A stretch of DNA of 64,000 nt, from assembly GCA_949297785.1 (NCBI GenBank), contig CASFTW010000011.1, positions 1 through 64,000 of the forward strand. Reading direction: 5' to 3'. This DNA comes from an uncultured Spirochaetales bacterium (GTDB lineage Bacteria; Spirochaetota; Spirochaetia; Sphaerochaetales; Sphaerochaetaceae). Shown here piece after piece: positions 1 through 64,000 of this stretch; position 1 is the stretch's first letter; each line of letters begins with the position of its first letter. The position numbers and the translations under genes are program-made. The notes beneath the pieces were generated by a model. The model searched no databases. It had not been told where the DNA came from and worked only from the letters and a program-made list of their open reading frames with translations.

Positions 1-44
1 GGCACTAAGCGAACCAATTTTACTGCGTTTTAGGGCTCTATATG

Positions 45-65
45 GCGAATAAACGCTTTATTCGC
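45..65. other. Inverted repeat, possible terminator of an upstream gene
   Basis: A perfect 9-bp inverted repeat (GCGAATAAA / TTTATTCGC around a 3-nt loop) lies near the left edge. It could end a transcript from outside the window, but there is no clear T-run. No convincing gene is seen in positions 1-261. Confidence 0.35.
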
Positions 66-191
66 TTATTTCCATATCCACGGTGCAAAACAGGATTTAT
101 TTTTAAAATATTTTTTGAAGCTGATTCTTCATTCTTGAAGTCATACTGCAGGGGAGGTTTTTCTCTGGATATATTCACCAGATGAAAAGAA

Positions 192-232
192 AACAGGGTA
201 CTGAGGAAGATTTGGTCTCTCAGCACCCTGTT
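192..232 (-). terminator. Rho-independent terminator of the CMD/cupin gene
   Basis: The arms AACAGGGT-CTGAG and CTCAG-ACCCTGTT pair over about 13 bp with one A.C mismatch. On the minus strand the stem is followed by the T-rich run TTTTCTTTT. It lies about 30 bp past the stop of the minus-strand gene at 262-996. Confidence 0.8.
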
Positions 233-261
233 CTGTATGTGATATCGGGCAATGGAATATA

Positions 262-996
262 TTATCTCAGCTTGCCGTATTCTTCATCGCTTACAGCTTC
301 ACACCATTCGTTATGGGTGTTCTCTCCCGGAACTTCTATTGCGATATGACTGAACCAGCTGTCAGCAGCCGCTCCATGCCAGTGCTTCACCTCGCGCGGG
401 ATCGTGATGACATCTCCGGGATGAAGTTCGACAGCTTCCTTTCCTTCTTCCTGATACCATCCTCTTCCTGAGGTGCACAGGAGTATCTGACCGCCGCCTT
501 TATCAGAGTGGTGGATGTGCCAGTTGTTGCGGCATCCCGGCTCAAATGTGACATTTGCCATGAAGACTGTCTCCTTCGGATCGGTAAGCGGCTTGAGATA
601 TGACTGTCCTGTGAAATACTGAGCATATGCATCATTCGGTTCTCCGAGTCCGAACATTCCGCCGTCCTTTCCTTCATCATCTTTGTAGACTTCCAGTGCT
701 ACTCTGAATGCAGCCCATGCATTGGGCCACCCTGCGTAGAATGCGATGTGGGTGAGGATCTCTCCCATCTCTGCTTTCGTGACGCCGTTCTTCTTCGCTG
801 TCTGCATATGATACTGGAATGAGGAATCGATAAGACCTTTCGAAACAAGCACCGTCACTGTGAGTATCGATCTCATCTTGAGAGACAGCTTATCTTCTCT
901 CGCCCATACTTCACCGAAGAGGATGTCATCATTGAGATGTGCAAACTCATCGGCGAATCCTGTAAGGGCATCACGCCCTGCTGTCTGTTTTACCAT
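262..996 (-). CDS. Carboxymuconolactone decarboxylase-like / cupin fusion protein
   Basis: A 244-residue two-domain protein. Residues about 5-105 match the alpha-helical carboxymuconolactone decarboxylase (CMD/AhpD-like) fold. Residues about 125-235 form a cupin with the metal-site pattern HIHH...E and a later PREVKHWH, so the usual His ligands appear present. The family pairs CMD with a cupin in small redox or detoxification enzymes; the substrate is unknown. No Cys-x-x-Cys of AhpD peroxidases is visible, which argues against peroxidase activity. The start is set by GGAGG seven bases upstream. It is divergent from the LysR gene and has a good terminator. A sequence shared with the promoter region at 2010-2027 lies upstream, suggesting LysR control. 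Confidence 0.8.
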   Translation of the reverse strand: MVKQTAGRDALTGFADEFAHLNDDILFGEVWAREDKLSLKMRSILTVTVLVSKGLIDSSFQYHMQTAKKNGVTKAEMGEILTHIAFYAGWPNAWAAFRVALEVYKDDEGKDGGMFGLGEPNDAYAQYFTGQSYLKPLTDPKETVFMANVTFEPGCRNNWHIHHSDKGGGQILLCTSGRGWYQEEGKEAVELHPGDVITIPREVKHWHGAAADSWFSHIAIEVPGENTHNEWCEAVSDEEYGKLR

Positions 997-1046
997 ATAT
1001 TGCCTCCATGAATTTCAATCTGCGTATCTAATTTAAAACCGCATGT

Positions 1047-1064
1047 TTATTATGTCCAATGCTT
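1047..1064 (-). promoter_or_regulatory. Candidate LysR binding site upstream of the CMD/cupin gene
   Basis: Read on the minus strand this is AAGCATTGGACATAAT. It matches the plus-strand sequence at 2010-2025 at 14 of 16 positions (consensus AAGYATTGGACATWAT). The two copies precede the two genes that flank the LysR gene. Binding by that regulator is inferred. Confidence 0.5.
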
Positions 1065-1103
1065 CTTTTTCATGATTAAAAATGCTTTTAAGTAATTTAT
1101 ATC

Positions 1104-1109
1104 TATGAT
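1104..1109 (+). promoter_or_regulatory. -10 box (TATGAT) close to the LysR start
   Basis: TATGAT ends 12 bases before the ATG at 1122, and no Shine-Dalgarno sequence lies between. If used, the transcript would have a leader of only about six bases. No convincing -35 is visible. Confidence 0.35.
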
Positions 1110-1121
1110 AGACTGCTTTGT

Positions 1122-1988
1122 ATGGAACTCAGAGTACTAAGATATTTCCTCACGATTGCCGAGGAAGAGAACATAACAAGGGCGGCGGACATCCTCCATG
1201 TCACGCAGCCGACACTCTCAAGACAAATCATGCAGCTCGAAGATGAGCTGGGAACAAAGCTTTTCAAGCGGAGCAAATACTGCATAAAGCTCACAGAGGA
1301 CGGACTTTTTCTGAAGAGACGGGCAGAGGAGATTCTCTCCCTTGCAGAGAATACTGCTGCTGCTATCGGCAACAGGGACAAGGATATCGCAGGGGAGATC
1401 ACTATAGGCTGTACGGAGACGCACAGCATGGACGCGCTTGCATCAAAGATGGCTGAGTTCCGGAAACTTCATAAAGGGGTGAGCTATAACATCTACACGA
1501 CTAATGCTGATGGGGTCAGGGAGAACATCGAAAAAGGAGTGTTCGAACTCGGACTTGTAACCGAGCCTGTTGATACCTCCAGATTCGAGACTCTGTACCT
1601 TGAAGGAAAGGAAAAGTGGGGTGCACTTGTCAGAGAGGATGATCCTCTCTCTGCAAAGGAGTTTGTCTGTCCTGATGATGTGAAGAACAGGTCTCTTATT
1701 CTCCCGGTCAGATCGGAAGTGAGATACATTCTCGAAAGCTGGTTCGAGGCCTCATACCAGGATCTCGATATTGCTGCAAAGTATAACCTTGGCAGAAATG
1801 TGGCGGTCATGGTTCAGAATGGTCTTGGAACAGGCATATGCTTTGACCTCTTTGCGAACTATGAAGGGCTTCGCTTCATCCCTATGATTCCTCCTCTGAT
1901 GACTGGCAGCGCCATCTGCTGGAAGAAGAACCAGATGTTCTCAACTGTCACTAAAAGTTTCATAGACTTTCTTAAAAATGCTGACTGA
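1122..1988 (+). CDS. LysR-family transcriptional regulator
   Basis: 288 residues, the usual LysR length. Residues 1-60 are a canonical winged HTH (LRYFLTIAEEENITRAADIL, then TQPTLSRQI and LEDELGTKLF). Residues about 90-285 are the periplasmic-binding-like effector domain. It is divergent from the CMD/cupin gene and followed by the cyclophilin-like lipoprotein gene. A shared 16-bp element in both flanking promoters suggests it controls both. The start has no ribosome site and lies very near a -10 box, so translation may begin on a nearly leaderless mRNA. The effector cannot be told from sequence. Confidence 0.93.
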   Translation: MELRVLRYFLTIAEEENITRAADILHVTQPTLSRQIMQLEDELGTKLFKRSKYCIKLTEDGLFLKRRAEEILSLAENTAAAIGNRDKDIAGEITIGCTETHSMDALASKMAEFRKLHKGVSYNIYTTNADGVRENIEKGVFELGLVTEPVDTSRFETLYLEGKEKWGALVREDDPLSAKEFVCPDDVKNRSLILPVRSEVRYILESWFEASYQDLDIAAKYNLGRNVAVMVQNGLGTGICFDLFANYEGLRFIPMIPPLMTGSAICWKKNQMFSTVTKSFIDFLKNAD

Positions 1989-2009
1989 GCATTTTTAAAT
2001 ATGAAAAAC

Positions 2010-2027
2010 AAGTATTGGACATTATTG
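2010..2027 (+). promoter_or_regulatory. Candidate LysR binding site upstream of the cyclophilin-like gene
   Basis: AAGTATTGGACATTAT matches the element at 1047-1064 on the opposite strand at 14 of 16 positions. A further GTCC downstream gives a loose GGAC-N11-GTCC inverted pair, compatible with a LysR-type site. Confidence 0.5.
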
Positions 2028-2065
2028 CTTTGTCCGGCTAAATCTGAAAACTGAAGGGCGTGAAG

Positions 2066-2491
2066 ATGCGAAAAGCAATACTTGTAATGACCATATTCGC
2101 AGCCGTGCTCACATCATGCATGGCCGCAGGAGAAGATGAAATGGAAAGAATGATATATGTGAAAGGAAACAATGGTACAGTTGTTTTTGAGCTCAACGGT
2201 TCAAAGGCATCTGATGATCTGTGGGACCAGCTGCCGCTTGAAGCCGAAGTGAGCAATTTCAGCAATAATGAGAAGATTTTCTATCCGGAAAAAGGACTGG
2301 ACACATCAGATGCACCTCTTGCTGAAGGCGGTGAAGGTACACTGGCATACTACCGGCCATGGGGAAATGTTGTCATGTTTTACGGCAGTTTCTCACCAAA
2401 CGCTTCACTTTATTGTCTCGGCAGGGCTGTTGAAGGAGCGGAGCTGATCTCATCCTTATCAGGAGCGGTCACGATAGTTAGGGCAGAATAA
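2066..2491 (+). CDS. Cyclophilin-like domain lipoprotein
   Basis: 141 residues from the ATG at 2066, chosen over a GTG six bases earlier because GAAGGG lies seven bases upstream of the ATG. The N-terminus is a lipoprotein signal ending in L-T-S-C (Cys about 17). The rest resembles the small cyclophilin-like domain family: a beta-rich core with DLWDQLPLEAEVSNF, EKIFYP, a Y-R-PWGNVVMFYG strand and a C-terminal GRAVEGAELISSL segment. These proteins are cyclophilin-shaped but not proven prolyl isomerases. Homologues often sit beside LysR and CMD or flavodoxin genes, as here. A strong hairpin follows. Confidence 0.75.
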   Translation: MRKAILVMTIFAAVLTSCMAAGEDEMERMIYVKGNNGTVVFELNGSKASDDLWDQLPLEAEVSNFSNNEKIFYPEKGLDTSDAPLAEGGEGTLAYYRPWGNVVMFYGSFSPNASLYCLGRAVEGAELISSLSGAVTIVRAE

Positions 2492-2494
2492 TAC

Positions 2495-2529
2495 AGCAGC
2501 CGGCTGAACTTTTTTGCTGGCCGGCTGCT
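2495..2529. terminator. Terminator between convergent genes
   Basis: Perfect 10-bp arms AGCAGCCGGC / GCCGGCTGCT around a T-rich loop. It lies between the stop of the cyclophilin-like gene and the stop of the minus-strand XRE gene, so it could serve both. The T-runs outside the stem are short. Confidence 0.6.
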
Positions 2530-2534
2530 CTGTT

Positions 2535-2735
2535 TCACTCTTCCTCAATTGTGAAAACATCTTCAATAGTCGTGTTGAAGATTTTTGCGATCTTCCATGC
2601 AAGGGCGAGGGAAGGATTGTATTTTCCTTTTTCAAGAAATCCTATTGTTTCACGTCTTACACCCGCTTTCTTTGCAAGATCTTCCTGGCTCATATCATAA
2701 CGGGCTCTGTATTCCTTGATTCTTGTCTTAATCAT
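2535..2735 (-). CDS. Small XRE-family HTH regulator
   Basis: 66 residues, essentially one Cro/C1-type helix-turn-helix ([29 protein letters not shown], then [17 protein letters not shown]). This is the compact type that usually represses its own operon. Its start overlaps the end of the upstream membrane-protein gene by 8 bp, so the two are co-translated. XRE plus DUF3796-like membrane protein is a common pairing of unknown role. Confidence 0.9.
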
Positions 2736-3090
2736 CTTCCTTCAATGCTCTGCCTGCGCTGAAATTATATATTGCGACAAGCACTGCGTTGCATGCAACC
2801 GCAGCAGTCCATCCGGCGGCAAGACCTCCCACAAGTGCATACGTAGAACCCTTTCCCATCAGGAATGAGATGAATGAGAAAATCGCCATTGTGATCATGC
2901 CGCAGCAGAAAGCTCTTGCCGCAGAGCGGCACATGTACGTATTCCACATCTCATCATCCCTGACGAAGAAATACTGGAAGTCAACAGCAAAGGCGAAGAA
3001 TGCGAGGAATGCTTTCTCCTCGGAGAACACACCGATGAATCCAAGCATGGCTATGAAGCCCGTAGCACCGAACAAATATTTCAGTTTCAT
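2728..3090 (-). CDS. DUF3796-like membrane protein
   Basis: 120 residues with about four hydrophobic segments (near 5-20, 25-40, 60-80 and 88-108) and the pattern FFVRDDEMW between segments two and three. The family is known only as a small membrane protein paired with an XRE regulator, as here. AGGAGG lies seven bases before the ATG. The function is unknown; sensing or immunity-like roles are speculative. Confidence 0.7.
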
Positions 3091-3249
3091 TAGAAATACC
3101 TCCTAATAAGATATATTTTTCTATCTTTATGTGAGAAATATATAACATAAAATAAGAACAGTCAAGCCTGTTTTTCATTTTCTTTGAAACACATTTTCCA
3201 TGGTGTTAGAATGAAGGTTATACAGAATAACTGTTTCAGGGAGTTTAAG

Positions 3250-3741
3250 ATGCAGTACAGAATCGTCCACAGGAAGAATTTCTTCATCATCGGTTTCTCA
3301 AAGAGGATAACACTGCAGTTCCACGGTGAGAACCGTCAGCTCGATTCCCTCTATGCACTCATGACTGATGAGAACAGAAAGAAACTTATGTCTTTCAACG
3401 ACTGTGAACCGTATGGAATTGTAAGCGTGTCTGCAGATTTTTCAGACAGGACAAGGGAAGGAAGCAGTCTTACTCAGTATCTGGGAACTGCATCTTCGCG
3501 GCCTTCCGCCGACGGATTTGATGTTCTTTCCGTTCCTGAATCAGAGTGGGCTGTATTCACCTCATGCGGCAGCTTCCCGGAAGCACTGCAGAACACATGG
3601 GCTGAAATCTACGCCTCATGGCTTGCCTCCTCGGATTATGAGCTCACGGGCGGTCCCGAGATGCTCTGGAATGAAAGCGATGACACATCGCGCAGGGATT
3701 TCAAAAGTGAGATATGGATACCGGTGAAGAAAAAGACATGA
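3250..3741 (+). CDS. GyrI-like / AraC effector-binding domain protein
   Basis: 163 residues from the ATG at 3250, which has AGGGAG six bases upstream; an in-frame ATG at 3184 lacks a ribosome site. It is a stand-alone small-molecule-binding domain of the GyrI/Rob type: MQYRIVHRKNFFIIGFSKRI at the start, Y-G-I-VSVSADFSD in the middle, the characteristic V-P-ESEWAVFTSCGSFPEAL, then WAEIYASWL and EIWIPV at the end. No DNA-binding domain is attached. It may bind hydrophobic cations or a metabolite. Its stop overlaps the start of the esterase gene (ATGA). Confidence 0.75.
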   Translation: MQYRIVHRKNFFIIGFSKRITLQFHGENRQLDSLYALMTDENRKKLMSFNDCEPYGIVSVSADFSDRTREGSSLTQYLGTASSRPSADGFDVLSVPESEWAVFTSCGSFPEALQNTWAEIYASWLASSDYELTGGPEMLWNESDDTSRRDFKSEIWIPVKKKT

Positions 3742-4418
3742 ATGCGGAATTTTCAATCAATGGAAAAAAGGTGACAGTTTTCAAGGCAGACAGTCCCCGT
3801 GCTTCTGCCGTGTATCTGAATTCATATGATGATGAGGAAGGAGAGAAGGTGTGGCAGGATTTGAAAAACAGCAGAGTGGATGTGAATCTCATTGTCATCT
3901 CATCTCTTGACTGGAACAATGACATGAGTCCGTATGCCGCTCCTTCCGTCTTCCGCCATGCTCCTGCTTTCTCAGGCGGTGCGGATAAGTATCTTGATCT
4001 GCTTACGGAAAAGATCATTCCTGCCGCAGAAGAAATTACCGGATCTGTAAAGTGGCGGGGTATCGCCGGTTACTCTCTTGCGGGGCTTTTTGCTTTGTAT
4101 TCGCTTTTCAGAACTGATGCATTCTCCCGCTGTGCAAGTGTTTCCGGCTCGCTGTGGTATCCCGGCTTCTCATCATTTGCCGCACAGCATGAAATGATGG
4201 TAAGTCCTCAGTGCATCTATTTCTCGCTCGGTGACAGGGAGTGCAGGACGCGCAATCCTGTCCTTGGCACAGTGCAGAGCGAAACGGAGAATATAGCGGC
4301 ACTGGTGGAAAGGCGGGGCATACCGGCTGTTTTCCGCCTCAATGAGGGAGGCCATCATGACAACCCTGCACTGAGGACGGCAGACGGAATAAGCTGGATC
4401 AATTCATTCCGTCCCTGA
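3738..4418 (+). CDS. Alpha/beta hydrolase, esterase-D-like
   Basis: 226 residues from the ATG at 3738, which overlaps the preceding stop as ATGA. It has an alpha/beta-hydrolase layout: nucleophile elbow G-Y-S-L-A-G (Ser113), a following SGSLWYPGF segment typical of esterase-D/Fes-type proteins, an acid region around SLGDRE, and a catalytic His in EGGHHDN (about His206). No signal peptide, so cytoplasmic. The substrate is unknown. The 3' end overlaps the convergent phosphoesterase gene by about 20 bp. Confidence 0.7.
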   Translation: MNAEFSINGKKVTVFKADSPRASAVYLNSYDDEEGEKVWQDLKNSRVDVNLIVISSLDWNNDMSPYAAPSVFRHAPAFSGGADKYLDLLTEKIIPAAEEITGSVKWRGIAGYSLAGLFALYSLFRTDAFSRCASVSGSLWYPGFSSFAAQHEMMVSPQCIYFSLGDRECRTRNPVLGTVQSETENIAALVERRGIPAVFRLNEGGHHDNPALRTADGISWINSFRP

Positions 4419-5373
4419 GGGCGAAGCTTTCACTCTTTTCTTCAGTTATCTTTCCCCGTTCGATCTTCCATGTATCCATGATGAGCTGTGAAGCACTGCT
4501 GTCTATGGTGCATGTGTAGAAGTAGCCGGGAGTGTACCAGCTTTTTATGAGCTCGCGTGAATGTAGTGCTGCGGCATTGAATTCGCTGACATATGTGCTG
4601 TGATTGCTTCTTATGTTTCCTGTGTGGAAATGTCCGTTGAAAAGCACGCTCACTCCGTATTTTGTCATCATCCTGTATATCTCATTCCTCTCTGCTATGT
4701 CGGCAGTGCCGAAGAAGAGGAGGGATGAGTCGAAAGTGCCGCCTGAATAGGTGTTTACGTGAGTGATCATGATCTTGTACCGTGAGCTGTCACATGCAAA
4801 AGCTTCTTCCAGCCATGACAGCTGCTGCCGTCCGTATATACGTTTGGTGGAATCCGTCACATATATTGAAAGATCTCCGTATGTATAGCAGCCGACCGTT
4901 CCGAAAAGGCCGTAGCTTTCATACAGTGCATTCCATTCACTTCTCTCGTGGAAGCTCTGCAGTTCATGGTTTCCCAGTGCCGACAGGTATGTGATTCCGT
5001 TATCCTCAAAGAACTTCAGGAATTCATGGAGTTCAGGTGCGTTTATGTCTCCTGCATCCTCTATGTCGCCGAGACTAATTACGAAATCGTAATCATCTAT
5101 GTTATCCAGAAGGAAGTCTTCAAGATATGGCGTGTTGTCTTCTGCCCAGCTGTCCTCGTCCTTACGGTTGAGGTGGGCATCGGAGAAAAGCAGGAATGTT
5201 ATTTCATCATCGCCCTGACGTGTGCTGCCCAGCATCTTTCTGTCAAGGAACGGATTGCTGTCATACCCGTCCATTATGTCCGTCATGATATCAAGGCGGC
5301 AGGATGACAGAGTCATGAGGAGTGCAGAGAGCATTAAAAAAGGAATCAGGAATTTACTTGTTCTTCTGTTCAT
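4399..5373 (-). CDS. Calcineurin-like metallophosphoesterase lipoprotein
   Basis: 324 residues with a lipoprotein signal (LMTLSSC, Cys about 25). All five metallophosphoesterase metal motifs are visible in order: FSDAHLN, GDIED, GNHE, THVNTY and NGHFHTG. It is probably anchored facing the periplasm. The substrate (phosphodiester, nucleotide or phospholipid head group) cannot be assigned. Its start overlaps the stop of the upstream gene at 5370 by 4 bp, so the two are translationally coupled. Confidence 0.85.
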   Translation of the reverse strand: MNRRTSKFLIPFLMLSALLMTLSSCRLDIMTDIMDGYDSNPFLDRKMLGSTRQGDDEITFLLFSDAHLNRKDEDSWAEDNTPYLEDFLLDNIDDYDFVISLGDIEDAGDINAPELHEFLKFFEDNGITYLSALGNHELQSFHERSEWNALYESYGLFGTVGCYTYGDLSIYVTDSTKRIYGRQQLSWLEEAFACDSSRYKIMITHVNTYSGGTFDSSLLFFGTADIAERNEIYRMMTKYGVSVLFNGHFHTGNIRSNHSTYVSEFNAAALHSRELIKSWYTPGYFYTCTIDSSASQLIMDTWKIERGKITEEKSESFALRDGMN

Positions 5374-6032
5374 GTGTTCCCCCTGAAGATGAAGCCGGCC
5401 TTTCCGCCGTAGGCAGAAATGAGTATGTACGGCTGCATGAAAAGCTCTGCAATTTCAACATAGGCTGAAGTGTAGAAAGAAAGATGTTCATCGAAATCGT
5501 ATTCAAGTCTTGTTCCGATGACAGGAGTTGCTTTCCAGCTTCTCTCCTCATCTGCATATGTCGTGAGGAATATGTCCGATGAGAAGCCTCCTGCATTAAA
5601 ACCGAGCATGACTTCTCCCATGGGGGAAAGGGAGAATGCCGGCTTTGCAGAATAAAGCGACCATGCATAGCCCAGCTGCGCCCCTATGCCATAGCGGAAA
5701 TGCCCCCAACTCCATCTCAGATCCTGGGTGAAAAGATAGGAGAGGGTGGAAAATCCTCCATTGTCAGGGATCAGTTGGAGCGATGAGTTCAGATGATGCG
5801 TGAGGGGCTTTCCCTGAGTGAATCCCACATCAAGCACAAAATCGAATATCTGGCCGTCGTCAGTCTGGAAATACAGACTCGCCGGACCTATTCCGGTTCT
5901 TGTTGAGAAGAATACCGGGCTGTCCGCAATCGAGCTGTTCCTGTGTCCCAGTGCCGTTTCAAAAGACACAGGAAGGGAATAAAGAGGAATGCATAATGCA
6001 ATGATGACTGAAACAAGAATTGTTCTTCTCAT
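5370..6032 (-). CDS. Exported protein, possibly outer-membrane beta-barrel; family unknown
   Basis: 220 residues with a signal peptide (MRRTILVSVIIALCIPLYS). The mature part alternates short hydrophobic and polar stretches rich in Tyr, Phe, Ser and Gly (for example LYFQTDDGQIFDFVLDVGF and LRWSWGHFRYGIGAQLGYAW) and ends in an aromatic-rich strand. This suits a small outer-membrane barrel, but I do not recognise the family. It is coupled by a 4-bp overlap to the metallophosphoesterase lipoprotein, so the two may act together at the envelope. Confidence 0.6.
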   Translation of the reverse strand: MRRTILVSVIIALCIPLYSLPVSFETALGHRNSSIADSPVFFSTRTGIGPASLYFQTDDGQIFDFVLDVGFTQGKPLTHHLNSSLQLIPDNGGFSTLSYLFTQDLRWSWGHFRYGIGAQLGYAWSLYSAKPAFSLSPMGEVMLGFNAGGFSSDIFLTTYADEERSWKATPVIGTRLEYDFDEHLSFYTSAYVEIAELFMQPYILISAYGGKAGFIFRGNT

Positions 6033-6093
6033 GCTTCAATTCTAATGCATCATAGATTTCAAATGTGGAAAAATCATGAAATTGCCGTCATGA

Positions 6094-6128
6094 ATGAAAA
6101 TTTCAGCACAGATAAAGACCTGTGCTGA
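6094..6128 (-). terminator. Rho-independent terminator of the GH65 operon
   Basis: Perfect 9-bp arms TCAGCACAG / CTGTGCTGA. On the minus strand the stem is followed by AATTTTCAT. It lies just past the stop of the beta-phosphoglucomutase gene, the last gene of the operon. Confidence 0.7.
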
Positions 6129-6136
6129 TGAGTTTT

Positions 6137-6772
6137 TCAGAGTATTCCAAGAAGATCTGAAAGCTTTTCAATATGGTATGTCGCGCCCTCAAGGCGGGAA
6201 GCATCTCCGATTCCGGCGCTGTCGAAACCGCCTTTCCCCGCAGCTTCTATGCCGGCAGCGGCATCTTCCACTACAAGGCAGAGGGATGGCTTTCTACCCA
6301 GTGCCGCAGCTGCCTTGAGAAAGACTTCAGGATCCGGCTTTGATGCACTGATGTCGTTGCCGTCGACTATCACATCGAAAAAATCAAGAAGATCTATGCG
6401 GGAGAGAATGAACTTCGTGTTGCGGCTGGAAGAGCCGATTGCAAGAGGGTATTTCTCCTTGAGTGCCTTAAGCGTTGAAAGCACATCATCGCTCACATCC
6501 GCAGGACTCATCCTTTCAAGAAGACGGCGGTATGTGTCATTCTTCTTCTGTGCCATCGCCTGCTTTTCCTCATCGCTGTATTGCCTTTCGCCGAGGGCCA
6601 GTATGAGGTTCAGGCTTTCAATGCGGGAGACACCGCGCAACCTGTTGTTGTACTGCCGGTCGAAGGGAAGGGCGAGTGAATCCGCAAGCTCTTTCCACGC
6701 AAGGTAGTGATATTCATCCGTCGTGCAGATAACGCCGTCAAGATCGAAAATCACAGCATCATATTTCCTCAT
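6137..6772 (-). CDS. pgmB: Beta-phosphoglucomutase
   Basis: 211 residues from the ATG at 6772, which overlaps the GH65 stop as ATGA and has AAGGAGG nine bases upstream. It is a HAD-superfamily phosphomutase: nucleophile motif DAVIFDLDGVICTTDEYHY (catalytic Asp pair in DLD), cap-domain LRGVSRIESL, GSSSRN, and KPDPEVF then VVEDAAAGIEAA near the end. It converts beta-glucose-1-phosphate to glucose-6-phosphate in the cytoplasm. It directly follows a GH65 inverting phosphorylase, which releases beta-glucose-1-phosphate, so the two make one pathway. A paralogue lies at 48926-49579. Confidence 0.92.
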   Translation of the reverse strand: MRKYDAVIFDLDGVICTTDEYHYLAWKELADSLALPFDRQYNNRLRGVSRIESLNLILALGERQYSDEEKQAMAQKKNDTYRRLLERMSPADVSDDVLSTLKALKEKYPLAIGSSSRNTKFILSRIDLLDFFDVIVDGNDISASKPDPEVFLKAAAALGRKPSLCLVVEDAAAGIEAAGKGGFDSAGIGDASRLEGATYHIEKLSDLLGIL

Positions 6773-9012
6773 ATTCCGCATCCTCCTTCAAGAATCTTTT
6801 CTTCTCCTCTTATTCTCAATCTTACAGCCTTGCTTCCTTCATTTACAATTCCGATCTTTTCCTTTGTTACATTGAAGTGCAGCCTCTGTCCCTGATAGAA
6901 CAGTCTGAAAGCGATATTGTCCCATGAAGAAGGCAGATGCGGGTTGACGGATAGTGCCCCGTCCGTCACTTCAATATTGCAGAACCCGAGAACCGCATCC
7001 TGCCAGATGCTGCCCATGCATGCACTGTGTATGCCTTCTTCAGAGCTTTTCAGACTGCTTCCGAAGTCGGTGAGACAGCCTTTTTCGAAGAAACGGTATG
7101 CTTCTTCATGGCGTCCCGTCCTGGCGGCAAGAAGACAGTGTGTCCCGCGGCTGAGAGAAGAATCATGCAGGCATCTTTCCTCATAATAGTCATAGTTTGC
7201 CATTGCCGTTTCATGAGTGAAATCCTGTCCGAGGAGAATGAAGAGAAGCACGGTATCCGCCTGTTTTGAAACCTTGTACATCCTCAGCTGGTCCATGTTG
7301 TAGTCTTCATAGATCGTACCGACGACATCTGCGTTTTTGTATTTGGAAAGATCAAGATCCATGAGTTCATGGTATCCTTTGAACTGCTCGATTATTCCAT
7401 TCTCATCGGGTTGTGGCAGATACAGGCCTTCAGCTGCCTTTCTTACAAGAGCTTCATCGAAATCTTTCATCCTTATTCTGTCCTTGTATTTCAGGGCAAG
7501 AAGCAGATTGTGATGTACCATGTAGTTGGTATATGCGTTGTCATCAACATGTTCCTTGTACTCGTCAGGTCCTATGACATTCCTTATGTGACCGCTGCCG
7601 TCCTTGTCCCACTGTATGAAGGATGCCCAGAACATCGCGCTCTCTCCTATGAGCCGGTATCCTTTTTCATCCATGAATGCATCGTCTCCGGTTGCTTCAT
7701 AGTACGCCTGTACGGCATATGCGATATCGGCAGTGACATGAAGCTCGAGCTCACCTGTAAGTATTTTCATCGCAGTGCCGGTGACGATGTCGGCTCCTCC
7801 CCACAGCGGGGTGGTTTCCCCGTCATCGATCCATGCGCTCTCCCATGGGAACATTGCTCCTCTGCAACCGTGCTGTGAGGCCTTCTTTCTGGCACTTTCA
7901 AGACAGTTCCAGCGGTATGAGAGAAGTGCTCTGGCCTTTTCAGGCTGTGTGAACTGGTAGAAGGGGAGGAGGAAAATCTCGGTGTCCCAGAATGAGTGTC
8001 CCTTGTAGCCTTCACCCGACAGCCCCTTTGCTCCTATGCCGAGTCTGTCATCCTTCCCGTCTGTCATTATGAGAAGATGATAAAGTGCGAAGCGCACAAG
8101 AGCCTGATCCCTGGCATTGCCTGTGATCTTCACATCACAGTTTTCCCAAAGTCTCTTCCATACGGCGGCACTGTCTGCCATCAGATTATCAAAGCTGTGT
8201 GAGAAAAGGACTGCTCTTTCCTCTCTTGAGCGTCTGAGTGCATCATCGCTGCTGCCGTCTCCTTCAGCATCGCGGCTTGTGTGGACACAGGAAAGCTTGC
8301 AGATTGTCAGCTTTTCTCCTTTCTTCAACTCAAGGCTTCCGCGAAGATATATGGCACGTCTCTTGATGTCGACAGCCCATTTCATTTCAACTTCATTTCC
8401 ATCAAGCATGAGTGTCACACGTGATGCCATTACGGCACTCACATCCGATGATACCGTACGGCTTGTCATTTCAAGTTCATTCAGGTTGAAAAACCTCATC
8501 ACGCCTTCATGAAAATGCTGGCTTCCCATGTTTGTCTGCTGTCCGTCTATGCCTGTTATGATGGAAAGACGGCAGTCTTCACTGCTTATGAATGTCACTC
8601 TCTGCGCTGCAAGGTGCCGTTCTTTCATGGATACAAAACGCTCATATGTCACGCTCTGGTTTTTCTGTACGATCCTGCGGGTGAGCATTCCGTCCTTCAG
8701 GTTCAGATTTCTCTCATATGAGAGAACTTCATCTGACAGCAAACTGACTTTCCTGCCGTTTTTGTAAAGTTCCAGATTTATGATGTCGGGGAGATTTGCG
8801 ATCTCGCTGACCTCATCGTCCATCGCCTTGTCGAAAACGCCGTTTACGAACATGTCCCTTTTCTGGCTGCAGTATGCTTCCTCGGTGCTGCAGCGCAGGG
8901 AAAGGTATCCGTTCGACTGTGTGAAAAGAGATTCTGTTTTGGACGGATTGTCGAATTCAAATCTTGTTTCCTGAACCAGAAAGTTTTCGTCGTATACAAT
9001 GTGGTCTTTCAT
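6769..9012 (-). CDS. GH65 disaccharide phosphorylase (kojibiose/nigerose/maltose type)
   Basis: 747 residues, the normal GH65 length. The N-terminal beta-sandwich (about 1-260) is followed by an (alpha/alpha)6 barrel with GHSFWDTEIFLLPFY, FPWESAW and the catalytic region GPDEYKEHVDDNAYTN, whose Glu is the general acid. A small C-terminal beta domain ends the protein. GH65 enzymes split alpha-glucobioses with phosphate to give beta-glucose-1-phosphate and glucose. The linkage preference cannot be told; GPDEYKEHV resembles kojibiose and nigerose phosphorylases more than maltose phosphorylases. It overlaps the permease gene upstream and pgmB downstream by 4 bp each. Confidence 0.9.
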   Translation of the reverse strand: MKDHIVYDENFLVQETRFEFDNPSKTESLFTQSNGYLSLRCSTEEAYCSQKRDMFVNGVFDKAMDDEVSEIANLPDIINLELYKNGRKVSLLSDEVLSYERNLNLKDGMLTRRIVQKNQSVTYERFVSMKERHLAAQRVTFISSEDCRLSIITGIDGQQTNMGSQHFHEGVMRFFNLNELEMTSRTVSSDVSAVMASRVTLMLDGNEVEMKWAVDIKRRAIYLRGSLELKKGEKLTICKLSCVHTSRDAEGDGSSDDALRRSREERAVLFSHSFDNLMADSAAVWKRLWENCDVKITGNARDQALVRFALYHLLIMTDGKDDRLGIGAKGLSGEGYKGHSFWDTEIFLLPFYQFTQPEKARALLSYRWNCLESARKKASQHGCRGAMFPWESAWIDDGETTPLWGGADIVTGTAMKILTGELELHVTADIAYAVQAYYEATGDDAFMDEKGYRLIGESAMFWASFIQWDKDGSGHIRNVIGPDEYKEHVDDNAYTNYMVHHNLLLALKYKDRIRMKDFDEALVRKAAEGLYLPQPDENGIIEQFKGYHELMDLDLSKYKNADVVGTIYEDYNMDQLRMYKVSKQADTVLLFILLGQDFTHETAMANYDYYEERCLHDSSLSRGTHCLLAARTGRHEEAYRFFEKGCLTDFGSSLKSSEEGIHSACMGSIWQDAVLGFCNIEVTDGALSVNPHLPSSWDNIAFRLFYQGQRLHFNVTKEKIGIVNEGSKAVRLRIRGEEKILEGGCGI

Positions 9013-9833
9013 CCTTTTACTCCTGATGCTGCAACGCTGGCCTGAACCTGATCAGATGCGAAAGCATAGATTACGATGCCCGGCAGAATGACTACAGTCA
9101 GGGCTGCGAAAAGATATGTATAGTTGTATGAGAATTCGCTTGTGAAGAAAGAAAGTGCGATCGGAAGCGTTCTCACGCTGTCGCTGCTGGTGAGCAGGGA
9201 AGCGAAGTAGAATTCATTCCAGTTGTTCAGGAACATCAGTATGCCTGCAGTGGAAAGACTGCTTTTCACAAGCGGAAGGTTGACTGACCAGAATGTGCGG
9301 AAGAATCCTGCGCCTTCAATTTCCGCTGCCTCGCTCAGGGAATCCGGTACGGACATGAAGCCCGAGCGGAGAAGGAAAAGCGACATCGCAAGTCCTGCGG
9401 AAAGATATACAAGCGTCACACCCGCAAGTCTGTTGTACAGCCCGAGGTTCATGACAAGCGAGAAGATCGGCTGTGTCCTGCTGTGAGCCGGCACCAGAAG
9501 GGTGACAGTGAAAAGAACGAACAGCAGCATGCGTCCCGGAAAGCGGTATTTTGCTATCACATATGCGCTCATGGCGAATATGAAAAGAGAAAAAAGGGTT
9601 GATGCAGAGGATACCAGAATCGAATTGAGGAAATAACGGGGAAAACTGTAATCAGTGAAAAGAGATATGTATACTGACAGATCGAACGACGATGGTAGGG
9701 CCAGTGCCGATGTCAGGATTTCCCCGTTTGATTTGAATGATGACATTATAACCCAGAGAATGGGGAAGGCTGAGATCAGGATTACGAATGCCATTATGAT
9801 ATACATGAAAATACTTGATATGACCTTTCTCAT
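9009..9833 (-). CDS. Sugar ABC transporter permease (MalG-type)
   Basis: 274 residues from the ATG at 9833, which has GAGGAG just upstream; a longer reading from 9860 would overlap the preceding gene. Six membrane segments are visible, with the cytoplasmic EAA loop SLSEAAEIEGAGFFRTFWSVNLP contacting the ATPase. It is the second permease of the disaccharide importer. No ATPase is encoded in this operon, so a shared MsmK-like ATPase elsewhere is inferred. It is coupled to the GH65 gene by an ATGA overlap. Confidence 0.9.
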   Translation of the reverse strand: MRKVISSIFMYIIMAFVILISAFPILWVIMSSFKSNGEILTSALALPSSFDLSVYISLFTDYSFPRYFLNSILVSSASTLFSLFIFAMSAYVIAKYRFPGRMLLFVLFTVTLLVPAHSRTQPIFSLVMNLGLYNRLAGVTLVYLSAGLAMSLFLLRSGFMSVPDSLSEAAEIEGAGFFRTFWSVNLPLVKSSLSTAGILMFLNNWNEFYFASLLTSSDSVRTLPIALSFFTSEFSYNYTYLFAALTVVILPGIVIYAFASDQVQASVAASGVKG

Positions 9834-9843
9834 TTTCTCCTCC

Positions 9844-10728
9844 TCAGTATACGGATTCATTCATCTTCATCAGCTTGTTGACGACAAGCAGGATGATGAT
9901 GCCGAGGACGAACATGATCACACCGATGGCATTTGCGAAACCGTAGCGGTAGTCCATGACCGCACTTACCAGCATCATTGAAAGGCTGATCGTGTCATCG
10001 CCCGGGCCTCCTGCCGTTGTAAGGGATATCTGTTCATACATCGTTATTCTTGACGAGATTGATATGATGATGCTTGTGCCGATGGATGCCTTGCACAGCG
10101 GAAGCTGTATTTTTGAGATGAGCTGCCACGGCGTCGCTCCGTCTATGACGGCAGCCTCGTTTATTTCCTGGGGGATGTTCATCAGGTCACCGTGTACCAC
10201 AAGTGCCACGATGACTGCATAGAAAACCCATGTCAGCGTGATTGCAATGAATGCCCACGGGCTTGAGTAGAACCAGTTTATGCTGAAATCGGGGTTTACA
10301 GTGCGTATGAGCTGATTCAGCACGCCGAACTGGTTGTTGAAGATGAAACGGTAGATCATAGCCCATGCCGCGGCTGAAATCACATTCGGAACCATGAAAA
10401 GCGTGCGCGTCAGTTTCCATCCTTTCGGCTGTCTGTAGAAGATGAATGCGACGAGAACGCCGAATCCCACATGCACCGTCGCCGCAATGAGGCTCCATAC
10501 AAAAAGATTGCGCAGTGCCAGATGGAATGACGAGCGGGAAAACAGGGTGGTGTAGTTGTCTATCCCGTTGAATGAAGGACTGTTGAAACCGTCCCAGCTT
10601 GTGAAGGAAGTGAAGAACACCTGGATTATCGGGACGAAATAGAAAAGAAGGAAAATTATCAGTGTGGGCAGCAGAAAGAGATATATCCACTTATAGTTCT
10701 TTCTGGTGCGCAGGCTGGCTTTAGTCAT
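9844..10728 (-). CDS. Sugar ABC transporter permease (MalF-type)
   Basis: 294 residues from the ATG at 10728, with AAGGAG six bases upstream; the in-frame ATG at 10773 lies within the intercistronic hairpin region and lacks a ribosome site. Six membrane segments follow a short basic N-terminus (RTRKNYKW). The EAA loop reads EINEAAVIDGATPWQLISKIQLP. Partner of the permease at 9009-9833. Confidence 0.9.
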   Translation of the reverse strand: MTKASLRTRKNYKWIYLFLLPTLIIFLLFYFVPIIQVFFTSFTSWDGFNSPSFNGIDNYTTLFSRSSFHLALRNLFVWSLIAATVHVGFGVLVAFIFYRQPKGWKLTRTLFMVPNVISAAAWAMIYRFIFNNQFGVLNQLIRTVNPDFSINWFYSSPWAFIAITLTWVFYAVIVALVVHGDLMNIPQEINEAAVIDGATPWQLISKIQLPLCKASIGTSIIISISSRITMYEQISLTTAGGPGDDTISLSMMLVSAVMDYRYGFANAIGVIMFVLGIIILLVVNKLMKMNESVY

Positions 10729-10747
10729 GCTGACTCCTTGAAAATAA

Positions 10748-10767
10748 GGCTCCGGATGTCCGGAGCC
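10748..10767 (-). other. Intercistronic hairpin between SBP and permease genes
   Basis: Arms GGCTCCGGA / TCCGGAGCC form a perfect 9-bp inverted repeat 2 bp apart, 16 bases past the SBP stop. There is no T-run, so it is more likely an mRNA-stabilising or partial-attenuation element than a full terminator. Equivalent hairpins follow the SBP genes at 33615, 40975 and 58792. Confidence 0.7.
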
Positions 10768-10783
10768 TGTCATTTAACCGGAC

Positions 10784-12094
10784 TTACATGGTCGCTTCAA
10801 GCGCCTTTTCAGTCATCCATTCGCAGAATTCCTCAGGGCTGTAGCTGCCGTCTGCGAGACTCGGCAGGAGTTTGCCGAATTCGACATTTGCAACTGACTG
10901 GGGAATGACATCCAGAATGCACGGCACGAATCTGGATTCGCTGTCTGTGTCAGAAGCAAGGTCGGCAAGAACCTGCACTTCAGCCTGTGCTTCGAGGAAA
11001 CTCTCCGAGTATGCAAGGTTGGGAGCACTTCCGCCTTCTGCAAGAAGGAAGCCTTCAATTTCCTCCGGTGTGTAGATGAATTCGAGGAATGCCTTTGCCA
11101 GCTCGATTTCATCTTCGCTTGCAGCTGCGCTGATCCACCATTCACCGTATGTGGCCGCATTTGCAACACCTACGTTCCCGGGGAAGAGAGCGGCTCTTAC
11201 ATCAGCACCGTCAAAGCCGTTTGACCAGTTGGCGGCATTTGTCTCTTCAAAATCCGTGCTCATCCAGGATCCGTTCGAGATGATGGATGCCTGCATGCTC
11301 ATGAAGGCATTTGCCGCATCGGCGTATGTTGCTCCGATACTGTTTGCACTTGCGTTGTTCTGAAGCAGATCCTGAAGTTTTGTCACGGCATTGATCATTA
11401 TCCCGTTGTTGAAATCGGTTATCTTGACATCAACTCCGCTCTGCAGCCATTCATCTCCGCCTTCCTCATCGGCGATGAGTGCTGTGAGGAACAGAGCGGC
11501 AACCCAGCCGTTCTCTGCTGTCGAGAATGCGATCTTCTGATCCCCCAGTGATGAAATCCAGTCATCTATGGACATCTTGCTGACATCTTCTGACGGATTG
11601 TAAAGGGCTGTATTGTAGAAGAAGCCGATCGGCCTGATGGTCGCAAGAGGGAAGCTGTAGATCGCGCCGTCCTCCGTTGTGCAGAATTCAAGACCGTCAG
11701 CAAGCATCATATCCTTCACTGCAGGAGTTGAATTGATCCATTCGCTCATATCCCATGCCATGCCGTTGGGAATTGCGACATTTGCAAACCAGTCAAGATC
11801 GCCGCCCTGTACGAGAACCGGAAGCTGCCCCTGCTGTGCAAGCTGCTTGATCCTGTCGTTGAAGTTTGCCTGCGGTACAGATTCAAGGTTGATCCTGTAT
11901 ACGCCTTCATATTTTGCATTGAAACGTTCCACCTGCGGCTCGAAGAACACGGCACCGACATTTTCTCCTGTTTTGTATGACGGGATCGTTATCTCGATAA
12001 CACCACTGTCAGTTGATGTGCTTTCCTGGCTTCCGCCGGCAAAGAGACTCATGGCAACAAGTGCCGTCAATACGATTGAAAGAACCTTTTTCAT
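10784..12094 (-). CDS. Sugar ABC transporter substrate-binding protein
   Basis: 436 residues, a family 1 extracellular sugar-binding protein. The signal peptide ends at SLFA and the mature protein starts GGSQES without a lipobox Cys, so it is likely soluble in the periplasm. The remainder has the two-lobe SBP pattern (for example FNDRIKQLAQQGQLPVLVQ and the C-terminal YTPEEIEGFLLAEGGSAPN). First gene of the importer for the GH65 operon, so an alpha-glucobiose or related disaccharide is the likely ligand. CGGAGG precedes the ATG. A LacI-type operator lies 39 bases upstream. Confidence 0.9.
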   Translation of the reverse strand: MKKVLSIVLTALVAMSLFAGGSQESTSTDSGVIEITIPSYKTGENVGAVFFEPQVERFNAKYEGVYRINLESVPQANFNDRIKQLAQQGQLPVLVQGGDLDWFANVAIPNGMAWDMSEWINSTPAVKDMMLADGLEFCTTEDGAIYSFPLATIRPIGFFYNTALYNPSEDVSKMSIDDWISSLGDQKIAFSTAENGWVAALFLTALIADEEGGDEWLQSGVDVKITDFNNGIMINAVTKLQDLLQNNASANSIGATYADAANAFMSMQASIISNGSWMSTDFEETNAANWSNGFDGADVRAALFPGNVGVANAATYGEWWISAAASEDEIELAKAFLEFIYTPEEIEGFLLAEGGSAPNLAYSESFLEAQAEVQVLADLASDTDSESRFVPCILDVIPQSVANVEFGKLLPSLADGSYSPEEFCEWMTEKALEATM

Positions 12095-12132
12095 TACTTT
12101 ACCTCCGTTGAATCAGGTTGAATTCAGATTTA

Positions 12133-12148
12133 TCAAAAACGTTTTCGA
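12133..12148 (-). promoter_or_regulatory. LacI-family operator upstream of the disaccharide SBP gene
   Basis: TCAAAAACGTTTTCGA is a near-perfect 16-bp palindrome with the central CG typical of LacI operators. Two related sites flank the promoter of the adjacent lacI-type gene (13216-13229 and 13267-13280). Binding by the product of 12188-13204 is inferred. Confidence 0.65.
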
Positions 12149-12187
12149 AAAATGGCGGATTTTCAATCCTTCATCTTTCCGTTTTTT

Positions 12188-13204
12188 TCATTTGAAAGCT
12201 TTTGTGCTCTGCCTGATGATGATGGGACACTTGAGGATCATCCTTCTTCCATCATCCTTTCCTTCCAGAATCCGGTGCAGAAGTCCTGCCGCCTCATAAC
12301 CGGAAGCCTCGAAATCCTGTCTCACTGTCGTCAGGGCGGGGGAGATGTTGCCTGCAAGCATCACATCGTCAAAGCCTGTGACCGAGCATTCATCGGGAAC
12401 ATTCACTCCTTCTTCCTGCAGTGCCCTGATCACGCCGAAAGCCATTTCGTCGGAAAAACATGCATAGGCGCTGTAGTGCCTGCCGCTTCTGACAATTTCC
12501 TTTGTCCTCTCATATGCTTCCTGCTTTGAGAAAGATGCATAGAAAATGTCATTTTCATCAAGAGGGATGTTTTTATCCCTGTATGCATCCCTCACACCGT
12601 CAAGACGGACGTTTGAGACTGTTGCGCTTCTCTTTCCTGCCATCACGGCAATCTTGTCATGCCCGTCGTCAAGCAGACATGTGATCATGTCTTTCATTGC
12701 ATTTCTGTTGTCGCTTGTCACGATGCCTGCTTCTCCCGAAGGAAGCTCTATGTCTATTGTCACGCACGGGCATGAGATATTCCTGCACAGTTCCTGATAG
12801 TAGGCATCCTCGGTTGTCAGACCGCTTATTATTGCACCTGCAAGAGAATGCTCGATGCAGAAACTGTGGTAGCTCAGCCTTTTCTGCTCTTCGCTGCTTG
12901 TAATGTAGAGGGCGAGATCGAGATTATTCTCGTGTGCATAGCGGAATGCACCTCTCATATGACCGAAAAGAATGTCTTCATTGGCGTTTTCATTCAGGAA
13001 ACCCGATATGATAAGTCCGAGGTTGAGCCTTTTCTTGCTGGAGAGATTCCTGGCGCTGATGTTGGGCGAATAGTCGAGAGACCTTGCCGCCTCAAGTATG
13101 CGTTCCTTGGTCTTCCCGTTAATGTCGCTGTAGTTGTTGAATGCCCTTGAGACAGTGCTGATTGAGACTCCTGCCGCAGCGGCCACTTCCTTGATCGTTG
13201 CCAT
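12188..13204 (-). CDS. LacI-family repressor of the disaccharide operon
   Basis: 338 residues from the ATG at 13204 (a TTG just before it is also in frame; GGAG lies eight to eleven bases upstream). The N-terminal HTH reads TIKEVAAAAGVSISTVSRAFNN, followed by the hinge ARNLSSKK with the Leu that wedges into a central CG. Residues about 60-335 are the sugar-sensing domain. It is transcribed in the same direction as the importer and lies directly upstream. Two operator-like sequences around its own promoter and one before the SBP gene suggest autoregulation and operon control. Confidence 0.92.
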   Translation of the reverse strand: MATIKEVAAAAGVSISTVSRAFNNYSDINGKTKERILEAARSLDYSPNISARNLSSKKRLNLGLIISGFLNENANEDILFGHMRGAFRYAHENNLDLALYITSSEEQKRLSYHSFCIEHSLAGAIISGLTTEDAYYQELCRNISCPCVTIDIELPSGEAGIVTSDNRNAMKDMITCLLDDGHDKIAVMAGKRSATVSNVRLDGVRDAYRDKNIPLDENDIFYASFSKQEAYERTKEIVRSGRHYSAYACFSDEMAFGVIRALQEEGVNVPDECSVTGFDDVMLAGNISPALTTVRQDFEASGYEAAGLLHRILEGKDDGRRMILKCPIIIRQSTKAFK

Positions 13205-13215
13205 CAATTTTTCTC

Positions 13216-13280
13216 CGAAAAGGTTTTTGTACTTTCAGTCTAAGAGGCAGTTTTCAAAACTGTCAACGAAAACATTTCCG
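13216..13280 (-). promoter_or_regulatory. Promoter and two operators of the lacI-type gene
   Basis: On the minus strand, TTGACA (13261-13266) and TAGACT (13237-13242) are 18 bp apart. CGAAAACATTTCCG (13267-13280) abuts the -35 and CGAAAAGGTTTTTG (13216-13229) covers the expected start point. Each differs from CGAAAACGTTTTCG at two positions. Confidence 0.6.
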
Positions 13281-13332
13281 AAAATGAATTTGTTGACTAA
13301 TTGTCAAAAATGTGGCCGTGATCAGTGAATAT

Positions 13333-13391
13333 GAAAAAATTGTTCCCTGTCTTCTGGCAGGACCTTAAATCTGAAGTGTGAAGACAGGGAA
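13333..13391 (-). terminator. Rho-independent terminator of the biotin operon
   Basis: Perfect 12-bp arms TTCCCTGTCTTC / GAAGACAGGGAA. On the minus strand the stem is followed by ACAATTTTTT. The loop is long (25 nt). It lies just past the bioB stop. Confidence 0.75.
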
Positions 13392-13404
13392 TCTTTGACG
13401 GTGT

Positions 13405-14367
13405 TCAGCTGAGACGTACCTCATAGCCGAGTTCAGCAAGCATGCTCTTGTCCGCTGCTGCCGTTATGCCTGAAGTCGTGAGCATGTCGCCTGAGATCGC
13501 GGCATTCGCTCCGCTTGTGAAGCAGCTCCTTCCTTTGTCTTCAAGCAGGCCCCGTCCTCCTGCCATGCGGATGAATGCATCTGGCAGAATGAACCGGTAG
13601 ATCGCGGCTATGCGTCTCATATCGTCTGATTCAAGTCTCCTGAGATCCCCGAACGGAGTCCCCGGGATAGGGTTGAGCATATTTACAGGAACACTCTTTA
13701 TGCCGAGTTCCCTCAGCTCAAAAGCCATGTCGATTCTGTCCTCGGGAGTTTCTCCTATTCCCATTATACCTCCGCTGCACACCTCAAGGCCTGCAGCCTG
13801 TGCGGCTTTCACCGCCCTGATCTTGTCATCATAAGTGTGTGTCGTGCATATGTTAGGGAAATTGCGTCTTGAAGTCTCGAGATTGTTGTGGACACGGCTG
13901 ACTCCCGCTTCCCTGAGCTTTCTGAAGTCCTCTTCATCCAGTAGTCCGAAAGAAACACATACTCTGATGCTGCATCTTTCATGTATCAGTCTCACGGCAT
14001 CACACATCAGATCGACCTGCCTGCCGGAAAGTCTCCTGCCGGATGTCACTATTGAGTAGCGGAGGATTCCCTGACCTGCATTCCTGCATGCATCTTCCGC
14101 TATTTCCTCTGCAGCGAGAAGCGGATGATCCTTGATTATGGCACTGCTTGATGAAGACTGGGCACAGAAGCGGCAGTTCTCGCTGCAGTGTCCGCATCTG
14201 GCATTGACAATCGCGCACATGTCAAAACGATTGCCGCACATCTTTTTCCTTATCTCGTCGGCATGGTATGACAGTTCCTCAAGATCCTGGCTGTAAAGCT
14301 CCATTGCCTCATCTTTCGTGATGAGCCGTCCCCCGGTGATATCCCGGGCTGTTTTCTCTATGTTCAT
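13405..14367 (-). CDS. bioB: Biotin synthase
   Basis: 320 residues from the ATG at 14367; longer in-frame starts run back into bioY. It is a radical-SAM enzyme that inserts sulfur into dethiobiotin. The cluster motif C61-x3-C65-x2-C68 (CSENCRFC) is followed by the BioB-typical AQSSSSSA, and the barrel holds YSIVTSGRRLSG, HNLETSRRNFPNICTTHTYD and GGIMGIGETPEDRIDMA. Other biotin-synthesis genes (bioA, D, F) are not in the window. It lies 14 bp after bioY in an operon with the ECF transporter, so the cell may both import biotin and finish it from dethiobiotin. Regulation is probably by BirA. Confidence 0.95.
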   Translation of the reverse strand: MNIEKTARDITGGRLITKDEAMELYSQDLEELSYHADEIRKKMCGNRFDMCAIVNARCGHCSENCRFCAQSSSSSAIIKDHPLLAAEEIAEDACRNAGQGILRYSIVTSGRRLSGRQVDLMCDAVRLIHERCSIRVCVSFGLLDEEDFRKLREAGVSRVHNNLETSRRNFPNICTTHTYDDKIRAVKAAQAAGLEVCSGGIMGIGETPEDRIDMAFELRELGIKSVPVNMLNPIPGTPFGDLRRLESDDMRRIAAIYRFILPDAFIRMAGGRGLLEDKGRSCFTSGANAAISGDMLTTSGITAAADKSMLAELGYEVRLS

Positions 14368-14381
14368 GGATGAAACCTCTT

Positions 14382-14924
14382 CTATTCTCTTGCAAGCAGT
14401 TCCTTTATTCTCACTCTTACCGACGGAGCGACTATCACAGTGACGATGATCTTGAGCGTGTCGCCGATTATGAATGGAACGAATCCTGAAATGAAAGCTG
14501 CAGCCAGTGAAATATCCATCTGCCAGGCAAGCCATGGCAGGCCCACAAGATACAGACAGAATGTCGAGACGACGGCAGAGACAAGAGATGCCAGACGGAT
14601 TCTGGATTCAAGCGCCTTCATCACGAGTGCTCCTGCAATGACTGCCGGTATCATGCCGAAAAGATATCCTCCTGTAGGACCGGTCATGGCGGCAAGCCCT
14701 CCGCCGCTTGTGAATACGGGCAGTCCTGCCGCTCCGATAAGCAGATAGACGATCACGCTCAGCAGTGCTGTTGATACCGGCAGGCATGCTGCCGCAAGCA
14801 GCACGAAAAGAGTTGAAAGTACGACGGGGACCGGGGCAAGCGGAATCTTTATGTAGGCCCCGGCTGCAAGCAATGCGGCGAAAAGTGCCGCAAGTACGAT
14901 TTTCATGATCTGTTTTCTTTCCAT
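14382..14924 (-). CDS. bioY: BioY, biotin-specific S component of an ECF transporter
   Basis: 180 residues with about six membrane segments and the BioY signatures GAYIKIPLAPVPVVLSTLFV near the start and TGPTGGYLFGM in the middle. BioY binds biotin and docks onto the EcfA/EcfT module encoded just upstream. GAGGT lies eight bases before the ATG. Confidence 0.93.
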   Translation of the reverse strand: MERKQIMKIVLAALFAALLAAGAYIKIPLAPVPVVLSTLFVLLAAACLPVSTALLSVIVYLLIGAAGLPVFTSGGGLAAMTGPTGGYLFGMIPAVIAGALVMKALESRIRLASLVSAVVSTFCLYLVGLPWLAWQMDISLAAAFISGFVPFIIGDTLKIIVTVIVAPSVRVRIKELLARE

Positions 14925-14934
14925 TATATAAACC

Positions 14935-15669
14935 TCATATGGTAAGTTGCGGATTATTGATGAATAGCAGGCATGCTGCCGGTACTGCGATGCTGAAGCA
15001 GATTATCATCACATCTGATGCTCTGTATGGCGCGCATGATCGTTTTCCCTCCGGATCATAGGAGCGGCTGTACAGCGCATCGGTATACATCTCAGCTTTG
15101 TCGATGAGATCAGTGAGAATGCTCACTGAAAGCTCGCTGATGCTTTTAAGCGGATGCCTGAAGAAGGATGCACCTCTGGCCTTCCTTGCTTCATACATGC
15201 ATATTGTGCTGTCTATGATCACGGGAATCATGGACAGTGTTATTTCCATTATCGAGGAAAGTATGTATGCATATTTCCCGATAACATGCGACAGTGCGCT
15301 TCCAAGCGATCTTGAAAGTTCATCCGGCATGGTTGAGTCGGCAAGGAGCATGGATGCCAGCACCATCGAGAGGAAGGAAAGCGAGGAGGAGACTGCATTG
15401 AATGCTCCTTCTCCGTGAAAAAAAGCTGAAATTCCCATCAGCAGTGCGATCACCAGAAAGAAGATGCTTTCCTTCACATATTCCTTCCATGGCAGTCTTA
15501 TTGCTGCTGCGATGATGAGACACAGCAGAAAGAGAGGATAAACCGCAAGGGACGGTGCCGATGATACTGTTATGGAATACGAGAGCAGGCAGACAAGCTT
15601 TGTATTCGGGTTGAGACGTGTGAGGAAGTTGTCAGCCTGCCTGTAGTGGAAGATCAGCGCTTCAGCCAT
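14935..15669 (-). CDS. bioN: ECF transporter transmembrane protein (EcfT/BioN)
   Basis: 244 residues. The N-terminus HYRQADNFLTRLNPNTKLVC is typical of EcfT. About five membrane segments follow, and the coupling region contains EARKARGASFF, the A-R-G motif that contacts the ATPase. The start overlaps the ATPase gene by 16 bp. With BioY and a single ATPase it forms a dedicated BioMNY-type biotin importer. Confidence 0.85.
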   Translation of the reverse strand: MAEALIFHYRQADNFLTRLNPNTKLVCLLSYSITVSSAPSLAVYPLFLLCLIIAAAIRLPWKEYVKESIFFLVIALLMGISAFFHGEGAFNAVSSSLSFLSMVLASMLLADSTMPDELSRSLGSALSHVIGKYAYILSSIMEITLSMIPVIIDSTICMYEARKARGASFFRHPLKSISELSVSILTDLIDKAEMYTDALYSRSYDPEGKRSCAPYRASDVMIICFSIAVPAACLLFINNPQLTI

Positions 15670-16394
15670 GTCAGATCCCCGAATGATGCCCCGGATGGCA
15701 GATATACGTCATAATCGCCGAGTCTGCTGAAGAGCGTTTCTGAGTTTCCCGCTTCTTTCAGCTTCCCACCTTCCATGATGAAGAGCGTGTCGGTGTGGGC
15801 GAGAAACTTCTCAGCTTCATGCGATACGACAAGGAGCGTGTATCCTTTCTCATGCAGTGTGATGAGAGATCTGATGACTGTGAGTGTTGAAGGGTAGTCA
15901 AGATTTGCAAATGGCTCATCCATGAATATGACATCGGGTTCCATTGCAAGAATTCCTGCTATCGCACATTTTCTCATCTCTCCGCCGGAGAGAGTCTGCG
16001 GCCTCTGTTTTGCCTTGTCCTCAAGTCCCATCAGGTGATGCGCGTATTCGACTCTTCTTTTCACCTCTGCTTTGTCAAGGCCCATGTTCTCCGGTCCGAA
16101 TGCTATGTCTTTCTCAACGCTCTGGCTTACGATCTGCATCTGTGCATTCTGGAAGACAAGTGCGCACTTTTTCATTCTTGTCTTTTCATCTGCTTCACTG
16201 CCGCCGATGAGAATCCTGCCTGTATCAGGCTTTTTCAGTCCCTTCATGCAGCGCAGCAGCTGGCTTTTGCCTGCACCGTTTCGCCCGCACAGTGCGGCAA
16301 GCGATCCTTTCCCAAGCTTCAGCGATATGTCATCAAGGATTTTCTTTCCGTTTATGCTGAGTGACAGATTTTCTATCTCAAGTGCGCTTTCCAT
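15654..16394 (-). CDS. bioM: ECF transporter ATPase (EcfA/BioM)
   Basis: 246 residues from the ATG at 16394; a TTG at 16412 is in frame but less likely. ABC ATPase with Walker A GRNGAGKS, signature LSGGEMRKCAIA, Walker B DVIFMDEPFANLD and H-loop VVSHEAE. It powers biotin import with EcfT and BioY. First gene of the biotin operon, directly behind a BirA-type operator. Confidence 0.88.
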   Translation of the reverse strand: MESALEIENLSLSINGKKILDDISLKLGKGSLAALCGRNGAGKSQLLRCMKGLKKPDTGRILIGGSEADEKTRMKKCALVFQNAQMQIVSQSVEKDIAFGPENMGLDKAEVKRRVEYAHHLMGLEDKAKQRPQTLSGGEMRKCAIAGILAMEPDVIFMDEPFANLDYPSTLTVIRSLITLHEKGYTLLVVSHEAEKFLAHTDTLFIMEGGKLKEAGNSETLFSRLGDYDVYLPSGASFGDLTWLKR

Positions 16395-16423
16395 GCGGGA
16401 AAGATAGCACAATGCGATATATA

Positions 16424-16455
16424 TTGTAAACTATATTTCTGATTATAGTTTACAA
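16424..16455 (-). promoter_or_regulatory. BirA-type biotin operator
   Basis: TTGTAAACT, 14 bases, AGTTTACAA: a perfect inverted repeat matching the known BirA box layout (TTGTAAACC-N14/15/16-GGTTTACAA). On the minus strand TATAAT (16442-16447) lies inside the site, so bound BirA would block the promoter. The site is 30 bp upstream of the bioM start. No birA gene is in the window. Confidence 0.85.
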
Positions 16456-16458
16456 ACT

Positions 16459-17808
16459 TCAGGAAAGGATGATTTTCCTTTTCAGCATGTAGTATATGAT
16501 TCCTGCAGCATCGGCAATGATCCATCCGACGGGAACCGACCACCATATACCCGCAGCACCGATTGAAGGCACTGCTGAAAGCGCATATGCAAGCACCACT
16601 CTGAGGCCGAGCGAGATGACAGTCAGAACTACAGACATGCCGGGCCGTCCAAGTGCTCTGTACAGGCCGTATAGCAGGAAAAGAACTCCGATAAGATAAT
16701 AGAAGGCACCTTCTATGCGGAGGTAGCGTACCCCTTCCTCTATAACGAGAGCAGCAGAACCGCTGTCATCTATGAACAATGCGATAAGCGAATCGGCAAA
16801 CAGGCATACGAATAAGGAAAGCACGATGCCGAAGGAGATGGTGATCACCGTTGCCGTCCTTATTCCCTTTGCTATGCGCTCTTTCTGTCCCGCTCCGTAG
16901 TTCTGTGCTATGAAGTATGAGAATGCATTGCCGAAATCCTGTACGGGAAGATAGGCGAAGGCATCTATTTTTACACCTGCGGCGAAGGCTGCCATGATGA
17001 CGGGACCGAAAGTGTTGACTCTTCCCTGAACTGCGAGAATGCCGAGATTCATTATCGACTGCTGCAGGCATGTGAGGGATGAGAAGCCCGCTATTTCCTT
17101 TATCGAGGATATCTTCAGCCTGAGTGATCTGTCAGGTCTGATAAGAGATGGAAATTTCACTCCGGTATAGACTGCTATCCCGATTCCCGACACGTACTGG
17201 GATATAACAGTGGCCCACGCGGCACCGGCAACGCCGAAATCAAGGCCTGCGACGAACCAGAGGTCAAGGACGATGTTGAGAATGGCTGCTGCGGCAAGGA
17301 AAAGAGTCGGGACCTTCGAGTTTCCCAGTGAGCGGAGAAGGGATGCGAAGAAATTGTAAAGGAATATGCCGGTAAGCCCTGCAAAGATGACTATGAGGTA
17401 TTCTTTCATCAAAGCAGTCAGTTCCTCTGGGATCTGCAGCAGCTGTATGATCAGGTCACATCCTGCAAAGACGATTATGTTCAGCACTGCATTGACTGCG
17501 GCAAGCAGCACGAATGAGGAAAGGACACTTTCCCTGAGTCCTTTCTCATCTTTTCTTCCGAACCTCATGGAAAAGACACTTCCGCTTCCCATTGCAAGAC
17601 CGAGGAGGATTGAAGTGAGGAATGTCATTAAAGAGAATGCCGAACCGACTGCAGCCAGCGGATTGGTGCCGAGAAAACGCCCGACAATGATTGTATCGGC
17701 AATGTTGTAGCATTGCTGGAGCAGATCTCCTATGATCATCGGGACGGCAAAGCGCAGCATGGTGCTCATAACCGGTCCTTTTGTCAGTTCATTTCCATTT
17801 GCAGCCAT
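16459..17808 (-). CDS. MATE-family efflux transporter
   Basis: 449 residues with about 12 membrane segments in two six-helix halves. Typical MATE features are the N-terminal TKGPVMSTMLRFAVPMIIGDLLQQCYNIADTIIVG (seen over residues 9-43) and QNYGAGQKERI at about 305. It exports a cationic compound or drug using H+ or Na+; the substrate is unknown. GAGGA precedes the ATG. Its promoter carries a strong palindrome just after the expected start point. It is divergent from the Lrp-type regulator. Confidence 0.9.
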   Translation of the reverse strand: MAANGNELTKGPVMSTMLRFAVPMIIGDLLQQCYNIADTIIVGRFLGTNPLAAVGSAFSLMTFLTSILLGLAMGSGSVFSMRFGRKDEKGLRESVLSSFVLLAAVNAVLNIIVFAGCDLIIQLLQIPEELTALMKEYLIVIFAGLTGIFLYNFFASLLRSLGNSKVPTLFLAAAAILNIVLDLWFVAGLDFGVAGAAWATVISQYVSGIGIAVYTGVKFPSLIRPDRSLRLKISSIKEIAGFSSLTCLQQSIMNLGILAVQGRVNTFGPVIMAAFAAGVKIDAFAYLPVQDFGNAFSYFIAQNYGAGQKERIAKGIRTATVITISFGIVLSLFVCLFADSLIALFIDDSGSAALVIEEGVRYLRIEGAFYYLIGVLFLLYGLYRALGRPGMSVVLTVISLGLRVVLAYALSAVPSIGAAGIWWSVPVGWIIADAAGIIYYMLKRKIILS

Positions 17809-17829
17809 AACTGTCCTCTCTTACGTATT

Positions 17830-17885
17830 GTAAGTTTTAACTTACGATTGTAAATCAATTATAGCTTTATACAGAGCATTGTCAA
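17830..17885 (-). promoter_or_regulatory. Promoter and palindromic operator of the MATE gene
   Basis: On the minus strand TTGACA (17880-17885) and TATAAT (17858-17863) are 16 bp apart, the best promoter match in the window. The perfect palindrome GTAAGTT-TT-AACTTAC (17830-17845) lies just downstream of the expected start point. The regulator is unknown; the divergent Lrp gene is one candidate. Confidence 0.7.
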
Positions 17886-17973
17886 TTTCTGTATGACGTT
17901 TTGAAAAAAAGAAAGGTAAAACACTTTGAACACTTTCCCCTCCTGCTGTAAGATATTCACGAGGAGGTTCATC

Positions 17974-18375
17974 ATGTTTCTCGGCGGACTTGACCAGATC
18001 GACCAGCAGATAGTGGAGCTGCTTATTCACAATGCCCGCATCTCATACTCACAGATAGGAGAGGAGACCGGCATCTCAAGGGTTGCGGCCCGCTCCCGTG
18101 TCCAGGCACTGGAGAAATCAGGTGTGATCGAAGAGTACACTGCCATAATAAATCCACAGACCGATGTGATAAAACAGCTTGAAGAATGTGAGACCATCAC
18201 CCAGATTTACCGCGTGACCGGCAGGAACCGGCTTCATGTGCATGCGGTTGCTTCCTCATCTGATGAAATGGAGGAACTTGTCTCATCTGTCATTGACACT
18301 CTTCCCGGCATTGTTTCCTGTTCGACAAACATAATCCTCTCACGTATCAAGGATATAAAAGGGCTCAGGCTTTAG
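17974..18375 (+). CDS. Lrp/AsnC-family transcriptional regulator
   Basis: 133 residues from the ATG at 17974, fixed by GAGGAGG seven bases upstream. Residues 1-55 are the Lrp-type HTH (LDQIDQQIVELLIHNARISY, then ISRVAARSRVQALEKSGVI). Residues about 60-130 form the ligand-binding RAM domain. It is divergent from the MATE gene and may control it. Its 3' end overlaps the convergent gene at 18365 by 11 bp. Confidence 0.92.
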   Translation: MFLGGLDQIDQQIVELLIHNARISYSQIGEETGISRVAARSRVQALEKSGVIEEYTAIINPQTDVIKQLEECETITQIYRVTGRNRLHVHAVASSSDEMEELVSSVIDTLPGIVSCSTNIILSRIKDIKGLRL

Positions 18376-19213
18376 TCTTGTCTCTGTCCTCGTATTTATG
18401 AAAATAAGTCAGGTATGATGAGCGGCAGTATCTGCCGATATCCTCATCACCTGCGCATTCTGCAGTGAAGTCATATTGTCCGTTGACCCTCCATGCATTG
18501 AGTATTGAAGTTCTCACAGCATCAGAGGGACATGAGAATGCACAGCCCATGCAGAGGCAGCACTCACTTCCGAAAGTGGGGCGTCCGTTTCTCATCACGA
18601 TATTGCCCATCGGACATCTTGCCGCACATTTCCCGCAACCCGTACACTGAGTGCTTACTTTGAAACCCCTTCCGATCAGGGGCGTTGCGGGGTGTTCTAT
18701 CCTGAGAATGAAGGAAACAGCTTTCTCCAATGTGCCTGTCTTCCAGAAATGTTTTTCAAGGGAAGCTATGACTTGTGAATCACAGGGAATTCTCATCCTT
18801 ACAACGTTCCACATCCTTGCCGCCATGGCGTCGGAGTGGCGGAATATGATGTTGTAGGGCATGACATACGAGAATGTGCCGCGTACATCATAACCCCTTT
18901 TTCTGAGTATCCTCATGGGTGAGATGCATGCGGCTCTGTTGAAACCGAGATGTTCTCCCGATGTCTGGATTATGTACGCAGGAGTATTTTCCCCATGGGG
19001 AAGGCTTTTGAGAAACTTGAAGACAGGAAGAGGGGTGTTGAAGGCATGCACCGGATAGGCGATGACAATGCATCCGGAAGTGGTGTATTCAGTTTTCCTG
19101 TCTATCCTGTATATTTCCGTCTCATTTCCGGATTTTTCAATCTCATCTGCCATTGCCTTGCAGACCCGCAGTGTGTTTCCGGTTCCCGAGAAAACGTAGA
19201 ATGCAATTTTCAT
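18365..19213 (-). CDS. EFR1-type flavodoxin/ferredoxin protein
   Basis: 282 residues. Residues 1-150 are a flavodoxin-like domain with the FMN phosphate loop FSGTGNTLRV. Residues about 190-245 hold two [4Fe-4S] motifs, CTGCGKCAARCP and CCLCMGCAFSCP. This arrangement is the EFR1 family of electron carriers common in anaerobes. No membrane segments. The redox partner is unknown. Confidence 0.85.
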   Translation of the reverse strand: MKIAFYVFSGTGNTLRVCKAMADEIEKSGNETEIYRIDRKTEYTTSGCIVIAYPVHAFNTPLPVFKFLKSLPHGENTPAYIIQTSGEHLGFNRAACISPMRILRKRGYDVRGTFSYVMPYNIIFRHSDAMAARMWNVVRMRIPCDSQVIASLEKHFWKTGTLEKAVSFILRIEHPATPLIGRGFKVSTQCTGCGKCAARCPMGNIVMRNGRPTFGSECCLCMGCAFSCPSDAVRTSILNAWRVNGQYDFTAECAGDEDIGRYCRSSYLTYFHKYEDRDKTKA

Positions 19214-19340
19214 TTGCGCACCTCAGGGGGAATTCTAGCAGGACTGGTGCATCTTTTCATCCGTGTGAACTTGACGAAGATGCATTAATTCAGTTTTTTT
19301 AACTGATGGGACCCGTTTCATTGCGGCCCTGCAGAGAATA

Positions 19341-20729
19341 ATGGAGAAAAATATGGAAGACAGGAAATTCCTTGCGACTGAGCCGGTTGGAAAGCTTCTG
19401 CTGAAACTTGCGCTGCCAACGATTGCCGCACAGCTGATCAACATGCTTTACAACATTGTCGACAGGATCTACATCGGTCATATCCCCGGAGATGGCGCTC
19501 TGGCACTTACAGGAGTCGGTGTCTGCATGCCGATCATACTGATCGTCTCGGCATTTGCCGCACTGGTCAGCAACGGTGGCGCACCCCGTGCATCGATCTT
19601 CATGGGACAGCAGAACATGGAAAAAGCGGAGAAGACTCTTTCCAATTGTTTCATCGCGCAGATAATTGTCTCCATAGTTCTCACTGCATTGCTTCTTCTT
19701 TTCAACCGTCCTCTTCTGATGATGTTCGGCGCGAGCGAGAACACCATCTCCTATGCCGTGGATTACATGAACATATATGCGGCGGGAACGATATTCGTTC
19801 AGCTCACGCTGGGAATGAATGCATTCATCACGGCACAGGGATTTGCGAAAACAGCCATGCTTTCCGTTCTTATCGGGGCTGTGTGCAATATCATCCTGGA
19901 TCCGGTTTTCATTTTCGCTTTCGGTATGGGAGTCAGGGGAGCCGCCCTCGCGACGGTGATAAGCCAGGCGGTATCTACAGTGTGGGTAATCTCGTTCCTT
20001 ATGGGAAAGAAGACACAGCTGAAGATAAGGAAGAAATATTTCCCTCTGGAAAAGAATATACTGCTTCCGTCCCTTTCCCTCGGTCTTGCCACCTTCATAA
20101 TGCAGGCAAGCGAAAGCGTGATCAATGTCTGCTACAACGCATCATTGCAGAACTACGGAGGCGATATAGCTGTCGGGGCCATGACGATCCTCTCGTCCGT
20201 AATGCAGTTCGCCATGCTGCCTCTGCAGGGACTTGGACAGGGAGCACAGCCGATCATAAGCTACAACTACGGAGCCGGTACCCGGGACAGGGTGAAAGCG
20301 GCTTACTTCTCCCTTCTCAAGGCGTCCCTGTTCTTCTCCTGTCTCCTGTGGCTGCTTGTTGAACTCTTTCCGTCCGCCTTTGCTTCGATGTTCACATCGG
20401 ATGAGGCACTCAAGGCTTTTACCGCTCCTGCGCTGCAGCTGTACATGGCGGCAACATTCCTTTTCGGTATCCAGATCGCCTGTCAGATGACATTCACCAG
20501 CATCGGCAACGCGAAAAGCTCGATTATAGTCGCAGTGATGAGAAAATTCGTGCTTCTCATGCCGCTCATTCTCATTCTTCCTCTAATTTTCAGGGGCAAT
20601 CAGACAATGGCCGTTTATCTTGCAGAACCTGTTGCGGATGTCATTGCCGTGTCTTTCACTGCCGTTCTTTTCTTCTTCCAGTTCAGTAAAGTGCTTGCTA
20701 GAATGGAGAAAGTGGAGAAAGGAATTTGA
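19341..20729 (+). CDS. MATE-family efflux transporter (second)
   Basis: 462 residues, about 12 membrane segments. The signatures are PVGKLLLKLALPTIAAQLIN, MLYNIVDRIYIGHIPG and GQGAQPIISYNYGAG. This is the DinF/NorM-like subgroup often labelled MATE in Firmicutes and spirochaetes and is distinct from the MATE at 16459. ATG at 19341 is used; one at 19353 is also possible. The next gene starts inside its stop codon, so they are co-translated although functionally unrelated. Confidence 0.9.
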   Translation: MEKNMEDRKFLATEPVGKLLLKLALPTIAAQLINMLYNIVDRIYIGHIPGDGALALTGVGVCMPIILIVSAFAALVSNGGAPRASIFMGQQNMEKAEKTLSNCFIAQIIVSIVLTALLLLFNRPLLMMFGASENTISYAVDYMNIYAAGTIFVQLTLGMNAFITAQGFAKTAMLSVLIGAVCNIILDPVFIFAFGMGVRGAALATVISQAVSTVWVISFLMGKKTQLKIRKKYFPLEKNILLPSLSLGLATFIMQASESVINVCYNASLQNYGGDIAVGAMTILSSVMQFAMLPLQGLGQGAQPIISYNYGAGTRDRVKAAYFSLLKASLFFSCLLWLLVELFPSAFASMFTSDEALKAFTAPALQLYMAATFLFGIQIACQMTFTSIGNAKSSIIVAVMRKFVLLMPLILILPLIFRGNQTMAVYLAEPVADVIAVSFTAVLFFFQFSKVLARMEKVEKGI

Positions 20730-21961
20730 GAAAAGAAAATGCATGGTGTCCCCTCAGTTACAAGTGCGGCGGCTGCGATTATGCGGACCTTCCGTATCAG
20801 GTCGAACTGAAATTCAAGAGAGACTACCTGAAGAAACTGTTTTTCTACATTGATGTGCCAGAAGTCATACCGTGCCGGTCTATAGAGCACTACCGTGACA
20901 AGGTTCAGGCCGTCATCAGCACAAGAAACGGGAAAATCATCAGCGGACTTTATATAAAAGGCACTCACCATGTCATTGACTTGAAGGACTGCCGCCTTGA
21001 GTTTGAAGGAGCATCTTCAATCCTTGCCTCGGTGCGCTCGCTCATGAAAAGTTTCTCTCTGGCACCTTATGATGAAGACAGAAGGACAGGAGACCTGAGA
21101 CACGTGCTGCTGCGTCATGCCCACAACAGAAATGAGGTGATGGCGACCCTCGTTTTCGGCTCTGACCGTTTCAGGAGGAAAAAGGAATTCGCATATGCGC
21201 TTGTTCAGAAGCATCCTGAAATAAAGACAGTTTCATGGCAGCTGAATGATGAGAAGACCAGCATGGTCCTCTCTGATAAAGCTATCAGGATTCTTTACGG
21301 TGACGGCTATATTGAAGATGAAATCTGCACCCTCCGTTTCAGGATAACACCGTCTTCATTCTTCCAGATCAACAGAAGTCAGACGGAAGTTCTTTATGAG
21401 ACGGCGATGAGAATGGCTTCTCTCAGAGGAAATGAAAGAGTGCTTGATGCCTACAGCGGAACCGGGACAATCGCCATGATCGCATCGGGTAAGGCGGGAA
21501 GGGTGGTTGCAGTAGAGGAAAACGGTGCCGCCGTTCAGATCGCAAAGGAGAATGCCCGTCTCAACGGTATAGGGAATGTCGATTTCGTCTCTGCAGATGC
21601 ATCCATTTTCTGCAAGGAGGCTGCGAAGAAGGGAGTGAAGTTCGATGCTGCCTTCCTCGATCCTCCACGCAGCGGCTGCGACGAGCGTTTCCTCTCGTCT
21701 CTCATAAAAATGGGTCCGGAAAAGATTGTCTATATAAGCTGCAATCCGGAAACACAGGCACGGGATATAAGGTATCTGAAGAATTTTGGCTCTTATTATG
21801 TGAGGCGTATTCAGGGTGTGGATATGTTTCCCCGTACAAGCCATGTCGAAAACATTGCACTGCTTACAAAGGCTCCTGAGCTGAAAGAAGAATATAGGAC
21901 TTTCTCAGGAAAAGGGAAGTATCTAGATGACAGAGAAAGAAAATACGGCAGGAAACGGTAG
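20726..21961 (+). CDS. 23S rRNA (uracil-5-)-methyltransferase, RlmD/RlmC-like
   Basis: 411 residues from a TTG that overlaps the MATE stop (TTGA), with AAAGGAA just upstream. The N-terminal C8-x5-C14-x2-C17 (CPLSYKCGGC) plus a later Cys would hold the [4Fe-4S] cluster of RumA-type enzymes. The C-terminal half is the SAM-dependent domain: VLDAYSGTGTIAM, FLDPPRSGCDERF, and the catalytic Cys in YISCNPETQARD. The usual N-terminal TRAM domain is missing, which puts it nearer the short RlmC class. It makes 5-methyluridine in 23S rRNA; which position is unclear. Confidence 0.88.
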   Translation: MRKENAWCPLSYKCGGCDYADLPYQVELKFKRDYLKKLFFYIDVPEVIPCRSIEHYRDKVQAVISTRNGKIISGLYIKGTHHVIDLKDCRLEFEGASSILASVRSLMKSFSLAPYDEDRRTGDLRHVLLRHAHNRNEVMATLVFGSDRFRRKKEFAYALVQKHPEIKTVSWQLNDEKTSMVLSDKAIRILYGDGYIEDEICTLRFRITPSSFFQINRSQTEVLYETAMRMASLRGNERVLDAYSGTGTIAMIASGKAGRVVAVEENGAAVQIAKENARLNGIGNVDFVSADASIFCKEAAKKGVKFDAAFLDPPRSGCDERFLSSLIKMGPEKIVYISCNPETQARDIRYLKNFGSYYVRRIQGVDMFPRTSHVENIALLTKAPELKEEYRTFSGKGKYLDDRERKYGRKR

Positions 21962-21993
21962 AATAATTTCGTCTAAGTTCAGTGAGGAAATGT

Positions 21994-22440
21994 ATGACGG
22001 TAATTGAAGATAATACAAGGTGCCCCTCAATTGATGAGCTTTCAGCTTATGTTGCGAACCCTGTATTCACCCTTTTCTGCAGTGAGATGGAAAGACGATA
22101 CCGCACAGTCCCTCTGCTCAGCTTCAGCTCATGCAGCTGGGAGAAAGGCTGGAATATAAAATTCAGGAAAGCCGGCAGAAGTCTGTGCACCGTTTATGTG
22201 AGGGAAGGCTTTTTCACTGTTCTCATTGTCATCGGAGAAAAGGAAAGATCTGATGTTGAGCGCATTATGCCGCAGCTGCCGCTTCGGTTGAGGGAGATAT
22301 ATCTGAATACACCTTCTGGAAACGGACAGAAATGGCTTATGATTGATGTTGAAGATGAAGATGAAATCTGCCACGGTATTTTCTCTCTTCTGGACATCAG
22401 AAGAAAGAATGGCAGATGTAAAGCTGATCAGTCTTCATGA
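21994..22440 (+). CDS. DUF3788-like protein
   Basis: 148 residues from the ATG at 21994, which has GAGGAA five bases upstream. It resembles the DUF3788 family: MERRYRTVPLLSFSSCSWEKGWNIKFRKAGRSLCTVY (residues about 31-67) and FTVLIVIGEKE. Soluble, role unknown. It is close to the downstream methyltransferase gene (16 bp) and may be co-transcribed with it. Confidence 0.65.
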   Translation: MTVIEDNTRCPSIDELSAYVANPVFTLFCSEMERRYRTVPLLSFSSCSWEKGWNIKFRKAGRSLCTVYVREGFFTVLIVIGEKERSDVERIMPQLPLRLREIYLNTPSGNGQKWLMIDVEDEDEICHGIFSLLDIRRKNGRCKADQSS

Positions 22441-22456
22441 ATGAAGCGGGGTGTTC

Positions 22457-23203
22457 ATGTCGTATCAGGATGTAAATGTGAGGACCATCTCAAGATGGAT
22501 CAAGGAAGATGGCTGGAAGTGGGGAGTTCCTGTGGACAGCAGTGTCTGCCATGATGCAAGGAATGGTATATGGGATGTTTTCCTCACTCCGGTAAAGACG
22601 GTTCCCCATTCATGGTTCCCCCAGTCGCTTGAGGGCGTGAGAATCCTGGGCCTCGCATCCGGCGGAGGACAGCAGATTCCTGTATTCAGCGCACTCGGTG
22701 CCATATGCACAGTGCTGGATTACAACGATGATCAGCTTGAAGCTGAACGCATGGTCGCAAAGCGGGAAGGCTACGATGTTGATATCGTCAAGGCTGACAT
22801 GTCGAAGCCGCTCCCGTTTGAGGATGAGAGCTTTGACATGATCTTCAACCCGCCATCACTGTGCTACATTGAGAAAGTTGAACCGCTTTTTTCTGAATGC
22901 AGCCGTGTTCTGAAGAGAAACGGAGTGATGATGACTGCTCTTGAGAGTGATGTTAATTATATTTGTGATCCTGAGGATGAAAGCTGTATTGTTCACTCTC
23001 TACCGTTCAACCCGCTTGAGAAACCTGACTTGTACAGGGAGAAAGACGGATTCCAGTTCTCACATTCCTTCTCAGAGCAGATAGGAGGACTCCTTCGTGC
23101 CGGATTCACTCTGACTGATGTTTATGAGGATACCAACGGATACGGACTGCTGCACGAACTGAACATCCCTTCCTTCATGGCAGTGAGAGCAGTGAAAAAA
23201 TAA
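22457..23203 (+). CDS. Class I SAM-dependent methyltransferase
   Basis: 248 residues from the ATG at 22457. A Rossmann-type methyltransferase with SAM motif I VRILGLASGGGQQIPVFSALG, acidic motif II VLDYND, motif III VDIVKADMSKPLPFED and motif IV FDMIFNPPSLCYIE. The N-terminal 60 residues (ISRWIKEDGWKWGVPV) are typical of small-molecule methyltransferases of this branch. The substrate is unknown. Confidence 0.85.
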   Translation: MSYQDVNVRTISRWIKEDGWKWGVPVDSSVCHDARNGIWDVFLTPVKTVPHSWFPQSLEGVRILGLASGGGQQIPVFSALGAICTVLDYNDDQLEAERMVAKREGYDVDIVKADMSKPLPFEDESFDMIFNPPSLCYIEKVEPLFSECSRVLKRNGVMMTALESDVNYICDPEDESCIVHSLPFNPLEKPDLYREKDGFQFSHSFSEQIGGLLRAGFTLTDVYEDTNGYGLLHELNIPSFMAVRAVKK

Positions 23204-23769
23204 AATTTACTCTGCGTATTGCGTATGTTTTCAGGAAGAAATACTTTGCGGGTAGCGGATACAATTTTGAAATCATATCCTTTTGCTTTGTTGATAATTC
23301 TTTATCATAAAAGTATTTCACTTGGCTTTGATCTGAGTTGAGCCCTTATCAGACGGACATAAGTCCGTGCATAACGGGAAATTTCGTTCCTTGATGGTTC
23401 CAGACTCCTTGTTTTCATGAAAACAGGGAGCTGTGAATGCGCAGATTTGAATATTCTTGTGCTTCAGGTGTGATATAATGAGAGCATGACTGCTTGCAGA
23501 CCATCGGTCATGGGGTGAATATCATTTGATGCAGCGGTGGAAGTTATGATGGAGACAGGGCAGGCTCTTCCTTATCTTTACAGGGAGACAAGCATGGGCG
23601 GTCTTGCACTGATCAAATAAATGAAATGACTGTTTTCTGAGACGGTGAAGGACATCTGCTTTTCTTTATGATGGTAAAGCCTGGAAATTTTACATTGACA
23701 GAATGTCAGAAATTAACATTTCTTTCATATTGTTTTTGACTAAGTTTTTCAGTATATATAGATGAGTTA
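23204..23769 (+). other. 566-bp region without a convincing gene
   Basis: No complete gene is seen. A 12-bp hairpin with one G.U pair lies at 23405-23430 (CTCCTTGTTTTC / GAAAACAGGGAG), a smaller one (CGGAC-ATAA-GTCCG) lies about 60 bp before it, and TGACA-GAA-TGTCA at 23696-23708 may be an operator for the amino acid importer. A short reading frame near 23545-23620 (MMETGQALPYLYRETSMGG...) and protein-like text near 23650-23710 in another frame (LYDGKAWKFYIDRM) may be remnants of a decayed gene. Confidence 0.4.
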
Positions 23770-24453
23770 ATGGGAGAAGCATGTTCAATGAGTGAACGCA
23801 TCATTGAGTTGGTAACCGACTCATTTTTCAATATCCTTATACCCGGTCTTACCGCAACCATCCCGCTTACTGTGATCTCTTTCGCTTTTGCCCTTGTGAT
23901 CGCAATCGCGGTTGCACTGATACAGTTTGCGGATGTCAAGGTTCTTAAGGAAATCACGAGATTCTATGTATGGGTCATAAGAGGCACGCCGCTGCTGGTG
24001 CAACTCTTTGTCGTGTTCTACGGTCTTCCAAGCATAGGGATACTGCTTGATCCTTTTCCTGCCGCGGTAATAGTCTTTTCGATAAATGAAGGCGCATACT
24101 GTGCCGAAACTATAAGGGCAGGGCTGGAAGCTGTGCCTTCCGGTCAGATGGAGGCAGGTGAGTGCATAGGCATGTCATATATGCAGATCATGCGGCGCAT
24201 CCTGCTTCCACAGGCTCTGAGGACAGCATTCCCGTCTCTCGGCAATTCCGTGATTTCAATGATCAAGGACACATCCCTTGCCGCCAACATAACGGTGACT
24301 GAGATGTTCATGGCAACACAGAGGATAGTCGCACGTACATATGAACCCCTTATCCTGTATATCGAGGTGGGTGTCATATACCTTGTCTTCTGTACGGTGT
24401 TCACCCGCATTGAGAGGTGGGGAGAGAAGAAACTCGGGAGGTACAGGATATGA
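23770..24453 (+). CDS. Polar amino acid ABC transporter permease
   Basis: 227 residues (221 if the ATG at 23788, preceded by GGGAG, is used). His/Glu/Gln/Arg/opine-type permease with about five membrane segments, the signature YVWVIRGTPLLVQLFVVFYG and the EAA loop MEAGECIGMSYMQIMRRILLPQ. It is a homodimer in this family, as only one permease gene is present. Its stop overlaps the ATPase start (ATGA). Confidence 0.92.
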   Translation: MGEACSMSERIIELVTDSFFNILIPGLTATIPLTVISFAFALVIAIAVALIQFADVKVLKEITRFYVWVIRGTPLLVQLFVVFYGLPSIGILLDPFPAAVIVFSINEGAYCAETIRAGLEAVPSGQMEAGECIGMSYMQIMRRILLPQALRTAFPSLGNSVISMIKDTSLAANITVTEMFMATQRIVARTYEPLILYIEVGVIYLVFCTVFTRIERWGEKKLGRYRI

Positions 24454-25190
24454 TCCTCAGTGTTGAGAATGTACATAAGACATTTGAAGGTATCGAAGTC
24501 CTCAAAGGTGTGAGCCTCTGTGTGGACAAAGGTGATGTGGTTTCCCTCATCGGACCCAGCGGAGCCGGAAAGACGACTCTGCTCAGGTGCATAAACTTCC
24601 TTGAGAGTGCAGACAGCGGAACTATGGAATTCGCCGGCAGAAAGTATGATATGCACAACACTCACACAAAAGAGAAGGCTGAGGTGAGAAAGAGAACAGG
24701 GTTCGTGTTCCAGAACTTTAACCTTTTCCGCAACAAAAGTGCACTTGAGAATGTGATGGAAGGCCTTGTGGTTGTGAGAAAGAAAACCAGGAAAGAAGCG
24801 GAGGACATAGCTTTCGCCACCCTCAGCAAGGTCGGAATCAGTACTTCCCTTGCCTCACATTATCCTTCTGAGCTTTCAGGAGGACAACAGCAGAGGGTTG
24901 CGATTGCCAGGGCTATTGCATCCAACCCTGAAATAGTTTATTTTGATGAGCCGACCAGCGCGCTTGATCCCGAACTTGCGGCAGAGGTCATTTCGATAAT
25001 GAAGATGCTTGCGGATGAGGGAATGACCATGCTAGTGGTGACCCATTCAATGGAACTGGCCAGAAGTGTTTCAAAACAGGTTGTGTTTCTGGATCATGGC
25101 GTTGTGATAGAAAAGGGAAATGCGGATGAGTTCTTCTCAAATCCGAAGGAGGCCAGGGTCCGTGATTTCCTTTCATTGGAGAGAGTATGA
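24450..25190 (+). CDS. Polar amino acid ABC transporter ATPase
   Basis: 246 residues from the ATG at 24450. It has Walker A GPSGAGKTT, signature LSGGQQQRVAIARAIA, Walker B IVYFDEPTSALDPE and H-loop VVTHSMELA. It is GlnQ/TcyN-like and energises the adjacent permease. It overlaps both neighbours by 4 bp. Confidence 0.94.
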   Translation: MILSVENVHKTFEGIEVLKGVSLCVDKGDVVSLIGPSGAGKTTLLRCINFLESADSGTMEFAGRKYDMHNTHTKEKAEVRKRTGFVFQNFNLFRNKSALENVMEGLVVVRKKTRKEAEDIAFATLSKVGISTSLASHYPSELSGGQQQRVAIARAIASNPEIVYFDEPTSALDPELAAEVISIMKMLADEGMTMLVVTHSMELARSVSKQVVFLDHGVVIEKGNADEFFSNPKEARVRDFLSLERV

Positions 25191-25990
25191 AGAAAATAAT
25201 AAAAATAGTCAGCGTTATGCTTTTTGTGTGTCTTGCACTTGTTTCCTGCAGCCGGGATGAAAGCAAAAATGAGGGAGATCTTCTTTCCCGCATTCAGGAG
25301 AGAGGGTACATGATAGTTGCGACTGAAGGCACATGGGCTCCATGGACATTCCATGACGAGAATGACGAGCTTGTCGGCTATGATATCGAGGTCGCAAAGG
25401 GAATTGCCGATTATCTCGGTGTTGATGTTCAGTTCGTCGAAGGTGAATGGGACGGTCTTTTCGCAGGTCTTAACTCCCGGCGTTACGATATTGTTGCAAA
25501 CGGTGTCGAGGTCACATCGGAAAGAAAAGAGACTTATGATTTCTCCGTTCCCTACGGGTATATCCGCACGGCTATAATCGTGCAGGATGGAAACGATGAA
25601 ATAACTTCCTTTGAGGATCTTGACGGCAAAACCACTGCAAATACACTGGCAAGCACATATGCCGCCCTTGCGGAAAGCTATGGTGCCACCGCAACAGGCG
25701 TCGATGATCTTGCACAGACCATCGAACTGCTGAGAGCCGGACGTGTTGATGCAACGCTCAATGCCGAGGTCACGTATTATGACTATATGAAGGCCCATCC
25801 GGATGCACCCATAAAAATTGCGGCCCTTACCGAGGATGCCTCGCAGGTTTCCATTCCTGTAAGAAAGGGCGAGGACAACGCATCCTTCCTTGCTGCGGTG
25901 AATGAAGCGATTGAGAAGATGAGACAGGAAGGAAAGCTCAGCGAGATATCGGAAAAGTATTTCGGTTTCGATATCTCATCAGCAAACTGA
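25187..25990 (+). CDS. Polar amino acid-binding lipoprotein, probably cystine
   Basis: 267 residues with a lipoprotein signal (LALVSC, Cys about 22). Family 3 SBP: GTWAPWTFHDENDELVGYDI, VEGEWDGLFAGLNSRRYDIV, SERKETYDFSVPY. The WDGLFAGL-SRRYD-V and ERK-YDFS patterns resemble FliY/TcyA cystine-binding proteins, so cystine is the leading ligand guess, though glutamine-type ligands are possible. Unlike the sugar importers here, the SBP gene is last in the operon and no intercistronic hairpin is present. A terminator follows. Confidence 0.88.
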   Translation: MKKIIKIVSVMLFVCLALVSCSRDESKNEGDLLSRIQERGYMIVATEGTWAPWTFHDENDELVGYDIEVAKGIADYLGVDVQFVEGEWDGLFAGLNSRRYDIVANGVEVTSERKETYDFSVPYGYIRTAIIVQDGNDEITSFEDLDGKTTANTLASTYAALAESYGATATGVDDLAQTIELLRAGRVDATLNAEVTYYDYMKAHPDAPIKIAALTEDASQVSIPVRKGEDNASFLAAVNEAIEKMRQEGKLSEISEKYFGFDISSAN

Positions 25991-26000
25991 TGTGAGATGA

Positions 26001-26035
26001 AAGTGCTGTTTTTGCGGCACTTCCTGTTTCTTTTT
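26001..26035 (+). terminator. Terminator after the amino acid importer
   Basis: Arms AAGTGCTG / CGGCACTT (one G.U pair) with a T-rich loop, followed by CCTGTTTCTTTTT. It lies 10 bases past the SBP stop. Confidence 0.6.
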
Positions 26036-26058
26036 GAGGTATGAGGGAGGTTAAACAT

Positions 26059-27069
26059 ATGGGAAAAACAATCAGGAATATTTTTTTACCGGTGATGCTG
26101 CTTTTGATCAGCGCTGTTTCCTGTGCATCCGCTGAGAGCATCGGGAAAATTGATTATTCAGCTCCCTCCTCATGGGCGTACTTTGCCGAGGGGGATGACA
26201 GGCCTGCCGATCTCTTTCTGATCTGCCCGACTGTCGATATGGGCAGCGGAGGCAACCTGAACATGGATATTTCCGATGAGGAGCTCAGGGCAAGTTTCAC
26301 CGGTGCGCTGAATATGGAGAGGGGAATATATGAAGATGTGACTGTGATGTATGCCCCTTTCTACAGGCAGATGACTTTCCCTGTATACGAAAAGATGATT
26401 GCTGAAGAGGGCAGACATCTCGAAATTGCCTATTGTGATGTTGAAGATGCCTTCCTCTACTACATCAACAACCTGAATGGCGGACGTCCGTTCATCCTTG
26501 CCGGCTTTTCGCAGGGTGCACAGCTTGCGCTGATGCTGCTTGAAGAATACTTTGATGATGAGGACCTTCAGGACCGGCTCATTGCAGCCTACTGCATAGG
26601 ATGGAAGGTGACAGAAGAGGATCTTGAGAAATATCCGCATCTGAAGATGGCAGAGAGTGATGATGATACAGGAGTGATCATCTCATTCAACAGTGAAGCT
26701 GAGAATATTGACGGTTCAATCATAGTGCCGCAGGGGGTGAGGACTCTTTCAATAAATCCCCTGAACTGGAAAACGGACAGCACATATGCTGACAGAGCAC
26801 TTAATGAAGGGGCCTGCTTCACGGATTATTCAAGTGCAGTCACATCTGAAACGCCCCATCTTACGGGTGCTTACATTGATCCCGGGAGGGGAACGCTCAG
26901 GGTAACAGACGTCGACCCTTCCGATTACAGCAGCCCGCTGTTTCCCGACGGGGTATATCATCTTTACGATTACCAGTTCTTTTTCAGGAATCTTCAGGAG
27001 AATGTCGCGCTGAGGACCGCTTCATGGCTTGAAGCGCATGAAAGAACTTCTCTCAGGAATGCTTCCTGA
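26059..27069 (+). CDS. DUF3089 alpha/beta-hydrolase lipoprotein
   Basis: 336 residues from the ATG at 26059, with AGGGAGG eight bases upstream. The signal sequence contains a plausible lipobox (SAVSC). It belongs to DUF3089: WAYFAEGDDRPADLFLICPT near the start, nucleophile elbow G-F-S-Q-G-A in mid-protein, and a C-terminal YHLYDYQFFFRNLQENVALR region that would supply the catalytic His. A lysophospholipase or esterase role is often suggested for the family but is unproven. Single gene, convergent with the small gene at 27082. Confidence 0.75.
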   Translation: MGKTIRNIFLPVMLLLISAVSCASAESIGKIDYSAPSSWAYFAEGDDRPADLFLICPTVDMGSGGNLNMDISDEELRASFTGALNMERGIYEDVTVMYAPFYRQMTFPVYEKMIAEEGRHLEIAYCDVEDAFLYYINNLNGGRPFILAGFSQGAQLALMLLEEYFDDEDLQDRLIAAYCIGWKVTEEDLEKYPHLKMAESDDDTGVIISFNSEAENIDGSIIVPQGVRTLSINPLNWKTDSTYADRALNEGACFTDYSSAVTSETPHLTGAYIDPGRGTLRVTDVDPSDYSSPLFPDGVYHLYDYQFFFRNLQENVALRTASWLEAHERTSLRNAS

Positions 27070-27081
27070 TCAGAAAGGCAT

Positions 27082-27351
27082 TCAGAACTGATGTCCGAGT
27101 TCTTTCACTTTTGCAGTTATTTCCGCTTCCGGTGAGTTCTTTCCCGACAGCCGGAAGCTCTCGTCAATAAGACGGCCTTCGCCTTCAAAATATGCGATCT
27201 TCGGATCGACCAGTTCATACAGCCCTTTGCCGTCATGACCGGTGGCATAATATGAACCGTTGATCAGACATATGTTTTCTCTTGTTTCCTGCAGGAGATG
27301 TTCCTGCCTCAGTTCCATTTTTCCCATTTTTCTCAATACACCCTGTGCCAT
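27082..27351 (-). CDS. Small hypothetical protein
   Basis: Up to 89 residues, with alternative starts at the internal Met codons about 9 and 12. The segment ICLINGSYYATGHDGKGLYELVDPKIAYFEGEGRLI looks protein-like and may form a small beta-sheet. Not recognised. No clear ribosome site. No signal peptide or membrane segment. Confidence 0.45.
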   Translation of the reverse strand: MAQGVLRKMGKMELRQEHLLQETRENICLINGSYYATGHDGKGLYELVDPKIAYFEGEGRLIDESFRLSGKNSPEAEITAKVKELGHQF

Positions 27352-27429
27352 CTAACAACATGCCGGTACTGATTGTCAAATGGAAAACTGCGGTTAAAGT
27401 GGAAAAAATATGTTTTTCATGTGTAGATG

Positions 27430-27463
27430 AAACGAAAACAGGCTGCCACTCAAGACAGCCTGT
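27430..27463 (-). terminator. Terminator of the HTH/channel-like gene
   Basis: Perfect 8-bp arms ACAGGCTG / CAGCCTGT. On the minus strand the stem is followed by TTTTCGTTT. It lies just past the stop at 27492. Confidence 0.7.
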
Positions 27464-27491
27464 AACGGTTTTCTCCAAAAAAGAAGGTTGA

Positions 27492-29240
27492 TCATACACC
27501 CCACATGTAGGCCATTGCCGGGATTGCGATGAACATCGCCACGGTGCACAGTGTGAGGATCACGAAAAGAACTCTCAGCTTTATGCCGTTGTATGCGATA
27601 AGCACTTTGTCTTTTCTCACCTGAGCCCTCTTTGCCGCAATGGACTGGTATGTCATTATCATGATGACGGCGAGGGTGAAAATATTGATCATCGTTATGA
27701 GCGAGAAGATTCCCGCATCAGATACCATAGAGAGACCGACGAGCATGGAAGATATTACGCCGAAAAGGCCTGTACCGAGCATCCCTATGCTGTCTTCGCC
27801 GGTATAGCTCTGGCTGTAGAATGCGATTATGATCCAGATCACGACGCTGAAGAGGTTAATGAAAGCCTGAAGGAAGAGCGACATTCCTGCACGGTTTGCC
27901 CTGACTATGATCTCAAGCTGCGTTCTCACCGAGTCTTCAAAATGAACAGCAGGATCGTTATTCGTGTCATAGTAATAGTTGAGACGCAGGGTGAAATTCT
28001 TCATCTCATCTGTTTCGTTGATGAGCCTGTAGCCTGATGTGACACCGAAATAGGGCGTGAAGCCGCTTACAAGTGTTCCTTCGCTGTCAGTTGAGGTATC
28101 TGGCACATAGCGTATGTAATCGGCATCCATGGTTGGCAGGATATACATCTTGAACTGGACGGAATCCAGAGGATAGCGCACGCTGTCGAATGCTTTCTCG
28201 AATTTTGCGCTGAATCTTATCTTCTGGTAGCACATCGTCCTGAGGTTTCCCTCTTCATCGTAATACTGCACTTCCTCAAGTTCCTTCAGCGTTCCCAGCG
28301 TATCAGGGACAAACTCTCCGTTGCCGATCACAAACATTGTCTCTTTGTCCGTCAGTACGTTTGAAGGTGTCTCACCAGGATAGTATTCCCTGTCATGGGT
28401 GTCGACCCAGTATTCGAAATAGTCGTAATGATCATCGATCCATTCGTCATATGAGAAGGTCTGTACAGGGAGTGTTTCCCCGCTTTCCGCATAGTAGTCG
28501 GTGATGATCTGGTCGGCAAGCACGTTTCTGGCATAATGGCGGAACATTTCCCTGAATTCATCCTTGTCGAACTTGAAGTACAGCTGCATTCTGCCTTCAT
28601 ATGACGAGGTTGCGGATTCGATGTTCTTGATCTTCTCGAGAACGGCGCCGACAGTGACTTCGACATAGTAAGCATCAGGGTTATTGGCTTTCGATGTGCT
28701 TTCAAGATCATCATGGTATTTCACCTGGACCGGATCATACTTATCATATGAGAGACCGTCGCTTCCGATCTTGTATTTGTGCAGATCGCCTGTTCTCTCG
28801 ACAAGCACTTCACTTGCACAGAAGATGATGTAGGCAATGAGCGGAACGGCTATGACAAGCACGGAGAGAATGAGCTTTATTCTCTTCTTGTATCCTATCA
28901 TTTTCCAGTTTCTTGATATGAAATGCCTCTGTCTCTGACGTTCGATGTCATTTTCGATGTCATTTCTCTGGATGGAAATGAGATCCATATCAAGCGGAAG
29001 CTTCTCGAGATCGGGAAGCTCTTTGTCATCATCAATGAGGCTTTCAAGCGGAATGAAGAAGTATGCGGCGACTTTTGCGCATATCTTTCTTGTCGGTTCT
29101 TCCTTTCCGCTGAGAATATCATTGATTTTCGATTCGCTCACAGATATTGCCCTGTAAAGCGAAATACCGTGCTTTTCCTCAAGAAAAGCTCCCAGTTTTT
29201 TCAGTTTGTCCTTTGTTTTCTTTCCCACTGTATTATTCAT
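27492..29240 (-). CDS. HTH-bearing membrane protein with ligand-gated-channel-like domain
   Basis: 582 residues. Residues about 10-70 resemble an XRE-type HTH (LYRAISVSESKINDILSGKE, then ICAKVAAYFFIPLESLI). One membrane segment follows at about 119-141. Residues about 145-450 lie outside the membrane and contain YYVEVTVGAVLEKIKNIES and FEKAFDSVRYPLDSVQFKMYI, which resemble the first strands and the Y-P-F-D-x-Q motif of pentameric ligand-gated ion channels. Four C-terminal membrane segments follow (about 450-475, 483-505, 510-533, 555-578), as in such channels. A DUF4436-like membrane protein is the main alternative, since that family shares the Y-P-x-D motif and topology. No Cys loop and no Pro in the first segment. 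Not confidently assigned. Confidence 0.6.
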   Translation of the reverse strand: MNNTVGKKTKDKLKKLGAFLEEKHGISLYRAISVSESKINDILSGKEEPTRKICAKVAAYFFIPLESLIDDDKELPDLEKLPLDMDLISIQRNDIENDIERQRQRHFISRNWKMIGYKKRIKLILSVLVIAVPLIAYIIFCASEVLVERTGDLHKYKIGSDGLSYDKYDPVQVKYHDDLESTSKANNPDAYYVEVTVGAVLEKIKNIESATSSYEGRMQLYFKFDKDEFREMFRHYARNVLADQIITDYYAESGETLPVQTFSYDEWIDDHYDYFEYWVDTHDREYYPGETPSNVLTDKETMFVIGNGEFVPDTLGTLKELEEVQYYDEEGNLRTMCYQKIRFSAKFEKAFDSVRYPLDSVQFKMYILPTMDADYIRYVPDTSTDSEGTLVSGFTPYFGVTSGYRLINETDEMKNFTLRLNYYYDTNNDPAVHFEDSVRTQLEIIVRANRAGMSLFLQAFINLFSVVIWIIIAFYSQSYTGEDSIGMLGTGLFGVISSMLVGLSMVSDAGIFSLITMINIFTLAVIMIMTYQSIAAKRAQVRKDKVLIAYNGIKLRVLFVILTLCTVAMFIAIPAMAYMWGV

Positions 29241-29374
29241 AAGCCGTAATAATATATGGAAATAGGAATGCTTGGGAAGTATGCGGATGTGAAAGTCTGT
29301 TAACGTTGGATATTAATTTTTTCTATTTTTGTTACATTCTGCTTTTCTTTTTGTTTTCATATAAGAGGTGTGTT

Positions 29375-29779
29375 GTGTGTACAGGAATAATAGCTGTTGA
29401 TGAAAAATACGGATATTCGCTTTTCGGCAGAAGACTGTCGAAAGACAGAGTGATGCTTGATGACATTGTAATGGGCCTCGGTGAAGGGGATAATCTGTAT
29501 GTATCTGAATACAGCTATGATATTTTTCCGGATGATGCAAGGAAAAAAATTATCTGTCCGCTGCCGGATGAAATTCCTCCTGATGCCGTTTTTTTCTTCG
29601 AAGCGGAAGATTTTTCATCATTTCCTCTGAACCGGCTGATCGTCTACAGATGGAACAGGCATTATCCGTCAGATGTGAAATACAACCCGTATCTTCACGG
29701 ATGGAAAAGAATTTCCTCATCTGATTTCAGGGGAAACTCGCATGAGAAGATCACAAAGGAGGTTTATGCGAAATGCTGA
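29375..29779 (+). CDS. Conserved small protein of unknown function (often labelled ribonuclease Z)
   Basis: 134 residues from a GTG at 29375, chosen because AAGAGG lies six bases upstream and the protein-like sequence starts there. The pattern G-x-S-L-F-GRRLSKDRVML ... VSEYSYDIF ... FFEAEDF ... IVYRWNRHYPSDV ... SHEKITKEVY matches a small family common in Firmicutes. Database entries often carry the label ribonuclease Z, but no metallo-beta-lactamase motif is present, so I treat the function as unknown. It overlaps the downstream nuclease gene by 7 bp. Confidence 0.65.
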   Translation: MCTGIIAVDEKYGYSLFGRRLSKDRVMLDDIVMGLGEGDNLYVSEYSYDIFPDDARKKIICPLPDEIPPDAVFFFEAEDFSSFPLNRLIVYRWNRHYPSDVKYNPYLHGWKRISSSDFRGNSHEKITKEVYAKC

Positions 29780-30750
29780 GAAGGACCGCTGAGGTAATGA
29801 AAATTCTGGCAATTGTATCTGTTTTTGTGTTTTCGTTTGCATCCTGCAGCCCTGATATGTTTTTTCCTGAAAAAGAAGATGGTGAAAGCATTCCAAGTTC
29901 CGGCATTGCGGCATTTCAGAATCATGCGGATATAATTTCAACTCCAATCGATGATGACCTTGCATTCATTCAATATAATGATAATCAGCCGGAATTTGCT
30001 GAAGATGACTGGAATGGAGGCAGATATTATATATATCTGTCTGAGCTTGATGAATTTGGTCGTGTAGGTGTTACACAAGGCTTATTTGATTATGAGCATT
30101 TTCCAGATGAGGAAAGAGGCAGTATCAGTTCCGTAACTCCAACCGGCTGGGTCAATAATTCATATTCGATAGTATCCGGCGGATATCTTCTTAATCGATG
30201 TCATACGCTGGGCCATCAATTCAGCGGAATAAACGCGGAACCGCGTGCTCTGATTGCCGGAACACGTTTTTTCAACATAGAAGGCAATCTGCCTTTTGAA
30301 AATATTGTTGCGGATCATATGAAAGAAAATAACGGTTCGGAAAGCGAGGTGATGCATCAGGTGCTTGTCAGGGTGACGCCTGATTTCTATGAAGATAATC
30401 TTTTCTGTCATGGTGTTATTTATGAAGCAGACTGCATGCAATGCGATGATATTGATTTTGCCGTTTATATGATGAATAAACAGCCTGGAATAACCATTGA
30501 TTACCGGACAGGTGATAACTGGGCAAATGACGGGGAAAGTCCAATTGACACATCCGTTCTTCCTGGTGCAACGGCTTATGTATACAGCAGAGACAGTGAT
30601 AAATTTCATTTGCCTTCATGCCGTTTCGCCGTGAATATGAAAGAGGAAAACCGTGTTGATATTACTGCTCCCTATGAATGGATGGTTGATAAGCTAGAAC
30701 TTTCACCATGTGGGATATGTAATCCATATCCTGTACAACAGCCGGCCTGA
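29773..30750 (+). CDS. DNA/RNA non-specific endonuclease lipoprotein (EndA/NucA-like)
   Basis: 325 residues (317 if the ATG at 29797 is used). The lipoprotein signal ends F-A-S-C. The core is the beta-beta-alpha-metal nuclease domain: SVTPTGW, then LLNRCHTLGHQFSGINAEPR with the catalytic His in N-R-C-H, and GTRFFNIEGNLPFENIVADH. After about residue 255 a second domain, YVYSRDSDKFHLPSCRFAVNM...SPCGICNP, has two Cys pairs like the Ada-type metal-binding domain often fused to streptococcal DNA-entry nucleases. It would degrade extracellular nucleic acid at the cell surface or in the periplasm. Confidence 0.85.
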   Translation: MLRRTAEVMKILAIVSVFVFSFASCSPDMFFPEKEDGESIPSSGIAAFQNHADIISTPIDDDLAFIQYNDNQPEFAEDDWNGGRYYIYLSELDEFGRVGVTQGLFDYEHFPDEERGSISSVTPTGWVNNSYSIVSGGYLLNRCHTLGHQFSGINAEPRALIAGTRFFNIEGNLPFENIVADHMKENNGSESEVMHQVLVRVTPDFYEDNLFCHGVIYEADCMQCDDIDFAVYMMNKQPGITIDYRTGDNWANDGESPIDTSVLPGATAYVYSRDSDKFHLPSCRFAVNMKEENRVDITAPYEWMVDKLELSPCGICNPYPVQQPA

Positions 30751-30795
30751 TTCATAGAATAATGCCGATCAGATTAAAAACAGACTTGCCGGTGT

Positions 30796-30824
30796 TTGCA
30801 TCAGTAGTGCAATTATGCTATAGT
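30796..30824 (+). promoter_or_regulatory. Promoter of the queuosine-precursor transporter gene
   Basis: TTGCAT (30796-30801) and TATAGT (30819-30824) are 17 bp apart. The ATG lies only nine bases after the -10 box and no Shine-Dalgarno is present, so the mRNA may be leaderless. Confidence 0.6.
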
Positions 30825-30832
30825 CCATCCTC

Positions 30833-31504
30833 ATGAATAACAAGGTCTCGGAAAACCCTTCAAAAAACCGGAAAGGTGATTTCTCACCGCTTGTCGTAAT
30901 CACAGCTTTTCTGGTCACTCTTTATCTCGTTGCCAATCTGATGGCAGTCAAGATCATCTCAATCGGATCTTTGTCGCTTTTTGATGCAGGAACAATCACA
31001 TTCCCTTTTGCTTACATGGCAGGGGATGTGCTGGCAGAAGTATGGGGATACAGGACGGCACGCAAAGTCATTTATCTGACATTCATATGCAATGCAATGC
31101 TTGTCATCTTCACCTCAATCGGTGTTGTGTTGCCTTATCCTGATTACATGGAACCTGTCCAGAGGGCATATTCCGTGATTTACACCTATGTGCCGCGTAT
31201 TGTCATCGCTTCCCTTATTTCCTTTCTTCTGGGACAGCTGGCAAATGCAAAGGTGCTTGTCTGGATAAAGGAAAAGCAGAAAGACGGGAAACTGCTGTGG
31301 GTGAGGACGATAGCATCCTCTGCCGTGGGATATGTCTTTGACACTGTGTTTTTCGTTATCATCGCATTCGCAGGGACAACACCTGCATCCGATCTTCTGT
31401 CAATGATCATCGTGCAGTATGCGGCCAAAATACTGATCGAGGCTGTGGCCGGCACTCCTCTTGCATATGCCGTGATCGGACTTTTGAAAAGGAAGTTCCT
31501 ATGA
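30833..31504 (+). CDS. yhhQ: Queuosine precursor transporter (YhhQ/VUT family)
   Basis: 223 residues with about six membrane segments. YhhQ signatures: LVANLMAVKIISIG, GTITFPFAYMAGDVLAEVWGYR and a C-terminal AKILIEAVAGTPLAYAVIGLLK. YhhQ imports preQ0/preQ1 and in some bacteria queuine or queuosine for tRNA modification. Its stop overlaps the start of a radical-SAM gene (ATGA), which suggests salvage of queuine or queuosine. No preQ1 riboswitch is visible in the very short upstream region. Confidence 0.9.
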   Translation: MNNKVSENPSKNRKGDFSPLVVITAFLVTLYLVANLMAVKIISIGSLSLFDAGTITFPFAYMAGDVLAEVWGYRTARKVIYLTFICNAMLVIFTSIGVVLPYPDYMEPVQRAYSVIYTYVPRIVIASLISFLLGQLANAKVLVWIKEKQKDGKLLWVRTIASSAVGYVFDTVFFVIIAFAGTTPASDLLSMIIVQYAAKILIEAVAGTPLAYAVIGLLKRKFL

Positions 31505-32190
31505 GCGGACTGGTACGTTACAGCACAATTGATTCGGGCCTGAAAAGGGAATTCCTTCTGCTTCAGGGTGCAGGCTGTGCATGGAGGAAATGCACTTTCT
31601 GTGATTATTATCTTGATACTTCATCCGATCCGTTTGTCATTAATGAGTCTGTTCTTGATATGGTGAGCGGAAAATACGGCGTTCTCGATATAATAAACTC
31701 GGGTTCTGCTATGGAACTTGATGACCGTACGCTTGGCAGGATCTGTGCGACAGTGAAGGAAAAAGGGATAAAGGATCTCTGGTTTGAGGCTCACTGGATG
31801 TACCGTAATTCTCTTGCCGGCTTTGCAGAGCAGTTTGACTGCCGTGTGCATTACAGGGTGGGCGTTGAAACTTTCAATCCCGACCTGAGGCTGAAATGGA
31901 AAAAAGGCATAGGACGGGATGTTACAGCAGAAGAAATACGCAGGTATTTTGACGGTATATGTCTTCTTGCAGGGGTGAAGGGCCAGACACTTGAAGACAT
32001 AAAATCATCGGTGGAAACTGCCGAAAGACTCTTTGATTATTATTCCGTCAATCTCTTCTGCCCGAATTCCTCGCAGGAGGAAAGGGACGATGAACTTGCC
32101 GATGCGTTTATAAGACAAATCGTACCTTCCCTGAGAAAGAGCCGCAAGGCGGAAATCCTCATCGACAATACAGATCTGGGAGTAGGCTGA
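31501..32190 (+). CDS. Radical-SAM protein, probable queuine lyase (QueL-like)
   Basis: 229 residues. The cluster motif is GCAWRKCTFCDY, that is C26-x4-C31-x2-C34, one residue longer than the standard C-x3-C-x2-C. Further conserved-looking parts are LLLQGAGC, DIINSGSAMELDD, LWFEAHWMYRN and YRVGVETFNPDLR. Small radical-SAM proteins encoded beside yhhQ include QueL of clostridia, which trims queuine to a preQ1-type base for tRNA-guanine transglycosylase. The gene order and ATGA coupling support that role, but a QueK-type hydrolase is not in the window. Too short to be a SPASM-type sulfatase-maturing enzyme. Confidence 0.7.
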   Translation: MSGLVRYSTIDSGLKREFLLLQGAGCAWRKCTFCDYYLDTSSDPFVINESVLDMVSGKYGVLDIINSGSAMELDDRTLGRICATVKEKGIKDLWFEAHWMYRNSLAGFAEQFDCRVHYRVGVETFNPDLRLKWKKGIGRDVTAEEIRRYFDGICLLAGVKGQTLEDIKSSVETAERLFDYYSVNLFCPNSSQEERDDELADAFIRQIVPSLRKSRKAEILIDNTDLGVG

Positions 32191-32205
32191 GCCTGCTCCT
32201 TTTTA
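32179..32205 (+). terminator. Terminator after the queuosine salvage genes
   Basis: Arms GGAGTAGGC / GCCTGCTCC (one G.U pair) followed by TTTTT. The stem starts inside the end of the radical-SAM gene. Confidence 0.8.
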
Positions 32206-32257
32206 TTGCCGGAAGAAAGTCACACTTGTGCCGGTGAAAAAAAGTGAAAAATTTTTC

Positions 32258-32314
32258 TTGACAGCTGGAAAAACCTGTGAGATAAAGATTCTAGGTTCAT
32301 TTAACCGGTTAAAT
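32258..32314 (+). promoter_or_regulatory. Promoter and palindromic LacI operator of the sugar importer
   Basis: TTGACA (32258-32263) and GATAAA (32281-32286) are 17 bp apart. ATTTAACCGGTTAAAT (32299-32314) is a perfect 16-bp palindrome with a central CG, just after the expected start point, as for a LacI-type roadblock. The repressor is probably the product of 36810-37847. Confidence 0.8.
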
Positions 32315-32335
32315 TAACCAAAAAGGAGAAATACA

Positions 32336-33595
32336 ATGAAAAAAGTCTTATTGTTTGCACTCATTGCGGCACTGGCTCTGAACAGCGTTTTCGCCAACGG
32401 AAGTTCCGAGTCGGCAAGCAGTGACGGACGCACTCAGGTGACGGTTGCTCTCTGGGCTGCAGACCGCGGTGACAGACTCGAAAGATCGGAAGCCGAATTT
32501 GAGGCGTCACATCCTGATATCGACATCAATTTCCAGGTTCAGTCCGGAGACTATTCCAACTATCTGGGAGCCAAGACAGCTGCGAATGATCTTGCAGATA
32601 TCTATCTGCTGACTCCGTATGCACAGGTGAAAACCTTTGCTCAGGCGGGAAGGATACAGGACCTCTCTGATGCCCCGTTTGTAAGCGAGGTATATCCGGA
32701 ATCTCTTGATTCAGCTTCCTATGACGGAAAGGTGTACGGCTATCCTGCAAACTATGAATTCCTCGGCGTATACTACAACAGAGACATCTTTGAAGCCTGC
32801 GGAATCACTGAAGTGCCGACCACCAGAAGCGAATTCATCCAGGTGTGCGAGACCCTTCAGGCAAACGGCTATCAGCCGATTGCTTCCACATTCAAGGAAT
32901 CATGGACACTGAAGCATCTTTTCAGCATTCTTCTCACAACTGTCGTTCAGGATGATATTCCGGGTTTCATTGACAGCCTGAACAGCGGGGAGGGTACATT
33001 CAATGTTGAGGGAATCGACGATGTATTCGCCTTTGCAGATATTCTCAGCAAGTATTCAGGTGCCAACTATAAGGATATGGACTCAACATCAGGCTACAAC
33101 GCTCTTGCAAACGGCAGCGCTGCAATGCTTATTTCAGGTGAGTTCTCACTTTCCGCACTTGACAATATTTCAAACCCGCCTGACATCGGACTGTTTGCTG
33201 TTCCGGTAAGCGAGAATCCCGAGAGAAACAAGCTTGCAGTTGATGTGGGACAGGTATTTGTTGTCAATGCAAAGCCGGATAACCAGGAAGCCACAATGGA
33301 GGTTCTCGATTTCCTCAGCGACGGTTCTCTTGAGAACGGATACGTTGCAATCATGTCCAATGAAATCGGTTCTGCACCACCTGCTATGCCGTTCAACTTC
33401 ACATTCGAATGCCAAGCTTATGCTGATTACCTTGCCTATGCGGATGCCGGAAATACGGTACCATGGGTATACCAGCAGTTTGCAAACGGATTCGATGTCG
33501 TTTCCGGCGATATCTTCCAGGCATACGTATTCGGAGCCAAAGATCAGGCAACAGTTCTCTCTGAGCTTGATGAAGCATATAAAACTTTCATTTGA
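32336..33595 (+). CDS. Sugar ABC transporter substrate-binding protein
   Basis: 419 residues, family 1 sugar-binding protein. The signal peptide ends SVFA and the mature protein begins NGSSESASS with no lipobox Cys. Core features: TQVTVALWAADRGDRLERSE, YGYPANYEFLGVYYNRDIFEACGI and WTLKHLFSILL. Strong ribosome site (AAAAAGGAG). First gene of a four-gene transport operon without an ATPase. The ligand is unknown; the linked hydrolase gives no clear clue. Confidence 0.9.
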   Translation: MKKVLLFALIAALALNSVFANGSSESASSDGRTQVTVALWAADRGDRLERSEAEFEASHPDIDINFQVQSGDYSNYLGAKTAANDLADIYLLTPYAQVKTFAQAGRIQDLSDAPFVSEVYPESLDSASYDGKVYGYPANYEFLGVYYNRDIFEACGITEVPTTRSEFIQVCETLQANGYQPIASTFKESWTLKHLFSILLTTVVQDDIPGFIDSLNSGEGTFNVEGIDDVFAFADILSKYSGANYKDMDSTSGYNALANGSAAMLISGEFSLSALDNISNPPDIGLFAVPVSENPERNKLAVDVGQVFVVNAKPDNQEATMEVLDFLSDGSLENGYVAIMSNEIGSAPPAMPFNFTFECQAYADYLAYADAGNTVPWVYQQFANGFDVVSGDIFQAYVFGAKDQATVLSELDEAYKTFI

Positions 33596-33614
33596 TTCTA
33601 ACAGCTACTTTTGT

Positions 33615-33646
33615 CCCTGAGCATGTTAAGGAAGGCATGCTCAGGG
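33615..33646 (+). other. Intercistronic hairpin between SBP and permease genes
   Basis: Perfect 11-bp arms CCCTGAGCATG / CATGCTCAGGG with a 10-nt loop, 19 bases past the SBP stop and 17 before the permease start. No T-run. It is one of four such elements in the window. Confidence 0.8.
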
Positions 33647-33662
33647 CTCTTTCGGGGGTTTT

Positions 33663-34538
33663 ATGAAGAAAAAAACTGTAATCTACCTGTTATGCATCCT
33701 TCCGGCACTCTGTTTCTATTCATTTGCTCTGCTGATACCTCTTTTCTTCGGGACAATTCCATATTCGACATATGACTGGAACCTCATGTCCGGTATCAAG
33801 AATTTCACCGGACTGGGAAACTATATTGAAATATTCAGTGATGCCGACTTTTTCAGGACGCTCTGGTTCACCGTGAAGGTCGGTGTGACCACTGTTGTGC
33901 TGAGCAACCTGCTGGCATTCATTCTCGCATATTTCCTGTCAAAGGGTGATGTGAGATGCAAAAGCGTGTCCCGTGCATTCTTTTTCATCCCGAATATCAT
34001 AAGTTCGGTTCTCGTCGCTTTCATATGGTATGTGATGTTCGCCTGGGTCCTGCCGTCACTTGCACAGACTTTCAATATTGAATGGCTGAAGAGCATAAGC
34101 TGGTTCGGAGAAACTTCACATGCGACATTCACGATCATCGTGGTATCAGTATGGCAGAGCCTGGGCTTTTCCCTTCTGATTTATATTGCAGGTTTCCAGA
34201 CGATACCATCAGAGCTGATCGAAGCTGCAGAGATGGACGGATGCACCGGTGTGAAAAGCATTACGAAAGTTCAGGTCCCTCTTCTCATGTCTACAATAAC
34301 CATCAACCTTTTCATTTCAATTGCCGGCGCGTTCAAGGCTTTCGATATTCCTTTCGCGCTCACTGACGGCGGACCGTTCGGCACGACACAGACAATTGCG
34401 CTGAATATCTATCAGGAAGCGTTCATACGTTACCGCATGGGAATGGGAAGTGCGAAATCTGTTGTCCTTTTCCTGCTTGTCGCACTCGTGACAATCGTAC
34501 AGCTGCGCATCACATCAAAGAAGGAGGTTGAATACTGA
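33663..34538 (+). CDS. Sugar ABC transporter permease (UgpA/MalF-type)
   Basis: 291 residues, six membrane segments. The EAA loop is ELIEAAEMDGCTGVKSITKVQVP, and ALTDGGPFGTTQTIALNIYQEAF is typical of the family. GGGGG precedes the ATG. Its stop shares one base with the next start (TGATG). Confidence 0.92.
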   Translation: MKKKTVIYLLCILPALCFYSFALLIPLFFGTIPYSTYDWNLMSGIKNFTGLGNYIEIFSDADFFRTLWFTVKVGVTTVVLSNLLAFILAYFLSKGDVRCKSVSRAFFFIPNIISSVLVAFIWYVMFAWVLPSLAQTFNIEWLKSISWFGETSHATFTIIVVSVWQSLGFSLLIYIAGFQTIPSELIEAAEMDGCTGVKSITKVQVPLLMSTITINLFISIAGAFKAFDIPFALTDGGPFGTTQTIALNIYQEAFIRYRMGMGSAKSVVLFLLVALVTIVQLRITSKKEVEY

Positions 34539-35353
34539 TGAGAAAGAGAAAAGCATCCAGCATTGTTCTTTTTGTACTTGGCATTCTTTTTATGCTTCCT
34601 GTTTTCATCCTGGTGATGAACTCATTCAAAACATATGATGAGGTCATCAAATCATTTGTCACGCTGCCAAAGTCCCTTTATCTGGGAAATTTTGCTGAAG
34701 CGGCACGCCTGATGAATTACGGTGTCGCAGTCAGGAACAGCCTTTTCATCACCATCTGCACGGTTATCGTCTGTACGATAATCTCATTTTTCGCCTCATT
34801 CGGTATTTCACATCTGAGAGGCAAAAAGCAGACAGGATTCTATCTTCTTTTCTCTCTCGGGCAGATAATACCGTTCCATACAATAATGATCGCACTGTCG
34901 GTGATGATGACGAACCTCAACATGAACAACAGCCTGATCACACTCATCATCCTCTATTCCGGTTTTCACTGTGCGTTCGGTATATTCACATATTTCGGAT
35001 TCCTCAAAACGGTACCGCTTTCACTGGAGGAGGCTGCCACCATCGACGGATGCGGCACACTGAGACTGATATGGCAGATTTATTTTCCTCTTGTCCTGCC
35101 CACTACGGTCACGATTGTCGTGCTGTTCTTCCTCTGGACCTGGAATGATTTCCTTATGCCGAGCATCCTGATAAGCGATTCCGCGCTGAGAACGATCACT
35201 GTAAATATGTATATATTCAAGGGATCGACACAGTCGAACTGGAATCTGTTCATGGCCGCACTGGTTATTTCCATCATTCCTATTGTCATCGTATATCTGT
35301 TCACACAGAGATACATAACATCCGGTATTACAGCCGGCGCCGTAAAGCAGTGA
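34538..35353 (+). CDS. Sugar ABC transporter permease (UgpE/MalG-type)
   Basis: 271 residues, six membrane segments. The EAA loop is SLEEAATIDGCGTLRLIWQIYFP and the C-terminus RYITSGITAGAVKQ is classic for this subunit. It completes the importer with the SBP and the permease at 33663. The ATPase must come from elsewhere. Confidence 0.93.
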   Translation: MRKRKASSIVLFVLGILFMLPVFILVMNSFKTYDEVIKSFVTLPKSLYLGNFAEAARLMNYGVAVRNSLFITICTVIVCTIISFFASFGISHLRGKKQTGFYLLFSLGQIIPFHTIMIALSVMMTNLNMNNSLITLIILYSGFHCAFGIFTYFGFLKTVPLSLEEAATIDGCGTLRLIWQIYFPLVLPTTVTIVVLFFLWTWNDFLMPSILISDSALRTITVNMYIFKGSTQSNWNLFMAALVISIIPIVIVYLFTQRYITSGITAGAVKQ

Positions 35354-35368
35354 GATATGGAGAGAAAT

Positions 35369-36673
35369 ATGAAATACACTGATGGTATTTATTACGATGT
35401 GGCAATCTGCCATGACAGAAACACTCCCTTGTTCTGCTTCGCCGGATTCGATTTGGATGAAATGGACAGTCTGAGAAGCCGTGTATCGGCAATGACAGCG
35501 GCTCATATGGTTTTCATCGAAGAAGGAGCGAAGTGCAACTATGGTGTGCTTGCCCTGTTCAAGAAGGATCTCGGTCCTGTCCTGTCCGACAATTCCGCCT
35601 GGCATATGATTGCAAAAAACGGAGGAGTGCGCACTGCGGTGGACATACTGAGTTCTGTCCCGAGGTCATTCTCCTCATTTACCGTCATTGCGGATGAACT
35701 TGACTACGACAGAAGATACAGACTTTTCAATGAGATTCCGGTATTCAGCATATCGGGCAGTGCAAAACATGAAAAAGATGTTTCCTATATGTTCAGAAAA
35801 GCCGGTTTCAGTACTGTTGTCTCCGCATGTGCACATGCACTGTTTTCTGAAAACTGGTGGCGCTTTGTCAGCTCAAAGCGCAAGTGCGATCAGGTAAGGG
35901 CGGAGCATGAAGGGGATGGACTGTGGAGCATATATGTCGGTGAAATAGACGGTTTCTATCTTGTTGACTGCGGTGATGAAGCTGCGCTTATTGACACAGG
36001 ATCAAGAGTGAAGGGAGGAATCCTTCCTGTCATCCGCTGTATAACGGACAAGCCTGTGAGCGTCATCATCACTCATGGACATAGCGACCATATCGGCAAT
36101 CTGAATGAATTCGACAATATCTTTTACCCTGAGAAAGACAGAGCCTTGCTTGAGGAGATATATGGAGCAGGGGAGCTTGAGGAAAAGAAAATAAGGTATA
36201 TCGGAGGCGGAGAAGACATCGTCATCGGCAGCAGGACTTTCAGGACTGTGGATCTTGGCGGACACACTCCCGGAAGCACCGTGCTGATTGACATGGAGGG
36301 AAGACGCATTTTCTCCGGAGATGCTTTCGGGTCCGGCACTGTCGTCCTGCTTGTTCATGATTATGCGCTTCGTGTCAGTGAATACCTTGAAAAGCTCAGG
36401 TCTTTTCATGAGAAATACAGACAGCTGTGCTCCGACTTCATTTTCTGGGGTGGTCATACGATTCAGGAATCTGACTGGGAGAATGTCCTGGTGAATTACC
36501 ATCCGCTTTCATGGAATGTCGTTGAGGACATGATCAGGCTCTGTCAGGATCTTCTGGATGGCAGGGGCTGTGAAAGCTGCAGGTTCCCGTCTCTGGACCA
36601 GAAGACGGAACCTGCATACAAAGTCAGTATGGGGCGGGCTGCAATCGTGCTGACACAGTCGAAGATCAGATAG
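35369..36673 (+). CDS. Metallo-beta-lactamase-fold hydrolase with unknown N-terminal domain
   Basis: 434 residues from the ATG at 35369, which has GGAGAG upstream; an ATG 12 bases earlier is possible. Residues about 180-390 are a metallo-beta-lactamase domain with the metal motif THGHSDHIG, then GGHTPGS, FSGDAFGSG and a late GGH. Residues about 1-170 are an extra domain I do not recognise, with FIEEGAKCNYGVLALFKKD and SSFTVIADELDYDRRYR. No signal peptide, so cytoplasmic. As the last gene of a sugar-importer operon it may act on the imported compound, for example as a lactonase or phosphodiesterase. Confidence 0.75.
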   Translation: MKYTDGIYYDVAICHDRNTPLFCFAGFDLDEMDSLRSRVSAMTAAHMVFIEEGAKCNYGVLALFKKDLGPVLSDNSAWHMIAKNGGVRTAVDILSSVPRSFSSFTVIADELDYDRRYRLFNEIPVFSISGSAKHEKDVSYMFRKAGFSTVVSACAHALFSENWWRFVSSKRKCDQVRAEHEGDGLWSIYVGEIDGFYLVDCGDEAALIDTGSRVKGGILPVIRCITDKPVSVIITHGHSDHIGNLNEFDNIFYPEKDRALLEEIYGAGELEEKKIRYIGGGEDIVIGSRTFRTVDLGGHTPGSTVLIDMEGRRIFSGDAFGSGTVVLLVHDYALRVSEYLEKLRSFHEKYRQLCSDFIFWGGHTIQESDWENVLVNYHPLSWNVVEDMIRLCQDLLDGRGCESCRFPSLDQKTEPAYKVSMGRAAIVLTQSKIR

Positions 36674-36688
36674 AATTTTTCACTCCTT

Positions 36689-36729
36689 GTCCTCTTCCTG
36701 CAATCTGTATGGAAGAGGACTTTTTTTTC
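36689..36729 (+). terminator. Strong terminator of the importer/MBL operon
   Basis: Perfect 10-bp arms GTCCTCTTCC / GGAAGAGGAC followed directly by eight T. Confidence 0.95.
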
Positions 36730-36809
36730 TGCAGCCGTATCTCAGGTCTGTAGAATTATTCTGAATTGTGCTTAAATAGGTGATAATCTTGCATATTTAA
36801 GGGGAAGAA

Positions 36810-37847
36810 ATGAAACAGAGAAAGGCGACAATGCGCGACATAGCTGAAAAGTGCGGGGTCAGCAAGGCCACCGTTTCATATGCTTTCAGCGCACCGCACA
36901 AGATAACCAGGGAAACATATGAGATGGTCATGAAGGCGGCCCGTGAGCTGGATTATCTTCCTGATCCGACGGCAAGAAACTTCTCCCTCGGCCGGCATTA
37001 TGTAATAGGATTCCTTCTTCCTCAGCATTTTTCCGTGAACCTGAGCAATCCTCATATGCAGGGAATAATAAAAGGAGTGGGCACCGTGTGTGAGGAGAAC
37101 GGCTACTCATTGAATATAATCCCGCCTCTGCGCTCCTCGTTATCGGAAGCTGTCAAGTCAGCCATGGTTGACGGGTTCATCACGATCGGAATTCCTGTTG
37201 ACCTTGGAATCCAGGATGTTCTGAGGCAGCGCCATATGCCTATCGTGGTGATAGACGGGGAAGAAGATCCTGAACTCACAAGCGTGAATATAAACAACAG
37301 GGCCGCTGCAAAGCTGCAGATAGGCAGGGCTCTTGAAAAAGGACACCGCAGTTTCGTCTTTGTATATTTCGGCCAGAATATATACAAAGACAGACCGGCA
37401 AAGATCAATTCGACCACACGTGAGAAATTCATCGGCTATTCTCAGGCCCTGAGCGAGTACGGTCTTGATTTCGCGTCGATGCCGAAACTTGAGTGTGAGA
37501 CGACATTTGAATCCGGCGTGAAGTGTGCCGACAGGATAATCGATGAGGGACTTCTGTCTTCCACCTGTGTGATCGTGCTTGCCGATATTGTCGCAATGGG
37601 AATGATCCAGAGATTCAGGGAAAGGGGAGTGAAAGTTCCGCAGGACATATCGGTAATCGGTTTTGACGGAATAGAAAGTGATCTCGGACTCACAGAGACT
37701 CTGACGACAGTAAGGCACAGTGCAGTCGACAAAGGCACTCTTGCCGCAAAGCTGCTTTTTGATCTGATCAACGGTAACAATAATGATTCCTCGATTTGTT
37801 ACATCGATTACTCTTTTGCCGAGGGACTTACTCTTGCAGAGGTCTGA
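36810..37847 (+). CDS. LacI-family transcriptional regulator
   Basis: 345 residues. HTH: TMRDIAEKCGVSKATVSYAFSAP. The hinge reads ARNFSLGR with Phe where most family members have Leu. Residues about 60-340 are the effector domain. Preceded by AAGGGGAAG. It lies between the sugar importer (operator at 32299) and the cyclase gene (two operators at 37876 and 37941). It could control either; recognition-helix residues alone do not settle this. Confidence 0.92.
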   Translation: MKQRKATMRDIAEKCGVSKATVSYAFSAPHKITRETYEMVMKAARELDYLPDPTARNFSLGRHYVIGFLLPQHFSVNLSNPHMQGIIKGVGTVCEENGYSLNIIPPLRSSLSEAVKSAMVDGFITIGIPVDLGIQDVLRQRHMPIVVIDGEEDPELTSVNINNRAAAKLQIGRALEKGHRSFVFVYFGQNIYKDRPAKINSTTREKFIGYSQALSEYGLDFASMPKLECETTFESGVKCADRIIDEGLLSSTCVIVLADIVAMGMIQRFRERGVKVPQDISVIGFDGIESDLGLTETLTTVRHSAVDKGTLAAKLLFDLINGNNNDSSICYIDYSFAEGLTLAEV

Positions 37848-37875
37848 AAACATCTGCAACCGACGTTTAATCTTT

Positions 37876-37958
37876 TTGCAATCGATTGCTAAATTTCTCT
37901 TGACAGGTTAACCGTTCCGCTGTAATCTCAAAGCATAAGTATTGCAATCGATTGCAAT
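37876..37958 (+). promoter_or_regulatory. Promoter flanked by two LacI-type operators
   Basis: TTGCAATCGATTGCTA (37876-37891) lies before TTGACA (37900-37905), and ATTGCAATCGATTGCAAT (37941-37958), a perfect 18-bp palindrome, lies after the likely -10 (TAATCT, 37923-37928, 17-bp spacing). The operator centres are about 66 bp apart, close to six helical turns, which would allow looping around the promoter. Confidence 0.8.
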
Positions 37959-37991
37959 AGAAGATGAAAATATTTTCCGGGAGGAATGAAA

Positions 37992-38678
37992 ATGGATTGC
38001 GTTTACACAATGGGTAATCTGCGCATCGTTGATCTGACAAAGACACTTGACCCGAAGACAGAGACAAGAAGGTGTCATCTCTACCGCTTCAACACAGGCG
38101 GACCTATTCCTGATTATCATACAATCATGGACCTCACCAGCCATCTCGGCACGCACTGTGAATGTCCGTATCATCATGATGACAACTGGCCGAGTGTTGC
38201 GGAAGTTCCTTTCACACAGTTCATGGGACGTGCGATTTACGTGAATATCGATGCTCCGGCAAACAGCTACATCACGGCAGAACTGCTTGACAAATACTGT
38301 CTGCCGAAGATGAAGGACGGCACCATTGTCATCATCGACAGCCCGCACAAGCTTCCTCCGTTCACTGAAAAGACAAATACAGCTGAAGACAAGAGACTGC
38401 TTGTCAACGGTGAGACTGCACAGTGGTTCCTTGACCACAATGCAAAGTGCATCGGTTTCGGAGACGGTGTCTCGATCGAGAACCGCAACGAGGATGTGAA
38501 GCCTTTCCATGATATTCTGCTTGCACATAACATTGTCTTCCTTGAAGTTCTCAAGAACCTAGATCAGCTGAAGAAGGATGTGTTCTTCATGTCATATGCA
38601 CCGCTTCCGATCATCGGACTTGATTCCTGCCCGGTGAGAGCATATGCAATTGAAGGCCTGTCTGAATTTGACAACTGA
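37992..38678 (+). CDS. Cyclase-family (kynurenine formamidase-like) hydrolase
   Basis: 228 residues from the ATG at 37992, seven bases after GGGAGG; an ATG at 37986 sits too close to it. Signature metal motif TSHLGTHCECPYHH, close to the H-x-G-T-H-x-D-x-P-x-H of this family but with Glu for Asp. Other parts: IVDLTKTLDP, ELLDKYCLP and IIGLDSCPVRAYAI. The family hydrolyses cyclic or acyl amides and related bonds (formylkynurenine, isatin). Own operator-flanked promoter and terminator. The neighbouring TRAP importer may supply the substrate. Confidence 0.85.
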   Translation: MDCVYTMGNLRIVDLTKTLDPKTETRRCHLYRFNTGGPIPDYHTIMDLTSHLGTHCECPYHHDDNWPSVAEVPFTQFMGRAIYVNIDAPANSYITAELLDKYCLPKMKDGTIVIIDSPHKLPPFTEKTNTAEDKRLLVNGETAQWFLDHNAKCIGFGDGVSIENRNEDVKPFHDILLAHNIVFLEVLKNLDQLKKDVFFMSYAPLPIIGLDSCPVRAYAIEGLSEFDN

Positions 38679-38701
38679 TTCATATATTGAAGATAATGAA
38701 C

Positions 38702-38737
38702 AGGGTGGGCATCATCTGGTCCCGCCCTTATTTTTTT
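38702..38737 (+). terminator. Terminator of the cyclase gene
   Basis: Arms AGGGTGGG / CCCGCCCT (one G.U pair) followed by TATTTTTTT. Confidence 0.92.
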
Positions 38738-38756
38738 GCTGAAGGAGTATATCCGT

Positions 38757-39740
38757 ATGACCATATATGATATCGCAAGGCAGGTCGGCGTCTCTGCAAG
38801 TACCGTAAGCCGTGTAATAAACAAGCGGCCGGGCATAAATGCAAAGACAAGGGAAAAGGTTGAGAAGGCACTCATTGAATCCAACTTTTCCATCAATGAA
38901 GCCGCAAAGGGACTTGTGAACCAGTCCAGCCGCATGATAGGTATCCTTGTCAGCGATATCCGCAACCAGCATCATATCGAAGGCGCATACATGATAGAAC
39001 AGTATTTTCTTGAGAAAGGTTACTGTTCTCTTCTTTTCAATGCAGGCACTGATAAGGAAGGAATGGCCGGTTACATAAAACTCCTCTCTTCACGGCGTGT
39101 CGATGCGCTTGTGCTCATCGGTTCCATTTTCCAGAATGACGAAGTCATGCTGGCAATTGAGAATTATATGCCGAAGGTTCCTGTCGTGATGCAGAACGGC
39201 ATACTTGATCTTCCCAATGTATCTTCTGTGGTATCAAATGACGAACAGGGTTCATATGATGCCGTTGTGCATATGTATAATAAAGGAAAGAGGAATATAG
39301 CGTTCATAAACAACAACGATACTCCGTCCAATCTGAAAAAGCTTGCCGGATACAGAAGGGCATGCGGTGAATTGGGCATGAAGAGCCGTGAAATTCTCAG
39401 ATGCGAGGATTCCTTCAGCGGCGGTGCCGCCGCCACGGAGGAGCTTGTCAGGATGTATCCGGAGGTTGATGCAATACTTTATTCAGTTGACACTCTTGCA
39501 GCCGGAGGCGTCAGGCTCCTTGCCGATATGGGGTTTTCGATTCCTGATGACATCGCTCTCTTCGGCACGGATAATTCTCCGTTCGCTCTCATAACGAATC
39601 CGCGTCTCTCGTCAGTTGATACGAAGCTCAGGGAGCTGTCCAATGCCTGTGCCGATATTCTATCCCGTGCCATCGAGGACAGATCATACAGGAAGAATAT
39701 CCAGATAGACTGTTCACTGGTGCTGAGGGAGACTACATAG
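38757..39740 (+). CDS. LacI-family transcriptional regulator
   Basis: 327 residues from the ATG at 38757, with AAGGAG nine bases upstream. HTH TIYDIARQVGVSASTVSRVINKRP, hinge EAAKGLVNQS with the intercalating Leu, effector domain to the C-terminus (IDCSLVLRETT). It lies between the cyclase gene and the TRAP genes, so it is the likely regulator of one or both. Which of the visible palindromes it binds is not known. Confidence 0.92.
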   Translation: MTIYDIARQVGVSASTVSRVINKRPGINAKTREKVEKALIESNFSINEAAKGLVNQSSRMIGILVSDIRNQHHIEGAYMIEQYFLEKGYCSLLFNAGTDKEGMAGYIKLLSSRRVDALVLIGSIFQNDEVMLAIENYMPKVPVVMQNGILDLPNVSSVVSNDEQGSYDAVVHMYNKGKRNIAFINNNDTPSNLKKLAGYRRACGELGMKSREILRCEDSFSGGAAATEELVRMYPEVDAILYSVDTLAAGGVRLLADMGFSIPDDIALFGTDNSPFALITNPRLSSVDTKLRELSNACADILSRAIEDRSYRKNIQIDCSLVLRETT

Positions 39741-39864
39741 GAAACAGGGCTGGCTTTTTTCTGACTGTAGTCTATATCGGTCTTATATGAAAGACAAAAA
39801 GGGCAGATGGCAAAAAATGTGCAGGAAATATCGAAAATTTTGCAACTGATATATTAGAATTTAT

Positions 39865-39917
39865 TTGCATAATTTTCATAACTGTGTCTATAATGAAACG
39901 CAGGTGCATTTTTGCAC
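39865..39917 (+). promoter_or_regulatory. Promoter of the TRAP operon with operator-like repeat
   Basis: TTGCAT (39865-39870) and a perfect TATAAT (39889-39894) are 18 bp apart. GTGCA-TTTT-TGCAC (39904-39917) follows at the expected start point and may be an operator or 5' hairpin. Confidence 0.75.
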
Positions 39918-39946
39918 TTCGTGTTTTACACAAAACGGAGGAATAA

Positions 39947-40948
39947 ATGAAAAAAGTATTAGCTTTACTTTTCGTTTTCGTTGCTGTGATGATTCCTGTA
40001 TTTGCAAACGGTACAGGCGAGACATCCAGCGTCACACTCACACTTTCAGAAGTTCACGCTGAAGGTTACCCGACAACTCTTGCTGACTACAGATTCGCAG
40101 AACTCGTAGCAGAGAGAACAGAGGGAAGAGTTACTATCGACGTATATTCAGGCGGCACACTCTATGGTGAGGAAACAGGTTCTATCGAAGCTCTCCAGAT
40201 CGGCGACCTCGACTTTGCACGTGTTTCAGCATCTCCTGTTGCTTCTTATGTTCCGGCTCTCAACGTTATTCAGCTTCCTTACCTCTACAGAGACGGTGAT
40301 CACATGTGGGAAGTTCTCAATGGTCCTATCGGACAGGAAATGCTTGAAGAGATCCAGGCTTCCGGTTCCGGTCTTGTAGGTCTTTGCTACTACGATGCAG
40401 GTGCCAGAAACTTCTACACAACAAAGCCTGTCCAGTCAGTTGCTGACATGGCCGGTCTCAAGATCAGACTCCAGAACAACGCAATGATGGTTGAAATGGT
40501 TCAGCTTCTCGGCGGTAACGGCGTTACAGGTATCGGTCCTAACGAAGTTTACTCAGCTATCAGCCAGGGCACAATCGACGGTGCTGAGAACAACTGGCCG
40601 ACATATGAGTCAATGGGCGACTATGAAGCAGCTCCTTACTTCATCCTTGACGGACACACAAGAGTTCCTGAAATCCTTCTTGCTTCTGAAGCAGTTATCG
40701 ACAAGGTAAGCGCAGAAGACTGGGAAATCATCAAGGAATGTGCTAAGGAAACTCAGGAATATGAGATCGAGCAGTGGGCACTCCGTGAAGAGTCTTCACG
40801 TGAGAAGGTTGTTGCAGCAGGCGTAACTGTTTACGAGCCGACAGCCGAAGAGCTCCAGGAATTCCAGGACAGAATGGCTCCGATCTATGAAGAGTATGGT
40901 GCTGGTTATGAGGACATGATCGAAGAGATCATGAACACAGGTCTTTAA
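39947..40948 (+). CDS. TRAP transporter substrate-binding protein (DctP family)
   Basis: 333 residues. The signal peptide ends at VFA and the mature protein starts NGTGETSS. DctP features: YRFAELVAERTEGRVTIDVY, GGTLYGEETGSIEALQIGDLDFA, and the ligand-binding segment GLKIRLQNNAMMVEMVQLLGG with the Arg that holds a carboxylate. It binds an organic acid in the periplasm and passes it to the DctQM pair. Good promoter and CGGAGG ribosome site. Confidence 0.94.
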   Translation: MKKVLALLFVFVAVMIPVFANGTGETSSVTLTLSEVHAEGYPTTLADYRFAELVAERTEGRVTIDVYSGGTLYGEETGSIEALQIGDLDFARVSASPVASYVPALNVIQLPYLYRDGDHMWEVLNGPIGQEMLEEIQASGSGLVGLCYYDAGARNFYTTKPVQSVADMAGLKIRLQNNAMMVEMVQLLGGNGVTGIGPNEVYSAISQGTIDGAENNWPTYESMGDYEAAPYFILDGHTRVPEILLASEAVIDKVSAEDWEIIKECAKETQEYEIEQWALREESSREKVVAAGVTVYEPTAEELQEFQDRMAPIYEEYGAGYEDMIEEIMNTGL

Positions 40949-40974
40949 TCAGAACTGTCCCTGACATTTATTAA

Positions 40975-40998
40975 AAAGGGGAGATGTTTCTCCCCTTT
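40975..40998 (+). other. Intercistronic hairpin between TRAP SBP and DctQ genes
   Basis: Perfect 10-bp arms AAAGGGGAGA / TCTCCCCTTT with a 4-nt loop, followed by ATTCG. It may attenuate or stabilise the dctP part of the mRNA. Confidence 0.8.
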
Positions 40999-41025
40999 AT
41001 TCGATTTTTATATATGGAGGATTGG

Positions 41026-41682
41026 ATGAGTTCTGAATCAAAGTTTAGGGCTTGGCTGGAAAAGAACAAGCTCGTAATCAACAAAAAAGACTATCCAAAC
41101 GGTGTTCCTGCCAAGGCTTATATCATTCTTGTCAACCACTGGTGCCACAGAATAATGCTTTGTATCGCACAGGTTGCCGTTGTCGTCATGCTGTGTACCG
41201 TTTTCATGAACGTTATACTGCGCTTCTGCTTCAACTCAGGTATCACATGGGCAGAAGAAGTTCCACGCCTTCTTGTCGTGCTCTTCTCCTTCCTTGCATG
41301 TGCTATCGGTGTCAGAGACCATATGCATATCTCTGTCACAATCATCTACAACAGATTCCCTAAGGACGGAAAAGCCAGAAAGGTCATGGATTTTCTCGTG
41401 GATCTTTCAACACTTATCTGCGGTATCATGCTTTTCTATTATGGAATCATGTTCATTGCACGTCTCCGTCCCGGTTTCCTTCCGATGACAGGCTGGCCGA
41501 CATGGATTCAGTATATCCCGGCACCTATGGGCGGATTTATCATGACATTTGACTCTCTCCTTTTCCTGTTCCACATCCTTGATCCGGATGATCTTCTTTA
41601 CAGTGAGAAGGAAATCGACTACCAGGAACTCGTAAAAGAACAGCAGGCAGAGCTTGCTGCAGGCAAAGGAGGAAATAACTGA
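41026..41682 (+). CDS. TRAP transporter small permease (DctQ)
   Basis: 218 residues from the ATG at 41026, five bases after GGAGG. About four membrane segments. The family pattern is NVILRFCFNSGITWAEEVPRLLVV and ACAIGVRDHMHISV. It has a longer hydrophilic N-terminus (about 40 residues) than many DctQ proteins. Shares one base with dctM (TGATG). Confidence 0.9.
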   Translation: MSSESKFRAWLEKNKLVINKKDYPNGVPAKAYIILVNHWCHRIMLCIAQVAVVVMLCTVFMNVILRFCFNSGITWAEEVPRLLVVLFSFLACAIGVRDHMHISVTIIYNRFPKDGKARKVMDFLVDLSTLICGIMLFYYGIMFIARLRPGFLPMTGWPTWIQYIPAPMGGFIMTFDSLLFLFHILDPDDLLYSEKEIDYQELVKEQQAELAAGKGGNN

Positions 41683-43028
41683 TGGATGTTAATGTTCTTG
41701 CTGGAATTATCCTCATCGGCGGTTTCTTCGCTTTGATGATGATCAAAGTACCTGTGACATTTGCAATGTTGATTTCAACATTCCTGTCAATGCTGCTTAT
41801 TCCGGGTACCAACCCGACCACGATTGTCAGAATGATGTTCGACGGTGTCAGCAACTTCACAATGCTTGCTATCCCGTTCTTCATCGTAATGGGTGAAATC
41901 ATGGCTGTCGGCCAGATTTCCGATAAGATCGTTGATCTTGCAAACCTTGCTGTAGGTCGTTTCCGCGGCGGTCTTGCATATGTTAACTGTCTCGATTCAA
42001 TGTTCTTCGGCGGTATCTCCGGTTCTGCTGTTGCCGACGTTTCCTCTCTTGGTTCTGTTGTTATTCCGATGATGGAGAAGCAGGGTTATGACAGAGAGTT
42101 CTCAGTAGGTCTTACAGTCACCACTGCCTGTCAGGGTGTTCTCATTCCGCCATCACACAACATGGTCATCTATGCTCTTGCAGCAGGCGGCGGTGTTTCC
42201 ATCGGACAGCTCTTCTATGCAGGCTTTGTACCCGGCATCGGTCTCGGTCTCGGCTTCATGTTCATCTGTTTCCTCCTCGGCAAGAAGTACAACTTCCCGA
42301 AAGGAGAGAAGATGTTCAAGGACGAGAAGGTCAGATGGATTGGAAAGGACGAGAGCGGAAAGCTCAAGTTCGGTCCATGCATGGGCATTGTAGGAAAGGC
42401 AATTCTTCCTATGTTCACACTTGTTATCATCATGGTCGGTACAGGTGTCGGTATCTTCACAGCAACAGAAAGCTCTGCTGTGGCTTGTTTCTACACCTTC
42501 ATCCTCACATACTTTGTCTTCCGCACCGATAAGATCAGGAACTTCGGTACAGTTATCAAGAACTCTCTCAAGACACTGTCCGTCGTTCTTACCCTTATCG
42601 CATCTGCAAAGGCATTTGCATACATGATGACAAGGCTCAGAATTCCAGAAGCAATCACAAACGGTCTCATCGGAGTTACAGACAACGCAGTTGTTCTTCT
42701 CCTGATTATCAACGTGCTTCTGCTCATCCTCGGATGTTTCATGGATATGGCTCCGCTTATCATGATCATGACACCGATCCTGCTTCCTGTTGTCACAGAG
42801 CTCGGCATGAGCACAGTTCACTTCGGTATCCTGCTTATCTTCAACCTTGCAATCGGTCTGTGCACACCTCCTGTAGGTTCAGCACTGTTTGTCGGTTGTG
42901 CTGTCGGTAAGACAAGTCTTGAGTCAACTTCAAAGAAGATGCTTCCGCTTTTCGCTGTCATGATTATCGGACTTCTTCTTGTCACATATATTCCGTTCTT
43001 CCTCAAGCCGGGTCTCTTCGGATATTGA
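41682..43028 (+). CDS. TRAP transporter large permease (DctM)
   Basis: 448 residues, about 12 membrane segments. Signatures: KVPVTFAMLISTFLSMLL, FFIVMGEIMAVG, GSAVADVSSLGSVVIPMMEKQGY, and TPPVGSALFVGCAVGKTSLES near the end. It drives Na+-coupled uptake with DctP and DctQ. A terminator follows. Confidence 0.94.
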   Translation: MDVNVLAGIILIGGFFALMMIKVPVTFAMLISTFLSMLLIPGTNPTTIVRMMFDGVSNFTMLAIPFFIVMGEIMAVGQISDKIVDLANLAVGRFRGGLAYVNCLDSMFFGGISGSAVADVSSLGSVVIPMMEKQGYDREFSVGLTVTTACQGVLIPPSHNMVIYALAAGGGVSIGQLFYAGFVPGIGLGLGFMFICFLLGKKYNFPKGEKMFKDEKVRWIGKDESGKLKFGPCMGIVGKAILPMFTLVIIMVGTGVGIFTATESSAVACFYTFILTYFVFRTDKIRNFGTVIKNSLKTLSVVLTLIASAKAFAYMMTRLRIPEAITNGLIGVTDNAVVLLLIINVLLLILGCFMDMAPLIMIMTPILLPVVTELGMSTVHFGILLIFNLAIGLCTPPVGSALFVGCAVGKTSLESTSKKMLPLFAVMIIGLLLVTYIPFFLKPGLFGY

Positions 43029-43052
43029 TGGAACTGGATATTTAAAATATCG

Positions 43053-43080
43053 AAAGCCGGTGTCTCTGATGCCGGCTTTT
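43053..43080 (+). terminator. Terminator of the TRAP operon
   Basis: Perfect 8-bp arms AAAGCCGG / CCGGCTTT with an 11-nt loop and a short T-run. Confidence 0.8.
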
Positions 43081-43083
43081 CTG

Positions 43084-43089
43084 TATAAT
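43084..43089 (+). promoter_or_regulatory. -10 box of the UvrA-like gene
   Basis: TATAAT with TG directly upstream lies only seven bases before the ATG at 43097, which would put the start point at or next to the ATG. No good -35 is visible. AGGGG lies too close to the ATG for a normal ribosome site. Confidence 0.5.
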
Positions 43090-43096
43090 CAGGGGT

Positions 43097-45571
43097 ATGA
43101 TCAAAAACATAAAAGTCATCGGTGCGAGGGTTCATAACCTCAAGAACATAGATGTTGATATTCCTTTGAATGAAATATGTGCGATTGCTGGTGTATCAGG
43201 TTCGGGAAAGTCCTCTCTGGCTCTCGGTGTTCTGTATGCGGAAGGTTCAAGACGTTATCTTGAGTCTCTTTCAACATATACACGCCGACGTATGACACAG
43301 GCAGAACGTGCGCTTGTTGATGATGTGCTGTATATCCCTGCCGCTCTTGCTCTGCGCCAGAGACCCGGGGTACCGGGAATAAGAAGCACATTCGGAACAA
43401 GCAGTGAACTCCTCAATTCCCTCCGTCTCATGTTCTCCCGTCTTGCCTCTCACCGTTGTCCGAACGGTCATTATGCTCCTCCTTCCATGTCTGTCGCCCT
43501 TGATAAGGAAATAGTTTGTCCTGTATGCGGGGCTCATTTTTACGGGCCGTCTGCAGAAGATCTTGCATTCAACAGCAGCGGTGCGTGCAAGAAATGTGAC
43601 GGTACGGGCACCATACGTACAGTTGACAGATCCTCTCTTGTTCCCGATGAGAGTCTTACAATAGAAGGAGGAGCGGTTGCTCCGTGGAATTCTCTTATGT
43701 GGTCACTGATGGTCGATGTATGCCGTGCAATGGGTGTTCGTACAGATGTTCCTTTCAGAGAACTTACCTGTGAGGAGAAGGAAATTGTATATGACGGTCC
43801 TGCAGTAAAGAAGCATATTCTCTATAAAGCGAAAAACAGCAATGATTTCGCCGAGCTTGATTTCACATATTACAGTGCTGTACATACTGTTGAGAACGCA
43901 CTGGCAAAAGTCAAGGACGAGGCCGGAATGAAGAGAGTTGAGAAATTCCTGCGTGTGGATCCTTGTCCTGACTGCCATGGCAGCAGACTCTCCGATGCGG
44001 CAAGAGCCCCTTTGATTATGGGAATAAATCTTGCAGACGCCACATCAATGACTTTGTCACAGCTCAGTGAGTGGGTTGAGAAGATACCATCTTCGCTTCC
44101 TGAGGAGATTAGACCGATGGCTGAAAGCATAATCGAGTCCTTCCGCGATAACGCAAGGCGTCTTCTGGATCTCGGTCTTGGCTATCTTTCACTTGACAGG
44201 GCCTCAAACACGCTTTCAACGGGAGAAAGACAGAGAGTGCAGCTTGCCCGTGCTGTAAGAAACCGTACAACAGGCGTGCTGTACGTGCTTGATGAGCCTT
44301 CAATCGGACTTCATCCGGCCAATATTGCAGGATTGAAGGCAGTCATGAAGGATCTGGTTGCGGATGGCAATTCTGTGGTTCTGGTTGATCATGACACAGA
44401 GATTCTCAAGGCAGCGGACTGGCTGATTGAACTTGGTCCTGAAGCCGGAAAGAACGGCGGATACATAATTGCTGAAGGTACTCTTGATTCAATCATGAAG
44501 AATCCTTCTTCCATGATTGGTCCTTTTCTGAAAAAGACTCCAGATAGAATAAGAAAGCAGATTGCTGAAGAAGAACTTTTCAAATTCGGGAGCATAAAGC
44601 TTTCAACTGACAGTATCCATACAGTCAGACCTCTGGATGTGTGTTTTCCGCGTGGCAGACTTTCACTTGTAACAGGTGTATCCGATTCTGGAAAGACCAC
44701 AATGATACTGGAAAGTCTTGTACCTGCGCTTGCAGCAGCGGTATCAGGTGAAAAACTTCCTGAGCATGTAAGATCAGTTGAGGCTGATGGCATAAAGCAT
44801 GTCAAGCTTATTGATGCAACACCGATAGGAATAAACATAAGATCTACCGTTGCGACTTATGCCAATGTGCATGATGAACTCAGGAAGCTTTTTGCAAAAC
44901 TTCCTTCAGCAAAGGAAAATGGATATAAAGCCGGAGATTTTTCATATAACACCGGAAAGCTCCGTTGTCCGGTTTGTGACGGCACAGGTTCAATAAGCCT
45001 TGATGTCCAGTTCCTTCCCGATGTTGACATCCCATGCCCTGAATGCCGTGGTTCCCGCTACAGCAAGGATATCGATGAAATAAAGTATACAAATGAAAGA
45101 GGAGAGGAATACTCACTCGGCCAGCTGATGGACATGGATGTGAACAGCGCGCTTAAAGCCATAACAGGGCAGAAGATTATACTTCAGAGACTTAAGACGC
45201 TGCAGGATCTCGGACTTGGTTATCTTACACTCGGAGAGGAGACTCCCGGCCTGTCAGGCGGAGAAGCCCAGCGTCTTAAACTTGCAAGCGAGATGGGCCG
45301 CAGCCAGAGTGATTCAGTGTTTGTTTTTGACGAGCCTACAATAGGACTTCATCCGCTTGATGTACAGACTCTTCTGTCTGTATTCCAGAGCCTGATTGAC
45401 AACGGTGCGACCGTGATTGTGATCGAGCACGATCTTGATGTGATAAGAAATGCTGATTACATAGTGGATATGGGACCTGGAGGAGATACTGCCGGCGGCA
45501 GAATTGTGACATGCGGAGCGGTTGAAAAAGTCAGGGAATGTGTTCAGTCTGTAACTGGAAAATATATCTAA
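43097..45571 (+). CDS. UvrA-like ABC ATPase lacking the UvrB-binding domain (UvrA2 type)
   Basis: 824 residues against about 940 for UvrA. First ATPase half: GVSGSGKSSLALGVLYAEG, signature LSTGERQRVQLARA, Walker B LDEPSIGLHP. Second half: GVSDSGKTTM, LSGGEAQRLKLA, FDEPTIGLHP. Zinc-binding Cys pairs remain (CPVCGAHF...CKKCDGTG and CPVCDGTG...CPECRGSR). The stretch between HRCPNGHY and the first zinc module is very short, so the UvrB-binding domain of true UvrA is absent. Such UvrA2 proteins are linked to tolerance of DNA-binding drugs. Single gene with its own promoter. Confidence 0.88.
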   Translation: MIKNIKVIGARVHNLKNIDVDIPLNEICAIAGVSGSGKSSLALGVLYAEGSRRYLESLSTYTRRRMTQAERALVDDVLYIPAALALRQRPGVPGIRSTFGTSSELLNSLRLMFSRLASHRCPNGHYAPPSMSVALDKEIVCPVCGAHFYGPSAEDLAFNSSGACKKCDGTGTIRTVDRSSLVPDESLTIEGGAVAPWNSLMWSLMVDVCRAMGVRTDVPFRELTCEEKEIVYDGPAVKKHILYKAKNSNDFAELDFTYYSAVHTVENALAKVKDEAGMKRVEKFLRVDPCPDCHGSRLSDAARAPLIMGINLADATSMTLSQLSEWVEKIPSSLPEEIRPMAESIIESFRDNARRLLDLGLGYLSLDRASNTLSTGERQRVQLARAVRNRTTGVLYVLDEPSIGLHPANIAGLKAVMKDLVADGNSVVLVDHDTEILKAADWLIELGPEAGKNGGYIIAEGTLDSIMKNPSSMIGPFLKKTPDRIRKQIAEEELFKFGSIKLSTDSIHTVRPLDVCFPRGRLSLVTGVSDSGKTTMILESLVPALAAAVSGEKLPEHVRSVEADGIKHVKLIDATPIGINIRSTVATYANVHDELRKLFAKLPSAKENGYKAGDFSYNTGKLRCPVCDGTGSISLDVQFLPDVDIPCPECRGSRYSKDIDEIKYTNERGEEYSLGQLMDMDVNSALKAITGQKIILQRLKTLQDLGLGYLTLGEETPGLSGGEAQRLKLASEMGRSQSDSVFVFDEPTIGLHPLDVQTLLSVFQSLIDNGATVIVIEHDLDVIRNADYIVDMGPGGDTAGGRIVTCGAVEKVRECVQSVTGKYI

Positions 45572-45664
45572 TTAATTACTTTGCAATATATTAAAGAGAG
45601 TTTTCCTTGGTGATGTGAAAATTATTTAAATTTTCCTTGCGTGCTGGAATTTCTGATGATAAAC

Positions 45665-45690
45665 TATAATAAATTAAATTAATTAATTAA
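45665..45690 (+). promoter_or_regulatory. -10 box and TTAATTAATTAA operator of the sulfatase operon
   Basis: TATAAT (45665-45670) is followed by TTAATTAATTAA (45679-45690), a perfect 12-bp palindrome. A related element follows the -10 box at the SBP gene (60510-60523) and the esterase gene (61712-61728) of the same locus. Confidence 0.6.
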
Positions 45691-45703
45691 CTGGAGGCCG
45701 CAT

Positions 45704-47215
45704 ATGAAAGCCATTATGGTTATGTTTGATTCACTCAGAAAGGATTTGCTTTCCGTATACGGCGGTTCTGTGAAAACTCCTAATTTTGAGCGTCTGATGG
45801 ATCATTGCGTGAGATTTGACAATTGCTATGCAGGTTCACTCCCATGCATGCCTGCACGCCGTGAGCTGCATACCGGACGCTATAACTTCCTACATCGCAG
45901 CTGGGGACCTCTTGAGCCTTTTGATGATTCGATGCCGGCAATTCTCTCCCGGAACGGGATTCATACACATCTGAGTACAGATCATTATCATTATGTACAG
46001 GACGGAGGTGCGACTTATCAGGGGCGGTATTCCACATGGGAATGCCATCGCGGGCAGGAAAGCGATCAGTGGATTGCTGATCTGAATATGAAAAAAGAAG
46101 GAGATGCTCCGAATCAGCTCTCTCCATGGAATGCAAGTCAGACAATGCGTCCTAACAGACAGAATGCAGGATGGCAGAATATGGCAAACAGGGAAGTCCT
46201 CAAGTCTCTTTCCGACTATCCATGCGTGCAGACATTTGAAAACGGGCTTGATTTTCTTGACAGAAACCACAATGCGGATAACTGGTTCCTGCAGGTCGAG
46301 ACATTTGATCCTCATGAACCTTTTACTTCACCGGAGTCCTATCAGGCACTTTTCCTTGATCCTGACGATATTGACGGACCGGACTGGCCCCAGTATGCGG
46401 ATACTGATGAAAGTGATGCTGAGATAAACGCAATGCGCGGCAGATACTTTGCCCTTGTGCGTCTTTGTGATGACATGCTGGGACGTATCCTTGATAAGAT
46501 GGATCAGTACAGCCTGTGGGAAGATACTCTTCTCATTATAAATACTGATCACGGATTCCTGCTGTCTGAGCATGGCAAATGGGGTAAAGGAACATCTCCT
46601 AATTACAATGAACTTGTCAATATTCCGTTCTTCATACATGATCCAAGGACAAAGGCCTGCGGTGTGAGAAAGGCTCTGGTACAGACCATAGATATTCCTG
46701 TCACGATACTCTCATTCTTCAATATTCCTGCCACGCAGGATATGAGGGGAAAAGACCTTTTGAAATGTATTGAAGATGATACTCCTGTAAGAGATGCTGC
46801 GATTTTCGGATACCTCGGGGGGCCTGTAGGTATTACAGACGGGCAGTATGTCCTTCTGCATGATAGTGTAAACAAAGATGCCGACATTTATGAATATACA
46901 TTGATGCCGACACATATGAAGTCCTTTTTCTCTCCTGAAGAGCTTAAGACAGCGACGCTTTATGAAGACTTCAGCTTCACCAAAGGCTGTCCTGTGATGA
47001 AAATCAAGGCAAAGGTTAATCCCCGTTTCAGGAATCAGCTGAAACACGGTGATGAGCTGTATGATGTAAAAAGCGATCCCCACCAGCTGAATCAGATTAA
47101 GAATGATGATGTCAGAACAAAGCTGATTTCCTTTGCCAGTTGTATTTTCAGTGAAAATGAAGCTCCTGAAGAATTATATACCTATTACGGAATTAAAAAG
47201 GAGGAACCGTTTTGA
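45704..47215 (+). CDS. Cysteine-type sulfatase 1
   Basis: 503 residues. The maturation motif is C48-M-P-A-R52 followed by RELHTGR; the Cys is turned to formylglycine by a sulfatase-maturing enzyme. Metal-site parts: MFDSLRKD near the N-terminus and INTDHGFLLSEHGKWGKG. There is no signal peptide, so it should act in the cytoplasm on an imported sulfated sugar. First gene of an operon with a GH3 enzyme, a phosphomutase and a second sulfatase. Its stop shares one base with the GH3 start. The sulfate position cleaved cannot be predicted. Confidence 0.9.
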   Translation: MKAIMVMFDSLRKDLLSVYGGSVKTPNFERLMDHCVRFDNCYAGSLPCMPARRELHTGRYNFLHRSWGPLEPFDDSMPAILSRNGIHTHLSTDHYHYVQDGGATYQGRYSTWECHRGQESDQWIADLNMKKEGDAPNQLSPWNASQTMRPNRQNAGWQNMANREVLKSLSDYPCVQTFENGLDFLDRNHNADNWFLQVETFDPHEPFTSPESYQALFLDPDDIDGPDWPQYADTDESDAEINAMRGRYFALVRLCDDMLGRILDKMDQYSLWEDTLLIINTDHGFLLSEHGKWGKGTSPNYNELVNIPFFIHDPRTKACGVRKALVQTIDIPVTILSFFNIPATQDMRGKDLLKCIEDDTPVRDAAIFGYLGGPVGITDGQYVLLHDSVNKDADIYEYTLMPTHMKSFFSPEELKTATLYEDFSFTKGCPVMKIKAKVNPRFRNQLKHGDELYDVKSDPHQLNQIKNDDVRTKLISFASCIFSENEAPEELYTYYGIKKEEPF

Positions 47216-48909
47216 TGGATTTAAAAGCAAAACCTTTCAATCTGTCTGATGAAGATATTGAATGGGTGAATTCCACACTTGCTTCGATGAGTATGGAGGA
47301 TAAAGCAGGACAATTGTTCTGTGTCCTGTTCAAGAAGGCCGTACCGGAAGAATTTGATTATGTTTTTGGCATAATGAATCCAGGTGCGTGCATGTACCGC
47401 GTTGTACCTGTGAAAAATGCAGTGGAGGCATCAAATGCCCTGCAGCACATGAGCCGTATTCCTCTTCTTATTGCTGCCAATCTTGAAAAAGGCGGTAATG
47501 GAATAGTGGAGGAGGGAACTCTTGTAGGCTCCCCTATGGAAATTGCGGCAACTGATGATGTTGAGATGGCCCGCAAGATGGCAAGCGCCTGTGCAAGGGA
47601 AGCCCGCGCTGTAGGTGCGAACTGGGCTTTCGCGCCGATCATAGATATTGATTCCAATTTCCGTAATCCGATCACGAATACAAGGACATTTGGCTCTGAC
47701 AGTGAAAGAGTGAAGAACATGGGAAAGGCTTATGTTGAGACTGTTCAGTCGTATGGAGTTGCTGCCGCAATCAAGCATTTCCCGGGAGATGGTCAGGATG
47801 AGAGAGATCAGCATCTTGTGACATCAATAAACTCCATGGATGCAGATGAGTGGATGGCTACATACGGCAAGGCATACAAGGCCTGTATTGATGCCGGATC
47901 CCTCACTGTCATGGCCGGACATATCATGCAGCCTGCATGGTCAAGAAAGCTTGTGCCCGGAATAAAGGATGAGGAAATCATGCCGGCAACGCTCAGCAGT
48001 GAACTTCTTAACGGGCTTCTGCGCGGTAAGCTTGGTTTTAACGGACTCATCTGCACGGATGCCACTACAATGGCAGGTTATATGCTGGCTATGGGACGGG
48101 ACAAAGCTGTGCCGTATTCAATTGCCGCCGGATGCGACATGTTCCTTTTTGCCCGCAATCTTGAAGAGGATTACGGCTTTATGCTTGAAGGTATCAGAAA
48201 CGGCATCATAAGTGAGGAAAGGCTGAATGAAGCCGTTACAAGAATCCTTGCGGTAAAGGCTGCTCTTGGCCTGAATAAAAAACAGCTGGATGTGGACATT
48301 GATGAAGCCATGAAGATTGTAGGCTGTGCAGAACATAAAACCTGGGCTCAGGAATGTGCGGATGCCGCCATCACTCTGGTTAAGGAACAGAAAGGTGTGC
48401 TGCCAATTTCTCCTGAAAAATACAGAAGGGTGCTCTTCTATACTATAGAGCCGTCAGCAGGCGGAGAAGGAAACTACAAAACGACACCGGCATGTGCCAA
48501 AGTCCGGCAGATGCTTGTTGATGAAGGTTTTGAAGTTGAGGATTTCGTTCCTCAGCCATATGGCGAAGGATTTACAACCAAATACATGGATTTCGTCAAC
48601 CGCTATGATTTGATAATCTACGTTGCCAATCTTTCAACAAAGAGCAATCAGACGGTTGTGCGTATTGAATGGAAACAGCCTATGGGTGCGGACTGCGGTC
48701 ATTATATCAATGATATCCCGACGATTTTCATCTCGCTGGAAAACCCATATCATCTTCTGGATTTCCCCAGAGTTAAGACATATATCAACTGTTACAGCAA
48801 TAATGACTGCTGCATAAAGGCCCTTGTCGACAAGCTTACCGGACGCAGCAGCTTTAAAGGCAAGAGTCCGGTTGATCCGTTCTGCGGCAAGTGGGATGCG
48901 CATCTTTGA
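47215..48909 (+). CDS. GH3 beta-N-acetylglucosaminidase or phosphorylase (NagZ/Nag3-like)
   Basis: 564 residues from the ATG at 47215 (TGATG overlap; AAGGAGG upstream). The TIM barrel holds KHFPGDG (187-193), the acid/base dyad D198-Q-H200 typical of the NagZ branch, and the nucleophile D282 in GLICTDATTMAG. A second alpha/beta domain follows (about 390-564). NagZ-branch enzymes use His rather than Glu as acid/base, and one studied member, Nag3 of Cellulomonas fimi, is a phosphorylase. The phosphomutase gene next door makes a phosphorylase role attractive here. No signal peptide. Probable substrate: beta-linked GlcNAc or a related sugar released from sulfated oligosaccharides. Confidence 0.85.
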   Translation: MDLKAKPFNLSDEDIEWVNSTLASMSMEDKAGQLFCVLFKKAVPEEFDYVFGIMNPGACMYRVVPVKNAVEASNALQHMSRIPLLIAANLEKGGNGIVEEGTLVGSPMEIAATDDVEMARKMASACAREARAVGANWAFAPIIDIDSNFRNPITNTRTFGSDSERVKNMGKAYVETVQSYGVAAAIKHFPGDGQDERDQHLVTSINSMDADEWMATYGKAYKACIDAGSLTVMAGHIMQPAWSRKLVPGIKDEEIMPATLSSELLNGLLRGKLGFNGLICTDATTMAGYMLAMGRDKAVPYSIAAGCDMFLFARNLEEDYGFMLEGIRNGIISEERLNEAVTRILAVKAALGLNKKQLDVDIDEAMKIVGCAEHKTWAQECADAAITLVKEQKGVLPISPEKYRRVLFYTIEPSAGGEGNYKTTPACAKVRQMLVDEGFEVEDFVPQPYGEGFTTKYMDFVNRYDLIIYVANLSTKSNQTVVRIEWKQPMGADCGHYINDIPTIFISLENPYHLLDFPRVKTYINCYSNNDCCIKALVDKLTGRSSFKGKSPVDPFCGKWDAHL

Positions 48910-48925
48910 AAGGAGGTTTGAACAG

Positions 48926-49579
48926 ATGCAGGAATATAAAGGACTGATATTCGATCTTGATGGCGTTATTGTAGATACCGCAAAGTATCATTTCCTCGCA
49001 TGGAAAAAGCTTGCGGATGAATTGGGAATCGATTTCACCGAAAAGGATAATGAAAGGCTGAAAGGCGTAAGCCGCATGGCTTCATTCGAGATCATTCTGG
49101 AAATCGGAAACAGAAAGATGTCACAGGAAGAGAAGGAAGAATGCTGCAGAAAGAAAAATGACCTTTATGTGTCATATATTATGCAGCTTACGCGCAGCGA
49201 TATTCTCCCGGGGGTGGATAAGTTCATACGTGATGCCAAGAAAGAAGGATATAAGATTGCACTCGGTTCTGCCAGCAAGAACTCTTCTCTCATTCTTTCA
49301 AGACTCGGTATTGAAGATTATTTTGATGCTGTCGTTGACGGTACAAAGGTTTTAAAGGCAAAGCCTGACCCTGAAGTCTTCACAAAAGGAGCAGAAGAAC
49401 TGGGACTGTCTTATGGAGAATGCATCGTATTTGAAGATTCCACTGCAGGCATTGAAGCTGCACATAACGGAGGCATGAAAGCAGTCGGAATAGGATCAGA
49501 AGATATCCTCAATGCCGCAGATGTCGTCATACCGGGCTTTGCCGGTATTGATGTCGGGACACTGATTGAAAAACTGTAA
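48926..49579 (+). CDS. Beta-phosphoglucomutase-like HAD phosphomutase
   Basis: 217 residues from the ATG at 48926, nine bases after AGGAGG. YKGLIFDLDGVIVDTAKYHFLAWK carries the catalytic Asp pair over residues 4-27; LKGVSRMASFEIIL, GSASKNSSLILSRLG and KPDPEVF then VFEDSTAGIEAA follow. It closely resembles the pgmB at 6137. Placed directly after the GH3 gene it would take the beta-sugar-1-phosphate that a retaining GH3 phosphorylase would release. Whether it accepts glucose- or GlcNAc-1-phosphate is open. Confidence 0.85.
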   Translation: MQEYKGLIFDLDGVIVDTAKYHFLAWKKLADELGIDFTEKDNERLKGVSRMASFEIILEIGNRKMSQEEKEECCRKKNDLYVSYIMQLTRSDILPGVDKFIRDAKKEGYKIALGSASKNSSLILSRLGIEDYFDAVVDGTKVLKAKPDPEVFTKGAEELGLSYGECIVFEDSTAGIEAAHNGGMKAVGIGSEDILNAADVVIPGFAGIDVGTLIEKL

Positions 49580-49592
49580 AAAGGAGGATGAT

Positions 49593-51110
49593 GTGAGAAT
49601 TCTGTATTTTGATATTGACACCCTTAGACCTGACCATCTGGGATGCTACGGTTACGGCCGTAATACAAGCCCCAATATTGATGAAATCGCACGTCAGGGT
49701 GTGCGCTTCACTGATTACTACTGTTCAGATGCACCGTGTCTTCCGAGCCGTGCGGCTCTGATGACAGGCCGCTTCGGCATACATACAGGATGTATCGGGC
49801 ATGGCGGCTGGAATGCGGAAATGAGGCCTGAAGGGCATGAAAGGGGTATGGCGGACTTTAACGGACGCTATAACCTTCCTGCAGTCATGAGAAGGGCCGG
49901 AATGAAGACTGCATCGGTTTCCAGTTTTCCTGACAGGCATGCTGCATGGTGGTTCAACGGCGGTTTTGATGAGTCATACAATGTAGGTAAAAGAGGTCTT
50001 GAACCGGGGGACGATGTCTATCCCATCGCAGTTGACTGGCTGGAACGCAACAAAGACAGGGATTCATGGTTCCTCCATGTACATCTCTGGGATCCGCATA
50101 TTCCTTACAGAACACCCGAGTCATACGGCAAGCCGTTTGAAAACGATCCGCTTCCCGACAACTGGATGAGCGATGAAATCCTCAATGAACACAGAAGCAC
50201 AAAGCCCGGTGCGCACAGTGCCATGGAAGTTAACGGATATTCACCGGAAAAGGATGCTGCTCATCCGCGTCAGATCACACAGATAAACAATCTTGATGAT
50301 TTCAAGACGATGATTGATGAATACGACACGGGAATCCAGTATGCAGACCGCTGTGTGGGAATCATACTTGATAAGCTCAGGGAAATAGGAAAATTCGATG
50401 ACACCTGCATAATCATAAGCTCGGATCATGGAGAATGCCTCGGGGAGTGCGGAAGTTACTGTGAACACGGAGAAGCCGATTATGCCACAACTCATATTCC
50501 ACTGATCATCAAATGGAAAGGCTGTGCACAGAATGCTGTTTCTTCCGGTTTCCATTACAATGTGGATCTGCTTCCGACATTAATCGATCTTATCGGAAAC
50601 GTACCGCCGTTCAAATGCAACAGGGTGGTGGGTAAACCGAACCCCGTGACTTATGACGGAGAAAGTTTTGCACAGAACGTGATAAACGGCAGTGACGGAG
50701 GACGGGAGTTCCTTGTAGTGAGCCAGTGTGCCCATGTATGTCAGCGTTCCGTACGTTTCGGCAGATGGCTTTATATGAGGACATATCATGACGGCTATCA
50801 TCTGAGCGAGGAGGATGAGCTATTTGATATTGAGAATGATCCTCATGAAACGAAAAACCTGGCTGAGGAGTATCCTGAGGTATGCTGGCATGGTGCGTGG
50901 TATCTGGAACACTGGGTTGCACGCAATATGCTGTCCAACATTCATAATTACCGTACTGATCCTCTTTGGGAAGTGATAGGAGACGGAGGTCCGTTCCATT
51001 GCAGGGGCTATCTTGCCAATTACTGCACAAGGCTGGAGGAAACAGGGCGTGCTGATCTTGCTGCAAGATTGAAAAGCGAACATCCGCAAGAGTATTCAGT
51101 CAGTTATTGA
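49593..51110 (+). CDS. Cysteine-type sulfatase 2
   Basis: 505 residues from a GTG at 49593, five bases after AAGGAGG; the nearby ATG codons are out of frame. MRILYFDIDTLRPDHLGCYG carries the first metal Asp residues, the maturation motif is C49-L-P-S-R53 followed by AALMTGR, and ISSDHGECLGE supplies later ligands. No signal peptide. It resembles heparan-type or N-sulfoglucosamine sulfatases in general style, but specificity is not assignable. Last gene of the operon started at 45704. Confidence 0.9.
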   Translation: MRILYFDIDTLRPDHLGCYGYGRNTSPNIDEIARQGVRFTDYYCSDAPCLPSRAALMTGRFGIHTGCIGHGGWNAEMRPEGHERGMADFNGRYNLPAVMRRAGMKTASVSSFPDRHAAWWFNGGFDESYNVGKRGLEPGDDVYPIAVDWLERNKDRDSWFLHVHLWDPHIPYRTPESYGKPFENDPLPDNWMSDEILNEHRSTKPGAHSAMEVNGYSPEKDAAHPRQITQINNLDDFKTMIDEYDTGIQYADRCVGIILDKLREIGKFDDTCIIISSDHGECLGECGSYCEHGEADYATTHIPLIIKWKGCAQNAVSSGFHYNVDLLPTLIDLIGNVPPFKCNRVVGKPNPVTYDGESFAQNVINGSDGGREFLVVSQCAHVCQRSVRFGRWLYMRTYHDGYHLSEEDELFDIENDPHETKNLAEEYPEVCWHGAWYLEHWVARNMLSNIHNYRTDPLWEVIGDGGPFHCRGYLANYCTRLEETGRADLAARLKSEHPQEYSVSY

Positions 51111-51525
51111 TGTGGTATTAACTGATTGTGTCAGTATATGCTTGATAATGTTTTAAAAACTCGCAGAAAATGAATGGAGATGGGTAAGAATCTCATCTCC
51201 ATAATACATTTCCGCATTGAAGATTTATACGGGATTTTCACTTAAAAGCCAATTTGCACCGTTTATAGATATGTTTTTTTCTGACTCTATTCCCCAATTT
51301 ATCATCACATATTTTTTTCTCAACGATGATTATTAAAAACATAAGAGGACTGTACAGCGGTTTGATATGAGGCTTGTAGTCTAGCATTTTTTTTCATGCG
51401 GTTTTGGTGAGAATACATGATTTATTGTTTCCGCACGTGATTGCATGCAGAACCATTACGATTCTGTGATGAAAAAATATACAAAAAATACTTTATATGT
51501 TAATTTTTAGACATCAGGGGGTGAA
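51111..51525 (+). other. 415-bp AT-rich intergenic region
   Basis: No gene is visible. A 7-8-bp hairpin at 51175-51201 (TGGAGATG / CATCTCCA) follows the sulfatase operon but lacks a T-run, so it may be a weak terminator or processing site. The promoter of the ROK gene must lie in the second half; no strong hexamer pair stands out. Confidence 0.5.
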
Positions 51526-52746
51526 ATGAAAATTGAGCATGGTAGTAATCTACCCAGATCAAAAAAAACTAATCAGTCTGCGATAAGAAGAATGATATAT
51601 CTGTATGGTCCTATAACGAGGACAGAGATTGCTAGGAAACTGGATTTGACATTGCCTACCATAACAACAAATGTTAACAGCTTGCTTTCCAACGGCCTGA
51701 TCAGAGAGCTGGATGAAAAGATACCTAATGCTGATGGTGTAGCTGGTAGGAAATCGACATTGCTGCAAATAGTTCCTGAATCCAGATATTTCATAGGCGT
51801 TGAGATTTTTAGAAAATATCGTTCTGCTTCAATAGTAGATTACAAAGCGAATGCAGTGCGGAATCTGAGAGATGAGCAATTCATATCCAATTATGAGGAT
51901 CTGATATTGTCTGCATCCTGTCTTGTCAACAGCCTTTTGGAGTCACAATATGTTCCTAGATGTAAGATATACGGTATTGGTATTTCGATGCCGGGTATAG
52001 TTGATACGGAGAATGGTGTTCTATATAGCCACAGACAATACAATTTTTATGACAAAAATGTTGTCGATGATATCAGAAAACAGATAAATACTGATTTGCC
52101 GGTTTATCTGGAAAATGATGCAGCAGCCAGAGCGATCAGGTATAGCCTTCAGAATAAAAAAAACATTTCCGAGTGTGGAGTTTTTGCATATTTGTTCGTT
52201 CAGGATGGTATTTCATGTCCAATCATGATGAATAATCCGAATTTTATTTCATCCTGTATCGGACCGGGAGAGTTGTCTTACATGATTCTGGAGGCAGGTC
52301 GTCCGATGGGCAGAAATGGTTCTGATGGAATGCTCAGTAATCTGGCGGGTATGAGAGCAACAATTGAGCGATGTGTTGATTCCAATATTCCTGAAATACT
52401 TGAAATACTCGATTCTGGATGCAAAGTGACAGGAGAAGATATTTTAAGACTTCAGCGAAATGGAAATGAGAGGATACATCAGATAATCAGTGAATCTGTG
52501 AACTACATCGGCATTGCTCTGGCAAATATCGACAATATTGTCAGACCTGACAGCATTATTGTTGAAGGTTCATTCTTTGAAAACAGATGTAACAGAGAAA
52601 ATCTTGTTTCTTCATGCAAAGAATATCTGTTCAGAAAAGATGATGATATTAATATCAAATTCATAGATACAGATGAATTCACAGGTGCCGCAAGTGCTGC
52701 ATCCGTGGCAATTCAGGAGGATATGGGGGATTATATCGGGTTATGA
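51526..52746 (+). CDS. ROK-family regulator, degenerate kinase domain
   Basis: 406 residues. Residues about 17-65 are a winged HTH (RRMIYLYGPITRTEIARKLD, then LPTITTNVNSLLSNGLI). The rest is a ROK domain with YGIGISMPGIVDTENGVL and YLENDAAARA. The zinc motif C-x-G-C-x-x-G-C of most ROK proteins is missing (GRNGSDGMLSNLAG in its place) and the phosphate-binding loop is poor, so it is a sensor, not a kinase. It lies inside the sulfatase locus and is the best candidate for the regulator acting at TTAATTAAT. Its base composition is more AT-rich than the 6-25 kb genes. Overlaps the next start (ATGA). Confidence 0.85.
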   Translation: MKIEHGSNLPRSKKTNQSAIRRMIYLYGPITRTEIARKLDLTLPTITTNVNSLLSNGLIRELDEKIPNADGVAGRKSTLLQIVPESRYFIGVEIFRKYRSASIVDYKANAVRNLRDEQFISNYEDLILSASCLVNSLLESQYVPRCKIYGIGISMPGIVDTENGVLYSHRQYNFYDKNVVDDIRKQINTDLPVYLENDAAARAIRYSLQNKKNISECGVFAYLFVQDGISCPIMMNNPNFISSCIGPGELSYMILEAGRPMGRNGSDGMLSNLAGMRATIERCVDSNIPEILEILDSGCKVTGEDILRLQRNGNERIHQIISESVNYIGIALANIDNIVRPDSIIVEGSFFENRCNRENLVSSCKEYLFRKDDDINIKFIDTDEFTGAASAASVAIQEDMGDYIGL

Positions 52747-53249
52747 AAGGAAAAAAGTATCTTATAAGCCCTCTTCATTTCATGGTTTCGTTCTTTACAG
52801 CTTTTGCTCTGATTATTCTTGTGTTTATTTTCATCGCCATGCACAATTATGTGGCTTTCATCGCATGTCTTGTTCTGGCAATTCTTTTTATACACGAGGC
52901 ATTTGTATATGGACGGGTTGTTGAGATAAATAGTTATGGTGTGAAAATGAAGCATTTCAACTGTGTTGAAAAGGATTGGCGGTGGGATGAAATTACTCAG
53001 GTTGGTGTTGCTGGCACAAGAGTTTTCATGAAAGATTTTCTAGGTAAAACCGGTTCTCTCTTTATCTATCTTTCAAAAGAAGAACTTGATGAACAACAGA
53101 TATTCAACATGATGCTGGACTGGCCTCCTAAGGATAAAGTATTTATAAAATATGATATCGATCGTCTGAATATGATACAGACATATTATTCCGGCAGAAT
53201 CAAAGTCTACAATGCTGGAGATATAAAGATCTATGGAAAAGAAACCTAA
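52743..53249 (+). CDS. Small membrane protein with PH-like domain; unknown function
   Basis: 168 residues. Two membrane segments (about 12-35 and 37-58) are followed by a cytoplasmic part with EINSYGVKMKHFNCVEKDWRWDEITQVGV and LFIYLSKEEL, in the style of bacterial PH-like domains. It is locked between the ROK gene (4-bp overlap) and sulfatase 3 (17-bp overlap), so all three are co-translated. No role in glycan use is known for such proteins. Confidence 0.6.
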   Translation: MKGKKYLISPLHFMVSFFTAFALIILVFIFIAMHNYVAFIACLVLAILFIHEAFVYGRVVEINSYGVKMKHFNCVEKDWRWDEITQVGVAGTRVFMKDFLGKTGSLFIYLSKEELDEQQIFNMMLDWPPKDKVFIKYDIDRLNMIQTYYSGRIKVYNAGDIKIYGKET

Positions 53250-54864
53250 TATTATAATATTCAATCCAGACGAGATGAGATGGGATGCCTTATCTCATAT
53301 GGGTGTCAATCAGGCTGCTGTAACACCGAATTTTGACTCATTTATGTTGAATGATGCAGTGTCGTTCTCCAATGCATATTGTCAGAATCCAGTATGCGTT
53401 CCGTCCCGTTGTTCTTTTTTTACTGGACTGTATCCCCATGTGAAAGGGCATCGTACAATGCAGCATATGCTGCACGAGAATGATTCGAATCTGTTCTCTG
53501 AATTGAAAAGAGCAGGCTACTATGTCTGGATGAACGATCGCAATGATCTTGTAGCTGGACAGGTGCCAGGCTTGCTTGAAAGTCTTGCTGACGAGGTCTA
53601 TTCTGGCATGTCGGATCCAAGGGTACAGAGAAATGACCATGGAAAACCTGTTGTCAGTTCAATCAGGGGAGAAGAAGGCAGTAAATATTATTATTCACAT
53701 TATCGTGGAGAATTGGCTTGTGATGCTGACGGCTTATGTTATACGAAAGATGATGCATCTGTCGACAGAGCCGTGGAAGTTTTATCACAAAAGCGTGATA
53801 AACCTGTTCTTGCTTTTCTCGGATTGACCTATCCACATTGCCCGTATGGTGTTGAGAAACCTTTTTTTTCAGCCATAAACAGAAGGCTGCTTCCCAGACG
53901 GGCCTCTGCTGGATATAAGAAAGCTCAGATGTTGAATGAACTTAGGAAGAGAGTTCATCTTGATTCTTTCTCGGAACAGGATTGGGATGAACTGAGGGCT
54001 GTATATCTAGGCATGTGCATGAAAGTCGATGCCCAGTTCAAACGTCTTTGTGATGGCCTGAAAAAAGCAGACAAATATGACAGTTCATTGATAATAGTAT
54101 TGTCGGATCACGGTGATTTCTGCGGTGATTATTCACTTCCTGAGAAAAGCCAGAATACATTTGAGGATTGTCTTGTCCGTGTTCCGCTGCTTATCAAACC
54201 TCCAAAGGGATGCAATGTGGATCCGGGCATTTCGTCCAGCCTTGTGGAACTTGTGGATTTTTATGCAACTGTTATGGATTATGCTGGTGTTAAACCAGAT
54301 CACGATAATTTCGGCACATCGCTCAGACCTATTGTCTCTGATCGGAATAAAGAGGTAAGAGATTATGTTTTTTCTGAAGGGGGAAGAATGCCATATGAAT
54401 GGCAGGCCGATGAATATCATGGGGTTTCAGGTTCAACAGGGATTGTCCCAAAAAACAGTGAATATTGGCCAAAGCAGGACGCGCAAAGAAATGGAATGGC
54501 ACACATCAAGGGTACAATGATAAGGGATAAACATCACAAGTATATAATGAGAGCAAATGGTGAGGATGAATTCTATGACATGGATGCGGATCCACTTGAA
54601 GAGCGCAACGAGATAGATAATCCGGAATATGCAGACATTATCTTGAAACTGAAGCTCGAGATGCTCCGATGGTATCAGAGAAGTGCTGATACAGTTCCCA
54701 GAAAAGTTGACAACAGGCTCAGTTATTCGCAGTTCTGCAGAATAGTCAAGAATTTGGATGATGATGACAGAGCTATTGCTTTCAATGAATATCAACTTGG
54801 TATGGGAGCGCCAGGAATCAGCAAGATGGTGAAATCTGCTGAAACTGGAAAGCTGTCAGTGTAA
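53233..54864 (+). CDS. Cysteine-type sulfatase 3
   Basis: 543 residues. PNIIIFNPDEMRWDALSHMG carries the first metal ligands, the maturation motif is C55-V-P-S-R59 followed by CSFFTG, and VLSDHGDFCGDYSLPEKSQNTF the later ones. No signal peptide. It starts inside the preceding gene. Its divergence from sulfatases 1 and 2 and the separate operon suggest a different sulfate position. Confidence 0.9.
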   Translation: MEKKPNIIIFNPDEMRWDALSHMGVNQAAVTPNFDSFMLNDAVSFSNAYCQNPVCVPSRCSFFTGLYPHVKGHRTMQHMLHENDSNLFSELKRAGYYVWMNDRNDLVAGQVPGLLESLADEVYSGMSDPRVQRNDHGKPVVSSIRGEEGSKYYYSHYRGELACDADGLCYTKDDASVDRAVEVLSQKRDKPVLAFLGLTYPHCPYGVEKPFFSAINRRLLPRRASAGYKKAQMLNELRKRVHLDSFSEQDWDELRAVYLGMCMKVDAQFKRLCDGLKKADKYDSSLIIVLSDHGDFCGDYSLPEKSQNTFEDCLVRVPLLIKPPKGCNVDPGISSSLVELVDFYATVMDYAGVKPDHDNFGTSLRPIVSDRNKEVRDYVFSEGGRMPYEWQADEYHGVSGSTGIVPKNSEYWPKQDAQRNGMAHIKGTMIRDKHHKYIMRANGEDEFYDMDADPLEERNEIDNPEYADIILKLKLEMLRWYQRSADTVPRKVDNRLSYSQFCRIVKNLDDDDRAIAFNEYQLGMGAPGISKMVKSAETGKLSV

Positions 54865-54930
54865 AATCATGCTCGTATTATTCAGGCAAAATATTGTTTG
54901 TAAATCAGGTTTCATATGTTTGCCAGAATT

Positions 54931-54964
54931 AAAATCCCTCAAGACTGGTCCTGAGGGAAAATTG
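54931..54964. terminator. Terminator between convergent operons
   Basis: Arms CCCTCA / TGAGGG with a 10-nt loop. On the minus strand ATTTTAATT follows, fitting an end for the transporter operon. It may also serve the plus strand. Confidence 0.65.
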
Positions 54965-54994
54965 TTGTATAAGCCAAAAGCTTTACGTTAGGTG

Positions 54995-55945
54995 TCATAT
55001 TTCGTTGATCCTGCAACATGTAACGAAGTGTCCTGTAGATATTTCCTGTTGCTTCTGTGGCTGATGGCATGCTTCTGTTGCGAATTTACAACGTGCGGCA
55101 AATCTGCAACCAGGCTTTGGGTTGATTGGTGATGTGATTTCACCCTTGAGAACCTCTCTCTTCATCGGATGATGGATATCGATTGTAGGAATAGCAGAAA
55201 GCAATGCCTTTGTATATGGATGCATAGGATTTCTGAACAATTCTTTTGAAGAGCACTTTTCAACGACCTGACCAAGATACATAACACAAATGTCATCAGA
55301 TATGTGTTTAACTACTGAGAGATTGTGTGTTACAAACATGTAGGTGAGCCCTCGGTCTATCTGAAGTTTTTTCAGAAGGTTCAGAACTTGTGCCTGAATC
55401 GATACATCAAGGGCTGAGACCGGTTCATCACATACGACGAACTGAGGGCCAAGTGCCAGAGCTCTTGCTATACCCACTCGCTGTCTTCTTCCTCCGTCAA
55501 GCTCGTGAGGATATGCCAGTCGAAGTCTTTCATCTATGCCCACCAATCCCATAAGTTCCGTAGTCATTTCATCGATTTCTTGCTTTGTGTATTTTTTTGA
55601 TACTTTCAATGGCTCCTTGATCGTTGATTCGATTGTTTTTCTCGGATCAATGGACGAATACGGATCTTGGAAAATGATCTGCATCTTCTCCCGGGCAGCT
55701 TTCAGCTGTTTTGAATTAAGAACAGTAATATCCTCTCCATTAAGAAGAATCTTACCTGATGTTGGTTCCTGTAGGTGAATTATAGTTCTTCCAAGAGTTG
55801 ACTTGCCGCATCCGGATTCGCCAACTACGCCAAGAGTCTTTCCTTTTTCGATTGAAAAGGTTACGTCGTCAACGGCATGAAGCATTCCTCTGTGAGTCGG
55901 GAAATATTTCTTCAGGTTTTGTACTTCAATAAGTGTATTGCTCAT
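54995..55945 (-). CDS. Dpp/Opp-type ABC transporter ATPase (DppF-like)
   Basis: 316 residues. Walker A GESGCGKSTLG, Walker B FVVCDEPVSALDVS, and the C-terminal oligopeptide/dipeptide ATPase extension with a Cys cluster (CRFAARCKFATEAC). The signature reads LDGGRRQRVGIARALA, with Asp in place of the usual Ser of LSGGQ. It energises the importer with the ATPase at 55942. Starts inside the DppD stop (ATGA). Confidence 0.93.
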   Translation of the reverse strand: MSNTLIEVQNLKKYFPTHRGMLHAVDDVTFSIEKGKTLGVVGESGCGKSTLGRTIIHLQEPTSGKILLNGEDITVLNSKQLKAAREKMQIIFQDPYSSIDPRKTIESTIKEPLKVSKKYTKQEIDEMTTELMGLVGIDERLRLAYPHELDGGRRQRVGIARALALGPQFVVCDEPVSALDVSIQAQVLNLLKKLQIDRGLTYMFVTHNLSVVKHISDDICVMYLGQVVEKCSSKELFRNPMHPYTKALLSAIPTIDIHHPMKREVLKGEITSPINPKPGCRFAARCKFATEACHQPQKQQEISTGHFVTCCRINEI

Positions 55946-56934
55946 GCTTGTTTCTCCTTTATCACCTTGTCAAGGTTGCAACACATGCAGTCATGCCCAT
56001 CTGGTGTTTTAACAATTCCTATTCTTCCTTGTTTGCAGCTGTCTGTTGCATATTTACATCTTGGACCGAAAGGACAGCCTTGTGGCAGATTAGTAGGATC
56101 TGGTGGAAGTCCTTCGATCGGTGTAAGCCATTCTTGGTCATCGTTTAAAGCAGGTATGGCGCCGAATAGACCAATGGTGTAAGGATGTGACGGATGATCG
56201 AATATTTGTTCTTTCGTACCGTACTCAACGATCATACCAGCGTAAATGACAGCAACTGTATCACATACGTTAGCTACAACTCCCATGTCATGAGTGATCA
56301 GAAGCATGGCAGTGTTGAATTTCTTTTGAAGTTCACCAACTAGCTCAAGAACTTGAGCCTGGATTGTTACATCCAATGCTGTTGTGGGTTCATCAGCAAG
56401 AAGCAGATCAGGATTACAAGCCAGAGCAATAGCTATTACAACTCTCTGTTTCATTCCTCCGGAAAACTGGTGAGGGTATTCATGATATCTTTCTCCGGGT
56501 ATACCAACAATCTCAAGCATTTCTTTTGCTCTCTGATGAGGTGATACGCCATTTTTCTCATTGTGAAGAGCAACAACCTCTGCAATCTGATCTCCGACGG
56601 TTTGTACCGGATTTAGTGCTGTCATGGGATCCTGAAAGATCATTGAACATTTGTTTCCTCTAATCTTTCTCATGTGTGCTTCGTCAAGTTCGAGAAGGTT
56701 TTCTCCGTCAAGATAAATCTCTCCGCTTTTGATTTGCGCGCCCACATCTGGAAGGATTCTCAGAATTGATTTTGCAATGGTTGTTTTTCCCGCTCCTGTT
56801 TCCCCTACAAGCCCCAGTGTTTTTCCCTTATCAAGTTTCAGGGAAACACCGTTAACCGCATGTACGATCTCGTCATTCGAAAAATATTCTACAACCAAGT
56901 CTTTTATATCCAGATAACTTGTTTTTTCTGTCAT
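55942..56934 (-). CDS. Dpp/Opp-type ABC transporter ATPase (DppD-like)
   Basis: 330 residues. Walker [10 protein letters not shown], signature [16 protein letters not shown], Walker [15 protein letters not shown], and the Cys-rich C-terminal extension ([14 protein letters not shown]). Preceded by GGGAGG. Forms the heterodimeric motor with the DppF-like protein. Confidence 0.94.
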
Positions 56935-56946
56935 CTTATTCCTCCC

Positions 56947-57813
56947 TTATTTTTTGAGTTTCGGGTCAAGCGCATCTCTCAATCCATCACCGAGGAGGTT
57001 AAGTGCTAATACTGTTACAGCAATTGCAAGGCCCGGGAAAATGATCAGATGAGGAGCCTGTCTCATGAATTGCCTTGCGGCTGAAAGCATTGAACCCCAT
57101 TCCGGTGTTGGCGGTTGGACCCCTAAACCGATGAATGACAAAGATGCTGCCATTGTGATGGTTTGAGCTACACCCATTGTTGTTGAGACAATTAGCGGTG
57201 AAATACAGTTCGGCAGAAGATGAACAAATATTGTTCTGAATTTTGAACAGTTTATTGACTGACTTGCCTCAATATATTCGCTTCCTCTTTCTTTCATCAT
57301 CTGAGCTCTGAGCATTCTTGCGCTTCCTGAGATACCTGATATAGACAAAGCGAATACGGTATTTATGAAACCAGGTCCCAATACGGCTGAGATCACTATC
57401 ATTAGCAACATACCCGGAATAGCCTGTATGACATCAAGTATTCTCATGAGGATATTGTCTACCTGCCCCCCGAAAAATCCTGCAATGGAACCAATGGTTA
57501 TTCCTATTACACTTCCGAGGGCAACTGCAAGAACGCCGATAGAAATGGAGTAACGACTGGCGTAAAGCACGCGGGAGAAAATATCTCTTCCCATATCATC
57601 GCAACCGAACCAATGCTCTGCAGAAGGACCTGAGAATGTTACACTGAAATCCATTGCTGTATAATCGTATGGAATAATATATGGAGCCAGAATGGCGAGA
57701 ATCACTTCAACTATGAAGATTACAAGACCGACAACAGCCAGTTTGTTTTTCATCAGTTGCCTGAGTACTCTCCTGAATTCGCTGTTCTTTTTTAGTTTGT
57801 TTACTTTCTTCAT
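56947..57813 (-). CDS. Dpp/Opp-type ABC transporter permease (DppC-like)
   Basis: 288 residues, about six membrane segments. HWFGCDDMGRDIFSRVLYASRYSISIG is the DppC signature, spread over residues about 92-118, and LSFIGLGVQPPTPEWGSML comes later. Starts inside the DppB stop (ATGA). Confidence 0.94.
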   Translation of the reverse strand: MKKVNKLKKNSEFRRVLRQLMKNKLAVVGLVIFIVEVILAILAPYIIPYDYTAMDFSVTFSGPSAEHWFGCDDMGRDIFSRVLYASRYSISIGVLAVALGSVIGITIGSIAGFFGGQVDNILMRILDVIQAIPGMLLMIVISAVLGPGFINTVFALSISGISGSARMLRAQMMKERGSEYIEASQSINCSKFRTIFVHLLPNCISPLIVSTTMGVAQTITMAASLSFIGLGVQPPTPEWGSMLSAARQFMRQAPHLIIFPGLAIAVTVLALNLLGDGLRDALDPKLKK

Positions 57814-58766
57814 ACTGCTTTCCTTTTTTTTGAACCCGCTGTGTATCTTGCTTTGATCCTAGGATCAACAGCAGCATAGAGAAGGTCGATTATAAGCATT
57901 GTTAAGGAGAATGCAATTGCGAGAACGATTGTTCCTCCCTGAACGACAGGATAATCTCTGTTGTTCACAGCATTGATTATGTAGAGACCCATGCCAGGAA
58001 TACTGAAGATTGTTTCAATGATCATTGCGCCTCCAAGAAGACGTGCAAATGTATTGCCCAGCTGAGTGATGATCGGAATCAGTGCGTTCTTAAGAGCATG
58101 TTTGAAAATAACTGTTTTCTCTGGAACGCCTTTTGATCTTGCAGTCGTAATGTAGTCGGCTCTTATGACATCAAGCATTGATGATCTTGTCTGACGGGCG
58201 CAGTTTGCAAGAGCACCGGCGCAGTTTGCAACAGCCGGAAGTATATAATACTCCAGACCTCCGAACCCCATTGCCGGCAGCCATCCCAGATTTACAGAGA
58301 AAAGCAGTATGAGCATCAATGCAAGCCAGAAACTTGGAATGGCAACTCCCAGAAGAGCTAAAACCATTGAAAGACTGTCCTGCCACTTGTTCTGATGAGT
58401 TGCAGCCATTATTCCCAACGGTATTCCAAGACCGTAACCTATGAATAGGGTGACAAATGCGAGTATGAGAGTTCTGGGCATTCTTTCTGCAATTGATGAA
58501 CCGATGTTTATTCCTGTGATCCACGATGTACCCATGTCAAAATGGAAAAAAACATCGGATATGTACGTTCCTAATCTTTCAAGATATGGATCATTCAATC
58601 CCATATCAATTCTTTTAGCTTCCAATTCTGCTTCCGTTGCAGATGCTCCAAGTACTATTGCCGCCGGATCGCCTGGGCAGAAAAGCATCATTGTGAATAC
58701 AAGTATCGTAACTCCCAGAATGATTGGTATCATCCACAAGAGCCTTTTACATACGTATTTAAACAT
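57810..58766 (-). CDS. Dpp/Opp-type ABC transporter permease (DppB-like)
   Basis: 318 residues, six membrane segments. YVCKRLLWMIPIILGVTILVF at the N-terminus and the ARSKGVPEKTVIFKHALKNALIPI loop are characteristic. AAGGAG precedes the ATG. First permease after the SBP, with a strong hairpin between. Confidence 0.94.
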   Translation of the reverse strand: MFKYVCKRLLWMIPIILGVTILVFTMMLFCPGDPAAIVLGASATEAELEAKRIDMGLNDPYLERLGTYISDVFFHFDMGTSWITGINIGSSIAERMPRTLILAFVTLFIGYGLGIPLGIMAATHQNKWQDSLSMVLALLGVAIPSFWLALMLILLFSVNLGWLPAMGFGGLEYYILPAVANCAGALANCARQTRSSMLDVIRADYITTARSKGVPEKTVIFKHALKNALIPIITQLGNTFARLLGGAMIIETIFSIPGMGLYIINAVNNRDYPVVQGGTIVLAIAFSLTMLIIDLLYAAVDPRIKARYTAGSKKRKAV

Positions 58767-58791
58767 AGAAACTCCTTTTGCAGGTGGGAAC

Positions 58792-58813
58792 GGTTCCCGG
58801 ATAACCGGGAACC
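58792..58813 (-). other. Intercistronic hairpin between SBP and permease genes
   Basis: Perfect 9-bp arms GGTTCCCGG / CCGGGAACC with a 4-nt loop, 13 bases past the SBP stop, no T-run on the minus strand. It matches the pattern at 10748, 33615 and 40975. Confidence 0.8.
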
Positions 58814-58826
58814 ATTTTAGTTTTTG

Positions 58827-60464
58827 TTAATCGCCGAGCTGACAGGAAGCGAATGAAACATATCCTGACATTCCGCCTCTGACGATCTTCTTCATGTTTA
58901 TGTTGTTATTCCAGATGGTAAAGACTGATGGATTGACGATACCGTAGGCGATTGCATTGTCTTTGATGTAGTAGTGCACAGCATCAATATTCTCTTCTGT
59001 GAAACCATCAACAGTCCATGCTTTGTAGATAAGGTCTGCAAGAACCATGTCATTTCTGCCGGTTGCATCACCGTTAGTGTATGCAGCGGGATCAAACCTG
59101 ATAGACCAGAAGTCTGGGAGTGCGGTACCTCCTACTGTATTTATCGTCATGTCATACTGGGTACCATCGAGTCTTATGGCAGTATAGAGAGCCATATCGA
59201 CGGCATTGATCTTGACATTGATTCCAACTTGTCTGCAGAAACCCTGAATAAGCTGTCCGAGTCTTGACGCAGTAGCAGAAGACGTTGAGAGAAGAACAAG
59301 CTCTTCGCCGTTGTATCCGGATGCCTCAACAAGTTCCTTTGCTTTTTCCACATCATACTGATAGTAATCTTCGTTCTTCCACTTCTCGTTGAACCCGATA
59401 AGGCGAGGGGAGGCGCAGTCCCACATCTGTGTACCATATCCTGAGGCTATTGCCTGGATCATGCCGTTCTCATCAATAGCATAACAGATAGCCTGTCTCA
59501 GCTCCTTGCTTTTTGCCAGAAGTGATGATTCAGCTCCAGAGAAGAACACTTGCCAACCCTGTGGTCCGTCAGAAAGGTCGATTGTATAGGATGTGTTTCC
59601 CACATACTGGCTTCCTGTTGAAGCTGCGATATCGATAACAGCATCGACTGTACCAGTCTCAAGTGCTACACCGAGCTGGAATGCTTCAGTGATAATCGAA
59701 TAGTTGACATATTTCTGAAGAGGCCTGACGCATTCAGGGAGAAGTTCTATATCCTGCCAGTAATCGTCCCGTCTCTCAAAATTCAACTGTGCTGAAGGAG
59801 TAAAGGAGGTTACCTTATATGGGGATGTTGATACGGCAGAAAGCCCGAATTCATCACTTGATTCCTTGAACGCCTTTTCTGAGACCACAAATGTATCGAT
59901 CAGTAGACCTTCAAACGCACCGACAATGTTTGAATTCATTTTGATCTCAAGGGTGTAATCTCCCGTCACAGTTGCAGACTCAACTTTTGAGAATGTAGGT
60001 TTGAGTCCTCTGGCTTTTGACTCGTTTATGAACCATACAACGTCTGATGCTGTGATATTGTTTCCGTTACTGTCTGTGATGTAACTGTAGATTTCAACAT
60101 CATATGTAAAGCCGTTGTCATCTGTCGTCCATGATTTTGCGGCATATGGAACGACTTCATTTTCATCATTCAGGACACCGAGTGTTTCATAAAGCTGCAT
60201 CATGTATGGTGCATTTTTTGCTGTGTTTGATCTGAAAGGTGTGAGTGAATCAATGGCTGTTCCATAACCTATGTTTATGGAATTGTCAGTGAGGACAGAT
60301 GACTCTGCAACTTCTTCTGTAGAAGCTGCCACGTTTGCGATTGTTTCAACGGACGGGGCTTCTGTTGTCGCAGTTGTTGTGCTAGCTTCTGTTTTTTTTG
60401 CACAACCGGTAAGACACAGCATAACCATTACCGTTGCCAGTAAGATTTCAAGTATTCTTTTCAT
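58827..60464 (-). CDS. Family 5 extracellular substrate-binding lipoprotein
   Basis: 545 residues from the ATG at 60464, seven bases after GGGAGG. Lipoprotein signal (CLTGCAKK, Cys about 22), then a Thr/Ser-rich linker. The SBP family 5 fold shows NIGYGTAIDSLTPFRSN, LYETLGVLNDENEVVPYAAKSW, LRQAICYAIDENGMIQAI and INVKINAVDMALYT. This family binds peptides, nickel, opines or oligosaccharides. The sulfatase/GH3 context favours a sulfated oligosaccharide; Vibrio uses a related transporter for N,N'-diacetylchitobiose. Confidence 0.92.
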   Translation of the reverse strand: MKRILEILLATVMVMLCLTGCAKKTEASTTTATTEAPSVETIANVAASTEEVAESSVLTDNSINIGYGTAIDSLTPFRSNTAKNAPYMMQLYETLGVLNDENEVVPYAAKSWTTDDNGFTYDVEIYSYITDSNGNNITASDVVWFINESKARGLKPTFSKVESATVTGDYTLEIKMNSNIVGAFEGLLIDTFVVSEKAFKESSDEFGLSAVSTSPYKVTSFTPSAQLNFERRDDYWQDIELLPECVRPLQKYVNYSIITEAFQLGVALETGTVDAVIDIAASTGSQYVGNTSYTIDLSDGPQGWQVFFSGAESSLLAKSKELRQAICYAIDENGMIQAIASGYGTQMWDCASPRLIGFNEKWKNEDYYQYDVEKAKELVEASGYNGEELVLLSTSSATASRLGQLIQGFCRQVGINVKINAVDMALYTAIRLDGTQYDMTINTVGGTALPDFWSIRFDPAAYTNGDATGRNDMVLADLIYKAWTVDGFTEENIDAVHYYIKDNAIAYGIVNPSVFTIWNNNINMKKIVRGGMSGYVSFASCQLGD

Positions 60465-60509
60465 TTCGATACCTCCCTTTTTTAAGATGAAATTCAAATA
60501 CTTAAATTG

Positions 60510-60550
60510 TTTTATTAATTAAATTGTAACACAGTTCCATAGTTTGTAAA
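60510..60550 (-). promoter_or_regulatory. Promoter and TTAATTAAT operator of the importer operon
   Basis: On the minus strand TTTACA (60545-60550) and TACAAT (60523-60528) are 16 bp apart, followed directly by TTAATTAATAAAAC. The esterase promoter has the same 13-base element, TTAATTAATAAAA. Confidence 0.65.
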
Positions 60551-60808
60551 GAATAATTTATTAAATATTTTTAATAATTTATTAATTATATATTATGAAT
60601 ATATTTATATTATATCATGTATTGATTAAATCGACATTTTAGAGCCACCGGATCAGATTACATTGAACAAGAAAACGGTTTTAATGAAGTTATTATCTGA
60701 CATTTTCTGAAAGTATGTGCACAAGCACAAATTTTTCAGGAAGTACAGGGAGTTTTTACATAGAAAAGGAGGTGGAAGCTTATTTTCCTCCTACCTTTTC
60801 CTGTTTTG
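60551..60808. other. AT-rich intergenic region with a terminator-like hairpin
   Basis: Positions 60551-60660 are almost pure A/T with several TTAATAATT-like repeats and could act as UP elements for the importer promoter. At 60763-60800 a stem GAAAAGG-AGG / CCT-CCTTTTC (one bulge) probably ends the esterase transcript. No gene is seen. Confidence 0.5.
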
Positions 60809-61699
60809 CTATTTTTCAGTAACCTTATGGATGAAGGCTTCGTAAATGTCCATCATGTCTTCGTCGAAGAACACAGGATCAGCATGGGCTGCATCTTTAA
60901 CTTTGTAGAAGTCGGATTCTTTCCCTGCCTTGACCAGTGCATTATAGAGCATTTCGCTTTGGGAGATCGGCACAATGTCATCCGCTGTTCCATGTGCAAT
61001 CAGTGTAGGTGGTAACCTGCGCTCAGGCGTTATGTATTGCAGTATATTAGCAGGCTTCAGAGCTTCCTTTGCGCTTTCGGGCGTGAATTTCTTCACAAGC
61101 TGTGCTGGAGGGGTGAGTGCAAATTTTTCCATGTTCATATCTTCTGAAACCATACTTGCAATATCCACGGTTCCATACAGATCAATGACTCCGTCAACTT
61201 CTGTCGATACTGACAGATCGTCATAAGGACTATTCAGATCGTCATATGCGTATGCGCACTGGAGTGCAATGTGTCCTCCTGCTGAACCACCAAACAGAAC
61301 TATCCTGTCCGGATCTATTCTGTAACCGGAAGCATTCTTCCTTAGGTACCGTATTGCACTGTGTATATCTTCCATCATTGCGGGAAATGATGCTGTTTCA
61401 GAACCTCTGTATTCCGGCATGGCAACGACAAAACCACGTTCTGCCAGTCTTGCCATCCATGGAATACGGAATTTTACTTTCGGAGTTCTGAAACCGCCTC
61501 CTACGACACAGACTACAAGAGGGAAAAGTCCGTTTCTGGTTCCGGATTCTGACATCGGCAGAAGTATCTGCATATCCAGTGATGTATCCAGCGCAGATCT
61601 TTTGATACCGATCACACTTGCGCTACGGCGGGCATAGGTGATGTCATGCAGTAGCAGGCAGCTTTGATGTTTGACCAGCAGTTGTAATTCTTTTTGCAT
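60809..61699 (-). CDS. Alpha/beta-hydrolase, carbohydrate-esterase-like (BD-FAE/HSL type)
   Basis: 296 residues. Nucleophile elbow LFGGSAGGHIALQ (Ser about 155), acid in HGTADDIVP and His in KDAAHADPVFF. The oxyanion region VVGGGFRTP replaces the usual HGGG. No signal peptide, so it would remove acyl groups from imported sugars in the cytoplasm. AAAAAGGAG precedes the ATG. It shares the TTAATTAAT element with the importer and the sulfatase operon, which is why I place it in the locus. Confidence 0.85.
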   Translation of the reverse strand: MQKELQLLVKHQSCLLLHDITYARRSASVIGIKRSALDTSLDMQILLPMSESGTRNGLFPLVVCVVGGGFRTPKVKFRIPWMARLAERGFVVAMPEYRGSETASFPAMMEDIHSAIRYLRKNASGYRIDPDRIVLFGGSAGGHIALQCAYAYDDLNSPYDDLSVSTEVDGVIDLYGTVDIASMVSEDMNMEKFALTPPAQLVKKFTPESAKEALKPANILQYITPERRLPPTLIAHGTADDIVPISQSEMLYNALVKAGKESDFYKVKDAAHADPVFFDEDMMDIYEAFIHKVTEK

Positions 61700-61711
61700 T
61701 TTTTTCTCCTT

Positions 61712-61758
61712 TTTATTAATTAATTTAAATTATAAATATAGAATTCCTTTTAATGCAA
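61712..61758 (-). promoter_or_regulatory. Promoter and TTAATTAAT operator of the esterase gene
   Basis: On the minus strand TTGCAT (61753-61758) and TATAAT (61729-61734) are 18 bp apart, followed directly by TTAAATTAATTAATAAAAA. The -10 box and operator are adjacent as in the other two promoters of the locus. Confidence 0.7.
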
Positions 61759-61920
61759 GAGAAAATTCAACCGACATATATAGTTTCAACATGTTCAGGA
61801 AGTGACAGATGAGACCATTGCGAATTCTTTATGGATGAAGAAAAAAGTGTCAGATGTAAAACCAGCCGTCAATAAAACAAAAGCTTGAAATGCCGATTCC
61901 GCATGTTTAGAATTAGGCTT

Positions 61921-62892
61921 ATGCTTATAGATTTGCACTGCGATACGATATACAGTTTATGGGAAGGAAAGGGAGATGGAGACCTTGTTTCATCTTCACT
62001 GTCCGTTGACAGGAAAAAGCTTGAAGGCACAGGCTCTGCAGCCCAGTGCTTTGCGCTTTTCACTCCGATGCATGAGCATCTGGGTGAAAGGGATAGAAAC
62101 AAGTCTCCATGGCAGGTGCTGAATGAACTTCATGACAGGTTCGTGAGTGAAACGGAAAAAGCCGGTATACCGCAGATGAGAAAGGTTTCGGATCTTTCCG
62201 ATGGAGGGGTGCATGCTGTTCTCACAACTGAGGAAGGTGCCTCAATCGAAGGCGACATCTCCCGTTTTGAAATCCTGAAAGAGTGGGGTGTGAAAATTTT
62301 CGGCCTCACATGGAACCATGAAAACGAACTGGCTTATCCGAATACGGAAGGCAGTCCTTTTGCATTTGACGGACAGCTGATGGAAAAAGGACTGAAGGAT
62401 AAGGGATTTGAAGCCGTGGAGGAATGCTCCAGACTGGGAATCATAATTGATGTCTCGCATCTCAGCGATGGAGGTTTCGCTGATGTCGCATCAATCGTGA
62501 AAGGTCCTTTCGTTGCCACTCATTCCAACGCGAGAAGCATTACTGAAGTGACAAGAAACCTTACGGACGAACAGCTGAGGATCCTGGCGGATCACGGTGG
62601 TGTCACCGGGCTCAATTTCTGTTCTGCATTCCTTTCTGATGATAAGAAAGGGGAAAGCCGGATAAGCGACATGGTGCGTCATGTGATGCATATATACAAG
62701 ACTGCAGGGGAGGACGTGCCTGCCATCGGAACCGATTTTGACGGCATTGACGGAAAGCTTGAAATCCCCTCATCAGACAAAATGTACCTTCTTCACGATG
62801 CACTGCATGATGCAGGTCTCAGTGAAAGGATTCTCGACAAGATGTGGTATGAGAATGCTCTGAGGGTTTTCGCGTCAGCTGAGAACGATTGA
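61921..62892 (+). CDS. Membrane dipeptidase family (peptidase M19)
   Basis: 323 residues from the ATG at 61921; a TTG at 61885 gives a longer but less likely form. Zinc ligands H6 and D8 in LIDLHCDT, the bridging Glu in LTTEEGASIEG, His in IIDVSHLSDGGF and ATHSNARS, and Asp in IGTDFDGIDG. The family cleaves dipeptides, often with D-residues, and some members act on renal-dipeptidase substrates. No signal peptide, so cytoplasmic. Stands alone with a strong terminator. Confidence 0.9.
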   Translation: MLIDLHCDTIYSLWEGKGDGDLVSSSLSVDRKKLEGTGSAAQCFALFTPMHEHLGERDRNKSPWQVLNELHDRFVSETEKAGIPQMRKVSDLSDGGVHAVLTTEEGASIEGDISRFEILKEWGVKIFGLTWNHENELAYPNTEGSPFAFDGQLMEKGLKDKGFEAVEECSRLGIIIDVSHLSDGGFADVASIVKGPFVATHSNARSITEVTRNLTDEQLRILADHGGVTGLNFCSAFLSDDKKGESRISDMVRHVMHIYKTAGEDVPAIGTDFDGIDGKLEIPSSDKMYLLHDALHDAGLSERILDKMWYENALRVFASAEND

Positions 62893-62923
62893 TGAAGCGG
62901 GCTGAATACTTTTTCTCAATATA

Positions 62924-62961
62924 AGGTGAGCCGCTTTTTGAGAAGCGGAGCACCTTTCCTT
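62924..62961 (+). terminator. Terminator of the dipeptidase gene
   Basis: A two-part stem: AGGTG / CACCT outside, CCGCTT / AAGCGG inside, followed by TTCCTTT. Confidence 0.75.
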
Positions 62962-62976
62962 TGTGCTTATATGCAC

Positions 62977-63159
62977 TCACACACTTTCTTTGTATCCTCT
63001 TTCTTTTGCATAAGATGACATTTCATCAAGTACTGTCTTCAGTTTGCTGAGGTTTGCCGTACAGACTTTCTCAAGATAAGGAACACGGCCGGAGAGAAAA
63101 GCATTCAGATCTTTCTCTTTCAGATAAGCAAGATCAAGGTTAACTTCGACAGGACTCAC
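62977..63159 (-). pseudogene. Small gene, second part (possibly frameshifted)
   Basis: 60 residues from a GTG at 63159 that overlaps the stop of the 20-residue frame at 63156-63218. The sequence is hydrophilic and helical (VEVNLDLAYLKEKDLNAF, YLEKVCTANLSKLKTVLDEM). No ribosome site of its own. It may be translated by coupling, or the two frames may be one 79-residue gene broken by a small deletion. Family not recognised. Confidence 0.4.
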
Positions 63160-63218
63160 AGAATGCAGTGCTTGTCCATCAGTGTTCTGACTTCCATCTT
63201 GAGATCCGTATTGTTCAT
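63156..63218 (-). pseudogene. Small gene, first part (20 codons)
   Basis: Its ATG overlaps the stop of the GNAT gene (TAATG) and its stop overlaps the next start (GTGA). It reads MNNTDLKMEVRTLMDKHCIL. The tight chain suggests co-translation; the shift of frame after Ile-Leu suggests a broken gene. Confidence 0.35.
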
Positions 63219-63697
63219 TACAGCACCTTTTTCATGAAGACGGTTCTCTCCAGCGGACTGTCGTTGTAGGAGTCTGTGTATGTGAAGCCCAGCTTTTCAT
63301 ACAGCCTTATTGCATCAGAAAGTTCTGGAAGGGTATCAAGATAGATTTCCCTGTAACCGGTCTTTTCTGCTTCCTCAAGTATTCTCTCACACAGCATTCT
63401 GGCAATTCCCTTACCTCTGAACTCTGGTCTGACATAGAGCCTTTTCAGCTCGCATCTGTCATCTGACAGCGGGCGGAGTGCTATGCATCCGGCAGCTTTG
63501 CCGTCATGAAGGGCAAGATACAGTCTGCCGCGCGGGAGGGCATATTTTGCCGCAGGATTCCCGGCTTCCTCATCGTAGTGCTGGATGTCAAGATAGATTG
63601 AGAAAGACGGATCAATTGATACAAGCATTGCTGTGTATTCGCTGAATAATGATTTTATTTCATCAATGTGATCGTATGCCTCAGTCAGTTGTGTCAT
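63218..63697 (-). CDS. GNAT-family N-acetyltransferase
   Basis: 159 residues. The acetyl-CoA motif is YVRPEFRGKGIARML (R-x-x-G-x-G/A pattern), with ELKRL before it and LYEKLGFTYTDSY at the end. GNAT proteins acetylate amino groups of small molecules or proteins; the target is unknown. It heads a short chain with the two small frames downstream. Confidence 0.9.
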   Translation of the reverse strand: MTQLTEAYDHIDEIKSLFSEYTAMLVSIDPSFSIYLDIQHYDEEAGNPAAKYALPRGRLYLALHDGKAAGCIALRPLSDDRCELKRLYVRPEFRGKGIARMLCERILEEAEKTGYREIYLDTLPELSDAIRLYEKLGFTYTDSYNDSPLERTVFMKKVL

Positions 63698-63818
63698 CAG
63701 ATGCTCATCTTAAACTATTTTAATGTTTTTTGCATGGTTTACCGGACACAATGCGTGTATGGAAAATTTTCATGAGGAAAAATATAATCTGAAAATGAAA
63801 ACAGCATTATATTATCTG

Positions 63819-63824
63819 TATAAT
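63819..63824 (+). promoter_or_regulatory. -10 box of the cupin gene
   Basis: TATAAT with TG directly upstream, 26 bases before the ATG at 63851. No good -35. AGGAG lies about eight bases before the ATG. Confidence 0.5.
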
Positions 63825-63850
63825 CTTGGTAAAACACAGGAGATGAAATA

Positions 63851-64000
63851 ATGGTATTCTTCGACAAAGACATTAAGACAAACGTGCTTGATGAGAAATC
63901 TTCAAGGAAGATCCTTGCACATGATGACGACCTCATGGTCTGCCATCTCTGGTTCAAGAAAGACGGAGTCGGTTCCCTTCACCAGCATCCGCATACACAG
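63851..64000 (+). CDS. Cupin-domain protein, partial at the right edge
   Basis: The first 50 residues of a protein that runs off the window. MVFFDKDIKTNVLDEKSSRK is followed by LMVCHLWFKKDGVGSLHQHPHTQ (seen over residues 28-50), where H-Q-H-P-H is the first cupin metal motif. It resembles small stand-alone cupins of the KdgF type involved in sugar or uronate metabolism, but the assignment needs the rest of the gene. Confidence 0.75.
   Translation, partial: MVFFDKDIKTNVLDEKSSRKILAHDDDLMVCHLWFKKDGVGSLHQHPHTQ

Follow-up and report, generated by a model that had tools for sequence, protein, structure and literature searches.

Gene content of the locus

The window (the whole stretch of 64,000 nucleotides that was analysed), from a gut-type bacterium, carries on its forward strand a GH3 gene (47215 to 48909, from ATG to stop, 564 aa) whose product scores 219 bits against the PF00933 profile. 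Pfam, phmmer, a tree, the active-site motif and a predicted model together make it a predicted BglX-type beta-glucoside phosphorylase. The next gene, also on the forward strand, encodes a beta-phosphoglucomutase (bPGM) of the pgmB type (48926 to 49579, from ATG to stop, 217 aa), and the coordinates confirm that it starts 16 bases past the GH3 stop, as the sequence-only reading had counted. The mutase scores 254.9 bits against the TIGR01990 bPGM equivalog model (cutoff 189.4) and retains the FDLDGV, LKGVSR, SASKN, KPxP and EDS motifs of Lactococcus lactis bPGM (1LVH). It shares the equivalog family and the active-site residues of that enzyme and differs from it in context alone. By model score and catalytic residues it is a canonical bPGM, with a predicted conversion of beta-glucose 1-phosphate (beta-Glc1P) to glucose 6-phosphate (Glc6P).

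Three predicted S1-type sulfatases are encoded around the pair on the same strand. Sulfatase A (45704 to 47215, PF00884 124 bits) is Cys-type (C48-M-P-A-R), and the stop of its gene shares one base with the start of GH3 (TGATG). Sulfatase B (49593 to 51110, PF00884 141 bits, CLPSR motif) has a probable GTG start 13 bases past the mutase stop, with the listed open reading frame beginning at TTG 49566. Sulfatase C (53233 to 54864, PF00884 111 bits) has a CVPSR motif. All three combine the PF00884 fold with the CxPxR motif, and the same genome encodes a radical SAM sulfatase-maturing enzyme, as expected of Cys-type S1 sulfatases. Searches of solved structures with A, B and C returned only remote matches of mixed activities, including PehA and phosphonate monoester hydrolases, which point to no particular substrate. 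Phosphodiesterases and phosphonate hydrolases also occur in PF00884, and a sulfatase role for A to C is a prediction. The sequence-only reading had picked out the gene pair itself correctly but passed over these flanking genes. Just upstream of sulfatase A lies a gene for a UvrA-like protein (43097 to 45571, 824 aa) that scores below the UvrA cutoffs.

Between sulfatases B and C, a ROK/NagC-like transcriptional regulator (51526 to 52746, forward strand, PF00480 66 bits plus HTH) is the probable regulator of the cluster. It is followed by a small protein (52743 to 53249, forward strand) with zero Pfam matches, which travels with the ROK gene and the transporter (28-32% identical copies in loci L033, L037 and L038). 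A Dpp/Opp-type ABC transporter, the candidate substrate importer, occupies the reverse strand (54995 to 60497): ATPases at 54995-56934, permeases at 56947-58766 and an SBP_bac_5 binding protein (178 bits) at 58827-60497. Promoter and terminator scans gave matches at chance level. Inspection by eye found no obvious signal peptide on the cluster enzymes, so the chemistry is probably cytoplasmic.

Kinship of the GH3 protein

The Asp-His dyad (D198-Q199-H200) and the nucleophile (D282) lie where the sequence-only reading had placed them, with Q199 between the two dyad residues. Its assignment of the protein to the NagZ branch did not hold. The top solved relative is BglX (also BglP; 5VQD, 5VQE; AUG44408.1), which matches over the full length with 48% identity (phmmer E 1.3e-169), followed by NagZ/YbbD (E 8e-47). 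The predicted GH3 model (pLDDT 85) superposes on 5VQE/5VQD with a TM of 0.91 and a VIA Z of 53, and the Z against NagZ is 46. In a tree of 47 GH3s, BglX nests within the clade of the window protein (support 95/86), with the reservation that its branch is long and its exact placement unsure. Against the curated NagZ model NF003740 the protein reaches 110 bits, below the cutoff of 207; this model is narrow, and such a score is weak evidence taken singly. By sequence, tree and predicted structure the protein belongs with BglX and not with NagZ.

NagZ-type GH3s (YbbD, 3BMX; LpqI) and Nag3 of C. fimi have the GH3 barrel and the Asp-His dyad in common with the window protein. The residue between the dyad positions differs: DQH occurs in every member of the clade except one paralogue with DHH, and sequence comparison gives RDQH in BglX, which has the nucleophile motif in common with the window protein too, whereas DSH is found in YbbD and in a NagZ-type GH3 on contig C18 of the window's own genome. 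According to the abstract of Macdonald 2018 on BglP, an active-site Gln to Ser exchange reportedly shifts specificity from glucosides to GlcNAc. The DQH/DSH contrast fits such a switch and is a lead on substrate. Taken together, DQH and the bPGM neighbour suggest that glucose, not GlcNAc, is the most likely sugar of the GH3 protein.

The cluster was probably acquired horizontally, since no relative of the same genus or family carrying this GH3 was found among the genomes sampled, yet its homologues in Clostridia are 70-79% identical.

Pairing with beta-phosphoglucomutase across genomes

Relatives were drawn from 22 loci with close GH3 relatives in other species, and further ones from sampled Bacilli genomes; the pairing count took in the 31 GH3s that scored at least 500 bits. 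A same-strand bPGM lies no more than 6.5 kb from the GH3 gene in 22 of the 31 and is the immediate next gene in 14, counts that are not independent because many of the relatives are close copies. The remaining 9 lack a nearby bPGM, but some of these are on short contigs, which are frequent in the set, and fragmented genomes can conceal pairs. The pair was found again in several genera. By comparison, among the best 150 matches, none of the 76 NagZ-type GH3s from genomes holding a bPGM has one within 10 kb. The pair's recurrence and this control (again among the best 150 matches) rule out chance adjacency.

The window's own genome follows the same pattern. All three of its bPGMs above cutoff adjoin a glycoside-cleaving gene (GH3 in two cases, GH65 in one). 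Contig C4 encodes a second BglX-type GH3 with a bPGM directly beside it, and two of the three mutases therefore adjoin such a GH3. The third belongs to the GH65-pgmB pair at 6137-9012, which the sequence-only reading had pointed out and which profile searches recovered. Both arrangements would supply beta-Glc1P to a beta-phosphoglucomutase, but GH65 inverts on alpha-glucosides, while the GH3 protein is predicted to retain on beta-glucosides. The contig C4 locus (L026, G000:C4:60001-80000, 7231-18454) holds two BglX-type GH3s, one with DHH in place of DQH, and one bPGM. It also contains three similar genes for 7-bladed lactonase-type propellers (PF10282 confirmed for one) and a ribose-type sugar ABC transporter.

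The genes around the pair are conserved in part. A sulfatase occurs within 5 kb of the GH3 gene in 15 of the 31 relatives. Orthologues of sulfatase A (57-62% identical) adjoin it in L031, L032, L036, L038, L039 and L040, an orthologue of B (71%) in L033, and orthologues of C (55-58%) in L032 and L041; these loci are spread over Clostridia, one Treponema contig and Paenibacillus. Five of the 31 relatives adjoin a GH78 rhamnosidase instead, three of these five with sugar ABC transporters. No locus among the 31 has both a sulfatase and GH78, and some have neither. A ROK gene also adjoins GH3 in L033, L037, L038, L041 and L043-L045. The transporter set (57-81% identical) does so in L033, L037 and L038, where the ROK and transporter genes recur as one set. 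In L041 a TauE-type exporter adjoins the bPGM.

Some observations lie outside this pattern. No bPGM lies near the more distant GH3 proteins with DQH (L079-L086, L091, L095), some with KHWPGDG, which may be hydrolases or may hand on what they make to a different enzyme. In many Bacilli genomes the reading frame that holds bPGM is about 950-1150 aa long and looks like a fusion with another large enzyme, possibly GH65. Close to the pair in L087 (9831-12080) there is a gene for a glycyl radical enzyme (PFL-like).

A predicted phosphorolytic pathway and its alternatives

Retaining GH3 phosphorylases are rarely described: two members of this large family had been characterised as such by 2022 (PMC8950772). 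One is BglP, which acts on beta-glucosides with beta-Glc1P, and C. fimi Nag3 phosphorolyses GlcNAc glycosides (PMC8950772). Two other GH3 enzymes with the His/Asp dyad behave as hydrolases: with LpqI phosphate made no difference and the product was GlcNAc (PMC6572805), and with RmNag3 phosphate had little effect (PMC6987092). The dyad by itself thus does not predict phosphorolysis. The sequence-only reading had argued from a His-type active site to phosphate use, which agrees with Nag3 but not with LpqI or RmNag3; what carries the case is therefore the relationship to BglX together with the mutase. On these grounds its central idea, that a retaining His/Asp GH3 releases a beta-1-phosphate for the adjacent mutase, is probably right. 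The argument is now stronger, because the closest solved structure is that of a proven GH3 phosphorylase and the pair is conserved, and phosphorolysis to the beta-1-phosphate is well supported by analogy.

The pair probably stands at the centre of a phosphorolytic pathway that breaks down capped beta-glucosides in the cytoplasm, with the sulfatases and the transporter serving it. The Dpp-type transporter would import a sulfated beta-glucoside, from which the flanking Cys-type sulfatases would strip sulfate; in sister clusters the GH78 rhamnosidase would take their place and remove a rhamnose cap. D282 of the GH3 protein would then take up the glucosyl group to form a glucosyl-enzyme, H200/D198 would serve as the acid/base, and phosphate would release the glucosyl group as beta-Glc1P with retained configuration. 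The mutase would convert this to Glc6P, so that ATP would not be spent. Gene identities and order, the conserved pairing, the motif and the fold are observed; from them we infer the catalytic steps (phosphorolysis from BglX, glucose from DQH and bPGM, and the sulfatase function) and the order in which they follow. The 48% identity to BglX and the distant DQH proteins that have no bPGM set limits on this reading.

An unlikely alternative is that the protein is a His/Asp hydrolase; a kinase would then phosphorylate the freed glucose, and the bPGM would serve another phosphorylase. LpqI and RmNag3 show that tested enzymes with this dyad can be plain hydrolases (PMC6572805, PMC6987092), but both are NagZ-type, while the nearest GH3 relative of the window protein is a proven phosphorylase. 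Moreover, bPGM tracks BglX-type and not NagZ-type GH3s, and the genome already has a separate bPGM beside GH65.

It also seems improbable that the phosphorolytic pair is real but its sulfatase-fold neighbours are unrelated to it or cleave a different ester (such as a phospho- or phosphonate ester). This would suit the range of matches of the three proteins, which includes PehA and phosphonate monoester hydrolases, as well as the pairs without sulfatases in L042, L044, L045, L049, L087 and L090. However, the same sulfatase orthologues recur in place, often overlapping the GH3 start, the genome encodes a maturase and the Cys of CxPxR is present.

For the phosphorolytic pathway with sulfatases, the fuller version has about an even chance of being right. 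It would be a horizontally spread and previously undescribed cytoplasmic pathway, present in Bacillota and on one or more Treponema contigs: sulfatases uncap imported sulfated beta-glucosides that come from plants, algae or a host, the retaining GH3 phosphorylase and bPGM feed Glc6P to glycolysis without ATP, and rhamnosidases replace the sulfatases in sister clusters. No description of a sulfatase-linked GH3-bPGM pathway was found in the openly searchable literature. The enzymes are of known kinds, and as far as that literature goes the coupling to sulfatases appears to be the new part.

BglX was discovered by screening metagenomes for activity on aryl glucosides and had no known role. The gene of the window protein is linked to those of a bPGM and sulfatases, a context suggestive of a physiological pathway. 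The conserved operon with bPGM would give GH3 phosphorylases a concrete metabolic role. A DQH GH3 adjoining a bPGM could serve as a marker for more of them, and the suggested rule is simple: DQH plus a bPGM neighbour separates GH3 phosphorylases from many His/Asp GH3 hydrolases. The substrate class pointed to is that of sulfated or rhamnosylated beta-glucosides, which gut and rumen bacteria may use.

Sulfatases commonly accompany amino-sugar glycans, the ROK regulator is NagC-like and nagA is present in the genome, all of which would suit the version first proposed from the sequence, in which beta-GlcNAc glycosides are phosphorolysed and the mutase accepts beta-GlcNAc-1-phosphate. Nag3 of C. 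fimi lends it a precedent (PMC8950772), but this version is very unlikely: the DQH motif is that of the glucoside phosphorylase and not DSH, the reported Gln to Ser exchange concerns this very specificity, the mutase is a standard bPGM with no sign of GlcNAc-1-phosphate use, the nagA genes and the pair are on different contigs, and some relatives have a rhamnosidase instead of sulfatases. The motif, the relatives and the family of the mutase led to GlcNAc specificity being dropped as the favoured reading. Another cluster of the genome (G000:C10:33971-42084) combines two sulfatases with nagA and is a more likely place for the use of sulfated GlcNAc than the GH3-bPGM locus.
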